IMG/VR virus record: IMGVR_UViG_3300005607_000344
Location: 1 to 47,337 of that record
Origin: a virus
Length of the DNA: 47,337 nucleotides
Strand: one strand, 5' to 3'
In this document: in pieces, positions 1 to 47,337 of the stretch
Layout of the letters: each line of letters opens with the position of its first letter
Position numbering within the stretch: position 1 is the stretch's first letter
Translations under genes and position numbers: made by a program
The notes under the pieces: generated by a model
Told to the model about the DNA's origin: nothing
What the model saw: only the letters and a program-made list of their open reading frames with translations
The model's database searches: none

Positions 1-375
1 CGCCGTGCGCTTTTTCCGGCGCGCCGTCACGTCATCAAGAAAATCGGCGATCAAGTCGGCAACGGTCTCGCGGGCGCGATCGCGTTGCAGATTTTCGAGC
101 GGATCGGCGCCGGACTCGCGCGCTTCGAGCCGCAGCTTCGCGGCCCGCTCGCGCGCGGCCTCGAGCGGCAGGTCGCCGACAGCGGCGAATGTGAAACGAC
201 GCTTGCGCCCGCTGCGCCCGCGGGGATACGGGCGATATTCTACAACGTAGGACCGCCGCCCCGATGGCATCACGCGCACGCCAAAGCCGATGACCCGAGT
301 ATCGTAAACGATATAGGCGCGCGCGGCGGGCTTGAGCGCCGCCAGCGCGCGTTCGGTGATCCGCAATTTCGGCAT
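1..375 (-). CDS. Tyrosine-type integrase, N-terminal part (runs off the left edge)
   Basis: Reading leftward from an ATG at 375, the frame stays open to the edge of the window for 125 residues. It begins MPKLRITERALAALKP, followed by an IGFGVRVMPSG stretch, then RKRRFTFAAVGDLPLEAAR and a run ending DLIADFLDDV. This is the Arm DNA-binding (DUF4102-type) N-terminus of phage and island integrases, followed by the start of the SAM-like core-binding domain. The catalytic domain with the Arg-His-Arg-Tyr residues lies beyond the window, so activity cannot be judged. The gene starts about 165 bp from a tRNA-Arg 3'-end remnant at 542-588, as expected for an integrase beside its own attachment site. 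The element it serves extends leftward. Recognition as an integrase is firm; the exact subfamily is not. Confidence 0.88.
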   Translation of the reverse strand, partial: MPKLRITERALAALKPAARAYIVYDTRVIGFGVRVMPSGRRSYVVEYRPYPRGRSGRKRRFTFAAVGDLPLEAARERAAKLRLEARESGADPLENLQRDRARETVADLIADFLDDVTARRKKRTA

Positions 376-853
376 GGCTTCCTCCAGCGCAAGAAATTAA
401 CCCGCCGTGTCGCCACCGTGTCGCCACCGGCGATGTTCTCCCCTGTTTCCCCGAAATTCCCAGCGATGGAAAAAGCCGAGAAATTAAGGAAAACCGCATC
501 GCCAGAGAACGCCCGAAATCACTGGAAATGCATGGCAGCGGAACTACGAATCTGGGGGTCAGGAGTTCGAATCTCTTCGGGCGCGCCATTTTTCTTTTGA
601 AATCAATAACTCAGGCGGGCGCTTCAGCGCGCCATAATCATCGCGACGGAATGGTCGCGTATATGTCGCATTTTTGCGCGGTCGAGTTCGCATCACGATC
701 GCTGAAAGCAAGCCACATGGCACGGGATTCCTGGAATGTCCCGCGCCGGTGGAAGGCTCAAGGTCGCCGCTAACATCCCCTCGTGGCTCCTGTAAGCTTG
801 ATCAGCGAGTCGCTGCCTGATGGCCGGTGGCTCTCTAACCCTCAGCCGCTCTC
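376..853. other. Intergenic stretch without a protein gene
   Basis: No convincing coding sequence is seen in these 478 bases. They contain the integrase upstream region and the tRNA-Arg remnant at 542-588. The 265 bases between the remnant and the SIR2 gene show no obvious promoter, repeat or terminator. Frames crossing the tRNA remnant on the minus strand encode the ARPKRFELLTPRFVV-type peptide often mis-annotated over tRNA genes, and are rejected as genes. Confidence 0.6.
542..588 (+). other. tRNA-Arg(ACG) 3'-half remnant, probable att site
   Basis: The 47 bases carry an anticodon-loop-like CTACGAA, a T-arm with the TTCGAAT loop flanked by a pairable stem (AGGAG/CTCTT), then the acceptor 3' strand CGGGCGC, a discriminator G and CCA at 586-588. 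This fits the 3' half of a tRNA-Arg whose 5' acceptor strand is GCGCCCG. The bases upstream do not form a D-arm, and the anticodon stem is incomplete, so this is not a working tRNA. It looks like the distal direct repeat left when an element integrates at a tRNA 3' end. Given its + orientation and the adjacent integrase, it most likely marks the right end of an element lying to the left. The intact tRNA would be outside this window. Confidence 0.72.
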
Positions 854-2674
854 ATGTTGAGCCTGACCATCGCAAATATGCGCGCGAATCCTTCACAGCC
901 GGGAGAGCAAGGAACTGCGCTTCCATTCGCTGCCGACGAGAAGACTCTCGACTTGCCGACTTTTCTCCGCATGTTTCAAATGCGGAAAGCTCAGATCATG
1001 TGGTTTCTTGGCGCCGGGGCGTCGCGCGCCGCCGGCATCAAAACCGCATCGGACATGATCTGGGAGTTCAAGCGCAATCTCTATTGCTCCGAGAAGAAGC
1101 AGCCGCTCTCGGTCGTCTCTGACCTGGGTGATCCTGTCGTCCGACGAAAATTGCAGGCGCACTTTGACGCGAAGGGCACCTTCCCACCGGAGGCAGCGGC
1201 GGACGAGTACGCTTCTTATTTCGAGGCCACCTATCCATCGGCGAAGGACCGACGCGCCTATATCGACCGCGAGATAGAGGAGGGCAAGCCCTCGTTTGGC
1301 CATCTGGCGCTGGCGCTTCTTATGCAGAAGGGCTTTTGTCGGGCGGCCTGGACAACGAATTTCGATCGCGCCTTGGAGGACGCTGCCTTCACGGTCATGG
1401 GCGGGTCGGGGCGCCTTGTCACAGCCGATTTGGCGGAGCCCAAGAAAATTCGTCAGGCCTGGATCGAGGAGCGGTGGCCGACCTACGGCAAGCTCCACGG
1501 TGATTACCAGTCGGAGCGCCTGAAGAACGTTGCTTCAGAACTCCGCGAGCAAGACGCCGACATGCGCGCGTGTCTCGTCGATGGCTGCGGACGGCATGGC
1601 TTGGCCGTCATCGGCTACAGCGGTCGCGATGCGTCCGTGATTGAAACGCTCCATGCCGCCGTCAAGATGCCCAACAGCTTCCCGGGCGGGTTGTTCTGGT
1701 TCAAGCGCTATCAGGACGAACTCTATCCCGCCGTCCGCGCCTTGATGCAGGCCGCAATGGCAAAAGGTCTCGACGCACATGTGATCGAGGTCGAGACCTT
1801 CGACGAGCTCTTTGCCGACATTGTCCGGTTCCTGCCAGAAACCGAAAAGGAAATCGGTCGCATCGCGGGAGCCACGCGGCCCCGGCTCGCCAAGATCGTT
1901 CCGCGCGCCAGCGTCACCAATATCCCGGCCATTCGCACCAATGCGTTGCCGATCGTCTCCTATCCTGCCATTTGCCGGCTCGCCGTCTGCGATATCGGTG
2001 GATCGAGCGAAGTGCAGGACGCGATCAAGAAATCAGGCCTTGATATTATAGCCATGCGAGCAAAACTTGGTGTTCTTGCCTTCGGACGGGACGCTGACAT
2101 CCGCAAGGCGTTCGAGCCGTTCAAGATTACCTCGTTCGACACGCACGCGATTTCGCCGGATCAACTCACCGGCGCCACGGGCACCCGCGCATTGCTGCGG
2201 AACGCGCTTTTCCGCGCCCTGGGTCGCCGATCCGGATTGCTTCCGACGCAGCGCGGCAGGCGTCAACTGCTCTATCCCAACTCCGCCTTTGTGAAGCCTT
2301 CGGATTTCAACTCGTCCGACGCGAAGCCTGTGGACCGGCTCAGCGGAACGATTGGTTCCGTGGACTGGTCGGAGGTCTGTGAGATTCGGCTTGACTGCAA
2401 GCTCAACGCGCTGTGGCTTCTGCTGGAGCCGCGCGTCATTCTGAACATCACGGACGAGACGCCTTTTGCGGATGTCGAGCGTGCGCGTGAGTTTGCGCGC
2501 GAGCGTCGGGCTCGCCGCCGCAACCGCGAAAGTAATGCCATGCTTGAAGGCTGGACTCGCTTGATCGTGGGCGACGAGCAATCAGTCAGACTTCGCGCAT
2601 TCGAAATCGCCGATGGCCATGATGCGGAGTTCGAAATCTACCGCGTTGCTGGATTCAGCGGGGCAAGCCGATGA
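854..2674 (+). CDS. SIR2-APAZ effector of a short prokaryotic Argonaute system (SPARSA)
   Basis: The 606-residue protein has an N-terminal SIR2 domain: the nucleotide-binding GAGASRAAGI at 53-62, TTNFDRALE with the catalytic-type Asn169, YGKLHGD with His215, and GYSGRD at 254-259. The C-terminal third, from about 360, looks like an APAZ domain, which in this family docks to the partner Argonaute. The stop overlaps the start of the Argonaute gene by four bases (ATGA), so the two are translationally coupled. In characterised SIR2-APAZ/short-pAgo pairs, guide-directed recognition of invading DNA switches on NAD+ hydrolysis and kills or arrests the cell. That activity is inferred from the family and from the intact Asn/His pair. 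The start is uncertain: ATG at 854 has no clear ribosome site, and an ATG at 878 is also possible. NADase rather than deacetylase function is inferred from context. Confidence 0.9.
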   Translation: MLSLTIANMRANPSQPGEQGTALPFAADEKTLDLPTFLRMFQMRKAQIMWFLGAGASRAAGIKTASDMIWEFKRNLYCSEKKQPLSVVSDLGDPVVRRKLQAHFDAKGTFPPEAAADEYASYFEATYPSAKDRRAYIDREIEEGKPSFGHLALALLMQKGFCRAAWTTNFDRALEDAAFTVMGGSGRLVTADLAEPKKIRQAWIEERWPTYGKLHGDYQSERLKNVASELREQDADMRACLVDGCGRHGLAVIGYSGRDASVIETLHAAVKMPNSFPGGLFWFKRYQDELYPAVRALMQAAMAKGLDAHVIEVETFDELFADIVRFLPETEKEIGRIAGATRPRLAKIVPRASVTNIPAIRTNALPIVSYPAICRLAVCDIGGSSEVQDAIKKSGLDIIAMRAKLGVLAFGRDADIRKAFEPFKITSFDTHAISPDQLTGATGTRALLRNALFRALGRRSGLLPTQRGRRQLLYPNSAFVKPSDFNSSDAKPVDRLSGTIGSVDWSEVCEIRLDCKLNALWLLLEPRVILNITDETPFADVERAREFARERRARRRNRESNAMLEGWTRLIVGDEQSVRLRAFEIADGHDAEFEIYRVAGFSGASR

Positions 2675-4116
2675 TGCCGACCGCCGCTAAGCCCTATGCC
2701 TTGCCCGGCCATCTGGTGCTTCCCGAACCCAAGCTTCGGTTCGGCGGCGATCCGCGCGACGCCATTGACGTGCATCCGCTTCGTGGCCTGATAAATCACG
2801 GCCCGTTTAGTCGCGACAAGCTGTCAGCCGTCTCCGATCCGATCCGTCTCGCCGTGATTGCCCCACAAGGTGGTGTCAAGCGCATTGCCGATCTTGTTCA
2901 CGAACTGCATCAATCACACAAGCCGCGCGAGCGCCGGAACTATCTTCCGGACTTTCCAGGCTTTTCAAGAATTTTCGGCGTGAGACTGATCTTGCCCAAT
3001 GGACCGACCTCCATCGAGCTGCCTGCTGCCTTGACAACGGAAGTTCAGCATTCGCCAAAACCGCACGCCGTGCTGGCAGAAGCGCTGACCCGCTCGCTCT
3101 ACGCACTTCGCAACCTCCGGCACGACTTCGATATTGTGATCATTTATCTGACCAAGCAGTGGGAGGCGGGCTTCCAGGAGCTCGCAACCGAAGACTTCGA
3201 CTTGCATGACTACCTTAAGGCAATCGCGGCATCCGAAGGCATCTGTGTGCAAATCGTCACGGATACGGACACAGGCGCGCTTGGCTACTTCTGCCGTTGC
3301 AGCGTGACGTGGCGCCTTGGCGTCGCCCTTTACACCAAGGCCGGCGGCGTTCCATGGGTATTGGCCGACTCCGAGCCAGGCACTGCATTTATCGGAATCG
3401 ACTATGCCTTGCGGCCCGGCACGGGCACTGAAAATCGGTACGCGATCTGTTGCAGCCAAGTCTTCGACGCCGAAGGGTCAGGTCTCGAATTCATTGCCTA
3501 CGAGGCCGAAGGCATCAAGCTTTTTGGTCGGAATCCCTTTCTGCGCCGCGATCAAATGATGAAAGTGATCGCGCGCAGCCTAGCGATTTATCAGCGGAAG
3601 CATGCGGGTGAGTTTCCACGGCGCGTGGTCGTACAAAAGAATACCGAGTTCAAGCCGTACGAAGTCGATGGCTGTTTTGACGCACTGCTGCACACGCCCA
3701 ACGTCGAGCTTGTCCATGTCCAGCAGTCATGCGGGTGGCGTGGAATCCAAATCTCGGCACCACGCAAGTCACATGCGTATCCCTGCCGCCGGGGCTCTAC
3801 TTTCCAGCTTGGCGACTACGAAATGCTTTTGTGGACACAGGGTAATTTGCCAGACGTGACCCGGGACGGTCGTGCTGATTTTTTCAAGGAAGGTAAGGGC
3901 ATTCCTGATCCACTCCTCCTTGTCCGTTATGCTGGCACGGGCTCGATGGATGACCTTTGCCGCGAAGTCTTGGCGCTCTCGAAAATGGATTGGAACAATG
4001 ATGGTCCTTACGATCGCCTGCCGGTCACCTTGAGTTTCGCCAAAATGCTGGCAAACGTTGTAAAGCGCATGCCCAGGCTTGAGCCCCGGTCATATGCATT
4101 CCGGTTGTTCATGTGA
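2671..4116 (+). CDS. Short prokaryotic Argonaute (MID-PIWI), SPARSA guide-binding subunit
   Basis: The protein has 481 residues, the size of a short pAgo with only MID and PIWI domains. The MID region contains DLHDYLKAIAASEGICVQIV at about 177-196. Its His, Lys and Gln lie where short pAgos hold the 5' phosphate of the guide. PIWI-type features are FIGIDYALRPG near 240-250, VVVQKNTEFKPYEVDG at 319-334, and the family signature SKMDWNN followed by LPVTLSFAKML at 437-460. A complete catalytic DEDX tetrad is not apparent, as in other short pAgos, so it should bind guide and target without cutting. It would load a small guide, sense complementary invader DNA and activate the SIR2-APAZ partner encoded just upstream. 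The gene ends 33 bases before the end of the convergent DUF6615-like pseudogene. Family assignment is strong. Confidence 0.9.
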   Translation: MMPTAAKPYALPGHLVLPEPKLRFGGDPRDAIDVHPLRGLINHGPFSRDKLSAVSDPIRLAVIAPQGGVKRIADLVHELHQSHKPRERRNYLPDFPGFSRIFGVRLILPNGPTSIELPAALTTEVQHSPKPHAVLAEALTRSLYALRNLRHDFDIVIIYLTKQWEAGFQELATEDFDLHDYLKAIAASEGICVQIVTDTDTGALGYFCRCSVTWRLGVALYTKAGGVPWVLADSEPGTAFIGIDYALRPGTGTENRYAICCSQVFDAEGSGLEFIAYEAEGIKLFGRNPFLRRDQMMKVIARSLAIYQRKHAGEFPRRVVVQKNTEFKPYEVDGCFDALLHTPNVELVHVQQSCGWRGIQISAPRKSHAYPCRRGSTFQLGDYEMLLWTQGNLPDVTRDGRADFFKEGKGIPDPLLLVRYAGTGSMDDLCREVLALSKMDWNNDGPYDRLPVTLSFAKMLANVVKRMPRLEPRSYAFRLFM

Positions 4117-4149
4117 GAGTTATTCGACCCGGGGGCAGCGCGGAAGGCC

Positions 4150-4945
4150 TCAATCACGCAAATCCCGGAACACGACCAAGCCCGCAATATTGTCGTCGGG
4201 TGTGCCGTCTGTATCCCAATAGGCATCGTCCAAGTAGCGGCGAGCGTCCGCAGTACGTCGCTGATCGCCAAGCTCGATCAGCCCTCCTGACGTGAAATGG
4301 TAATTCACGCGGGCCGATTGCGTGGTCTCGTTGGCCCCTTGTGGTCACAAACCGAGTTGCTGCTCCGATGAGATCGAGCTTGGCAGATTCGCAGACAAGC
4401 ATATGCCATGGGTACATTATCGACCTTAGCTGCGACAGCTTCGTCGAGTTTACTTTCTTGACTTGATCGGGAAATGCCAGCGAGCAGCCCCAGAAGCTCG
4501 GTGCTCGATAGCTGTGCTTGCAAAGGTTGGGACCATTGAATTGGCCGTGGGAGTGAAGAAAATTGAAAAAACAGTACAGTGGTTCAAATCCAGCGCCGGC
4601 CGATGCAGAGACGAGCTTGTCAAGCTGCAGATACGGATTCGGACCTGGCTTGGTGAGACTACTGTAGCGGCCGTTGGCAAAGAGCCGCTTGGCCTGCACC
4701 CGAAAGCCCAGCCCTTTCTTTCCGCGAACAAGCCACCATTCCCAATCTGCCCCGTGCTTGGCTTCTGCCGCTTTCGTGGCCAGATCGACCACGATATCCG
4801 TGCCTTGATGCGCAACGGCGATGTTGTACAGAGCACATTCGGTGAGGGTCTCTTCGCTGAGTGAGAGTCCAACGCTGGCCGCCTTGCGCATGTGATTCCA
4901 CACCAGCCCCGCTTCCCTCCGAAATGTCTGACAAAGGGTGGGCAT
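4150..4945 (-). pseudogene. DUF6615-like nuclease-fold protein, broken by a one-base frameshift
   Basis: Reading from ATG 4945, the first roughly 200 residues form a coherent protein: LCQTFRREAGLVW, then LTECALYNIAVAHQGTDIV, then GADWEWWLVRGKKGLGFRVQAKRL. The acidic residues followed by QAK resemble a PD-(D/E)XK core and the DUF6615 family. Near 4335-4338 (CCCC on the + strand, GGGG in the transcript) the frame becomes arginine-rich nonsense. Removing one G restores a sensible end, with ARVNYHFTSGGLIELGDQRR followed by a tail ending VFRDLRD, and a stop at 4150-4152, giving 264 residues. So this is either a recent pseudogene or a sequencing error in a G run. It begins 25 bases after the methyltransferase stop on the same strand, so it is probably the second gene of that operon. 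The DUF6615 name comes from memory of the motif pattern; nuclease activity is inference. Confidence 0.66.
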
Positions 4946-4970
4946 GGAAAGAAAACCGGCTCGCGTTGGG

Positions 4971-6515
4971 TCACTCAGCGGCGGCCAAGGCCGGAAAGAT
5001 CGCCGAGCGAAGGTTGTTCACGATCTCAACGGCGATCTGGCGCGCGAGTATCGGTGGAACGGCATTGCCGATCTGACGAAAAGCAGGGTTCATGGTACCG
5101 GCGAAAACAAATCCGTCTGGGAAGGATTGAAGCCGCGCCGCCTCGCGAACTGTAATTACTCGCGCCTGATCGCTGTCGTAATGGATGTGCGAATATGTGT
5201 CCTTTCCGATATGCGCCGTGAGCGTTCGGACAGGACGGTTGGCCCTGAGCTTCCACCATCGATTTGGAAATTTCGTTGGGTCGTACGGCGGCACCATCGC
5301 CTTGCGCAGCGCCTTCCATTCGGCAGTTCGAGGCCCCAGCCCGCGACGTTTTGCCTTTGAGTGAAACAGACGCAGGGCAATGCGGTGTGCCCGCGGATAC
5401 TCGTCTCCCGGTTCCATCGCCTCGAAGATGCGACTGTCGCGCGGTAGATATCGCAGCACGTGATCGTAGATTTCGTCACCTGCCTCAAATCCAGGCCACG
5501 ATCGCATCGCTTGCGCGTAGGAGGACAGATTCTTCCATGCCGTCCTGCGGTACCGAACCCCCTCAGTAAAGCGTCGCGCTCCTCGTCTCAGCTTGCCTTC
5601 CAGATGAAGAGTGACCGGAGGAAGATCACCAATAGCATCGTGAGCACTCACGGCGTGCGGAAGGTTGTGGTGGCCCGTGTCGGCCTTCACAAAGCCCTGC
5701 GTCTCCAAGAGGTCGATCAGTTTCAGGGCGACCGCACGGGTGCCGGCGTATCCGCGCGGAAGATCGCACTGGTGTGTCGCTGCCGGAAACGTGATGGTTG
5801 CACGGATCTCCTTCCGAAACGCAATCAGGTACACACGATCACGCATCTGCGGTACGCCGTGATGGGCAGCGTTGATGAGTGAGTAGGCGGCGTCGTAGCC
5901 CATGTCGTCGAGGACCTCGACCATTTCCTGCACGACATTGTGGCCACCATAATTAAGGATATCAGGCACATTCTCCAACAGCAGCGCGAGCGGCTTCAGG
6001 TGATCCACGTAATGGAGATAGCGAAGATAAAGATTTCCCCGCGGGTCGACTTTGAAGGCGCGCGGATGGTCGGCGATTTCGCGCAGCTTTGCGCGTCCGA
6101 CACGTGCATAGGCTTGGCAGGGCGGCCCGCCTACTATGATGTCGAAGGCCTCACGGGCACTGCCTAGCCCAAACTCCTCGCAGAGCTCCTCCGGTTCCAT
6201 CGTCGCGACATTGCGCGGCCGGGCATGCAGCTCGACCAGATCCTTTGAGCAGCCCTTGAAGAGATTGACTGCATGCGATCGGGCGGCTAGTTCGTCGGTT
6301 TCCATTGCGGCGACAATTTCGCAACCGGCTCCCTGAAATCCGAGACTCAGACCTCCGCAGCCTGCGAATAGATCAAGGACTCGCAAGCGCGCCTGGGGCT
6401 CACCAAGCCGAGCTAGTTTGCCAGCAATAGTGCGAGGCGATTTCATTGATTGGAATTCCGTCGTAGGCAGCGGCGCGCCGGCGCGCCGCGGCAGGTTACC
6501 AGGTTTGGCGGACAT
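4971..6515 (-). CDS. DNA (cytosine-5-)-methyltransferase
   Basis: The motifs of C5 methyltransferases appear in order: VLDLFAGCGGLSLGF (motif I, 47-60), GGPPCQAYARVG with the nucleophile Cys133 (motif IV), LLLENVPDIL (motif VI), HHGVPQMRDRVYLIAF (motif VIII), a target-recognition region at about 290-430, and the ending RLQSFPDGFVFAGTMNPAFRQIGNAVPP (motifs IX-X). At up to 514 residues it is a full-length enzyme. A start at ATG 6446 (Met24) would put motif I about 22 residues from the N-terminus and is equally likely. The gene is divergent from the restriction nuclease at 6562, and the DUF6615-like gene follows it. It probably protects host DNA in the cluster ending at 15627; the Vsr gene nearby repairs the T:G mismatches that 5-methylcytosine deamination creates. 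The recognition sequence cannot be read from the protein. Confidence 0.93.
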   Translation of the reverse strand: MSAKPGNLPRRAGAPLPTTEFQSMKSPRTIAGKLARLGEPQARLRVLDLFAGCGGLSLGFQGAGCEIVAAMETDELAARSHAVNLFKGCSKDLVELHARPRNVATMEPEELCEEFGLGSAREAFDIIVGGPPCQAYARVGRAKLREIADHPRAFKVDPRGNLYLRYLHYVDHLKPLALLLENVPDILNYGGHNVVQEMVEVLDDMGYDAAYSLINAAHHGVPQMRDRVYLIAFRKEIRATITFPAATHQCDLPRGYAGTRAVALKLIDLLETQGFVKADTGHHNLPHAVSAHDAIGDLPPVTLHLEGKLRRGARRFTEGVRYRRTAWKNLSSYAQAMRSWPGFEAGDEIYDHVLRYLPRDSRIFEAMEPGDEYPRAHRIALRLFHSKAKRRGLGPRTAEWKALRKAMVPPYDPTKFPNRWWKLRANRPVRTLTAHIGKDTYSHIHYDSDQARVITVREAARLQSFPDGFVFAGTMNPAFRQIGNAVPPILARQIAVEIVNNLRSAIFPALAAAE

Positions 6516-6561
6516 TGCCAGGCCAGTGTTTCGTGGGTGATGATGGGCTGGGGAGAGCGCG

Positions 6562-7755
6562 ATGCGTGTGGAGGGAAGAGTCGTTCCATTTGATGCGCTT
6601 GGAACGGCTGATCTTCATGTTGACGCTGTGTACCAGAGCCGCGGGACAAGGACCGGCGATGATCCGCTCCCTCGGCTTCTGAAGGTTGGCAACATGGGCG
6701 GATTTCGGTTTCGTGGAAGGCTGGATGCCCTCGAAATCGTCGCCCTTACATCGAGCCTCAGCGACCCAGACTGGCCCGATGAGGTGGATCGAGAAACCGG
6801 AGTCTTTACTTACTACGGCGACAATAAGCATCCGGGACGAGGTCTCCACGCTACTCCCAGAAATGGCAATGAGCTCCTGCGACGCATCTTTGCCGCCGCA
6901 TACTCGGGAGCCCAGAGCCGGAAGAATGTCCCGCCAGTTTTCGTGTTCGCGAACACGGGTGAGCGGCGAGACGTGATGTTCCTTGGTGTCGCGGTGCCAG
7001 GAACATCGGAACAGCAGGTTGCCGAGGATCTCGTTGCTATTTGGCGGACCGCAAACGGTCTACGATTCCAGAACTACCGCGCCCGGTTCACAATTCTCGA
7101 TATTCCGCTAGTGCAACGTGTCTGGATCGAAGAGGTGATTGCGGGCTCCCCGCATGCGGCACACGCGCCGGCTGCCTGGCGCGAATGGATCGACAAGGGG
7201 CGATATCGGCCGCTGAAATCCACTAGGTCGCTCGAATATCGAACCAAAATCGAGCAGCTTCCTTCGAGTCCGAACGACGTGGCCATTGCTCGCGCTGTGC
7301 ATCAGTATTTCACAGAACGGCCGCACGATTTTGAAAAATGCGCCGCGGTGATCGCGCGTCTGATGTTGCCCGACATCACTGAGCTCGATCTGACCCGTCC
7401 GTCACGCGATGGCGGAAGAGATGCGATAGGTAAGCTCAGACTCGGGCATGGGGTTGGTTCGATTCTTGTCGACTTCGCATTGGAGGCAAAGTGCTACGCA
7501 CTCGAAAATTCGGTCGGGGTCCGGGAAATGTCACGTCTGATATCGAGACTCCGTCATCGGCAGTTCGGCATATTGGTGACAACGAGCTACGTCGATTTGC
7601 AGGCCTATCGAGAGATCAAAGAAGATCAGCACCCCATCATTGTGATCGCTGCGGCTGACATTGTTGGGCTTCTCAGAGTGAACGGACACGCCGACGTTGA
7701 AGCCGTAAAGTCTTGGCTTGATCGCGAGTTTCCCTCCGCGTCTTCCGACGCGTGA
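6562..7755 (+). CDS. SRA-like plus Mrr-type restriction endonuclease
   Basis: The 397-residue protein has two parts. The N-terminal half contains KVGNMGGFRFRG, then SDPDWPDEVDRETG, then FTYYGDNKHPGRGLHATPR at about 82-100. This pattern belongs to the ScoMcrA/AspBHI-like SRA domains that read DNA bases. The C-terminal part is a PD-(D/E)XK nuclease of Mrr type: DLTRPSRDGGRDAIG near 276-290, then LEAKCYALENSVGVREM, with Asp283/Asp287 and Glu308-x-Lys310 as likely metal-binding and catalytic residues. A strong ribosome site (GGGGAGAG) lies just before ATG 6562. It is divergent from the methyltransferase, and its 3' end overlaps the antisense vsr gene by 83 bases. It is likely the DNA-cutting arm of this restriction cluster. 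Relatives such as AspBHI cut modified DNA, which sits oddly with a neighbouring methyltransferase. Its real target state is unknown. Confidence 0.85.
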   Translation: MRVEGRVVPFDALGTADLHVDAVYQSRGTRTGDDPLPRLLKVGNMGGFRFRGRLDALEIVALTSSLSDPDWPDEVDRETGVFTYYGDNKHPGRGLHATPRNGNELLRRIFAAAYSGAQSRKNVPPVFVFANTGERRDVMFLGVAVPGTSEQQVAEDLVAIWRTANGLRFQNYRARFTILDIPLVQRVWIEEVIAGSPHAAHAPAAWREWIDKGRYRPLKSTRSLEYRTKIEQLPSSPNDVAIARAVHQYFTERPHDFEKCAAVIARLMLPDITELDLTRPSRDGGRDAIGKLRLGHGVGSILVDFALEAKCYALENSVGVREMSRLISRLRHRQFGILVTTSYVDLQAYREIKEDQHPIIVIAAADIVGLLRVNGHADVEAVKSWLDREFPSASSDA

Positions 7756-8299
7756 CCGATGAGGCACCTTTGTGAGCGCAACCGGGAGGCCCCAGGCGCT
7801 TGGCCAAACGATCCGCCAAGGCGGCCGGGTCATCCAATTGGCACTCCCAGACAATGATCACCCGCCAACCTGCGGCTTCCAGTTCGCCCCTGGTCCGCCG
7901 GTCGCGCCTCACATTGTCATCGAATTTGCGCTGCCAGAACTCGCGACGTGTCTTCGGCGTGTAGGCCAGTCCGCAGTCGTGTCGGTGCCAGAAGCAGCCA
8001 TGGACAAAGACGGCAACGCGTCTCGATCGAAGGACGATATCTGGCCGACCGGGCAGGTCACGAGCATGCAATCTGAAGCGGTAACCCATCGCATGCAGGA
8101 GTTTCCGCACCACTCTTTCCGGGCCTGTGTCCCGGCCGCGGATGCGGCTCATGAGGGCGCTACGCTTGGCCGGGCTCATGATGTCCCACTGGGGGCTGTT
8201 GGTCTCGCCAGGGAGCGCAACCGCTGGTAAGTTCCCCGCTGCGCCCTCCCTCTGGACTTTTTTGGTTTTCCGCTGTGCCAACGCGCGCCGTACCTCCAT
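7673..8299 (-). CDS. vsr: Very short patch repair endonuclease Vsr
   Basis: The core MSPAKRSALMSRIRGRDTGP, YRFRLHARDLPGRPDIVL, VFVHGCFWHRHDC and REFWQRKFDDNVRRD is the classical Vsr pattern. It includes the catalytic Asp in PDIVL and the histidines of HGCFWHRH. Vsr nicks next to T in T:G mismatches that arise by deamination of 5-methylcytosine, and here belongs with the methyltransferase at 4971-6515. The annotated start at 8299 adds 40 residues that overlap the divergent ATPase gene by 25 bases; ATG 8179 at MSPAKRS is the more typical Vsr start. The C-terminus carries an Arg/Lys-rich extension of about 35 residues running antisense over the end of the restriction endonuclease gene, which is unusual. 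The enzyme identity is secure. Confidence 0.92.
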   Translation of the reverse strand: MEVRRALAQRKTKKVQREGAAGNLPAVALPGETNSPQWDIMSPAKRSALMSRIRGRDTGPERVVRKLLHAMGYRFRLHARDLPGRPDIVLRSRRVAVFVHGCFWHRHDCGLAYTPKTRREFWQRKFDDNVRRDRRTRGELEAAGWRVIIVWECQLDDPAALADRLAKRLGPPGCAHKGASSVTRRKTRRETRDQAKTLRLQRRRVRSL

Positions 8300-9765
8300 C
8301 AGCTTCCGCCCTCGTCGGCTCTCTGAGGGGCGTGGGCTATTCGCTCGAGACTGCCATTGCCGACATCATCGACAACAGCATAGCGGCTCACTCGAAGGTC
8401 ATAGAGATACACTGGGAATGGAATGATGGCGAACCCGTCGCATGGATTCTTGACGACGGCAGCGGCATGGTCGCCGACCGACTTGTCGAGGCCATGAGGT
8501 TCGGCGGCATTGGTCCAGACGCAGCGCGAGTGGATGAAGACCTCGGCCGGTTCGGGCTTGGCTTAAAAACGGCGTCGTTGTCCCAGTGCCGACTGCTGAC
8601 AGTCGCTTCGAAAACATCCGCAGGGCTTGCATGCTTCTCATGGGACATCGATGAGCTTCGTAAGGATGGCGGTGGGTGGAATCTGATCGAGGGCGACGTT
8701 GCTCTTCCTCGGGAAATCCTGGCTCGATTGGAGTCGCGCAAGACAGGCACGCTCGTAGTTTGGCGGAAAGTCGACTTCGGGCGATCGGACGATCGGCCCG
8801 GCTACGAGGCATTTCTGGCCGATCTCGAGCGCGTTGACGCTCATCTTGGAATGGTGTTTCACCGATTCATTGCCGGTGATGCTCGCCACCTGACGATCAC
8901 GCTCAATGGCAGCCGCGTTGAGGCGTGGGACCCCTTCCTTGAAAGCGATGATTCCACGATTAGAAATCCAGAACAACATATCAACGGACCAGGCGGTAGG
9001 GTTCGTGTGCGCGGATTTGTGTTGCCTCACAGAGATCGATTTCGCAATGAGACGGATTTCGAGAAGGCCGGAGGACCTGATGGGTGGACGGCCCAACAGG
9101 GGTTCTATGTGTACCGACAGAAGCGTCTTCTATCGGCGGGCGGATGGCTGGGCCTCGGAGGGAGCCGCGCCTGGACGCGGGATGAACCGAGCCGACTGGC
9201 TCGGATTCGGATCGATATTCCGAACACCGCCGATCATGACTGGCGCATCGACATTCGGAAGGCGATTGCCCGCCCCCCAGATGCAATCCACAAGCCGCTG
9301 CAGCGAATCGCAGAGGACGTACGACGCAAGGCACGTGAGGTCTTCGTTCATCGAGGGCAATATGGCAGTCGCCATAAAACGTCAGACGTATCACGAATTT
9401 GGCAGGTGAACCCTGAGGGTGCGCGGCGACGTTACTCGATACGTCGCGATCATGAGCTCGTCCGCCTGATCAAAGCTCGTCTCGATCCGGTGGGTTCAGG
9501 TCTTCTTGAAGCGCTCATCGATTTGGTTGAGCGAACGGTTCCCGTTGATCGCGTCTGGCTTGATGTCACGGAGCGCGGAGTGCCCGCCGATGACACCGAA
9601 ACGTCGGAGCTCGTCAGTGCAGCGCTCTCGATGGCAAAAATGATGGAAAGAGCGGGAGTTGGCTTCGACGAGGCAGCGGCGCGGATTGCAACCATGGACC
9701 CGTTCGACAAGGTAGAAAATCTCGCGAAGCAGCTGGTCCGCAAGGCGAGAGGCGCAAAACAATGA
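8275..9765 (+). CDS. GHKL (MutL/MORC-type) ATPase of an Mza-like defence system
   Basis: The Bergerat ATP-binding fold is clear at the N-terminus of this 496-residue protein: ETAIADIIDNSIAA with Glu25 and Asn34 (N-box), WILDDGSGM at 58-65 (G1), and GRFGLGLKTASLSQ at 91-104 (G2). The remainder resembles the transducer and C-terminal regions of prokaryotic MutL/MORC-like proteins. Such ATPases are known, from comparative genomics of MutL homologues in restriction systems and from the Mza antiphage system, to sit beside Z1, DUF4420 and AIPR genes, as here. The likely start is GTG 8275, with no good ribosome site; the gene overlaps the next by four bases (ATGA). It probably acts as an ATP-driven clamp on DNA, an inference from the fold. 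Confidence 0.88.
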   Translation: MPTRAVPPSASALVGSLRGVGYSLETAIADIIDNSIAAHSKVIEIHWEWNDGEPVAWILDDGSGMVADRLVEAMRFGGIGPDAARVDEDLGRFGLGLKTASLSQCRLLTVASKTSAGLACFSWDIDELRKDGGGWNLIEGDVALPREILARLESRKTGTLVVWRKVDFGRSDDRPGYEAFLADLERVDAHLGMVFHRFIAGDARHLTITLNGSRVEAWDPFLESDDSTIRNPEQHINGPGGRVRVRGFVLPHRDRFRNETDFEKAGGPDGWTAQQGFYVYRQKRLLSAGGWLGLGGSRAWTRDEPSRLARIRIDIPNTADHDWRIDIRKAIARPPDAIHKPLQRIAEDVRRKAREVFVHRGQYGSRHKTSDVSRIWQVNPEGARRRYSIRRDHELVRLIKARLDPVGSGLLEALIDLVERTVPVDRVWLDVTERGVPADDTETSELVSAALSMAKMMERAGVGFDEAAARIATMDPFDKVENLAKQLVRKARGAKQ

Positions 9766-12530
9766 ATTCCGTGGAAGACACAATTGCTTCAATGGCCTTG
9801 ATGGCAATTCGGCAGCGCCATCCGACCACGGCTATTGGCAGGGAGGAAATCGAAACGGCAGTTCGCGATTGTGCGCGCCTGCTTGCACAGAACATCGCCG
9901 CGGATCGAGTCAACGCCATTGTCCAGGAATTGGAGACTAGGCTTGTAGTCAAGGTAGGTCGACCAACAAAGCTCGTCGACGAACGAGGCCACGTTCCCTG
10001 GTATTTCGGGGAGCGAAAGGATGGGCGGCGTTTTTTCAAGCGGTACGTCGATTTCCTTTTGCAGGATCAGAGTTGGCCGCCAGCGGCTATCGATGCGATT
10101 GATCTGTCCACGGATCTGATCATGGAGCAGATCGAGGACCCGAACCGCGATGGACCTTGGGATCGTCGCGGCTTGGTTGTCGGTCACGTTCAGTTCGGCA
10201 AGACGGCCAACTATGCGGGACTTGCGAACAAGGCCGCGGATGCCGGCTACAAGCTGATTATCGTTCTTGCCGGTATGCACAATGCCTTGCGGCAGCAGAC
10301 ACAGCGGCGGCTGGATCGCGACATTCTTGGCTACAATACTACTCCTGCGAATGGAGGTCAGGGTTTTGCACGAATTGGCGTAGGTGACTTTGACCGCAAC
10401 ATCCATGCCGAGCATCTGACAACGCAGGCGGCGAATGGGGATTTCAATCGAGCATTTGCAGATAATCTCGGGATCGGAGTTCAGCAGAGACCGGTGCTTC
10501 TGGTCGTGAAGAAGAACGCTCGGATTCTCGAAAACCTCAACAACTGGGTCACTGAGGTTTTAGCGCCACGCGAAGATACCGATACCCGTCCGCTTCTGTT
10601 GATCGACGATGAGGCCGACCAAGCCTCGGTTGATACGGGCCAGCAGGAATTTGATGCCAACGAAACTCCTGACCCGGACTATGAGCCGAAGCGGATCAAT
10701 GGTCAGATACGACGCCTGCTTGTCTCGTTCTCGCGTTCTGCCTACGTGGCATACACGGCTACTCCGTTCGCCAATATCCTCATTCACGATGCCGCGGCGG
10801 CGGAAGAGTACGGAGAGGATATTTTCCCCCGTAGCTTTATTATCAATCTCCCATCGCCATCCAACTATATCGGACCCGGCCTCTTGTTTGGCATAGACGG
10901 TGATGGGGGCGGGGCCGCTGAAGAGCCTCTCGATGTAGTTCGAAACGTAGATCAGGACGACGAAGGATGGATTGCAACGGATCATAAAAAGGGTTTTGTG
11001 CCTCGATATGAAGGCGAGGATCGCATTCCGCCTTCGCTCGAAGACGCCATTTTGAGTTTTGTTCTCGCGTGCGCCGCGCGCGCGGCGCGCGGCCAAGCCA
11101 ATGCTCACAACTCAATGCTGATTCACGTCTCTCGATTCAAGGACGTACATCAGGCGGTATTTCGGCAAGTGGATGAGTGGGTAGCTGATCTCAAACGCAA
11201 GCTCAAATACCGAACGGGCAGGAGCGGGCTGGTCGATAGGCTACGCGAAATGTGGGAACGCGACTTCGAACCAACATCGGCAGAAATCCGCGCCACGCGG
11301 ATTGGAGAGAACCTGCCAACTACTTCGTGGGCTGCGGTGGAGCGCGAGCTGACAAACGCTGCCGATAAGATAAAACCGCAGGTGGTGAACAGCGAAATTC
11401 GAGATGCGATCGATTACGACGGAAATGCCACGCAGGGATTGAGCGTCATCGCGATCGGTGGTGATAAGCTTTCGCGTGGACTCACGCTGGAAGGACTCAC
11501 TGTCAGTTATTTTCTGCGTGCGTCGAAGATGTACGACAGTCTCATGCAAATGGGCCGGTGGTTTGGATATCGCCCCGGTTATGTCGACCTCTGCCGCCTC
11601 TATATGACACCCGATCTGCAGCTGTGGTTCCGCCATGTGGCGACGGCGGCGGAGGAATTGCGGGAGCGTCTCGACCACATGGCAATGATTGGGGCGACTC
11701 CTGAACAATATGGCCTCCGAATTCAGTCGCACGACATCCTGCTGGTGACCGCCCCGAACAAGATGAGGCATTCTCGGGAATTCCAGGTTTCGTTTCAGGG
11801 AGAGGCCAAGATACAGACAGTTTTCTTCAATGATGAAACGAGCAATTATCGTAATGCCACCGCGATTACGGGTTTTCTGGACAGGATCGGACAACCAGTC
11901 GAACTGGCGGGCACCACAGGGCGGATGGACTGCAAGTCATTCGAAGGCCGCCGCGTGTGGAAAGGCGTTGCGGGATCTGAAGTTGCGAATCTCCTCGGCT
12001 CTCTTCTATTTCCTGAAGAAGCGCGTGACGTTAATGCCGGCCGTCTCAGTTCGTACATTCGGGAGTTGCTCGCCGCCAATGAACTGACCGATTGGACGAT
12101 TGCCGTTCCCAATGGCAGCGGTGAGCTGCTTTCGGTGAATGGTTGGAATTTCAAGACCATTGAACGCGCTCCGCTTCCACGAGGCGAAGCGTCTGGTCGA
12201 TATGTTGTAAAAACCGTTCTGTCTCCCAGAGACGAAGCCATCGATCTTGACCGGTTCGAGTACGATCGTGCATTGGCGGAAACAAACAGAAAGCGAATTG
12301 CGGTGGGTAAGGATGCGTCGAACACGCCCGACGGGCCAGAGATACGAAAGATCAGAGGTGAAAATCCGAAGCGCGCGTTGCTTCTGCTCTATCCACTATC
12401 GCCTAAGAACGCCGGTGTTGATTTCACCGTACCGATTTTCGGGGTGGTCGTAAGTTTCCCCGATTCCCAAAGCGGCCGATCGGTGCGCTACCGGTTCAAT
12501 ACTGTGGAACAGCGCCTCGAACTCGTATGA
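9762..12530 (+). CDS. Z1-domain helicase-like ATPase
   Basis: The 922-residue protein has a superfamily-2-like core. It shows a Walker A motif GHVQFGKT at 141-148, a Walker B motif LLLIDDEADQAS at 278-289, YTATPFANIL (motif III-like), and a later segment with GGDKLSRGLTLEGLTVSYFL followed by MQMGRWFGYRPGYVDLCRLY (motif V/VI region). The latter block is the hallmark of the Z1 domain. Z1 proteins are found almost exclusively beside MutL/MORC-like ATPases in restriction-type gene clusters. Start and stop overlap both neighbours by four bases, so the four genes 8275-15627 form one translationally coupled operon. Expected role: ATP-dependent movement on, or remodelling of, target DNA. This is an inference, since the biochemistry of Z1 is little known. 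Confidence 0.9.
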   Translation: MNSVEDTIASMALMAIRQRHPTTAIGREEIETAVRDCARLLAQNIAADRVNAIVQELETRLVVKVGRPTKLVDERGHVPWYFGERKDGRRFFKRYVDFLLQDQSWPPAAIDAIDLSTDLIMEQIEDPNRDGPWDRRGLVVGHVQFGKTANYAGLANKAADAGYKLIIVLAGMHNALRQQTQRRLDRDILGYNTTPANGGQGFARIGVGDFDRNIHAEHLTTQAANGDFNRAFADNLGIGVQQRPVLLVVKKNARILENLNNWVTEVLAPREDTDTRPLLLIDDEADQASVDTGQQEFDANETPDPDYEPKRINGQIRRLLVSFSRSAYVAYTATPFANILIHDAAAAEEYGEDIFPRSFIINLPSPSNYIGPGLLFGIDGDGGGAAEEPLDVVRNVDQDDEGWIATDHKKGFVPRYEGEDRIPPSLEDAILSFVLACAARAARGQANAHNSMLIHVSRFKDVHQAVFRQVDEWVADLKRKLKYRTGRSGLVDRLREMWERDFEPTSAEIRATRIGENLPTTSWAAVERELTNAADKIKPQVVNSEIRDAIDYDGNATQGLSVIAIGGDKLSRGLTLEGLTVSYFLRASKMYDSLMQMGRWFGYRPGYVDLCRLYMTPDLQLWFRHVATAAEELRERLDHMAMIGATPEQYGLRIQSHDILLVTAPNKMRHSREFQVSFQGEAKIQTVFFNDETSNYRNATAITGFLDRIGQPVELAGTTGRMDCKSFEGRRVWKGVAGSEVANLLGSLLFPEEARDVNAGRLSSYIRELLAANELTDWTIAVPNGSGELLSVNGWNFKTIERAPLPRGEASGRYVVKTVLSPRDEAIDLDRFEYDRALAETNRKRIAVGKDASNTPDGPEIRKIRGENPKRALLLLYPLSPKNAGVDFTVPIFGVVVSFPDSQSGRSVRYRFNTVEQRLELV

Positions 12531-13543
12531 CACCTCTCCGCGCTGAGCTGACCTCCAAATGGGCAGAAGCCGCACTTGCAGAGCGCGGCGACCGCGAATG
12601 GAGAGGCGTAGCGCTCTCTGTTCCGGCGGTCGTCCGGTTTCTGGCTGGCATCCGCGAGCCTGATGGTCATATCGCTCTGCTAATTGAGGCGCCTCTGGCA
12701 ACAGCGCCGGCGACGATGTTGCGGGTCAACGCCGATGGCGTAAGCCTCACCGATCAGCGCGAGCCTCACGAGAAACTATTCCGCGTCGCAGTCACGCTCG
12801 AACGCGAATCTCTGCGCGACGTATTTGAGGTGCTCGCCACAGATATAGTGGAGGTAGTGCGGCCAGCCACAACTTCCGGTCAAGCCATTGAAACTGCGGT
12901 CTCGCGCCTGGAGGCTTGGCAGGCCTTTCTGCGGTCCGGCCGACGGGGCCTGTCGAGAGAAGAGCAAATCGGACTGTTGGGAGAACTCGCCGTTTTGCAA
13001 CTGTTGGCCAGAGAAATTGGGTATGACCACGCCGTGGAAGCTTGGCTTGGTCCACTAGATGGGATTCACGACTTCAGCCGTTCAGGGACTGCGATAGAGG
13101 TCAAGGGCGTCGCCGGCGTCGGTAGCTTCTTGCGCATATCGCACCTGGATCAGCTTGAGTCGAAGGGGCTGTCAGTCCTGGCAATTGCCCGTCCGCGCTT
13201 TCGGGAGGGGCCGGAGGGTCAGTCGATATCGGCCTTCGTCAATGCAATTCGCGAAGACATCGATCGGGCCGCGCCCACGGCTAGGCGGGGCTTCGACGAC
13301 AGACTGCTAAGGGCGGGCTTCATGGACGGGGACAGACAACCACCTGACTCTGCGGTCTTTTTTCTGGATAATATGTACGGTTTTGAAGTGCGTAGCGACT
13401 TTCCGCGGCTGACAGGTTCGTCCGTACCAGCCGAAATCGTGGATGCATCCTATACGCTGGACGAGCGAACCCTTGCTCGATTTCGGATCGAAGCCGATGG
13501 TCTTGCCAGGTTCGCAAAGATGATGGACGGGCCTAACGCATGA
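12527..13543 (+). CDS. DUF4420-type PD-(D/E)XK protein of the Mza-like operon
   Basis: The protein is 338 residues long. The central part reads EEQIGLLGELAVLQLLAREIG, then GPLDGIHDFSRSGTAIEVKGVAG. The Glu of LLGEL, Asp of IHDF and the E-x-K of IEVKG make a plausible PD-(D/E)XK metal site, typical of PD-(D/E)XK motif (DUF4420) proteins. It overlaps the Z1 gene upstream and the AIPR gene downstream by four bases each. In Mza-type clusters this is the DUF member. Nuclease activity has been suggested from the fold, but the sequence does not show whether it cuts DNA or only binds it. Confidence 0.85.
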   Translation: MTPLRAELTSKWAEAALAERGDREWRGVALSVPAVVRFLAGIREPDGHIALLIEAPLATAPATMLRVNADGVSLTDQREPHEKLFRVAVTLERESLRDVFEVLATDIVEVVRPATTSGQAIETAVSRLEAWQAFLRSGRRGLSREEQIGLLGELAVLQLLAREIGYDHAVEAWLGPLDGIHDFSRSGTAIEVKGVAGVGSFLRISHLDQLESKGLSVLAIARPRFREGPEGQSISAFVNAIREDIDRAAPTARRGFDDRLLRAGFMDGDRQPPDSAVFFLDNMYGFEVRSDFPRLTGSSVPAEIVDASYTLDERTLARFRIEADGLARFAKMMDGPNA

Positions 13544-15627
13544 GTGACGAAGCTGTCGAGCTGTTTGCGCGCGAGCTTGCCGCGGAGGTAGATGATGCAG
13601 TCCACTCCGGAACCGGCAGCATCTACAGCGAAGAGGAATTTACGCGCATCGTCCTTGATCGCCTGGGTGATGAAGGCGCCGTTGAAAACCCGATTCTGCT
13701 TTGGCAGGAGGGACATTTCGCCCGAACGAAATACAAGATCACGGGCTATTCCATCCCGGACGACGAGGAACGACTTCTACTCGTGACTACTGTTCATACT
13801 GGAGAGTTGCCGCCGCGCGCCCTGACGCGAGACGAAATCCTCGGTGCCTTTCAGCAGGCAGTCAAGTTTTATGAATGCAGCTGCAAAGGACTCCACACCA
13901 AGATCGAGCCGTCCAACACGGATGCGAGCGAGCTTGCTCGCCGCATCTATGAAGCGCGCGAGCGGATCAGTGTCCTCCGTGTTGTATTGATTTCAGATGG
14001 ACTGACTGGCTTGAAATCTGTCGACATCAAGGAGGCGTTCGACGGAACGCGCGTTATTGTCGATCTTTTCGGCATCGAACGGCTGCACCGCATACTCGGA
14101 CAAGGATTGCGACGCGACGACATAGTCGTCGAGTTCGATACTGAACTAGGCGCACCTCTCCCGTGCCTCAAAGCATCAAGAAGTGGCGACGATTACGACG
14201 CCTATCTGGCCTCAATTCCCGGCGCGCTGCTCGCGGACATTTATGAAAAATATGGTACCCGGCTTCTCGAATTGAACGTTCGGGCATTTCTCGGATTGAG
14301 GGGTCGCAAAAGCGTTAATGCTGGCCTGCGCGCAACGATCCGCGAACTCCCGCATCGCTTTCTTGCATATAATAATGGCATCGTTGCAACAGTCGATGCA
14401 ATGGATATCAAAGACCTTGGACAAGGGCACGTCGGCATCAAATCGGTGCGCGGCCTGCAGATCGTGAACGGCGGACAAACGACGGCCAGCCTGCATCGCG
14501 CCAAGCGCCAGGATGGAGCGAATCTGGATGGCATCGCCGTACCCGCCAAAATCATTCGCGTGGGCGGCGCAGATCTCGATGAGATGGTTGCAGCTGTCTC
14601 GCGATCAGCGAACAGTCAGAATACCGTTCAACCGGCGGACTTCTCCGCCAATGATCCGTTCCACGTTGCGGTGGAGAAGTTGGCCAACAACACGTGGCTC
14701 GCTGACGGCAAGGGGCGCTGGTTTTATGAGCGGGCTCGTGGCAGCTACGGCGCTGCCGAGCTGAAGGCGTCGTTTGCGGCGGCTCAAAAGCGACGGTTTA
14801 CACACGAAACCCCCAAAGAACGCCGCTTCTCGAAGACAGACCTTGCAAAGTATCTGAATGCCTGGGACGGGCTACCACATCAGGTCAGCTTCGGTAACCA
14901 GAAGAACTTCCAGTTTTTCATGCAGTCACTGAAGGACGAACATCCAGACGGGTTTGAGCCAGATGTGGGCTGGTACAAGGCATTTATTGCAAAAGCCATT
15001 CTCTTCCGGACCGTTCAATCAATCGTGCGAGCCCAAAAATTTGCTGCGTATCAGGCCAACATCGTGGCCTATACAACGGCGTACCTCTCGTGGCGCACCG
15101 GCGCGCGTATCGACTTCGACCTCATATGGTCACGACAGGTGATCTCACCCGAACTGAAAACCGTACTTGAGAAATGGGTGGGTGGAATTGATGCGGCGCT
15201 CCGAAAGACTGCGGGCAGTCGTATGGTCAGTGAATGGGCAAAGAAGGTGGAATGCCGCGATGCCCTGCGTGAAATATCCCTCGATCTTCCCGACGCTCTG
15301 CCGCCCGAGTTGTCGAGCCAGACTGCGTTCGCGAAAAGCGGCAATGGCCGGGCGCCGATTCGCAACGACGGGCTGACACGTGGAGATCTGGAACTAATTG
15401 ATAAGTGTCGCGCGATCAATGCCGAGACTTGGCTCAGGGTCGCACAATGGGGGACACAATCGAAGAAGCTGCATTGGAAAGTTGCCGGGATTGCGAGAAC
15501 GATGGGCGAGTATGCAATCGGAGGATGGGAGCGCAGCCCTTCGGCGAAACAGGCAAAATGGGCGATGGAGGCTTACAGCGCGGCTGAAAAGGAACAGGTC
15601 TTTGCTGACGACAAGGCGTCTCGCTAA
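13540..15627 (+). CDS. AIPR-family protein of the Mza-like operon
   Basis: The 695-residue protein contains the AIPR (abortive infection phage resistance) signature VRGLQIVNGGQTTASLHRAK near 305-325, preceded by LPHRFLAYNNGIVATVDAM and followed by FSANDPFHVAVEKLANN. It is the last gene of the operon with the GHKL ATPase, Z1 and DUF4420 genes and starts by a four-base overlap. The AIPR family is widespread in phage-resistance loci. Its C-terminus, with helical segments between 480 and 690, has no motif I recognise. The molecular role is unknown; the association with antiphage function comes from the family and neighbours. Confidence 0.87.
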   Translation: MSDEAVELFARELAAEVDDAVHSGTGSIYSEEEFTRIVLDRLGDEGAVENPILLWQEGHFARTKYKITGYSIPDDEERLLLVTTVHTGELPPRALTRDEILGAFQQAVKFYECSCKGLHTKIEPSNTDASELARRIYEARERISVLRVVLISDGLTGLKSVDIKEAFDGTRVIVDLFGIERLHRILGQGLRRDDIVVEFDTELGAPLPCLKASRSGDDYDAYLASIPGALLADIYEKYGTRLLELNVRAFLGLRGRKSVNAGLRATIRELPHRFLAYNNGIVATVDAMDIKDLGQGHVGIKSVRGLQIVNGGQTTASLHRAKRQDGANLDGIAVPAKIIRVGGADLDEMVAAVSRSANSQNTVQPADFSANDPFHVAVEKLANNTWLADGKGRWFYERARGSYGAAELKASFAAAQKRRFTHETPKERRFSKTDLAKYLNAWDGLPHQVSFGNQKNFQFFMQSLKDEHPDGFEPDVGWYKAFIAKAILFRTVQSIVRAQKFAAYQANIVAYTTAYLSWRTGARIDFDLIWSRQVISPELKTVLEKWVGGIDAALRKTAGSRMVSEWAKKVECRDALREISLDLPDALPPELSSQTAFAKSGNGRAPIRNDGLTRGDLELIDKCRAINAETWLRVAQWGTQSKKLHWKVAGIARTMGEYAIGGWERSPSAKQAKWAMEAYSAAEKEQVFADDKASR

Positions 15628-15746
15628 ATTGTCATCCAGGAACCGCATCGTCTGTAGAGCGATCTGAAAAGATCATCGCAACAGAGTTGCTTGCCGCCGA
15701 ACGCTAAGGTCTTCTAGGCATGCGGCCTTAAAATAAGGGGGAACCA

Positions 15747-16190
15747 GTGGTCGACTGGGACGCGAGATTCATGGCTTTGGCCCAGTTTGTAGGAGACTGG
15801 AGCAAGGATCGCAGCACCAAAGTTGGTTGCGTCATCGTGGGGCCCAACAATGAAATTCGGGCGATCGGCTATAACGGATTTCCACGTGGAATTGCGGACG
15901 ACGCGGAAGAGAGGCACTCAAGGCCTGCGAAATATTTGTGGACCGAGCATGCCGAACGCAATGCCATCTATCATGCAGCGCTCATCGGCGTTGCCCTTAA
16001 GGGCTGTCGCATGTATTTGCCCTGGTTCCCTTGCATGGATTGCGCGAGAGCAATCGTCCAAAGCGGGCTCTCCGAACTGATCGCGTTTAGTCCAGAGCTC
16101 GGTCACCCGAAATGGGGAAAAGACTTTCAGGCTAGTATGGCACTGCTACGCGAAGCTGGAGTTCACGTGCGACTCGTATCTCCCAAATGA
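15747..16190 (+). CDS. Deoxycytidylate (dCMP) deaminase-like protein
   Basis: The 147-residue protein has a zinc-dependent cytidine deaminase fold: STKVGCVIVGPNNEIRAIGYNGFPRG, then TEHAERNAIYHAA (zinc-binding His68 and proton-shuttling Glu70), then WFPCMDCARAIVQSG (zinc ligands Cys96 and Cys99). The GYNGFPRG loop and length fit the dCMP deaminase family, which turns dCMP into dUMP. Start is GTG 15747 after a strong ribosome site (AAGGGGGAA at 15735-15743). It stands alone, 119 bases after the AIPR gene, and ends 10 bases from the end of the convergent STAND gene. Beside a TS-like gene with a cytosine-nucleotide signature it may be part of the same nucleotide-handling system, but an independent housekeeping or cargo gene is equally possible. 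Confidence 0.85.
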   Translation: MVDWDARFMALAQFVGDWSKDRSTKVGCVIVGPNNEIRAIGYNGFPRGIADDAEERHSRPAKYLWTEHAERNAIYHAALIGVALKGCRMYLPWFPCMDCARAIVQSGLSELIAFSPELGHPKWGKDFQASMALLREAGVHVRLVSPK

Positions 16191-16200
16191 ACACGAGCCG

Positions 16201-18186
16201 CTAGTGCGCGCCAGCGAGAGCCGGCCCCTGATAGCGAATTTCGGCATCAGCAATGTATCTTCGCCAGTAGTCGCGGCTTTCGGGCGCCTCTGCTCGCTGG
16301 AAAAACGTTCGTCCAATATCGGTGACGGTATCGCTCCAGCCTGCTGGAGCAGCATCGGATGTGACCACGAGCGCGCGTGCGATTTCATCCCGCACTTTGG
16401 GCTGTGCCCGCAAATCGTCAACGCGATTCTTTATGGCCTGGACGATCCGGCCCCTCAGTTGTGCATCGCCGCGGCAGGCGAGCTCCGCCAGCGAGCGCGC
16501 GGCGCCATACCTCACCGATCCATCGGAATCATGATCAAGCGACTGAAGCAGGGTATCAAAATTTGAGGTGGATGGAAATGCGCCCAACAAATGGACAATG
16601 CGCCACCGCTGCGTGGGAGGCGCATTATGTAACGCATTGCGCAACATCTCAAGTTGCTCCTCAGTGAGAGCCATGCGCCGGGCTACGTTTGCCATTGTCC
16701 AGCCGATCACCGAATCATCTGCGAGGAGCGTTTGAATGTCCTCGTCAGTCAGATTCTGATCTGACGGGCGAGTGAAGAGCGCTTGCCAACGCGTAAACCA
16801 TGCCGCCTGCGAGTTAACTGCCGCGACCGATCGCAGTACCTGTTGAAAGGACATCGCGTCCTTAAAGGGTTGTGATCCAGCCAGCCTGATTAGCAGCAGC
16901 GCATCATTCGCTCGCTGGCGCGTTGCTTCTACGAGGTCGAAGCGTTTTTCTGCCAACATAGCAAAGATCACAATCCGCATTTCTGCGCTGCAAGGTACGG
17001 CGTCCGATGACACGCTGGAAAGCGCGTATCCAGCAGCGTACAAATTCCAGTCGTACAGGCGCCGCAGGAAATCGTCCGCCTTCTCCTGACCAAGTTGCTC
17101 GAATACCAGTGCCAGCGGATCGAACGAGCTCTGGTCAAGGCTTATGACATTGAGATTGTCCGATGTCCAAAAATCTTGGTTCTGTCGAGCCATATGACGA
17201 GACGCAAGGTAATCATGTAGCAAATGATGACTGAAGTGCGCCTCGCCGCTCTCTGTGAGAATAATCACTCCCGAGTTTTGAAGTCGATTGGTAACGTGTT
17301 CGCCAGCGATAATTCTGAATTGCTCGATTGAGAATGAGCGAGATTTATTGAGATAGGCCTGAAAAGCTGCGATCGCTGCTGAGTTGAGGTCCTGCTCAGT
17401 CAAGTTGGCGTGTGAAATTAGATACCGTTCATGCGTTCGCGCGCCGCTCACCGATACATCTTCTTGATGAATTGCCGCATTGAGAAAAAATGGCAAATCT
17501 AGCGGTGCAACGCTGGTCTGCCCGGATAGTCGGTTACCGGCATACCGTGCAATCAGGCTGGCGGAAAGCGGCAATACAAGGCCGAGCGCCCATCTGCTCA
17601 GCGCGGGCAGTTCGCGGCGGACGAGCCTATCGGCCACGATCACAGACGTTAGTATCTGATCGCGCACAAACTCGTCCAAAGAACGCAGAACTTGCGAACC
17701 AACCGAGGAGGCAATTTCATTCAAGCCGTCGACGATCAAAACCTTTGAAGCTGTTGGCGGTACCCAGTCGAGATCGATTGCAGTTGTTTGTGGGCGCGCA
17801 AAGCGCTCGATCAGAAAGGCAGACCCGTAGGCGATATCTTTAGAAACTATTGCATCCCAATCAGCATAATCAGATTGTCTCCAGTCCTTGAGATCAATAA
17901 GCACGGGCAATACGCCGCGCTCGGCGCTAGCTCGCATTAGACGGAATAACAGCTGCGTCTTGCCGCCGCCACCACGCCCAACCAGTACCACGCGTCCCTG
18001 CCGCAAGGCTCGCGCCAGAACTTCGCCTTCAGACGTAATGTCAAGATCTCCTCGAAACATGCGATCATAGTCGGAGGCCCAGCCGATCTCCAACTCGAAC
18101 GGTGGATCGGCAAATGCAAGAGAGGCAATCACGCCGTTTGCAGCAGACCTCAGAATTTCCAGTTGGTGCTCGGGTGTCCTTTGCAT
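16201..18186 (-). CDS. STAND/NACHT-like ATPase with HEAT-like C-terminus
   Basis: The 661-residue protein has a P-loop VVLVGRGGGGKTQLLFRL at about 66-83, a Walker B segment KVLIVDGLNEI at 148-158, and a sensor-like VIVADRLVRREL, as in NACHT/STAND ATPases. A winged-helix-like region around 290-340 includes HFSHHLLHDYLASRHMA, typical of NACHT proteins. The C-terminal half is helical, with HEAT-like units such as LDHDSDGSVRYGAARSLAEL, likely the ligand sensor. There is no N-terminal effector domain; an effector may instead be supplied in trans by the nucleoside-phosphorylase-family gene 21 bases upstream. The three genes TS-like, PNP-like and STAND read in one direction as an operon. Role inferred: oligomerising switch that senses phage and triggers the partner enzymes. 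Confidence 0.78.
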   Translation of the reverse strand: MQRTPEHQLEILRSAANGVIASLAFADPPFELEIGWASDYDRMFRGDLDITSEGEVLARALRQGRVVLVGRGGGGKTQLLFRLMRASAERGVLPVLIDLKDWRQSDYADWDAIVSKDIAYGSAFLIERFARPQTTAIDLDWVPPTASKVLIVDGLNEIASSVGSQVLRSLDEFVRDQILTSVIVADRLVRRELPALSRWALGLVLPLSASLIARYAGNRLSGQTSVAPLDLPFFLNAAIHQEDVSVSGARTHERYLISHANLTEQDLNSAAIAAFQAYLNKSRSFSIEQFRIIAGEHVTNRLQNSGVIILTESGEAHFSHHLLHDYLASRHMARQNQDFWTSDNLNVISLDQSSFDPLALVFEQLGQEKADDFLRRLYDWNLYAAGYALSSVSSDAVPCSAEMRIVIFAMLAEKRFDLVEATRQRANDALLLIRLAGSQPFKDAMSFQQVLRSVAAVNSQAAWFTRWQALFTRPSDQNLTDEDIQTLLADDSVIGWTMANVARRMALTEEQLEMLRNALHNAPPTQRWRIVHLLGAFPSTSNFDTLLQSLDHDSDGSVRYGAARSLAELACRGDAQLRGRIVQAIKNRVDDLRAQPKVRDEIARALVVTSDAAPAGWSDTVTDIGRTFFQRAEAPESRDYWRRYIADAEIRYQGPALAGAH

Positions 18187-18207
18187 GGCGATTTGCTGTC
18201 CTAGCTC

Positions 18208-19062
18208 TTAAGCATTCGCATCTGTTGTCGGGAGGCGCCGAATAAATTCGCGCGTGACGACCGCTGCTGCGTGGGCTGCATACACTTTCCATTGCGCACG
18301 AGTCGCATCATTGCCCTCCACACCAACAAGGTCGGAAATTCCCCGAATCACCGAGTATAGAGGGTTGTACCAAAAGGAGGTCCGCCGGGCGCACACACCT
18401 CTGGCCATGCCAATCGATTCCATGTCGACGGCAAGTGCTTTGTCGAATGGCTTCAATAGTTCCGTTTGAACCGGATTGTTCAGGCCACCCATCACTTTTT
18501 CGGCTGACACAATCTGGCCGATGTGAATCCGAGAGTTGTGTGCTGCTGGGGGCTGCTTCGTAATCGCATCTGCGATCCTGAATGTTTTTTGAATCGGGAA
18601 AGAGATGGTCCGTCCAAGATGCACAGAGGGATGATCGACAGGATATTGTCGCCAGAACATTGTCGCGCCATCGATCTTCAAGAAATCGACATATGCGACC
18701 GTATTTGCAATCACAACATCACCGAGATGAATGTTTTCGCGAGGTCTGCCGTTGTCGCACATTCCACCGGCAATGCCGACCAACAAAAGAACTTGGGGGC
18801 GGAGATCTTCAATGATGTGACCAACTTCTTCTCCTGAGGGGAGGTTGGTGCGGTCCGTGCATTTCGAAACCACCACATCCCAGTCACCACTATCTGGCGC
18901 CTCACTCACGAAATAGGGCGAACTCCCAATGTCATTGTGTGTTCCAAGAACGTCTCTGACCTCATCGAATTCTTCATCGATTACAGTGACGACCGCGACG
19001 CGCGCTCGGCCAAGCCGACCGCGCGGCGGAGAGTAAGCGCGCTCCTCGGACGGAGGCGCCAT
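18208..19062 (-). CDS. PNP/UDP-family nucleosidase or phosphorylase, candidate effector
   Basis: The 284-residue protein matches the PNP_UDP_1 family. After a short basic leader comes VAVVTVIDEEFDEV, then LLLVGIAGGMCDN at 92-104, NIHLGDVVIANTVAY at 110-124, LAVDMESIGMARG at 210-222 (the Met-Glu of DMES binds ribose) and VIRGISDLVGVEG with the general-acid Asp244. All the key residues of MTA/AMP-nucleosidase-like enzymes are kept, so it should cleave the glycosidic bond of a purine or related nucleoside or nucleotide. In antiphage systems such as Detocs and PNP-NACHT proteins, this fold serves as a cell-killing effector that destroys nucleotides. Its position between a TS-like gene (9 bases upstream) and a STAND ATPase supports a conflict role. 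The actual substrate is unknown. Confidence 0.83.
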   Translation of the reverse strand: MAPPSEERAYSPPRGRLGRARVAVVTVIDEEFDEVRDVLGTHNDIGSSPYFVSEAPDSGDWDVVVSKCTDRTNLPSGEEVGHIIEDLRPQVLLLVGIAGGMCDNGRPRENIHLGDVVIANTVAYVDFLKIDGATMFWRQYPVDHPSVHLGRTISFPIQKTFRIADAITKQPPAAHNSRIHIGQIVSAEKVMGGLNNPVQTELLKPFDKALAVDMESIGMARGVCARRTSFWYNPLYSVIRGISDLVGVEGNDATRAQWKVYAAHAAAVVTREFIRRLPTTDANA

Positions 19063-19071
19063 CGTCAGTAA

Positions 19072-19908
19072 TCATCCCAATTCGGCATAGCTTCTAATCC
19101 AGCGGATCACCGCACTCTCGGCGGAGTCGTTGTATATGTCGCGAATCACCTGGGTAGGATCAGAAATAGCCGGCATGCGAATCGCACTCACCTCTTCGTC
19201 CTGGGCTCTTTTTCGAAGGGCTTCCAAATGCGGCTTGTTCCTCTCATATATCTGCGTGAAGGTGCAGAGTACGGTTGTGGTCCCGACCGCAAGGAACCGG
19301 CCAAGTCTTGTGCCCAAGTCGACGGCTACCAGCTCCGTAAGAAATGAGAAGAATGCCATGTCGTATGGCAGTCCCGAATACAAATCCTCGCTACGCGAAA
19401 GAATGCAGCAGTGTAGCGTGTCCTGGCGTATGTAGAACTGTAGCGAAATCGCGCAGGGAAAATCGCTGTTGGTTATGTCTTTATGATACGCTTGGTTAAT
19501 GTTGATCACGGCTCGCCGGCTTGACGCGTTCCGGGACAGAACGGCCAGAACCCATTCGTACTGAGTCATGCCGTGGACACGCTCGTAGAACACATAGTGT
19601 CCATAGTTGGACCAGATGAGTCCATTTGAGTCGGAATATTGCGCCCAACGTCTGCTCGCATGAAGTAGGCCGTCGGCAGCTCTCAGGCTCCCACGAAAGA
19701 ACGCAAGCAGTTCCCTGCACATATATCTTTCCGACGCAGGATGGCGAAGATGAAATACGCGATCGTTGGAGTCGGTCAGGGTGTACGCCACGTTGTACGA
19801 TTGAATTGCAGAGCCCGCTCGGGCTCCTATGTGCTCTCCAGTTTGCAAAACATGATCTATTCCCGCCAAAACAAGCTGGTCGACAGAAGCCGCCGATATT
19901 ACGTGCAT
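19072..19908 (-). CDS. Thymidylate-synthase-like protein with a cytosine-nucleotide signature
   Basis: The 278-residue protein can be aligned with E. coli ThyA by motif. Arg30 in IGARAGSA matches Arg21, Glu66 in CRELLAFFRG matches Glu58, SRRAVIN at 130-136 matches the phosphate-binding Arg126/127, and DFPCAISLQFYI gives the nucleophile Cys152 (146). SRSEDLYSGLPYDMAFF gives Arg172, Asp175 and Gly179 (166, 169, 173). At the dUMP-selecting Asn177 position it has Asp183, as in dCMP hydroxymethylases. The HLY motif (His207/Tyr209), which contacts the sugar, is not conserved. The protein therefore probably modifies or binds a cytosine nucleotide using a folate cofactor, rather than making dTMP. ATG 19908 is preferred over GTG 19920 because a G-rich ribosome site precedes it. 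First gene of the three-gene operon. Fold is well supported; substrate is inference. Confidence 0.78.
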   Translation of the reverse strand: MHVISAASVDQLVLAGIDHVLQTGEHIGARAGSAIQSYNVAYTLTDSNDRVFHLRHPASERYMCRELLAFFRGSLRAADGLLHASRRWAQYSDSNGLIWSNYGHYVFYERVHGMTQYEWVLAVLSRNASSRRAVININQAYHKDITNSDFPCAISLQFYIRQDTLHCCILSRSEDLYSGLPYDMAFFSFLTELVAVDLGTRLGRFLAVGTTTVLCTFTQIYERNKPHLEALRKRAQDEEVSAIRMPAISDPTQVIRDIYNDSAESAVIRWIRSYAELG

Positions 19909-20028
19909 CACTGCCCCCACGACCCCGCGATTTGCCCCTCCAAGGCTCTCAACAATTACCAGGGGTTGTGGGGGTCGTCGATGGCGGATTAATCACCTAT
20001 CAGTGCGTCTCGGCTCGGCCTTTACGGT

Positions 20029-20106
20029 TTATCGAAATTGCGACAACAGCCAAGTGATGATCTTGGCCGCGAACACAGACACGAGCCACACGAATGCAGT
20101 GATCAT
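20029..20106 (-). CDS. Possible 25-residue membrane peptide
   Basis: An ATG at 20106 opens a 25-codon frame, MITAFVWLVSVFAAKIITWL and five more residues, almost all hydrophobic with one Lys in the middle and an Arg at the end. It would form a single membrane segment. It lies 71 bases after the lysis-group genes in the same direction, so it could be a small lysis or toxin-like peptide. No convincing ribosome site is seen, and short hydrophobic frames arise by chance. Confidence 0.2.
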   Translation of the reverse strand: MITAFVWLVSVFAAKIITWLLSQFR

Positions 20107-20177
20107 TCTTGTGCCAACTGCTAAGCATCAGCACGCTGACATCACAGCCGGCGAAGGACGCGCCAAAGCGATGAACG

Positions 20178-20567
20178 TCATCTGTTATTTGGATTGCCTG
20201 GCCATTGCCGAATATGGCGTTGGAGCCCTTCGTTGATGGCGTCGAGACGCTTCGCATTGTCGTCCAACGTCTTAAGCAAACTGTTCTGGCGTTCCTCGAA
20301 CCGGGCCAGCCGCGCATCCATTTGAGACAGAAACAGGTCGATCGCCGCGAGCCGCGCAAGCTGGCGCTCCTGTGCGAGGTTCTGCTGTTCCAGCGTGTTG
20401 ATACGAATGGTCAAGGTCTCAAGCTGCGGCGAGCCGCGCGCTTCGATCACGCCGACGCGGCTCTGCACGGTCGCGCCCCAAACGATCGCACCGACCATTT
20501 GAGCGGCGAGGAAAGCGGCGAGCGGGCTGTTTGCTCGCCACCATGAGACGACCGATTCCCGCGTCAT
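20178..20567 (-). CDS. Small membrane coiled-coil protein of the lysis group
   Basis: The real start is ATG 20567, overlapping the stop of the preceding holin-like gene (ATGA). The 129-residue product begins MTRESVVSWWRANSPLAAFL, with one membrane segment at about 14-33, followed by a long heptad-like region rich in Leu, Gln and Arg (ETLTIRINTLEQQNLAQERQ). This layout of one N-terminal anchor and a periplasmic coiled coil fits an inner-membrane spanin-like or accessory lysis protein. No partner outer-membrane lipoprotein spanin is evident. Assignment rests on topology and position only. Confidence 0.6.
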   Translation of the reverse strand: MTRESVVSWWRANSPLAAFLAAQMVGAIVWGATVQSRVGVIEARGSPQLETLTIRINTLEQQNLAQERQLARLAAIDLFLSQMDARLARFEERQNSLLKTLDDNAKRLDAINEGLQRHIRQWPGNPNNR

Positions 20568-21070
20568 CGGTTGCCCTTTTCCAGGTAGCGGCTCACCAAT
20601 CCGAGCGCGCCGGAGATCGCGGTATCGACTGGCTTGGCAATCACGAAGAACAGGATGTACTCGAATTCGGCAGCGCCGTAGGTGCCATGGATCGTTGGGA
20701 TGCTCCATGAGCAGGCATCGCCGACGACATGCTTGCTGCCGATGGTACAACCGAAAATCCACCACCACGTCGAATCGATCATGATGAGGCAGAAGCGGGT
20801 CGCCGCGATGGCAAGGATGACCCAGAGGATGACGCGGAACGGCCACCATTGCAGCACGGCAAGCGCATATTGCGACTTGACCTGCGCGAACCGGACATTG
20901 GCATCTATCACCGCAACCGCGAGCTGCTCGGTTGCGACATTGGCGCTCTTGAACTTTTCAAGGTCAACGTCCTTTGACTTGAGATAGGCGTTCAGGAGCG
21001 GCTGGACGATGTTGTCGCCGAACAGTTTGAAAACCGTCGACGCGGCGGCCGATGCGAGCCATTCAAACAT
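20564..21070 (-). CDS. Holin-like membrane protein
   Basis: The 168-residue protein has an N-terminal helix MFEWLASAAASTVFKLFGDN, a charged central region, and two strongly hydrophobic stretches: LQWWPFRVILWVILAIAATRF followed by CLIMIDSTWWWIF, and FEYILFFVIAKPVDTAISGALG. It follows the 123-residue membrane protein by four bases and overlaps the next gene. Position directly downstream of the endolysin and the small size fit a holin or holin-like lysis protein of alphaproteobacterial phages. The family name is not certain. Confidence 0.62.
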   Translation of the reverse strand: MFEWLASAAASTVFKLFGDNIVQPLLNAYLKSKDVDLEKFKSANVATEQLAVAVIDANVRFAQVKSQYALAVLQWWPFRVILWVILAIAATRFCLIMIDSTWWWIFGCTIGSKHVVGDACSWSIPTIHGTYGAAEFEYILFFVIAKPVDTAISGALGLVSRYLEKGNR

Positions 21071-21074
21071 CGGT

Positions 21075-21446
21075 TTAGCCCTTCTTGTCGGCTAGGCTTT
21101 CGCGTGTCACGCGGCGCAGCCACTCAAAGGCGACGCCGGTAGCCGCGAGGAAGCCGGCTAGCGCCAGCGCGCGGAATTGTTCGGGGATCAGGTTGGTCAC
21201 CTCGTTGACCAACGGCGTCCAATCCATGCCGTAGGACGCCAGCGTGTCGTGAATGGCGATGACGATGCCACCGATCCAATAGAGCCGTGCAACAATGAGC
21301 GTGCGCGAGCGGTCGACCAGCCAAGCCTCGACCGGGTCGATGTAGCTCCACAGTTTCGGATAACGATCGCGTAGGAACGGGCGGCCGAAGAAGATATAGG
21401 CCCAGGCCAGGAACACGATCAGCGCGCACCACAGAAGGAGGTTCAT
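21075..21446 (-). CDS. Small membrane protein of the lysis cassette, putative holin
   Basis: The 123-residue protein starts with a hydrophobic segment NLLLWCALIVFLAWAYIFFG and has further hydrophobic helices around 55-70 and 95-108, then a basic end TRESLADKKG. A GGAG ribosome site precedes ATG 21446. It sits directly after the endolysin and before the other membrane genes, the usual place for a holin or antiholin. Function is inferred from topology and neighbours. Confidence 0.6.
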   Translation of the reverse strand: MNLLLWCALIVFLAWAYIFFGRPFLRDRYPKLWSYIDPVEAWLVDRSRTLIVARLYWIGGIVIAIHDTLASYGMDWTPLVNEVTNLIPEQFRALALAGFLAATGVAFEWLRRVTRESLADKKG

Positions 21447-21474
21447 GAGTTAGCTCCGCTTTTGTGAAAGAGTT

Positions 21475-22296
21475 TCAGGCGGCGGCTTTTTCGGGCACCA
21501 CCACGATGCCCGGCGTCGGCGCGTCCTGCCGCGCCTGGTAGTTTCGATCGATCGCGTAGATGGTGCCGCCGATCATGACGACGATGCCGAGCGCCAGCGC
21601 CCCGGTCTCGACCGGATGCGCGATGACCCATTCGTGGAAGCCGCCGGCCGTGCCGACCGCGGCGCCGCCACCGCCAACCTGGATGACCTTCTTGGTCGCA
21701 GTCGGCGGCGGGATGACGCCCTTCGCCATTGTCTCGTCGGTTTGCGTCGGCGTGATCGGCGGCGCCATGTGCTTTGCCTGATCGGCAAAATGCAGCGCCA
21801 GCGCGCGGACCTCCGTTACGCGCCGCGTCCAGCCCTTGCCGAATGCCGCGAACGTCTTGAGCGAGCGCAGGAACGCCATGCGCTCGTCACAGATCGCGTT
21901 GACGAGCGCCTCGGGGTCACGCCGGCCAATCGCGGCAATCGTTGCTGGGCCAATGACGCCGTCGACATCGTTCATGCCGACGAGGCGCTGCATGACCTTG
22001 GCGGCGCGGCTGACGCCGGAATTGATGCTGTAATCGAGCGCCGCGTAATCGGGGCCGGGGGGGAGATCGTCGTAGCAGAGCGGGACCGCGTAGTGCGGCC
22101 AATAGATCGCCTCGGCGACCGACTTGGGCATTGCCTTCACGTCGGCCGCGGTGGCGTCCGATTTCCAGTACTTGCGCGCGTCGAAGATGGTGATGCCCCA
22201 ATTGGTCGGGCCGCCAGGATCGCGCGGGTCGTTGGTGTATCCGCCCTCGTGCGGAAACACGCCTTGCTCCATCGCTGGCTCATAGGTCCAGTGCAT
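21475..22296 (-). CDS. GH108-family endolysin with a C-terminal membrane segment
   Basis: The 273-residue protein starts at ATG 22296 after a GAGGA ribosome site. Near the N-terminus is FPHEGGYTNDPRDPGGPTNWG, the glycoside hydrolase 108 signature with the catalytic Glu of EGGY. A second region, YSINSGVSRAAKVMQRLVG with DGVIGPATIAAIGRRDP, is the peptidoglycan-binding part typical of this family. The enzyme cuts the sugar backbone of peptidoglycan (muramidase) at the end of infection. After about residue 190 there is a proline-rich linker, a Gly/Ala stretch and a hydrophobic helix VETGALALGIVVMIGGTIY. No signal peptide is seen, so the tail helix may tether the enzyme to the membrane. Genes for membrane proteins follow immediately. 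Confidence 0.9.
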   Translation of the reverse strand: MHWTYEPAMEQGVFPHEGGYTNDPRDPGGPTNWGITIFDARKYWKSDATAADVKAMPKSVAEAIYWPHYAVPLCYDDLPPGPDYAALDYSINSGVSRAAKVMQRLVGMNDVDGVIGPATIAAIGRRDPEALVNAICDERMAFLRSLKTFAAFGKGWTRRVTEVRALALHFADQAKHMAPPITPTQTDETMAKGVIPPPTATKKVIQVGGGGAAVGTAGGFHEWVIAHPVETGALALGIVVMIGGTIYAIDRNYQARQDAPTPGIVVVPEKAAA

Positions 22297-22491
22297 CAAG
22301 TCCTCGCTCTCTTGGGGAATTTGTCGGCCAATGCGGAATCGGGCGGCGGCACGTCGGCCTGCGCGCCGTCATCCCGAGGTCGGCTCGCCGTGAAGACGCG
22401 CATGTGCATCTGTGGCGCGCCGCGCGCGCCGACAGCCAAGCCGTCAGTTTTGGGATTTAAGGGAAGGGCGCGGGTTGATCCCCGCTTCGCT

Positions 22492-22905
22492 TTAGCTCGC
22501 GGCGCCGATGGTAAAAGTCAGGTCGCCGGTCAGGAACTTGATAGGCGTGCCGGTAGCGACCGCAAACGGCCCGCCCGGCAGGGCCTTGCTGAACAGCAGG
22601 TTGCCGCCCGAGGCCGCGTCGAAGATGCCGACATAGTCGAAGTTCGCGACATCGCCCGCCGCTTCGCCGAAATCGACATCCGCCGAATTCGTGATCTCAT
22701 TGTCGACGCCGTCGTCGGCGATGGCGTCGAAGGCGATCGCGACGCGTCCGCCGGCATTGATGGTGTCGGTAACCTCGGCGCCGGAGGTCTTCGGGTTGCC
22801 GTTGAATAGCCCGACGTAGCAGGCGGCGGGCGCTGCCGGCATCGCATTGCCGGCAAGCCAGCGGCAGACCTTGTTGCCGAGATAGACGCTCATGTCAGAT
22901 GCCAT
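22492..22905 (-). CDS. Small phage tail/structural protein
   Basis: The 137-residue protein reads SDMSVYLGNKVCRWLAG, then ACYVGLFNGNPKTSGAEVTD, and a mid-region NFDYVGIFDAASGGNLLFSK. This YVGLFN...GIFDA pattern is seen in small tail-fibre or minor structural proteins of Proteobacteria phages. It follows the large fibre gene by 15 bases and precedes the endolysin. Probably a virion accessory or fibre-associated protein; the exact role is unknown. Confidence 0.62.
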   Translation of the reverse strand: MASDMSVYLGNKVCRWLAGNAMPAAPAACYVGLFNGNPKTSGAEVTDTINAGGRVAIAFDAIADDGVDNEITNSADVDFGEAAGDVANFDYVGIFDAASGGNLLFSKALPGGPFAVATGTPIKFLTGDLTFTIGAAS

Positions 22906-22920
22906 GTTTTTCTCCTGTTG

Positions 22921-25900
22921 TTACCAACTCAGCACCACCACGACCTGGATCGGTGGCGCGTGGGGCTGAAATCCGATCGTCACCGACGCCGCCAGCTCGG
23001 CGTCGTCGGTAAATGCGGCCGAGAGCACGGTCGCGACGAACAATGTCGCCTGCGCGGCGAGCACTGCCTCGTCGCTGAGATCGACCGCGAGCCGCAGGGC
23101 CGCGGCGCCGACGGTCAGATAGGCGGCAAGCACCGCGTTGTCGGTGTTACCCGCGGCAAGATGGAGCGGCGCCGGCAGAACGGTGATCGCCGCCGCGAAG
23201 CCTCCGTCCTCGCCGAAGGCGGCGGCGAGATAAAGCGGCGGCCAGATGCCGATCGTTGGCGCCAGCGTCGCCTCGTCGGCGAACGCAGCGGCCAATTCCA
23301 GCGGCGGCGGGATGATAGTGATTGCCGCGCCGAAAGCCGCATCCTCGGCGAACGCTACCGCCAATTCGAGCGGCGGGATGTCGGTGGCCGAGGCTTTGAT
23401 CGCATCGACGATCAATCCCCAGTTCTGGATCGTGAAGGACGTGCCGAACGCGACGGTCGCGTTGTCCAGCGGCGCGGTCGCGAGCTTGTACTCGCTCTGC
23501 TGCGACGACCAATCGCTGCCGCCGCTATTAGTGAAATTTGCAAGCGTCGTGAAATCGGCGGGCGACGAGCTCGTCCCGCCGCTGCGCGGGGACCCGGCGA
23601 CAGCGAGGATCAGCGCGCGGGCGGCATCGGTTTCAACGCCCGCAAGGTTCGGCGTGCTGGCGGTCGCTGCGCCACCGGTCGCGGTCGCCGGCAGGCTTGC
23701 GTTCGTGTCGAAGGGCTCGTCGATATCGGCACCGGCAACGCCGAACGCCAGGATCGTGGCGTCGTCGACATTGCCGCCGGAAATATGCGCGGTGATCGTA
23801 TCGGCGGTGAGCGCAGCCGGCGCATGCGCCCACCAGATCTCAAGGGTATTCGAGTTGCTATTGCGACCACCAGCCCACTGGTATTGCGCCCGCCGCTGCC
23901 ACGACAAACCGGCCGTGTCGGTGACGCTGCCGACGGGACGATAGCCGTTGGCGCCGGTCGTCTCGGTATGGACGATCGCGACGATGACATCGTCCGGCTG
24001 CGTGGTCGTCAGCGAGACGCTGCCCGTCCCGCTACCGGAAAAATTCGCGTTCGCCTGGCCGTCGATCGATGGTCCGAGCGGCGCGCCGTTGCCGGCGATT
24101 TCGAAGGCGCGTTGGAGATTTTGCGTCCAGGCCGGCAGCGTCGGCACGGCCAAGATCGTCCCGAATACCTCGCCATCGTGCGAAATCAGGACATCGAAAT
24201 TCAGCGGCGCCAGATTGAACTCGGACGTGTTCTGCGCCCGCATCGTGAGGACGGCGGGCGCAACCGCCGAGGGGAAACTATAGCCGACATATTGCTTGCC
24301 GTTCGCCCCGGCCTGCCAGCGCGTGCCGGCATTATTGTCGAAGGCGTTGGCGGCAACGTAGCTTGAATTGTGCGAGGACTCGATGGCCGTGCCGCCGCCG
24401 GCGTCGGTCAGGTCGACGCCGCTCGCGTCGCGGAATTCGAGCTCTTGGATTTCGACGTAATCGGCGCTGCCGAAGGCGCCGCTCGACATCTTGTCCAGGC
24501 AGCGCACCGCCCAGGTCTCTGCCGCGCCGGCAACCAGCGCTGGTTTGGCGAAGGTGCGGGTCTGAAGGTTACTCCAGCCGGTCTCGTTGACCGCACCGAT
24601 AGCGGTGCGCCAGGCAACCCCATCGTCCGACCATTCGAGCCAGAAGCGCTTGGGGACCTGCGTCAGATACGACGTGTCGGCCTTGAGCGCGAATTCGACG
24701 ATGGCCTGGCGGATGGGAAAACGATAGCCGACCCAGACCCCGGATGAGCCGACCGTGGCCCAGCGATTTCCCTCGCTGCGGTTGAACGCGTTGGCGGCCA
24801 CATCGGAGCCGCTATGGCCGCTTTCGAGCGCGGTCCCGCCCACGCAGACATCGGCGCCGCCGGGCGAGGCGCGCATGTAAACTTCGCCGATCGATGTATA
24901 GGAATCGGCGTTGTTAGCCTCGACGTAGACGCGCCACCAGAAATGCGCGCCGGGCGGAATGGGCACGCGCGAATTGACCGAAAGCGCCGCGGCATCGGAG
25001 AAGCCAGCCCGCAGGTTGCCGGCAAGCGGCAGCGCATTTGCCGCCGCCAGGCGATGCCAGCTCAGCGTCGACGGCGGCGTGCCCGCCGTCCAGGCGACAC
25101 CGTTCGCCGAGGTGTAGAGCGTATTGGCGCCGATAACGATCCACTTGCCGGCATCGGACCAGCAGGCATGATCGAAGCGCGTGCCGCCAAGGCCGCTGGC
25201 AAGTTGCGTGTAATTGACACCATCGGTGGAGCGGGCAATGACGCCGGTGTTGCCGCCGACCACCATCAGCATGTCGAGGCCGGGCGAATAGGCGATCGAT
25301 TGCCAGTCGTAGGCCGAGCCGGTCAGTGATTTTTGCGACCACGCCGCCGATGTCGGATCGCTGCAATAGCCGTAGTCATTATTGCCGCTGGCGTTGCCAG
25401 CGATCATGCAGAACTTCTGGATGGCGCCGGCGGCCCAGGCGATGAAGCGCCAGTTCTTGCTCGTAGCCGGCGCGTTCGCCTTGGTCCAATTGACGGCGTC
25501 GGGGGAGGTATAGACCGCGTTGTTGTCGCCGACGGCGACCAAAAGGCCGCGATCGGACGACCAGCAAACCGAGTTGAGCGCAACGCCGGTGTCGGGCAGC
25601 GAGCGCGCGGTCCAATTGATGCCGTCGGGCGAGGTGAGGACGCGCGTGCTGGTGGTCGGTCCGGCCGAGGTGACGACGACGAACAGCCCAAGGACGCCGG
25701 CCCAGCAGACGCCGTTCATCGTCCAGGTATTTTGATTTGGAACGGGGGTTCCGGTCCAGCTATGGCCGTTGTCGGTCGACCGCGCGACGTTGTTATTGTT
25801 ATTGTCGCCGCCGCTGGCGATGGCGACGAACATGCTGAGCTTGGGCGAATAGGCCAAGCCCGACCAGCTTCCACCGCTCCCGTTGGCGAAGGTCGGGAGG

Positions 25901-25995
25901 TTTACGGTCGTCCAGCTGGCCGCGTCGTCGGCCGACCAGGCGCTGCGTGGATTGTCAGCGCCGCCCCAGGCGACCGCTACGAGCGGGGTCGCCAT
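22921..25995 (-). CDS. Large tail fibre / receptor-binding protein with Asp-box propeller and discoidin-like domains
   Basis: The 1024-residue protein has a modular layout. Residues about 1-310 hold repeated Asp-box-like units (ARSTDNGHSWTG, TSPDGINWTAR, YTSPDAVNWTKA, ARSTDGVNYTQ, YTSANGVAWTAG), which suggest a beta-propeller. Next come two F5/8-type C (discoidin)-like domains marked by ALESGHSGSDVAANAFN and AIESSHNSSYVAANAFD, each with a GNRW/GTRW and a VGY(R/S)FP motif. A beta-rich domain around 620-870 includes DDVIVAIVHTETTGANG. The end has six short tandem repeats of about 23 residues. This architecture fits a sugar-binding fibre at the tail tip. It is the largest gene in the tail region and lies between other fibre genes and the lysis group. 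Confidence 0.75.
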   Translation of the reverse strand: MATPLVAVAWGGADNPRSAWSADDAASWTTVNLPTFANGSGGSWSGLAYSPKLSMFVAIASGGDNNNNNVARSTDNGHSWTGTPVPNQNTWTMNGVCWAGVLGLFVVVTSAGPTTSTRVLTSPDGINWTARSLPDTGVALNSVCWSSDRGLLVAVGDNNAVYTSPDAVNWTKANAPATSKNWRFIAWAAGAIQKFCMIAGNASGNNDYGYCSDPTSAAWSQKSLTGSAYDWQSIAYSPGLDMLMVVGGNTGVIARSTDGVNYTQLASGLGGTRFDHACWSDAGKWIVIGANTLYTSANGVAWTAGTPPSTLSWHRLAAANALPLAGNLRAGFSDAAALSVNSRVPIPPGAHFWWRVYVEANNADSYTSIGEVYMRASPGGADVCVGGTALESGHSGSDVAANAFNRSEGNRWATVGSSGVWVGYRFPIRQAIVEFALKADTSYLTQVPKRFWLEWSDDGVAWRTAIGAVNETGWSNLQTRTFAKPALVAGAAETWAVRCLDKMSSGAFGSADYVEIQELEFRDASGVDLTDAGGGTAIESSHNSSYVAANAFDNNAGTRWQAGANGKQYVGYSFPSAVAPAVLTMRAQNTSEFNLAPLNFDVLISHDGEVFGTILAVPTLPAWTQNLQRAFEIAGNGAPLGPSIDGQANANFSGSGTGSVSLTTTQPDDVIVAIVHTETTGANGYRPVGSVTDTAGLSWQRRAQYQWAGGRNSNSNTLEIWWAHAPAALTADTITAHISGGNVDDATILAFGVAGADIDEPFDTNASLPATATGGAATASTPNLAGVETDAARALILAVAGSPRSGGTSSSPADFTTLANFTNSGGSDWSSQQSEYKLATAPLDNATVAFGTSFTIQNWGLIVDAIKASATDIPPLELAVAFAEDAAFGAAITIIPPPLELAAAFADEATLAPTIGIWPPLYLAAAFGEDGGFAAAITVLPAPLHLAAGNTDNAVLAAYLTVGAAALRLAVDLSDEAVLAAQATLFVATVLSAAFTDDAELAASVTIGFQPHAPPIQVVVVLSW
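22969..23376 (-). repeat. Six degenerate 22-23-residue repeats at the C-terminus of the tail fibre
   Basis: Six successive units share the pattern P-L-x-L-A-x-A-F-x-(D/E)-(D/E)-A-x-(F/L)-A-A-x-I-T-(I/V), for example PPLELAVAFAEDAAFGAAIT, PPPLELAAAFADEATLAP and PPLYLAAAFGEDGGFAAAIT. The last two units are the most degraded. The units are about 66-69 bases long and in phase. Confidence 0.7.
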
Positions 25996-25996
25996 G

Positions 25997-26767
25997 TCAC
26001 AGCGGCCCCTTCACCGCCGCGAACAGGATGCTCAGATCGAAGGCAGTATCATCGAGCGCTGCGGGGCGCATGACGCGCAGCGTATTGCCGGCGTTGAACT
26101 GAACGGCCTGATCGAACGTGAACGTGCCAGCCGTGCTGCCAGCCGCGAAATCCAACGTGCCGATGTGAGTTGCGTCCTGATAGATATCGCAAGTCAGTGC
26201 GGCGGCCGGCGCGACGGCAAGCCCGGCCGACGAGTCCGGCAAGCCCGCCGGCAGATAGAATGGCGTGCGGGCCGACGCGCGAAAAGCGAACATCGCTGCG
26301 CCGTCGACGAGTCCCAAGCCAGGCGGACCGGGGAAAAAGAAGGCGATGTCGTAGTTGCTCGGGAACGGCAGGATGAATTGATAGAACGGGCCTTGCGCGT
26401 CCGCGCCGAACACGAAGGTGTCGCCCGATGTGAAATCGTGCAGCACCAGGTAGAGGCCGTCATTGGCGACCAGAAAATCGTAGAGCCGGTAATCGTGGTT
26501 GGGTTGAAACGCGCCGGTGAATCGGAAGGCTGCCTGCGGCAGAATATAGGGGCCGAACACCGTGTGATCGGCCATGGTGATCGTCATCCGGTTGCCGTCA
26601 ACGCTGATTGAATCGATCTCGTTGGGCAGAACCGGGTTCTGCTCGACCACCTCCAGCCGCTTTTCAACATCGTAGAAATTCTGATCGATCTCCTGCGGTT
26701 GGAGATCGCGGCCAAGGCCGGCGCCCCATTGGGCATTGTCGTCGGTGCGGTATTTCAGGGCGACCAT
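25997..26767 (-). CDS. Phage tail fibre-like structural protein
   Basis: The 256-residue protein starts MVALKYRTDDNAQWGAG and carries a short DQNFYDVEKRLEVVEQNP coiled-coil-like piece. It continues with beta-rich sequence, FRFTGAFQPNHDYRLYDFLV and a VANDGLYLVLHDFTSGDTF motif. The latter is common in phage tail fibre and tip proteins that hold carbohydrate-binding modules. It ends one base before the start of the large fibre gene. Likely a fibre or tip component; exact assembly unknown. Confidence 0.6.
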   Translation of the reverse strand: MVALKYRTDDNAQWGAGLGRDLQPQEIDQNFYDVEKRLEVVEQNPVLPNEIDSISVDGNRMTITMADHTVFGPYILPQAAFRFTGAFQPNHDYRLYDFLVANDGLYLVLHDFTSGDTFVFGADAQGPFYQFILPFPSNYDIAFFFPGPPGLGLVDGAAMFAFRASARTPFYLPAGLPDSSAGLAVAPAAALTCDIYQDATHIGTLDFAAGSTAGTFTFDQAVQFNAGNTLRVMRPAALDDTAFDLSILFAAVKGPL

Positions 26768-26775
26768 TGCTTTCC

Positions 26776-27624
26776 CTACGGCAGGCGTTCGGCGGTGACC
26801 TCGAGCGTGTCGAGGTCAATCGCAAAAGAGCTGGTGCAGGCCGGCATCGAGGACTCAGGGACATTCGGGCTTATGGTGCCGTCGGCGCCAACCGGCATGC
26901 CGGCCCAGGTCGGATTGCATTGAGCGTCCGAGGGAAAATCGCGCATGCCCTTATAGGTGCCGACGTTGAGCGCCCATCGGTAATAGGTGCTGCTCGATGC
27001 ACCGGCCGTCGCGATCTCAAAGGTCAGCGAACGGGACGGGCTGATGAGCCCTTTGATCCTGCTCAGATTCAAAAAGACAATTGCATGCGCCGAATAAAAG
27101 AACTGGTTGATCGTCTGGAGTTCAGTGTGCGAGGCCGTGACTTCCCAGATGATCCAATAGATCTGGTCGGCGGGAATGCCGTAGCCTTCGACCCAGCCGT
27201 CGATGGCCTGCTGCAGCACGTCCTGGTCGGGCACGCCGTCGTGGTAGGGGACGCGCACGCCGCCGAGCGGCGCGCCGCCGCCATAGGCCCAGCCGTTCCA
27301 GATCGCCTCGTCGACGACAGTCGCCTCATAGGTGTGGCTTTCTGAATGCTGGTCGGACCAGGGCGGACGGCTCCACATGAATTCGTGCGCCAGCATGGCG
27401 GACGAAAACGGATTGACGATCGGCGTGTCACCCGGGAAGCCGATCTGAGCTAGCAGATTGAACCCTGTGCCAAACGGCAGGCCGCTCAAGAGAGGCGTAT
27501 CGCCGAAAGCATCACCGCCGGTATAATCGATGCTCAAAACCAGTGCGGCGATCTTTGTGGCGCCCCAGCCGACCTCGACAATGCTTTGGTGAGGGTCGAG
27601 CCGCCATGGGGGATCAAGCGCCAT
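26776..27624 (-). CDS. Phage tail-region protein of unknown function
   Basis: The 282-residue protein is rich in Trp, Gly and Pro (ATKIAALVLSIDYTGGDA, MLAHEFMWSRPPWSDQHSES, AIWNGWAYGGGAPLGGVRVP). I do not recognise its family. It overlaps the preceding gene by 11 bases and is followed closely by the fibre genes, so it is co-transcribed with the tail-tip module. Composition suggests a beta-rich virion protein. Confidence 0.55.
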   Translation of the reverse strand: MALDPPWRLDPHQSIVEVGWGATKIAALVLSIDYTGGDAFGDTPLLSGLPFGTGFNLLAQIGFPGDTPIVNPFSSAMLAHEFMWSRPPWSDQHSESHTYEATVVDEAIWNGWAYGGGAPLGGVRVPYHDGVPDQDVLQQAIDGWVEGYGIPADQIYWIIWEVTASHTELQTINQFFYSAHAIVFLNLSRIKGLISPSRSLTFEIATAGASSSTYYRWALNVGTYKGMRDFPSDAQCNPTWAGMPVGADGTISPNVPESSMPACTSSFAIDLDTLEVTAERLP

Positions 27625-27955
27625 TGCTCTTGTTCTTGTAGGTGAAGGTTGTCTCCTGGCCGTTGACGCCGGAGGTCTTCAGCTTGTCGATCAACTCGAC
27701 ATCGACGTACTGCGAATCATCATCCGGGTTGGTGATGCGCTTGACGCTCGTTTCGCGGGAGAGTTCGCGGTGCTTGCTTTCGACGTAGGACGTAATCGTG
27801 CTCGAGTAGCTCGAATTGAATGTCTTGGTTGATCCGGTTTCTCCACACTGGATCAGCACGTTGTCGACCGGCGGCTCGCTCGGATTCAGAATCCGCTGCG
27901 GCGGCGTCACGTCCCGTGACTGGAACGGCCGGACGATGCGCTCAAGGCCGGTCAT
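27614..27955 (-). CDS. Small phage tail-region protein, unknown function
   Basis: A 113-residue polar protein (FQSRDVTPPQRILNPSEPPVD, then TGSTKTFNSSYSSTITSYVE). The start overlaps the preceding 663-residue gene (ATGA). No catalytic motif or membrane segment is seen. Its place between the presumed hub and fibre genes suggests a tail-tip connector; this is inference from order only. Confidence 0.55.
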   Translation of the reverse strand: MTGLERIVRPFQSRDVTPPQRILNPSEPPVDNVLIQCGETGSTKTFNSSYSSTITSYVESKHRELSRETSVKRITNPDDDSQYVDVELIDKLKTSGVNGQETTFTYKNKSNGA

Positions 27956-29943
27956 GACGAAGCGGCCTCGAGATCGATCATCTTCGGCACCTTCAATTGC
28001 GAGACGGCGATGTCATAGGCCGTCTCGAATGACATGCCGGCGACGGGCTTCAATTCGAGGTCGTACCAGACCGAATTGGTCTTCAGGATTTCGGTGGTGG
28101 TGCGCGATTGCAGCGCGGCGATGCGGTTTTGCTCATCCACATTCTGCGGCTGCGCGTTGTTGACTTCGATATCGATGGGGAACGACGCCTCGATAGCGCC
28201 CCCCTGCGCGTCGGCCGAGCCGTGCACCTGCTCGCGCACCACCGCTTGCCTTTTCGACAGCGGAAACACCAATCCGTCGTCATTCGGTGCGTCGATGGGC
28301 GGCGCGTAGCTCACATCGCTGGCCGGCAGCGCCACCTCGACATTGTGGTACGCCTGATAGCCGCGCGCCACGTAGCCGTCCGCCGCATAGGACGGATCGC
28401 CCGGCTGCTCCTGCACCGCGCCGCCGTAGCCGATGGCGCAGCCGATGGTGACGGACCCGATGGCGACGCCGTTGCCGCCATCGACGCCGAACTTGTAGTC
28501 GATGATCTTGCCGAGCGCCTGCCCGCCCGGCACGCGGTCGTCGACCAACCTTCCGTTCTTGCGGCAAGACAGTGCGATGGCCCGCTCAAAGGTGCAGGCG
28601 AACGTGATCTCGACGCAGCGCGAACGGATCAGCAGGTGTGCGCGCGCCAGCACAATCAGATATTCGAGGCTCCATAGGCCGCGGTCCGTGGGGAGATACG
28701 AACGCCGGCCGAGATAGCCTATGGGCGGCGGGCCGCCGGCAACCTCCGCGCCGACATCCTGCGAGTCGAGCGTGATCGCCAAGCTTTCAGCGTCCTCGGC
28801 GAGCGTGACGATGTCCTGCACGTCGGTCGAAAGCGTAAAGCGCGCATGTTCCTTGCGCGGCCGGTTGGCGTCGTATTTCAGCGTCATGCTGGCCTGGACC
28901 TGCCAGAGCGGCACATAAAGTCCGGTGCTTTCCTGCGTTGCCGGGATATTGACTGGATCGCTGTCTGGCCCGCCTTCGTCGATGACGCCGGTTTGGAACT
29001 TGCGCATCAAGTCGGTGTAAAGATACGGGCCGCGCATGATCGGCACCGAGCTCGAGATGCTGACCGACATGGTGTCGCCGGTCGCGTGTTTTTTCTCCAC
29101 GTTCTGCCAATTGACGGTGCAATTGACCGTATCGACATTCTCGACATCGTTGAGGTCGCGCGCTGACGCGGCGACAACCGACCAGCCGCCGCCGAGCGTC
29201 GCGCCCGGCTTCGGCCAGTCCGAAATCAGCGATTGGCCGGTGTAGGTCGCAACGTTGAGGCCGAATTGCAGGGTGCCGGATGCTTGTTGCGTCCAATTGA
29301 TGGTCGCGTCGACCGAGACGCTGCGCAACGGCGTCTCGCCGAGATTGATCTTGACCGAGTCGTAGGGGACCTCATCGGGCTGGAAGTCCTCAATACCGTC
29401 TTCTCCGACCAGGACATCCGAAATACTGACCTCATGAGTGACGCGATCGATCGACCAGAGCGCCGAACGCGCCTCCAGCACGGTATCGGGATCATCGAGC
29501 GCGTCGGGATTGATCCAGATCGGATCGTAATAGGGCCGCACCTTCAGTGTTTCGGCCGCGGCCGCTTTCAGCGCCACAAAGTCGGCTGGGCGGGCGGTAA
29601 ATACCAGCGTCACCAGTTCCTGGTTGATGTCGGTCGGCACGCCGACCAGCCGCCCGTAGAACAGGGGCGCGAGATCGGCGCCGTTCTGCCAGGACAGCCA
29701 GGCCCAGACCCGGCGCGTGGGCGCCAAAAGGCCGATGCGCGGATTGCGCACGATCGCGGTCAGGGTCGCGAAGTCGCCTTCGGCGTGATCGACATCGAAC
29801 TTGAAGACATCCTCGTCGATGCGAGCGTGCACCGCCGGATCGAAGGCCTCGTTCTTGTCCGCCCAGGCAAAGTAGAACGGCCCGATGCCACCGATGCGTA
29901 GCCGCGCGCGCAACGTCGCTTGATCGGCGAAATCGGCGTTCAT
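27952..29943 (-). CDS. Large tail-tip/hub-like protein
   Basis: The 663-residue protein starts NADFADQATLRARLRIGGIG. It has a beta-rich N-terminal third with VRNPRIGLLAPTRRVWAWLS and LFYGRLVGVPTDINQE, a sequence type seen in tail proteins that form a hub or ring below the tape measure. A long central region carries no motif I recognise. It overlaps the upstream and downstream genes by four bases. It occupies the slot that in lambda-like phages holds the tail-tip proteins L, K and J, but lacks their NlpC/P60-type peptidase and other recognisable domains. Hub function is inferred from gene order and size. Confidence 0.55.
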   Translation of the reverse strand: MNADFADQATLRARLRIGGIGPFYFAWADKNEAFDPAVHARIDEDVFKFDVDHAEGDFATLTAIVRNPRIGLLAPTRRVWAWLSWQNGADLAPLFYGRLVGVPTDINQELVTLVFTARPADFVALKAAAAETLKVRPYYDPIWINPDALDDPDTVLEARSALWSIDRVTHEVSISDVLVGEDGIEDFQPDEVPYDSVKINLGETPLRSVSVDATINWTQQASGTLQFGLNVATYTGQSLISDWPKPGATLGGGWSVVAASARDLNDVENVDTVNCTVNWQNVEKKHATGDTMSVSISSSVPIMRGPYLYTDLMRKFQTGVIDEGGPDSDPVNIPATQESTGLYVPLWQVQASMTLKYDANRPRKEHARFTLSTDVQDIVTLAEDAESLAITLDSQDVGAEVAGGPPPIGYLGRRSYLPTDRGLWSLEYLIVLARAHLLIRSRCVEITFACTFERAIALSCRKNGRLVDDRVPGGQALGKIIDYKFGVDGGNGVAIGSVTIGCAIGYGGAVQEQPGDPSYAADGYVARGYQAYHNVEVALPASDVSYAPPIDAPNDDGLVFPLSKRQAVVREQVHGSADAQGGAIEASFPIDIEVNNAQPQNVDEQNRIAALQSRTTTEILKTNSVWYDLELKPVAGMSFETAYDIAVSQLKVPKMIDLEAASS

Positions 29944-30368
29944 TTCTCTTCGAGAGTCATCGACCAGCCGACCTGCGCACCATATTCATCGCGCGACAGC
30001 TGGAAATCCGTCACCACCATGGTCAAGCGCGGCCGATAGTAGGTAAAGCCATCTTCCGAAAACGACGAGTTTTCGACCACCGGCCGCTGCGGCGTGCCGC
30101 CGTCCGCATAGGCAAGTTCCTCGATGCAATCGACGACGATCTGGCGGCCCGGCCAAAGCCCGTCGCAGGACGGCGGGCGCTGATCGGTGGCGCTGATGGT
30201 CGACTTGTATTTGCGGAATTCTGCCCGCGACAGGTCGATCAGCTCGCCATTGACGGTGCGGACCAGACTGGTTGCCTGGTCGAGCGGTTCCAGGGTTTGG
30301 GTGAGACCGCGGGCGGAATAGGCCGGCACGCCGAGCCCCAGAAGCGAGAGCACGGTTTCGCCCGACAT
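29940..30368 (-). CDS. Phage tail protein following the tape measure
   Basis: The 142-residue protein begins SGETVLSLLGLGVPAYSARG and contains PSCDGLWPGRQIVVDCIEEL and FTYYRPRLTMVVTDFQLSRD. An AAGGGAA ribosome site precedes ATG 30368, 12 bases after the tape measure stop, and it overlaps the next gene. By position it should be a distal tail protein binding the tape measure end. The family is not recognised. Confidence 0.55.
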   Translation of the reverse strand: MSGETVLSLLGLGVPAYSARGLTQTLEPLDQATSLVRTVNGELIDLSRAEFRKYKSTISATDQRPPSCDGLWPGRQIVVDCIEELAYADGGTPQRPVVENSSFSEDGFTYYRPRLTMVVTDFQLSRDEYGAQVGWSMTLEEK

Positions 30369-30380
30369 TTGCGTTCCCTT

Positions 30381-33224
30381 TTAGCGATTCCAGCCCGGCT
30401 TGCGTCCCGACGAGCGCAATTGCTGACGCACGGCAAAGCGCGTCAGGCGCTCCATGGTGTCCTCATCGGCTGCCAAGCCGGAAAACGTCTCGTTGCCGAT
30501 GGTCAGGTTGAGAATGCGCGAAGGCAAAGCGGCAATCGGCGCTGGTTGCGGCATCGCCAGCGCCGGGGCGAGCGGGCTCATCAAGGCATTGGATAGACCG
30601 TCGATGAGGCCGCCGGCCGCAAAGCGCGGGATGGGCAGCCGCAAGGTGCGCACCGCCTCCATAAACGCGAGGCCGTAATGGGCGACCGCGCGCGCCGGCT
30701 GAATGAACTCGTCGCGCGAGCCCCACAGCAAGACCGAATCCGAGGTCGATGTGCCGGGGCCACGCACTGGCCCGCCGCGCGCATACCCTGCCGCGCCGCC
30801 GCCGGCGGCAACTTCCTGCATTGCCGATTGCGCCGCCCGCGCCGTCGCTGCGGCCTGCTGTAAGGCGGCGCTCAACTGGTTGACGGCGGCGGTCGCGCTC
30901 GCGACAGCAGCATTGATCCGCGCCATAGCGGACTCGGCCGCGCCCGCCATCTGGTCCCACAGCGGCAAGGCCGATTGCAGATCGCTCGCCAGTTGATTGC
31001 CGAACAGGTAGCCGATGATGTTGGCGAACAGCGTGTTGATGGCGGAGGCCGCGCCCTTGGCGCCGGCCACTAGCGTATCCCAAGCGGTTTGTGCGCCCGT
31101 TGTCAGCCCGGCCCACAGCGCCGAGACCGCGGCAACGCCGGACGACCAGACACTTTGCAGGCCGGCCCACAGGGTCGAGGCGCCTTGCGTGATCAGCGAC
31201 CAGGCCGATTGCGCACCGGAGAGGAGCGATTGCCACAGGCTGTTGAGCGCGCTGACGCCGGCATTCCAGGCCGCCTGGATATCGGCCCACAAGGTGGCAG
31301 CACCGCTCTTGATCGCGGCCCAGGTCGCCTCGGCAGCGGTCTTGATCTGCGGCCAATATTCGTAAGCGAGCACGCCGAGCGCCGCGGCGACGGCGGCGAT
31401 AGCGACGCCGAGCGCGACCCACGGGGCCGCAACGATTGCAGCGGCAACCGCGCTGCCGAAGGCCGCAATGCCGGCAACGGCGCCGGCCAGGGCGCCGGGA
31501 ATAAGCCCGATCAGATAGATGATGCCGGCAATGGCGGCAGCCGCAGCGGCGCCCGCCACCACTGTCCAGGCGTCGCCGAACTTGTCTTTCATCCACTGCG
31601 TAGCGTCGGCAACCGCCTGCTTGATTTCGGGCCAATACTTGTAGGCGAGGTAGCCCAGCGCAACGAGAACCGCGCCGATGGCGACCACCACCAGCGTCCA
31701 GGGCGAAGCCAAAGCGCCGATGCCGGTCGCGACCGAGAACAGCAGGCGGAAGGCGCCGATCAATTGCAGGATGGCCGCATAGGCGACCACCTCACCGGCC
31801 GTGATCTGGGTACCGAACAGATTATTGACCGCATCGGATACCGGCTTGATGGCGGCGACCATCAGCTTGAAGCCGCCGATCACCGCTTGCACTGCAAAGC
31901 CAATGGCCTTGCCGATGCCGAAGATTGCGTCGCGGAACGCCAGCACATTCTTGTTCTTGACCTGCTCGTCCAGGCCGGCAAAGGCGCGCGCGAGATCGAC
32001 CAGCAGCGGGCCGATGGCCGAGGCAAGATCGGAAGCCCATTGCAGGATACTCTGCGCGTTTTGCAGCAATAGCTCGGTGACGGTATTGATCGCGCGCGCG
32101 AACGGCTCAGCGAATTGCGCGCCGATCTTGTTCTTAAGCTGACTGATGATGGTGGAAAGCCGCGACCAGGCGACGATGAATCTGGTCGCGTTGGCATCGT
32201 CGAGCTTGTTGAAAGCTATGCCGGCAATCCGGGTATCGTCTGCCATTTGCCGGAAATAGTCGCCGCCCATGCGAAGCTGCGGCAAGAGCTTCTTGCCAAG
32301 CTCGGCGCCGAGGGCAGCCTGCGCGATCTGCAACTGCTTGACCGGGTCGATATTGAACGCGACCTGATCGGCTAGCCGCGCAAAATTGTTCGCCAGCATG
32401 TCGGCGACGCCGGCGGAATCGGGGCCGTAGCGGATGCCGAAGCGCGCCAATTGCGACGACATTGCCGTGATTGCCGCTTGCGCGTCCTCGCTGCTGATGC
32501 CCAAGCCGTTCATCGCGATCATGAGCTTGTCGTAGGCATCCACCGACATGCTGGCGTTGCGCGCGGCCTCGCCGACCGCATTGATGGCGGTCGACGCCGA
32601 TTTCGCCAGCGCGCCGAAGGCTGCGATGGTAGCGGTCCCGAGCAGCGAAACGACCGTCACCAGCTTGACGATCTGGGTTGCGACCCGAACGGCGGCCACG
32701 CCCACGTCGCCAATGTTGCGCCCCAGATTGAATGCCACTTGTGATGCGGCGCTAAGCTGCGGGCCAGCGGCTCCGACCGATTGCCCGAAGCTCGTCGTAT
32801 TGAGCGCAGCCGTCCGCGCGCCGTTGCTGAAAGAATCGACGGTGCGGCCAAGCGCTGAAACGGTTTTCCCGATAGCGGGGATCTGCACGCCGGCCGCTTT
32901 CGCCATCAGGCTGGTGGCTTGCAGCGAGCGCGTCAATTCCGAGAACGCACCGCCGCCGATGGTGCCGGCATTGCGGAAAGCGCTACTGATACCGGCGAAC
33001 ACGTTCGTCACGATGTTGCCGGTGTTCTTCATCGACGCGGCGAACCGCTGCCCTGCATCGGTCAGCGATTTAAGCCCCTTCTCGGGCTCGATGAAGTCGA
33101 AATTGAGCTGGACGTTCTGAAGATCGGCAAAAGTCGCGTCGGCCGCCTTGCCGACGCGCTGGATGCCTGCAATGGCTTCCTTTTCGCCCTCGAGGACGAT
33201 TTCGGTGATGATCTTGTCGGACAT
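30381..33224 (-). CDS. Tail tape measure protein
   Basis: The 947-residue protein has the usual make-up: an N-terminal helical region (MSDKIITEIVLEGEKEAIAG), long Ala-rich helices, several hydrophobic stretches in the middle (VVSLLGTATIAAFGALAKSA, AAAAAIAGIIYLIGLIPGAL), repeated Trp-containing helices such as AAWNAGVSALNSLWQSLLSG and AVWSSGVAAVSALWAGLTTG-like units, and a C-terminal helical end. Such proteins set the tail length and are ejected during DNA entry. By the usual rule of roughly 1.5 angstroms per residue, this predicts a tail near 140 nm. The bacterial-type insert begins about 25 bases upstream of its start, separating it from the other tail genes. Confidence 0.87.
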   Translation of the reverse strand: MSDKIITEIVLEGEKEAIAGIQRVGKAADATFADLQNVQLNFDFIEPEKGLKSLTDAGQRFAASMKNTGNIVTNVFAGISSAFRNAGTIGGGAFSELTRSLQATSLMAKAAGVQIPAIGKTVSALGRTVDSFSNGARTAALNTTSFGQSVGAAGPQLSAASQVAFNLGRNIGDVGVAAVRVATQIVKLVTVVSLLGTATIAAFGALAKSASTAINAVGEAARNASMSVDAYDKLMIAMNGLGISSEDAQAAITAMSSQLARFGIRYGPDSAGVADMLANNFARLADQVAFNIDPVKQLQIAQAALGAELGKKLLPQLRMGGDYFRQMADDTRIAGIAFNKLDDANATRFIVAWSRLSTIISQLKNKIGAQFAEPFARAINTVTELLLQNAQSILQWASDLASAIGPLLVDLARAFAGLDEQVKNKNVLAFRDAIFGIGKAIGFAVQAVIGGFKLMVAAIKPVSDAVNNLFGTQITAGEVVAYAAILQLIGAFRLLFSVATGIGALASPWTLVVVAIGAVLVALGYLAYKYWPEIKQAVADATQWMKDKFGDAWTVVAGAAAAAAIAGIIYLIGLIPGALAGAVAGIAAFGSAVAAAIVAAPWVALGVAIAAVAAALGVLAYEYWPQIKTAAEATWAAIKSGAATLWADIQAAWNAGVSALNSLWQSLLSGAQSAWSLITQGASTLWAGLQSVWSSGVAAVSALWAGLTTGAQTAWDTLVAGAKGAASAINTLFANIIGYLFGNQLASDLQSALPLWDQMAGAAESAMARINAAVASATAAVNQLSAALQQAAATARAAQSAMQEVAAGGGAAGYARGGPVRGPGTSTSDSVLLWGSRDEFIQPARAVAHYGLAFMEAVRTLRLPIPRFAAGGLIDGLSNALMSPLAPALAMPQPAPIAALPSRILNLTIGNETFSGLAADEDTMERLTRFAVRQQLRSSGRKPGWNR

Positions 33225-33242
33225 GGCTCACTTAGACCGTGA

Positions 33243-33249
33243 GTTCAGG
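33243..33249. repeat. 7-bp direct repeat, left junction of the inserted cassette
   Basis: GTTCAGG on the + strand (CCTGAAC in the phage transcript), matching 38762-38768. In the transcript it is followed by TCACGGTCTAAGTGA, an in-frame continuation of the tail gene reading SRSK and stop, four bases before the tape measure start. Confidence 0.45.
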
Positions 33250-33433
33250 AATCCGGTCGCGTGAGCGCGGCTCAATCGATGTGCGTCTCACTCCAGAAAC
33301 GACCGAAATGTTGCATTGCCGCGAGCTGACGCGGAGGTGCGAGCAAACATCCATGATTGCGAATGCTCTGGATTAGGAGGGGAACAAGAGCGTAAACTAC
33401 GAATTTATTTGAACGAATCACGCCGGCGAGCAA

Positions 33434-35128
33434 ATGGGCACGATCGTTCTTCTCGATCTGATGGGCGGAGTAGCATTGCTGCTGTGGGGCCTGCATATGG
33501 TCCAGAGCGGCATCTTGCGGGCGTTCGGCTCCGACTTACGTCGCCTATTGTCGAAGGCGTTTGGAAACCGGATGGCGGCGTTTGCTGCCGGTCTCGGCCT
33601 AACCGCGCTGCTTCAGAGTAGCACGGCGACGGGCTTGATGACTGCGTCGTTTGCCGCTGAAGGCGTCGTAGGCCTCGTTCCTGCGCTCGCTATCATGCTC
33701 GGCGCGAACGTTGGGACGACTCTCATCGTCCAAGTACTCTCCTTCAATGTGACAGCGGCCGCACCGGTCCTGTTCGTCCTCGGGCTTGTCGCATTCCGCA
33801 GCGGCGCCCGTACGCGGTTGAAGGATATGGGAAGGGTTTTCATCGGCCTTGGCCTGATGTTGCTCGCCCTTCACATATTGATCGATACTCTGGCACCCGC
33901 TGAAAATGCGCCTAGTGTTCGAGCCCTACTCAGTGCAATCACGGGTGACCCAATCCTGTGCGTTTTAATCGCAGCAGGACTGACCTGGGCGGCACATTCG
34001 AGCGTGGCGACAGTCCTGCTGATTATGTCGCTCGCTTACTCAAACTTTGTTTCGCCCCCCGCAGCGTTGGCATTAGTGCTTGGCGCTAACTTGGGCAGCG
34101 CCATCAATCCCGTATTGGAGGGCGGCAGGCGCGATGATTTCGCGAGCTACAGGCTGCCCGTGGGCAACCTGATTAATCGCGCCGCAGGGGTGGCTCTGGT
34201 CCTGCCGTTCCTACAACAAATCACGAACTTATTCCTTGGTTTCCAGCCGAACATGGCGAAGATGCCAGCCGAATTTCACATCGCCTTCAATGTGATTTTG
34301 GCAATAATTTTTATCGGATTACTCGATCCGTTGGCTTGGCTACTCAATAAGATAATTCCGGCAAGCGCACCCAAATTGGATGGTTTGGCGCCACGCCACC
34401 TTGACGAAAGTGCTCTGGAGACCCCCTCGCTCGCTCTGGCAGATGCGGCTCGCGAAACGCTGCATATGGGCGACCTCGTCGAAACCATGCTACGGAAGGT
34501 TATGACCGCGCTAATGATGGACGACCGCGCCCTCGTCGCTGAGGTCTCTCGCATGGATAACGCCGTCGATAAACTTGATGAGGCGATCAAGCTCTACGTG
34601 ACCAAGCTAACCCGCGGGAGCCTCGACGAACGAGAAGCTCGTCGGGCGACGGAAATCATTTCTTTTTCGATCAACTTAGAGCATATCGGCGATATCATCG
34701 ACAAGAATCTGAGCGAGCTTGCAGCAAAGAAGATCAAACGAAAGCTTAGCTTCTCTGTCGAAGGAGCTACCGAGCTCACGGCGTTTCACAAGAGAATTAT
34801 GGACAATCTGAAGATCGCGTTCGGCGTGTTCATGTCCAGCGATGTCAGCGAAGCGCGCAAGCTCATCTCCGAGAAAGCACAGCTGCGGAATATCGAACTC
34901 TCGGCGGCGGAAATGCATCTTGAAAGATTGCGCGAAGGTCGCCCCGAGTCCCTGGAGAGCACTTCACTTCACCTCGACGTATTGCGCGACCTCAAACGCA
35001 TTCATTCCCACATCTGCTCGGTTGCCTATCCTGTCCTTGAAGAGGCTGGCGAATTGCCAGCGGCTCGGATCGCCGAGAGCGATCCGATTACCCTGGCCGC
35101 CCCGCCTGTCAGGCCATCTACACAATAG
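33434..35128 (+). CDS. Na/Pi cotransporter family protein with PhoU-like C-terminus
   Basis: The 564-residue membrane protein has the two inverted repeat signatures of the family: QSSTATGLMTASF at 61-73 and HSSVATVLLIMSL at 188-200. Each lies in a hydrophobic domain of several membrane segments (MGTIVLLDLMGGVALLLWGL at the start). After about residue 320 comes a cytoplasmic helical domain with PhoU-like features (SISFSINLEHIGDIIDKNL-type and FHKRIMDNLKIAFGVFMSSD). It moves phosphate with sodium across the inner membrane, in or out depending on family member. The gene is lower in GC than the surrounding phage genes and lies on the opposite strand, inside the inserted cassette. A purine-rich AGGAGGGG at 33375-33382 is too far away to serve this start. 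Confidence 0.88.
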   Translation: MGTIVLLDLMGGVALLLWGLHMVQSGILRAFGSDLRRLLSKAFGNRMAAFAAGLGLTALLQSSTATGLMTASFAAEGVVGLVPALAIMLGANVGTTLIVQVLSFNVTAAAPVLFVLGLVAFRSGARTRLKDMGRVFIGLGLMLLALHILIDTLAPAENAPSVRALLSAITGDPILCVLIAAGLTWAAHSSVATVLLIMSLAYSNFVSPPAALALVLGANLGSAINPVLEGGRRDDFASYRLPVGNLINRAAGVALVLPFLQQITNLFLGFQPNMAKMPAEFHIAFNVILAIIFIGLLDPLAWLLNKIIPASAPKLDGLAPRHLDESALETPSLALADAARETLHMGDLVETMLRKVMTALMMDDRALVAEVSRMDNAVDKLDEAIKLYVTKLTRGSLDEREARRATEIISFSINLEHIGDIIDKNLSELAAKKIKRKLSFSVEGATELTAFHKRIMDNLKIAFGVFMSSDVSEARKLISEKAQLRNIELSAAEMHLERLREGRPESLESTSLHLDVLRDLKRIHSHICSVAYPVLEEAGELPAARIAESDPITLAAPPVRPSTQ

Positions 35129-35198
35129 TGGCGTTGGGTTTTCATTTCCTACTAACCCGAGATTGGCTATGCTGACGTCGACAGTCCCGACGGAGCGG

Positions 35199-35762
35199 TC
35201 ACTGGCGCCGCTTGCGTCCATTGATCATCGCCTTCACTAGATTTTCCCCGTGCTCAATGCTTGACAATAGCACGCCGAGCACATGGACGACGATGAGGCC
35301 TATGGTCAAGTTGGCTAAAGCTTCATGTACCTCTTCAAGCCATTCTGCGCCCCAGTACGTGTCGGTCGTCAGCAGATAGCCGGTTGTGCCGGTTGCTGCG
35401 AGCGTAAGTAGGAGCGTGATCACCATCGCGCCACCAGCCGGATTGTGTCCAAGATGGCGCGGCGCTCTGAACAGTGCCACGTCGCGTAAATAGGCCAGCA
35501 CCTCGCGCGGCGACTTGACGAAGCTACTGAAGCGCGCGTGCGCCGGTCCAATAAAGCCCCACGCAATGCGCAGTGCGATCAGGCCGCCAATCGCATAGCC
35601 GGCGGGAATATGTACCTGCGGAACATGATCCCCCGTGGCGAATGCAACCACAAGCAATGTCGCTAGCGACCAGTGGAAGACCCGCACGAACGGATCCCAC
35701 ACTTTGACCGTTGCCGGCGGCGTCGCGCCGCCGGTGACGGTCGTGGTGTCTGCGTTGCTCAT
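35199..35762 (-). CDS. Cytochrome b561/b6-type membrane protein
   Basis: The 187-residue protein has four membrane helices with heme-ligand-like histidines: VRVFHWSLATLLVVAFATGD (His30), DHVPQVHIPAGYAIGGLIAL, AMVITLLLTLAATGTTGYLL, and EEVHEALANLTIGLIVVHVLG (two His). This is the bacterial di-heme cytochrome b561 / Ni,Fe-hydrogenase cytochrome b pattern, used to pass electrons across the inner membrane. It is followed 11 bases downstream of the PepSY-type gene stop on the same strand, and the pair diverges from the PepSY/two-component operon. Bacterial genomes often hold this cytochrome with PepSY proteins and an OmpR-type regulator. Its electron partner is unknown. Confidence 0.87.
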   Translation of the reverse strand: MSNADTTTVTGGATPPATVKVWDPFVRVFHWSLATLLVVAFATGDHVPQVHIPAGYAIGGLIALRIAWGFIGPAHARFSSFVKSPREVLAYLRDVALFRAPRHLGHNPAGGAMVITLLLTLAATGTTGYLLTTDTYWGAEWLEEVHEALANLTIGLIVVHVLGVLLSSIEHGENLVKAMINGRKRRQ

Positions 35763-35773
35763 GATGCACGTAA

Positions 35774-36103
35774 TCAGAGCTGACCGACGATGTGGCCGTC
35801 GGTCGGATCGACAAACAGCTCGACGCGCTTGCCGACCTTGTCGAAGGCGTAGAGCTCACCACAGGCGTTCTTCAGTTTAGCCGACTGGACTCGGTAGCCG
35901 AGCGCCTCGACTTTGCCCTGCAGGACCTCAATCGACAGCCACTGCTCGCGCGGAGCGTTGGTGCACGGCCGGTCCAGGCTGCCGGCCCTCGCCGCGGTCG
36001 CTGAGCCGAGCAGCGCGACGGCCAGCGCAAACATGGAAATCTTCACGAGTGTTGCGGCGCCGATCATGCCGGCGGCGAGTTTGAACGAAGAAATCTGAGC
36101 CAT
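35774..36103 (-). CDS. Exported PepSY-domain protein
   Basis: The likely start is ATG 36103, preceded by GGGAGA; a longer frame to 36160 exists but has no ribosome site. The 109-residue product begins with a signal peptide, FKLAAGMIGAATLVKISMFA then LAVALLGSATAARA, with an Ala-x-Ala cleavage site. The mature part (WLSIEVLQGKVEALGYRVQS then ACGELYAFDKVGKRVELFVD and DGHIVGQL) is a PepSY domain with two Cys (PCTNAP and NACGE). PepSY proteins are periplasmic modulators often partnered with cytochrome b proteins, as here with the next gene. Role in redox or metal response is inferred. Confidence 0.85.
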   Translation of the reverse strand: MAQISSFKLAAGMIGAATLVKISMFALAVALLGSATAARAGSLDRPCTNAPREQWLSIEVLQGKVEALGYRVQSAKLKNACGELYAFDKVGKRVELFVDPTDGHIVGQL

Positions 36104-36194
36104 TTTGGTCTCCCGAGTTAATGCCGGCCGCACCAAAGGGTCGGCGATGACGGGGACCATGCCTCAAGGGTCCTGACGGCCACCTGTTGATCCA

Positions 36195-36241
36195 TGTCAG
36201 GGACCTGTCAGGTCGCCTGTGGCATAAGGGCTGCCTATAAT
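36195..36241 (+). promoter_or_regulatory. Direct-repeat operator and -10 element before the PepSY/two-component operon
   Basis: TGTCAGG occurs at 36195-36201 and again at 36206-36212, giving an 11-base period, the usual spacing of OmpR/PhoB-family binding boxes. A perfect TATAAT follows at 36236-36241. No good -35 lies upstream, as for activator-dependent promoters. The response regulator encoded at 36579 is the natural candidate to bind here, so the operon may regulate itself. If this -10 is used, transcription starts close to the first start codons, favouring the later ATG 36256 or a nearly leaderless message. Confidence 0.5.
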
Positions 36242-36255
36242 TGATGTGGCATGTC

Positions 36256-36579
36256 ATGACATTAGGTCGAATTTTCCGAAAATCGACGCTGGCCGCCGCG
36301 GTCTTCGCGATGATGTCGGGTGCGGTGGCCGCACGCGATCAGGATGACGCGCACCGTGATGAAATCCGGCGCGCGGTGGAAGCTGGCGAAATCCACCCTT
36401 TGGCCGATATCCTGAAAGCAGTTCGCGAAAAGCTGCCTGGAGAGGTAGCCCGCGTCAAAGTCGAGAATAAAGGCGGTCACTGGCAGTACGAATTCCGCGT
36501 CGTCGACAATCAAGGCAGGCTGTTCGAGGTCTATGTCAACGCGCAAAGTGCCGAGATCGAGCGCGTCAAGGAGAAGTGA
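36256..36579 (+). CDS. Exported PepSY-domain protein heading the two-component operon
   Basis: The 107-residue product has a signal peptide (TLGRIFRKSTLAAAVFAMMS then GAVAA) and a mature PepSY domain: DEIRRAVEAGEIHPLADILK, AVREKLPGEVARVKVENKGG, YEFRVVDNQGRLFEVYVNAQ. The start is uncertain: TTG 36241, ATG 36244 and ATG 36256 are all in frame. The last fits the signal peptide and the promoter position best. Its stop overlaps the response regulator start (TGATG), so the three genes form one operon. PepSY proteins of this class are often periplasmic partners that tune the adjacent histidine kinase, in this case the one at 37241. Confidence 0.85.
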   Translation: MTLGRIFRKSTLAAAVFAMMSGAVAARDQDDAHRDEIRRAVEAGEIHPLADILKAVREKLPGEVARVKVENKGGHWQYEFRVVDNQGRLFEVYVNAQSAEIERVKEK

Positions 36580-37244
36580 TGCGCGTGCTTCTGGTCGAGG
36601 ACGACCGACGGATCGCCGCCGATGTTGCGCAGGCGCTCAAAGCCGCCGGTTACGTGGTCGAGACGGTACAGGACGGCGAGGAAGCCTGGTTCCGCGGCGA
36701 CACCGAGGACTATGGTGCAATCGTTCTTGATCTTGGTCTGCCCGGCATGGACGGACTTGCGGTGCTCAAGCGTTGGCGTGCGAGCGGGCGGCACATGCCG
36801 GTGCTGATTCTGACTGCGCGCGGAAGTTGGGCCGAGCGGGTCGACGGTATCGACGCCGGCGCCGACGACTACCTGCCCAAACCGTTCCGCATCGAAGAAC
36901 TGCTAGCACGGCTTCGCTCGATCGTGCGCCGCTCCGCCGGGCATTCGTCGCCTGTCGTAACGGCCGGCGATATTACACTAGACGAGCGGCAGATGCGGGT
37001 GAGCGTGCGCGGCGTGCCCGTCACGCTATCACCGCTCGAATATCGGCTGGTGGCTTACTTGCTGCGCCATCGCGGGCGTGTGGTGTCGCAGCACGAGCTC
37101 GACGAAAATGTCTACGGACACGGTGAGGAGCACGACTCGAACGCGCTTGAGGTGCTGATTGGTCGCGTGCGTAAGAAGTTGGGCTCCGATCTGATCGAAA
37201 CCCGCCGCGGCTTCGGTTACATCGTGTCGGAGGTGCCAGCGTGA
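36579..37244 (+). CDS. OmpR/PhoB-family response regulator
   Basis: A receiver domain (MRVLLVEDDRRIAADVAQAL, with the phospho-acceptor Asp51 in VLDLGLPGMDG, ILTARG and YLPKPFR) is followed by an OmpR-type winged helix (LDERQMRVSVRGVPVTLSPL, then ALEVLIGRVRKKLGSDLIET and RRGFGYIV). The ATG at 36579 overlaps the PepSY stop and has AAGGAG just before it; a GTG at 36576 is in frame too. It is co-transcribed with the kinase at 37241, with which it overlaps by four bases. It probably controls the divergent cytochrome/PepSY pair and its own operon through the repeats at 36195-36212. The signal is unknown. Confidence 0.94.
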   Translation: MRVLLVEDDRRIAADVAQALKAAGYVVETVQDGEEAWFRGDTEDYGAIVLDLGLPGMDGLAVLKRWRASGRHMPVLILTARGSWAERVDGIDAGADDYLPKPFRIEELLARLRSIVRRSAGHSSPVVTAGDITLDERQMRVSVRGVPVTLSPLEYRLVAYLLRHRGRVVSQHELDENVYGHGEEHDSNALEVLIGRVRKKLGSDLIETRRGFGYIVSEVPA

Positions 37245-38611
37245 TACTGGCATCACTGCGGCTGCGGCTGATGGCCGGCGGGATCGTCGCGATCCTGGTG
37301 GCGCTGACCGTTGCTGGCGCCGCGCTGGTCATGCTGTTCGAACGCCACGTCACCCGGACCCTCGCAGATGATCTCGATGTCTATCTAAAGCAACTGATCG
37401 CCGCCATCGACATCGATACGAACGGCGACCTCGTGATCGCCCCGCCGCCCGCCGATCCGCGCTTTGCCGTTCCGTTGTCGGGCCTATACTGGCAAGCAGC
37501 GGATGATCGCGGGCATTCGCTGCGCTCGCGGTCGCTCTGGGATACGACCCTAAAGCCGCCGGTCGACGAACCATCGTCGGGCGAAATCCACCACCACGAG
37601 GTGGCCGGCCCAGCAAACTCGCACGTTTTGATCGCCGAACGCAGGATCTGGCTCACTGCTGCCGATCGTCGTGTGCCTGTGCGCGTGGTTGTCGCGGCTG
37701 ATCTCGCCCGTGTCTCGCGGACCACCACTGCCTTCAGCCGAGACTTGGCGACGGCTCTTGCGCTGCTGGGTTTGGCATTGGCGATTGCAACATCGATCCA
37801 GGTAGGTCTCGGTCTTCGACCGCTCGACGCGCTGCGCCGCGGAATCGCCGAAATCAGATCCGGCCACAGCCGCCATTTGCCGGCGCAGGTACCGACCGAG
37901 GTCAAGCCGCTGGTTGAGGAAGTCAACGCACTGCTTGATTCCCAGGAAAAAGAAATCGAGCGTTCGCGCAGCCGGGCCGCTGATCTCGCACATGGGTTGA
38001 AGACGCCGTTGGCGGCGTTGGCGGCCGATGCGGTCCGGTTACGCGAGCGCGGTGAAGGCGCCATCGCGCAGGACATCGAGGCAGTCGGCGATGCAATGAG
38101 CCGACACGTCGATCGCGAATTGGCTCGTGTGCGCGCTCGCGGGACGGCGCGACAGCGGGCGGGCCAGTCCACCATGCTCGCGCCGCTGGTGCGCTCACTG
38201 ATTAATACGCTATCGCGCACGCCGAGTGGAGCGCACGTAACCTTTGAGTCCAATATCGACGAAGACTTGCAGGTGCCAATCGACCGCACCGATCTGGCCG
38301 AGGTGCTTGGTAACCTGCTCGAGAACGCCACTCGGTACGCGACGCAGCGGTTGCGCATCAGCGCCGGACCTCAATCTTCAGTCATTATTGAAGACGATGG
38401 TACCGGGATCACACCAACCCACTTGCCACGCGTGCTCGAACGCGGCGTTCGGCTCGACCAGCGCGGCGAAGGCGCCGGCCTGGGCCTGGCGATCGTGCAG
38501 GATGTGCTGACCGCCTACGGATGGGGCCTGGCACTGGAGAAATCGAAACTTGGCGGATTGAGGGTGATGATTGCCCCGAAAGAATTAATAAGATCAGTGA
38601 CAAAAACATGA
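37241..38611 (+). CDS. Membrane sensor histidine kinase
   Basis: The 456-residue protein has a first membrane helix at about 11-33 (MAGGIVAILVALTVAGAALV), a periplasmic loop of about 130 residues, a second helix at 168-190, a HAMP-like linker, and a phospho-acceptor His251 in SRAADLAHGLKTPLAALAAD. The ATPase part shows EVLGNLLENATRYA (N box), IEDDGTGI (G1) and RGEGAGLGLAIVQDVL (G2). This order is that of PhoQ/QseC-like kinases. GTG 37241 overlaps the regulator stop (GTGA). The periplasmic loop contains a His-rich piece (EIHHHEVAG) that could bind metal, an observation only. Last gene of the operon. Confidence 0.93.
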   Translation: MILASLRLRLMAGGIVAILVALTVAGAALVMLFERHVTRTLADDLDVYLKQLIAAIDIDTNGDLVIAPPPADPRFAVPLSGLYWQAADDRGHSLRSRSLWDTTLKPPVDEPSSGEIHHHEVAGPANSHVLIAERRIWLTAADRRVPVRVVVAADLARVSRTTTAFSRDLATALALLGLALAIATSIQVGLGLRPLDALRRGIAEIRSGHSRHLPAQVPTEVKPLVEEVNALLDSQEKEIERSRSRAADLAHGLKTPLAALAADAVRLRERGEGAIAQDIEAVGDAMSRHVDRELARVRARGTARQRAGQSTMLAPLVRSLINTLSRTPSGAHVTFESNIDEDLQVPIDRTDLAEVLGNLLENATRYATQRLRISAGPQSSVIIEDDGTGITPTHLPRVLERGVRLDQRGEGAGLGLAIVQDVLTAYGWGLALEKSKLGGLRVMIAPKELIRSVTKT

Positions 38612-38644
38612 CCGTTCGGAATTAGTTGTCTTCGACGGTGGTTG

Positions 38645-38658
38645 TTGACTGAAGTCAA
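38645..38658. promoter_or_regulatory. Palindrome downstream of the kinase, possible operator
   Basis: TTGACTGAAGTCAA is a perfect 6-base inverted repeat around GA, in the 144-base gap between the kinase and the tail gene. It is not followed by a T run, so it does not look like a terminator. It might be a protein-binding site; no target gene is evident. Confidence 0.25.
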
Positions 38659-38755
38659 TCGGTTTAATGAATCGGCATGAGACCATTCGGCCAAATTGCT
38701 TCCCACATTCCATTTCTTCTTTACGTCCGCATGTTAAAGAACCCCGAGTTCCACG

Positions 38756-39298
38756 TCACTCGTTCAGGTAGGACCGGAGATATTCTCCTGCTCGCTTGGC
38801 CACCTCATCCGCGATCTGGCGGATGTGGAACAACTTCGGCTCTGTGATCGAGCGGACGCCGAAGTATTTCGGCGTGCCTTTCGGCGTGATCAGCAACGGG
38901 GTGCCCTTGCGGCTCTTGATCTGAAACAGCTTGAGATTGAAGCGGCGGGCGCGCACGCCGACCGCGTCCCTTTCCGTGCTGATCGGTACCCACAACAGCG
39001 GCCTGCCCTTGACTACGCCGCCTTCCTCGAAGATCTCCGCGAACGGGATGTTGTGCTTGACCGTGACGACCGTGCGGCGGGTGCCGGCCTCCCTGCGTTG
39101 CTTGAAGGCGCGCAACCCGAAGATCCAATTCGGTCCGAAACGGCCGGCCTGCGCGATATCGACGCGCCCGCGTTGCTGGACTTCCGAAGCGATCTTGTAG
39201 GCGGTCGAGGTGATCGCCTTGCGCAGGCGCGCGCTTTGCGCCTTGGCGGCATCTTTCGGGCCCTGGCCGGGCTTCGGCCGCAGGCTGATCGAGGTCAC
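38756..39298 (-). CDS. Tail completion-like phage protein
   Basis: The 180-residue basic protein reads RLRKAITSTAYKIASEVQQR, NIPFAEIFEEGGVVKGRPLL, LKLFQIKSRKGTPLLITPKG, and ends EVAKRAGEYLRSYLNE. Similar proteins (DUF6441-like, tentative) lie between the tail chaperone and tape measure genes in alphaproteobacterial phages. It overlaps the chaperone gene by four bases. Its last residue and stop seem to be supplied by the inserted cassette; before insertion the frame would have continued SRSK and stop, four bases before the tape measure ATG. Function by analogy only: tail completion or a minor tail protein. Confidence 0.6.
   Translation of the reverse strand: MTSISLRPKPGQGPKDAAKAQSARLRKAITSTAYKIASEVQQRGRVDIAQAGRFGPNWIFGLRAFKQRREAGTRRTVVTVKHNIPFAEIFEEGGVVKGRPLLWVPISTERDAVGVRARRFNLKLFQIKSRKGTPLLITPKGTPKYFGVRSITEPKLFHIRQIADEVAKRAGEYLRSYLNE
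38762..38768. repeat. 7-bp direct repeat, right junction of the inserted cassette
   Basis: GTTCAGG on the + strand (CCTGAAC in the phage transcript, encoding the Leu-Asn of SYLNE and the base before). It matches 33243-33249. The surrounding bases show only weak further similarity between the two ends. Confidence 0.45.
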
Positions 39299-39525
39299 TG
39301 GGATTCGTCCTGCAATTTGCGCAAGAAGGTCTGGAAATGTCTGTCGTCGCCGCGCGCGGCGCGCATCAGCGTCAGCAATTGCGACTGCTCACCAAATTTC
39401 CGGCGCATCGCCAATTGCAGAAAGGCAGCCATCTGCCGTGGCGTCATTTTCCAAACGTCGGCGCGCGCGTGCCCGTTGTGGATCAATTCTTCGACGGCGC
39501 GGGCGATTTCGTATCCTGAGCCCAT
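39295..39525 (-). CDS. Tail assembly chaperone, frameshift extension (gpT-like)
   Basis: The 76-residue frame (GSGYEIARAVEELIHNGHAR, then WKMTPRQMAAFLQLAMRRKF and GDDRHFQTFLRKLQDESQ) lies in the -1 frame relative to the upstream chaperone gene and overlaps its end by 43 bases. The -1 frame is open back to a slippery CCCTTTC at 39579-39585, so most of it is probably made as a fusion, as in the lambda G-GT pair. The ATG at 39525 may not be used. The fusion protein binds both the tape measure and the tube protein during tail assembly. Confidence 0.7.
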   Translation of the reverse strand: MGSGYEIARAVEELIHNGHARADVWKMTPRQMAAFLQLAMRRKFGEQSQLLTLMRAARGDDRHFQTFLRKLQDESQ

Positions 39526-39914
39526 CCAGACGCGCCTTCGGCGCTTTTGAGCAGGCCGAGCGCGTCCAGTTTTGCGACGAAAGGGCCGACGCCCTGCGGG
39601 AAGGTCAGCTCGAAGATCGCTGCCAGCAGATCGAGCTGCTCGCCAAGGCCGAGCCGCGCCGCGACCGCCTCGGCTTGTTCGTCGCCGGCCGAGCCGGTGC
39701 CGGCGGCAATCGCGGCGGCAACGGCGCCGGGCGCTAGTTCAAGCAGCGTTTCCGGGGTGAGGTCGGCCTGCTTGCCGGACATCAGCAGGCGCAATTCGGG
39801 GAACTTGCGGAATAGATAGACGATGTCCTGGGCCGAAATGCCGAAGACCGCCACGTCCTTGCCGCGGATCGTGACGGTCTTTTGCTGATCGGCGATGTCG
39901 AGCAGGCTAACCAT
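39483..39914 (-). CDS. Tail assembly chaperone (gpG-like)
   Basis: The 143-residue protein (LDIADQQKTVTIRGKDVAVF, then GISAQDIVYLFRKFPELRLL and LGLGEQLDLLAAIFELTFPQ) sits directly after the tail tube gene, in the position of the tail assembly chaperone of siphoviruses. Its 3' part contains the heptamer C CCT TTC in phase, and a second frame in -1 register continues the protein to 39295. It would coat the tape measure during tail growth and is not part of the mature virion. The family is inferred from place, size and the frameshift arrangement. Confidence 0.72.
   Translation of the reverse strand: MVSLLDIADQQKTVTIRGKDVAVFGISAQDIVYLFRKFPELRLLMSGKQADLTPETLLELAPGAVAAAIAAGTGSAGDEQAEAVAARLGLGEQLDLLAAIFELTFPQGVGPFVAKLDALGLLKSAEGASGWAQDTKSPAPSKN
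39579..39585 (-). other. Predicted -1 programmed ribosomal frameshift site
   Basis: In the transcript the heptamer is C CCT TTC, read in the frame of the upstream chaperone gene (codons starting at 39584 and 39581). It has the X XXY YYZ form, so both tRNAs can re-pair after slipping one base to CCC TTT. The -1 frame is open from here through the downstream frame to its stop at 39295. Lambda and most siphoviruses make their G-GT fusion in the same way. Confidence 0.68.
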
Positions 39915-39937
39915 GTTGCGAACCTCTTGATTTCAGA

Positions 39938-40483
39938 TCACGGCGAAGCCGGCAGATTGGTCAATTGTGCAAGCCCGATCTTGCCGATGTTTGCGCCGCT
40001 GGTCGCCAACAGCACCTCGCCGGTCACCTCGATCTGATTCCATTCATCTGAGATCGGGTTGAACGAGCCAGACGGACTGAATTCGACGTTGTAGAACTGG
40101 AGATCCCAGCGCGGCCCGACATCGTTGGTGGCGACGAATTTCACCTCGCCGCGGATCGAGTCCGTAGCCATGATGTCGATGGTAGGGCCACCGACGGCGG
40201 CGTCATCGACCGTGCCCATCAGCAGCATCGACAGGTTTTGCGCCGTCAATTCCTCCATGAGGATGCGCAGCGTGCCGCTGCGGGTCTGCACGACGGATTT
40301 GTCCTTGGTGCGCGTGCCGGCGCGGCTCGAATAATGGTCGAGCTTTTCGATGTTGGGCGTGTATTCGAGCTCGGCGACGTTGCCGAGGTCGATGTAGTCG
40401 GCGGCACCATCCGGCTTGAAGGACACGATGCCTTTGCCGACCTGGTAGTTGTCGGCGTCGGGCGCGATCAGGGATACAGGCAT
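39938..40483 (-). CDS. Tail tube (major tail) protein
   Basis: The 181-residue protein includes YQVGKGIVSFKPDGAADYID, then LGNVAELEYTPNIEKLDHYS, SVVQTRSGTLRILMEELTAQ and a C-terminal GEVLLATSGANIGKIGLAQL. This beta-rich pattern with a LxHYSSRAGTRTKD segment is typical of siphovirus tail tube proteins. It lies just upstream of the tail chaperones, as expected. The protein polymerises around the tape measure to form the tail. Confidence 0.82.
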   Translation of the reverse strand: MPVSLIAPDADNYQVGKGIVSFKPDGAADYIDLGNVAELEYTPNIEKLDHYSSRAGTRTKDKSVVQTRSGTLRILMEELTAQNLSMLLMGTVDDAAVGGPTIDIMATDSIRGEVKFVATNDVGPRWDLQFYNVEFSPSGSFNPISDEWNQIEVTGEVLLATSGANIGKIGLAQLTNLPASP

Positions 40484-40498
40484 GGGTCAGGCTCTCCT

Positions 40499-40945
40499 TC
40501 AAAGTTCAGCCGGGCGCAGCACGTAGGCAAAGGTGAATTGCACGGCCATCAGGCCCTCAATCGAGCGGCCGTGGCGCAGATGCGTGCTGCAGCCGGCGTA
40601 GCGAATGCGACCGTTTGAACCGGTCAGCGCAGCCAGCTGCGCGTCGGTGAGCACCGCCTTGATGAGTCGCGCCCGCAGCGCGTTCAGCGCCGTACCGACC
40701 TGTTCGGGCAGGCCACCGAGCAGGACCATGACCTCCGGCGTCATCTCGACGATGTTGGGCGCGGCGCCTGCGTGGCCCCGCTGCACGGCGCGTTCATCGG
40801 CGGTCTCGTCGGCATCGAAGATGACGATGGCGGGGCGCGCGTGTTCGGAGATTTCGTCCTGGTTGCGCGCCGCGGTGACGACGCCAGGAAGGCCGGCGGC
40901 AATCTCGGTGAGCCGCTGCAGGATGGCTTCGCGCTTGTCGGTCAT
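40499..40945 (-). CDS. Minor tail protein U-like (tail terminator)
   Basis: The real start is ATG 40945, overlapping the stop of the head-tail joining gene (ATGA). The 148-residue protein has TDKREAILQRLTEIAAGLPG, then PAIVIFDADETADERAVQRG and IEGLMAVQFTFAYVLRPAEL, the layout of tail terminator proteins (lambda gpU type), which cap the tail tube and bind the connector. Identification is by size, position before the tube gene and general motif. Confidence 0.68.
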   Translation of the reverse strand: MTDKREAILQRLTEIAAGLPGVVTAARNQDEISEHARPAIVIFDADETADERAVQRGHAGAAPNIVEMTPEVMVLLGGLPEQVGTALNALRARLIKAVLTDAQLAALTGSNGRIRYAGCSTHLRHGRSIEGLMAVQFTFAYVLRPAEL

Positions 40946-41259
40946 TGGTCCTGCATGACGATGAGCCGCAGCTCGAGACCGTTTTCGAGCACGCTCTTGA
41001 CGCGCCAGGTCGCTCCGCCAAGCACGAGCTCGCCGCCGATCAGATCGGCAATTGCGATCCCGAGTGCGGTGATCGCGCTGCGCCGCAGGTCCACGGCCGG
41101 GCGGATAGCCTGGAGCCCGATCCCGCCATCCTCGACCTCGACGCCCTGGGTGTGATCGATGACGGTTACGTCGTAGCTCGCCGACGCAAGCGTGAGCACG
41201 GCAGGCTCGCCGAACGCGTCGTAGACGGGCCCAAGCACCAGGGCGTCGAAGTCGATCAA
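40942..41259 (-). CDS. Head-tail joining protein (lambda FII-like)
   Basis: The 105-residue protein (MIDFDALVLGPVYDAFGEPA, then LTLASASYDVTVIDHTQGVE and SAITALGIAIADLIGGELVL, ending ENGLELRLIVMQDQ) lies between the major capsid and the tail terminator genes. The start FDALVLGPVYDAFGEPA is common in small head-tail joining proteins. It would plug the connector after DNA packaging. Confidence 0.68.
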   Translation of the reverse strand: MIDFDALVLGPVYDAFGEPAVLTLASASYDVTVIDHTQGVEVEDGGIGLQAIRPAVDLRRSAITALGIAIADLIGGELVLGGATWRVKSVLENGLELRLIVMQDQ

Positions 41260-41274
41260 GGATTTTCGCCAAGC

Positions 41275-42297
41275 TCAGTTGCTGGTGAGAATCTTCACCG
41301 CGAGCCGCGGGCGCTTGTTCACCGGCAGCGGCGAGCCTTCCGTCTTCACGTCGATCGCGCTCCCGTCCTGCCGGGCGATCTGCCGGGCATAGATCGGCAG
41401 GCCCACAGTGTTGACCGTCTCAATCAGGTTTGCCGGAGCGCCATAGGTCACGAAGGTGTCCATGGTGCCGAGCGGGAAGGCAATACCTTCGCCGGCCGGA
41501 ATCAGCGTCTCGGTCGCACCGGTCGAGAGCGTGACGGTGGCGTTGTATTCCTCGAAGACGATACCGGCGAAGGGGAAGCGCCGGCGGGTGTCCTCGCGCA
41601 AGGGCTGGGCGCCGGTTGAGGAGAAGTACTTGTAGGCCTCCTCGACCTTGGCGTGCCCGATCAACTTGTCGAAGAACCCGGGACTGACCAGGGCGAGCAC
41701 GCCGTTCATGGTCTCGCCCTTTAGCTCGGTCTCGATGTCGCGCAGCACCTCGCGGCACTTGGCCTGCACATTGGTGCCGGCGGTCCCGAGCACCAAGTCG
41801 ACCGACTGCTGGGCCAACCCGAACTCGTCGAAGTAGTCGTAGAGTTCAGTCCCGGCGCCGTCCTTCACCACGCCGCGCAGCGCGTTGATCTCCATGTATT
41901 CGCGGGTCTGGGCGTGCTTGGCCCGCATGCGGGTGAGCTTGCGCTCCATCACGGTTGCGAGCGGATCGGCAGCATCCGCCACTCCGAAGCCGCGCACGCC
42001 CTGGATGTCCTGCGGCGTGATCACGTCGTCGTGGGGAATCCACGGCACCGTGAACGAGCGCATCGAGCGCGTGTCGCGGTTAGCGACCGTCGCCGGCCCG
42101 CCGAGCGGCACGGTGGGGAGCAGGTTCAGCACGCCCTCGGCCTGCTCGATGATGACGCTGCGCTGGGTGATGCCCTCGAAGCGGAACAGGCCGAGCTCGC
42201 CGAGACGCGTGTAGACATTAGGCAGGATGTTGATGGCTTGGGTCATCTCGGCGAGCGTGTAGCCGCCCGCGTCGAAGGGGTTGATCATCGGGGCCAT
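41275..42297 (-). CDS. Major capsid protein (gpE-like)
   Basis: The start is ATG 42297, after GGAG; the longer open frame upstream is nonsense overlapping the decoration gene. The 340-residue protein begins MAPMINPFDAGGYTLAEMTQ and shows LPNVYTRLGELGLFRFEGIT and VLNLLPTVPLGGPATVANRD. It continues with FTVPWIPHDDVITPQDIQGV and ends LPVNKRPRLAVKILTSN. This is the lambda gpE capsid family (HK97 fold). It follows the decoration protein, as in lambda. Confidence 0.92.
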   Translation of the reverse strand: MAPMINPFDAGGYTLAEMTQAINILPNVYTRLGELGLFRFEGITQRSVIIEQAEGVLNLLPTVPLGGPATVANRDTRSMRSFTVPWIPHDDVITPQDIQGVRGFGVADAADPLATVMERKLTRMRAKHAQTREYMEINALRGVVKDGAGTELYDYFDEFGLAQQSVDLVLGTAGTNVQAKCREVLRDIETELKGETMNGVLALVSPGFFDKLIGHAKVEEAYKYFSSTGAQPLREDTRRRFPFAGIVFEEYNATVTLSTGATETLIPAGEGIAFPLGTMDTFVTYGAPANLIETVNTVGLPIYARQIARQDGSAIDVKTEGSPLPVNKRPRLAVKILTSN

Positions 42298-42379
42298 ATG
42301 GTCGGTCTCCAAAAAAGGGACCGGGCCCCGATGGAGGTCCATCGAGGCCCGGTCAGGCCAGGGAGGTTTCGTTAAGAGA

Positions 42380-42769
42380 TCAGGCGGCGTCGCGCGGCAC
42401 GATGCCCGCGGTGGAAAGTTCGCTGTGCTTGGCGGCCTTCTTGCTGTCGTCGTCAACCGAGGCATCGAACGCGAGCGCCGCCTTGGACACGATGATCGGG
42501 CCGCGCGCGACCACGAGCCCGGTCTTGTCGGCGGCCGTGGCGTCGATTGCTTCCAGCAGTACGGCGACTGCCGTTTCCGCGCCTTCATCGCCGACGACCT
42601 GGGCGGCCGGCGAGAGCCGGTATTTGCTGGAAGCGGTGATCTTTCCCAGCACGGAACCGAGCGCATAGCTGGTGCCGGCTTTGAGCGTCACGGTCTCCCG
42701 GCTGTAGTTGCCGTTGAGCTCATATTTGAGCAGGTCGCCGAGCGTCGGCGCCATGGTCAGCGTGGGCAT
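42380..42769 (-). CDS. Head decoration protein (gpD-like)
   Basis: The 129-residue protein (MAPTLGDLLKYELNGNYSRE, then LKAGTSYALGSVLGKITASS and AVAVLLEAIDATAADKTGLV) matches the lambda gpD family of trimeric cement proteins that stabilise the expanded capsid. Its length and location between the protease/scaffold gene and the major capsid gene agree with lambda. Confidence 0.88.
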   Translation of the reverse strand: MPTLTMAPTLGDLLKYELNGNYSRETVTLKAGTSYALGSVLGKITASSKYRLSPAAQVVGDEGAETAVAVLLEAIDATAADKTGLVVARGPIIVSKAALAFDASVDDDSKKAAKHSELSTAGIVPRDAA

Positions 42770-42790
42770 GTCGGGTACTCCTTGAGTTGA

Positions 42791-43204
42791 TCAGGCGCGC
42801 GATGCCGCGGCGCGTTCCTTGGCGCGGCGCACGATCGGGCTGTCGCCTGCGGTTGGCGTGGATGGGGCTGCTGCGATGACGCTCGTTGCCTCGGCGCGTG
42901 CGGCAAGCGTATCGAGCACGGTGCGGCGCAGCGCATCGGGCGCGATACCCTTCTTCAGCGCGTCGGCAGCATCGAGAGTGACGCCGAGGCGCGCCGCTTG
43001 CGCAGCAATTGCGGCGACCTCGGCGAACTCCGCGCGTAGCCGCTCGGCCGTTGCCGCCGCGGGCGCCGCTTCCGCAGCGGCCGGTGCAGGATCGGGCGGC
43101 GCATCCGCCGGTGCTGGTGCAGACTCGACCGGCTGTTGCGGTTCGGCCGTTTGCTGCGGCTCCCTCGGCTGGTCCTCAATCTGTTCGGTATCGTTCGTCG
43201 CCAT
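42791..43204 (-). CDS. Nested scaffold protein (Nu3-like) from an internal start
   Basis: Within the protease gene, an ATG at 43204 is preceded by AAGAGGAGA at proper spacing. From there the frame encodes 137 residues, beginning MATNDTEQIEDQPREPQQ, that are Pro/Ala/Glu-rich and then helical. This is the same arrangement as lambda Nu3 inside gene C. The internal ribosome site is strong and the start coincides with the protease/scaffold border. Expression is inferred. Confidence 0.62.
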   Translation of the reverse strand: MATNDTEQIEDQPREPQQTAEPQQPVESAPAPADAPPDPAPAAAEAAPAAATAERLRAEFAEVAAIAAQAARLGVTLDAADALKKGIAPDALRRTVLDTLAARAEATSVIAAAPSTPTAGDSPIVRRAKERAAASRA

Positions 43205-44113
43205 GGAGCGTCTCCTCTTGGCTATCAGGCTGATGGGCGTACGCGCCGACGCGAGCCGATCAAGCTCGCCGGCCATCTCGGCAACGGCGAGGTCAAGCGC
43301 GCCGAGTCGGTCGGCGAGCCCTGCGCGGATTGCGAGCTCGCCGCGAAAGATTGCGGCCTTCGTGCCGCGCACCGCCTCCGCGCTCAGGCCGCGGTTGGCG
43401 GCAACCAGGGCGCAGAATTCCGAATAAAGGCGGTCAACGTCGGCCTGGATCGTTGCGCGGGCGCGCTCCGAGAGCGGTTCGTGCGCATTGGCATCGACCT
43501 TTTGGTCGCCCGCGAATACGAAGGTCCAGGCCAGTCCGGCTTTCGTATCGGCTCCGCTTTCGTCGACATGAACCGCAACGACGCCGATCGAGCCGGCCTC
43601 GCCGGTGCGCGTGACGTAAATGCGGTCGGCGACGCTGGCGATGGCATAGGCAGCGGACAGAGCGCTCTCGTTGGCCACCGCCCAGAGAGGCTTCGAACTT
43701 GCGCTTCTGACTGCTTCGATTCGTTCGACCAGGTCGAACAGGCCACCGACCTCGCCGCCAGGGGAGTCGATATCGAGAATGACGCCGCGCACGCTCGCGT
43801 CGTCCATCGCTGCCGCAACGGCGTCGCCGATGTCACCGTATGCCTGGAGGCCGCTCACGGCGTCGAGGTAACCCGAGCGCGTAACGAGCGTCCCGATGAC
43901 CGAGATCACAGCGATCTTTTCGATCGTTATCGAGGTGAGGGGCGCCGGGTCGGCTACCGGATCGACAACCTCCAGGGCGCCGCCAGCAAGCCGCGGCGCA
44001 AGAACGCCAAGGATGACCTCGAGCTTGGCGCGCGCGATCATCAATGGCGTCCCGAATACGCGGGAGGCCAAGTGCGGAAGGTCAACCATTTGCGTTGTTT
44101 GCATCCCCAGCAA
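42791..44113 (-). CDS. S49-family head maturation protease with C-terminal scaffold
   Basis: The 440-residue protein has an S49 peptidase core: SVIGTLVTRSGYLDAVSGLQ, then GVILDIDSPGGEVGGLFDLV, WAVANESALSAAYAIASVAD with the likely nucleophile Ser153, and FAGDQKVDANAHEPLSERAR with the likely general base Lys205. After about residue 300 it becomes Pro/Ala/Glu-rich and then helical, the scaffold part. It combines lambda gpC and Nu3 roles: it forms the prohead core and cleaves head proteins. The gene overlaps the portal gene by 32 bases. A nested start at 43204 allows separate scaffold production. Confidence 0.9.
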   Translation of the reverse strand: MLGMQTTQMVDLPHLASRVFGTPLMIARAKLEVILGVLAPRLAGGALEVVDPVADPAPLTSITIEKIAVISVIGTLVTRSGYLDAVSGLQAYGDIGDAVAAAMDDASVRGVILDIDSPGGEVGGLFDLVERIEAVRSASSKPLWAVANESALSAAYAIASVADRIYVTRTGEAGSIGVVAVHVDESGADTKAGLAWTFVFAGDQKVDANAHEPLSERARATIQADVDRLYSEFCALVAANRGLSAEAVRGTKAAIFRGELAIRAGLADRLGALDLAVAEMAGELDRLASARTPISLIAKRRRSMATNDTEQIEDQPREPQQTAEPQQPVESAPAPADAPPDPAPAAAEAAPAAATAERLRAEFAEVAAIAAQAARLGVTLDAADALKKGIAPDALRRTVLDTLAARAEATSVIAAAPSTPTAGDSPIVRRAKERAAASRA

Positions 44114-45551
44114 TTGACGTGTCGGCCGGTAGCGGCGCCGATGCTGCCGCTGATTGGAAACTCAGCCCCAGCGACTGCTCGCGCGCCTTGTCGGCTGCGA
44201 TCTCGGCGTCGACCTGCTCGGCGTCGTAGCCGCGCTCGGCAAGCGCCTGCGTGCGGCTCTTCAGGCCAGCATCGATCTGCTCAATCTCAGCCCGCGCATC
44301 TTTTAGCGGATCGACCCAGTCCCACTTCGGCGGCAGCCAGCCGCAGGCGAGATACTCGCGCCGGCGCTGGTCGTAGTCCTGAAGATCGAGCGCACCCGCA
44401 AGTACTGCGGTATCCATCCAGCGCGCCCAGACCTTGCGGCAGAGTTGCCAGACGATCACGGCGTGCTGGTAGGCCTCGATGCGACGACGGAATTCGAGCA
44501 GCGCCAGGCGCGAGTTCGAATAGTTCGCCTTGAGCATGTCGTTCGAGAGATAGGCGTAGGGCACGCCCAAGGCGGCCGAGACCTGCAGGAGCGTACGGTA
44601 CTGGAAGGGCTCATAGGTTTGCCCTGAGTCCGCCGGTGCCGAGGTCTGTACCTCCTCGCCCGGCTCCAGCATCGTGATCTGGCCGGGCTGTAGATCGATG
44701 GTCCTTTCGTCGTTCTCGTCACGGCCCTCCGCGGCATCGAGCGGCTCGTCCGGCGCCGGCGTCGTGATGAACAACGCATGCATTGCCGCGACCTTCTTCC
44801 GGTCGAGCTCTGCGTCGTCATACTGGTCGAGCAGGAACAGCTTGACGATGCCGGCCGCAAACCGTGAGACGCCGCGCAACTGTCCGGCATCGACCGGGTC
44901 GATCACGTGCACGATCTCGGACGCCGGCACGCGCACGATGTCGCCCACAAGGCCGGGATCGGTGATATCGCCCGGATGCCGGCGCAGGAAATGGTAGGCG
45001 CTACGGCGTCCGATGGCGTCGAATTCAATGCCCTGGCGGATGACGTTGCCCCCTGGCGCAACCTCATTGCAATTGAGCGGCAGCATCTCGGACGGGAGCA
45101 TTTGCAGTTGCAGCGGGACAGTGAGCCCGTCCTGCGGACGTCGCGGTCGAAAGCGGAAAAACACCTCGCCCGCAATGAACACCTCGCGTGCGGCGCGGCG
45201 TTGCAGGCCGTAGAAGTCGGTATACCCTTCCGCGTCCGCCTCGTCGGTCCAGTCGAGCCAGAGCTTCTGGATTTTCGCCTTCAGTCCGGCATCCGAGATC
45301 ATCGATGACGGCTTGATACCGGCGCCGATGACGTTGCCGGCCCAGCTTTCAATGGCGTTTGCTGCGTAACCGTTGTTGCGCACAAGCCAACGGGCGCGCG
45401 CGACGATATCGGGGCCGGCCGCCGCAATCAGCGTGTTCAGGTGGGCGCGGCTCGGCTGAAAACCTTTGAGCCGGCGGCTCGCCAGCCCCGCCTCGAAACC
45501 GCCGATGAACGCCCCGACTCGGCGTCGGAATGCTGTCAGCGAGGCGAGCAC
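44082..45551 (-). CDS. Portal protein (lambda gpB-like)
   Basis: The 489-residue protein has the portal signature: ARARWLVRNNGYAANAIESW, AGNVIGAGIKPSSMISDAGL, LKAKIQKLWLDWTDEADAEG, YTDFYGLQRRAAREVFIAGE, VHVIDPVDAGQLRGVSRFAA and FQYRTLLQVSAALGVPYAYL. It is a member of the lambda-type portal family. The start is GTG 45551, directly abutting the stop of the gpW-like gene. It forms the dodecameric gate through which DNA enters and leaves the head. Confidence 0.92.
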   Translation of the reverse strand: MLASLTAFRRRVGAFIGGFEAGLASRRLKGFQPSRAHLNTLIAAAGPDIVARARWLVRNNGYAANAIESWAGNVIGAGIKPSSMISDAGLKAKIQKLWLDWTDEADAEGYTDFYGLQRRAAREVFIAGEVFFRFRPRRPQDGLTVPLQLQMLPSEMLPLNCNEVAPGGNVIRQGIEFDAIGRRSAYHFLRRHPGDITDPGLVGDIVRVPASEIVHVIDPVDAGQLRGVSRFAAGIVKLFLLDQYDDAELDRKKVAAMHALFITTPAPDEPLDAAEGRDENDERTIDLQPGQITMLEPGEEVQTSAPADSGQTYEPFQYRTLLQVSAALGVPYAYLSNDMLKANYSNSRLALLEFRRRIEAYQHAVIVWQLCRKVWARWMDTAVLAGALDLQDYDQRRREYLACGWLPPKWDWVDPLKDARAEIEQIDAGLKSRTQALAERGYDAEQVDAEIAADKAREQSLGLSFQSAAASAPLPADTSIAGDANNANG

Positions 45552-45764
45552 TCATAGTCCCTTCGAAGCGGATGTGAGGATTCGGCGTTTGGCGCCGCCC
45601 TCCTGGGCAGCGGCAATGCGGCGCTCGAGATCTGTGATCGCGGCAGCCATTTCGGCGTCGGTCGCGTAAGTCACGCGTCGGCCGTCGATCTCGACCGTGC
45701 GCACGCCACGGAACCGCGCCGCCAGCAGCGCGTCGCGCTGCGTCGTCATCTCGTCCAACGTCAT
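45552..45764 (-). CDS. gpW-like head-tail connector
   Basis: The 70-residue protein (TLDEMTTQRDALLAARFRGV, then VRTVEIDGRRVTYATDAEMA and LERRIAAAQ) matches the small gpW family, which binds below the portal and receives the tail. It lies between the terminase and portal genes, four bases after the terminase stop. Confidence 0.85.
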   Translation of the reverse strand: MTLDEMTTQRDALLAARFRGVRTVEIDGRRVTYATDAEMAAAITDLERRIAAAQEGGAKRRILTSASKGL

Positions 45765-45768
45765 GGGC

Positions 45769-47337
45769 TTAGCTCAAGTAACTCGATCGGAACACGCGCC
45801 GTCCGCGCCGTTGCGGCGCACGCCGCACAAGGCCTGCCACGTTCTCAGCCGGGTTGTCCGACTCGATTGATTCTTCGACGTGCTGCTTCTCAGCGGCGCG
45901 GACCTGCTGTTCAAGATCGCGCCACGTCGCCTCAGTCCACCGGTCCGCGCCGGCGAGCCAGGCCGCGGCCCGGGCATAGACGCGGCAATCGAGCGCCTCG
46001 TTCCGCTCGCGCAGCTTCTGCCATTCAAGCCGCTGGAAACCGCGCTTGGTCTTGACGGTGACGAGCTGCTCAGCGACGAGCTGCTTCACCCACTCGGCAT
46101 CGATACCGTGCGGCAGGTGGATATAGCCGGGTGGCCATTTGCTGTCGGCGGCGATCTCCTCGTCGGTTGGCCGTGCCAGCCGCAGGAAGCGATAGGTCTC
46201 GCTCTTGAACGTCGCGACCGCGACGGTCCATAGCCGCGCGCCGCGCCGGAGCTTCTTGCCGCCCTCGGTCGCATCGACATGAGTCGGCCCTGCGACCGGC
46301 GCCGGCCGATTGAAGCCTTCGATGCCCTTGATCGCCGCGACTTGCGCGTGGCCGGCCTTGCGCGCCCAGGCGTAGACGGCCGGCGCTTCGTAGCCGGTGT
46401 CGATCGCAAGCTTCGCGAGGCCGATAGTGCAACCGTTGGCGTGCGGCCACGTGCGGCCGAGCAGCTCTGTCAAGGCAGCCCAGCTTTCGGCGCGCTCGGG
46501 TCCGCCGTCGATGACAATGTGGTCGACGAGCCAGCTTTCGTGACCGCGGCCCCAGGCCCAGACATCGATCTCGATTCGGTCGCGCTGAACGTCGGCACCG
46601 GCCGTGAGAAACAGCCCGCCGGACGGCACCGTGCCGATCCGCCAATCCTCGCGCCGCTCATAGAGGCGTTGCCAGTCGGGTGCCTCGCCGCGTTCCTGCC
46701 AGGTCTCGCCGAGCAAGGTGTTCTTGGCCGCTTTCAGCGCCGCGTCGTTGCCCTGCGCCGCTTCCCATTCGCGCGCGATCGTCGCCCACGACAGCCAGCC
46801 GATCGGCGAGTAAAGCCCGGAGATGTGAAACCCGATGACATGCGGGTTTGCCGACTCTGTGGTCGCCCGCCATTCGCCGGCGGCGAGCATGGCCGTCTTG
46901 TGGTGCTCGGCAATGCCGCGCTCGCAGGATTCGCAGACATATTCGGTGGTCTCTGGTTTCTTTTTCTCCCAGCGAAGCCGCTCGAATTTCAGCTGTTGCA
47001 TGTCCCCGCACTGGGGGCAGGACACGAAATAGTGCCGTTGGTCGCTCGCCTCATACTCCCGCTCGATACGCGAGAGCCCTTTGATCGTCGGCGTCGACAC
47101 CAGGAAAATCTTGACTCGGTGCCCGAACGTCCTCGTCCGCGCCTCGGCAAGCGCAACAGGATCGCCTTCGCCTTCGACATCGCCCTCGTAGGCGTCGACC
47201 TCGTCGAGGAAGAGCCAGCGCGCCGGCATTGATCGCAGGCCGACCGCGCTGTTCGCGCCGGTGAGCACGAGCTGGCCGCCCGCGAACCGTTTGGCGAGCA
47301 CGGTGTTGCCGGAATCGCGCGAGCGTGCCGGCAGGAT
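45769..47337 (-). CDS. Terminase large subunit (lambda gpA-like), partial at the right edge
   Basis: The frame stays open to the window edge, beginning ILPARSRDSGNTVLAKRF. It includes LVLTGANSAVGLRSMPARWL, then FLDEVDAYEGDVEGEGDPVA (Walker B-like), LVSTPTIKGLSRIEREYEAS, and two Cys pairs (CPQCGD, CESCE), probably a zinc knuckle. The nuclease part shows AGADVQRDRIEIDVWAWGRG (acidic metal-binding), then LAIDTGYEAPAVYAWARKAG and ending VFRSSYLS. The Walker A is beyond the window. This is the lambda gpA family packaging motor that cuts concatemers and pumps DNA into the head. Confidence 0.93.
   Translation of the reverse strand: MLPARSRDSGNTVLAKRFAGGQLVLTGANSAVGLRSMPARWLFLDEVDAYEGDVEGEGDPVALAEARTRTFGHRVKIFLVSTPTIKGLSRIEREYEASDQRHYFVSCPQCGDMQQLKFERLRWEKKKPETTEYVCESCERGIAEHHKTAMLAAGEWRATTESANPHVIGFHISGLYSPIGWLSWATIAREWEAAQGNDAALKAAKNTLLGETWQERGEAPDWQRLYERREDWRIGTVPSGGLFLTAGADVQRDRIEIDVWAWGRGHESWLVDHIVIDGGPERAESWAALTELLGRTWPHANGCTIGLAKLAIDTGYEAPAVYAWARKAGHAQVAAIKGIEGFNRPAPVAGPTHVDATEGGKKLRRGARLWTVAVATFKSETYRFLRLARPTDEEIAADSKWPPGYIHLPHGIDAEWVKQLVAEQLVTVKTKRGFQRLEWQKLRERNEALDCRVYARAAAWLAGADRWTEATWRDLEQQVRAAEKQHVEESIESDNPAENVAGLVRRAPQRRGRRVFRSSYLS

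Follow-up and report, generated by a model that had tools for sequence, protein, structure and literature searches.

A predicted dCMP 5-hydroxymethylase of a bacterial thymidylate synthase-like clade beside PNP and NACHT genes in a prophage-linked defence island

The window analysed here, a stretch of 47,337 nucleotides of the IMG/VR virus record IMGVR_UViG_3300005607_000344, carries a thymidylate synthase (TS)-like gene whose product, judged from its residues, is probably a dCMP hydroxymethylase. The broader statement, that this enzyme belongs to a bacterial clade not devoted to phage DNA and, in defence, most likely has an accessory part in acting on the deoxycytidylate pool, is held as probable and with less assurance, because its functional half is hedged: a role together with the adjoining PNP–NACHT set is put forward tentatively, as a possibility. 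The operon context and the relatives of the gene, both left out of the first-pass annotation, bear on this role. The results below on the fold, the active site, membership of the clade, the layout of the operon and the recurrent PNP–NACHT–deaminase set were obtained by computation.

The TS-like ORF runs on the minus strand from ATG 19908 to the stop at 19072, and an alternative GTG start at 19920 would add four amino acids. Its product matched the Pfam TS family (Table 1) and fell well short of the NCBIfam equivalog cut-offs that define true thymidylate synthases. A pseudogene reading was rejected, as the invariant positions are intact and the frame is free of stops. The AlphaFold model (pLDDT 92.9) had the CMP hydroxymethylase MilA as its best PDB fold match; T4 dCMP hydroxymethylase ranked high as well, in company with many TS folds. 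A profile from four family members retrieved T4 dCMP hydroxymethylase as the best PDB sequence. The substrate is not discriminated by the fold alone; the residues discriminate it.

Table 1. Features of the window discussed in the text, with their coordinates, strand and supporting evidence or context
Feature	Position	Strand	Evidence or context
TS-fold protein, predicted dCMP 5-hydroxymethylase, 278 aa	19072..19908	-	Pfam Thymidylat_synt PF00303, E=8e-22; key residues; AlphaFold model
Ser100-Asn-Tyr102, water-positioning pair equivalent to T4 Ser94/Tyr96	19603..19611	-	PMC6400193 criterion, alignment
Asp149-Phe-Pro-Cys152, hydroxymethylase Asp at Cys-3 and nucleophile	19453..19464	-	PMC6400193 criterion, alignment
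Asp183 codon (ThyA Asn177 / T4 dCH Asp179 / MilA Asp186 position)	19360..19362	-	alignment
Gln219 in place of ThyA His207, subfamily-invariant	19252..19254	-	alignment
PNP/MTAN-like nucleosidase	18208..19062	-	PF01048, E=6e-9; 9 bases after TS stop
NACHT/STAND-like P-loop ATPase with HEAT repeats	16201..18186	-	Walker A 70-77, Walker B VLIVDG 149-154
CMP/dCMP deaminase-like protein	15747..16190	+	PF00383, E=2e-20; matches to PDB 7fh4 and human dCMP deaminase
MzaBCDE	8275-15627		defence island
Vsr	7673-8299	-	defence island
AspBHI homologue	6562-7755		E=1.5e-126 to AspBHI
C5 methylase	4971-6515	-	defence island
SIR2-APAZ and short pAgo	854-4116		defence island

Key residues were compared in an alignment of 33 proteins, including E. 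coli ThyA, T4 gp42, and phage and bacterial relatives. The first-pass annotation had placed Asp183 at the position of ThyA Asn177, and this placement was upheld: the residue aligned with Asn177 and with Asp179 of T4 dCMP hydroxymethylase, HMMER alignments to crystal-structure sequences agreed, and the spacing from Cys152 to Arg172, Asp175, Gly179 and Asp183 (20, 23, 27 and 31) is identical to that from ThyA Cys146 to Arg166, Asp169, Gly173 and Asn177. The catalytic Glu66 and Cys152 are present, as had been stated, and Arg131/132, Arg172, Ser173 and Asp175 are all retained. The GLPYDM block is invariant in all 14 subfamily members compared (14/14), so the Asp switch is not a product of chance or decay.

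A ternary-complex study of T4 gp42 defined Ser94, Tyr96, Asp145 and Asp179 as hydroxymethylase residues, the signature being an acidic residue at Cys-3, a Ser two positions before a Tyr and, for cytosine, Asp179; the enzyme is inactivated by D145N, by Y96F and by D179N (PMC6400193). The TS-like protein has the acidic residue (Asp or Glu in the T4 type, Leu in TS) as Asp149, and the Ser-x-Tyr water-positioning motif as Ser100-Asn-Tyr102. By sequence, it carries the complete published signature, of which Ser100-x-Tyr102 and Asp149 had gone unmentioned. The clade-wide Asn-to-Asp switch and the gp42-type residues Ser100, Tyr102, Asp149 and Asp183 together give good backing to the specificity for a cytosine nucleotide proposed earlier. 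The proposal that the sugar-contacting His207/Tyr209 pair is replaced was correct for His, which is Gln219 here, and incorrect for Tyr, which is conserved as Tyr221; the T4-type His216/Tyr218 pair contacting the 3'-OH is therefore incomplete. Within the residue table, Gln219 is found throughout the subfamily and nowhere else, whereas the His that binds the 3'-OH is present in every other TS or hydroxymethylase row examined. Because Gln replaces this His, the substrate of the protein may differ. The His216/Tyr218 contacts are conserved in known enzymes but are not reported to discriminate hydroxymethylases.

The protein belongs to a rare clade of 18 rows with 41%–50% identity. Two E. coli plasmid backbones and one Salmonella plasmid carry such relatives; others come from Edwardsiella, Erwinia, Ewingella, Dickeya, Trabulsiella and Thermoactinomycetaceae, from a Staskawiczbacteria bin and Dependentiae-like bins, and from a small number of viral contigs. 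The subfamily was monophyletic (support 100/99), and ThyA was split off by a branch of 100/99. The T4 branch was long and its exact position weak (87/32); a sister relation to gp42 is therefore not claimed. A separate ordinary TS is encoded in three of the genomes checked for a second copy, those of Erwinia, Edwardsiella and Croceifilum; in the Staskawiczbacteria bin the second match was weak, and in the Dependentiae bin there was none. In a sample of 398 Pseudomonadota genomes, only one TS relative was recovered, in the genome used as the centre, indicating that the family is rare. No close relatives were found in viral contigs scanned with the single TS-like, PNP-like or NACHT protein. The reaction itself is already known; this bacterial subfamily is distinguished by a use that is probably not for DNA, by the invariant Gln in place of His and by its new partners.

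The prophage structural genes of the window, from terminase to endolysin, occupy the minus strand between 47 kb and about 21 kb and have a GC3 of about 0.78–0.85, and the terminase is 64% identical to those of Rhodobacter phages. Genes for a Na/Pi cotransporter, a response regulator and a histidine kinase are present inside this region on the plus strand (33434–38611). A dense defence island spans 854–15627, and the GC3 of the defence genes left of about 20 kb is about 0.55–0.64 (0.72 in the SIR2 gene). The TS operon (about 0.55–0.61) resembles the defence island, unlike the prophage structural genes. The TS-like gene is the first of this tight operon, followed by the PNP-like and NACHT genes with gaps of 9 and 21 bases. 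In the PNP-like protein, the EE(29-30), Glu217 and Asp246 motifs look retained when compared by eye with MTAN; its model, folded without an alignment, reached a pLDDT of 35 and was not used.

The PNP and NACHT homologues co-occurred in the same genomes in genome searches. In three alphaproteobacterial genomes (L050, L051 and L054), genes for PNP, NACHT and dCMP deaminase follow one another in this order on one strand, adjoining C5-methylase and Vsr genes in two of them; the deaminase-like gene, convergent with the NACHT gene in the window, is there downstream of it on the same strand. A TS-like gene is absent from all three loci and is joined to PNP–NACHT in the window only. The set is thus recurrent, and the TS-like gene is an addition in the window, possibly an accessory member of a nucleotide-targeting defence locus. 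PADLOC system models gave no match to the NACHT protein or to the PNP–NACHT–deaminase set, no homologues of the NACHT protein were found in plasmids or phages, and a NACHT profile scan of viral contigs gave no matches.

The relatives of the TS-like gene have other neighbours. In eleven loci, it is accompanied by a DUF84 NTPase and a TRZ/ATZ-type amidohydrolase. Eight of these (L002, L003, L004, L007, L009, L012, L014 and L016; E. coli/Salmonella plasmids, Edwardsiella, Erwinia, Trabulsiella, Dickeya and Ewingella) form a putative biosynthetic cluster of the dCMP-hydroxymethylase-like gene, the NTPase, the amidohydrolase, a PurN-like formyltransferase (missing in Salmonella, L004) and an MFS exporter, with a HAD phosphatase in three. 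In the Thermoactinomycetaceae loci (L010, L011 and L013), the additional genes are for ATP-grasp ligases, MFS and a LOG-type protein. Other relatives adjoin a gene for a NudG-like cytosine-nucleotide Nudix hydrolase: six Dependentiae-like and viral members (L005, L006, L008, L018, L019 and L020) are each paired with it, and their strongly hydrophobic, signal-peptide-like N-termini suggest an exported TS-like enzyme. Genes for an hmdCMP kinase, a glucosyltransferase or a dCTPase were not recognised in the core-subfamily neighbourhoods examined. Since no T4-type hmC-DNA genes were recognised beside core members, the core clade probably makes 5-hydroxymethyl-dCMP as a metabolite. The more distant ATCCB and VFW, the closest relatives in phage records (28%–31%), adjoin beta-glucosyltransferases, consistent with the same reaction being used there in DNA modification. 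Another TS-like lineage, on Arthrobacter, Rhizobium and Leptospira plasmids (L042, L043 and L044; three phyla), is accompanied by a hypothetical gene and an ImmA/IrrE-type protein and is possibly a separate TS-containing mobile module.

The neighbourhoods of the enterobacterial and Gram-positive relatives are putative biosynthetic clusters and not defence loci, which counts against a defence role. In the main rival reading, the enzyme would be a dCMP-based hydroxymethylase for a nucleoside-type natural product, as with MilA/BcmA, and the window copy a horizontally acquired stray standing outside the PNP–NACHT defence. The eleven loci with NTPase and amidohydrolase, mostly with formyltransferase and exporter, point in this direction, as do the ligases, MFS and LOG-type glycosidase of the Thermoactinomycetaceae relatives and the occurrence of the PNP–NACHT–deaminase set without TS. 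However, the partner genes of the biosynthetic clusters are all absent from the window, and the 9-base gap between the TS-like and PNP genes is operon-like. We judge a stray copy rather unlikely.

A second alternative concerns the sugar. MilA is selective for CMP over dCMP through Ala176 and Lys133, and Ser and Arg at these positions give dCMP (PMC5175136). The fold match to MilA and the changed sugar-contact residue Gln219 would accord with a MilA-like CMP (ribose) hydroxymethylase, but these ribose determinants are absent, being Ser173 and Arg131 as in dCMP/dUMP enzymes. A CMP enzyme was rejected on this ground and appears improbable. The altered sugar specificity suggested earlier likewise found no support, given Ser173/Arg131 and the retained Tyr209 equivalent. 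The predicted substrate is therefore dCMP, not CMP or dUMP, and Asp149, Ser100/Tyr102 and Asp183 together with Ser173/Arg131 lead to a predicted conversion of dCMP to 5-hydroxymethyl-dCMP.

Less probable still is the entry of hydroxymethyl-dCMP into DNA as 5hmC, either as phage-style protection or as a mark on replicating DNA for the AspBHI-type endonuclease of the island. The AspBHI enzyme class cuts 5mC/5hmC DNA, the window encodes a close homologue (Table 1), the chemistry is that of T4 gp42, and the closest phage-record relatives adjoin beta-glucosyltransferases. Against this, neither the window, as far as it was annotated, nor the core neighbourhoods examined yielded a recognised hmdCMP kinase, dCTPase or glucosyltransferase, hm-dCTP would be destroyed by the Nudix partners, and the AspBHI-like gene is common to a different neighbourhood with C5-methylase and Vsr. 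An ordinary dUMP thymidylate synthase with an unusual but neutral Asp, for which the TS fold and the many TS matches at a similar fold score could speak, was rejected on residues and is highly improbable, as ThyA Leu143, His147 and Asn177 are replaced clade-wide by Asp149, Ala153 and Asp183 and the published N-to-D effect concerns pyrimidine choice.

For the preferred reading, a dCMP hydroxymethylase, Cys152 would attack C6 of dCMP, Asp183 would read and protonate cytosine N3, and methylene-tetrahydrofolate would donate the one-carbon unit. Asp149 with Ser100/Tyr102 would then steer water, not hydride, onto the methylene, yielding 5-hydroxymethyl-dCMP. The clade would put this reaction to nucleotide or small-molecule chemistry, not to modified phage DNA. 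We infer the substrate, the product and any defence role of the protein. In the prophage-linked defence island, the enzyme might act on the deoxycytidylate pool with the PNP-like nucleosidase, the NACHT sensor and the adjacent dCMP deaminase; most cautiously, it would be an accessory drawing on or modifying the dCMP pool while deaminase and nucleosidase attack the same pools. A bolder version, to which we give little credence, is an immune system in which hydroxymethylase, deaminase and nucleosidase, gated by NACHT, convert the deoxycytidylate pool during infection to a nucleotide that is modified or toxic, possibly bringing 5hmC into phage DNA as a target for the AspBHI-like nuclease. If true, such a NACHT-gated nucleotide-chemistry system would represent an immune use of hydroxymethylated nucleotides.

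To our knowledge, dCMP hydroxymethylases have been described mainly from phages, which use them to conceal their DNA from the host. If a bacterial clade has the full signature and, in the neighbourhoods examined, no partners for DNA modification, hydroxymethylase chemistry would be seen to serve metabolites. The settings would include a putative biosynthetic cluster, carried by E. coli/Salmonella plasmids and by enterobacteria associated with plants and fish, as well as at least one defence island. With three enzymes at one locus that all appear to target nucleotides, the hydroxymethylase, the dCMP deaminase and the nucleosidase, under a NACHT sensor, the window offers a clear and testable case for nucleotide-pool immunity.

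Compared with known systems, the TS-like protein shares with T4 gp42 the fold, the Glu, the Ser-x-Tyr, the Asp at Cys-3, the Cys, Arg and Ser, the Asp at the Asn177 place and the Tyr218 equivalent. It differs in having Gln for His216 and in an identity of only about 20%–23%, and the genes of the window and clade adjoin nucleosidase/NACHT/deaminase or metabolic genes, not hmC-DNA genes. With MilA and BcmA, the CMP hydroxymethylases of mildiomycin and bacimethrin, it has in common the predicted cytosine nucleotide substrate, the Asp place, a probable use in small-molecule pathways and the best PDB fold, whereas it lacks Ala176/Lys133 and the window lacks a nucleoside antibiotic cluster of the MilB type. 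E. coli ThyA is of the same superfamily, with the same Cys/Glu/Arg/Asp core and spacing, but its Asn177, Leu143, His147 and His207 are all replaced. Our literature search for TS with NACHT/PNP defence returned only a TS domain in DefensePredictor, where a validated anti-phage system contains a TS-domain protein; in a figure legend of that study, TS is named alongside dNMP kinase, 5hmdU kinase and NMAD domains (PMC13092281). Finally, the Detocs PNP effector and the STAND/NACHT systems likewise use a PNP-superfamily nucleosidase and a NACHT ATPase, which here stand in one operon; the window differs in encoding them as separate genes, together with a dCMP deaminase and the TS-like enzyme.
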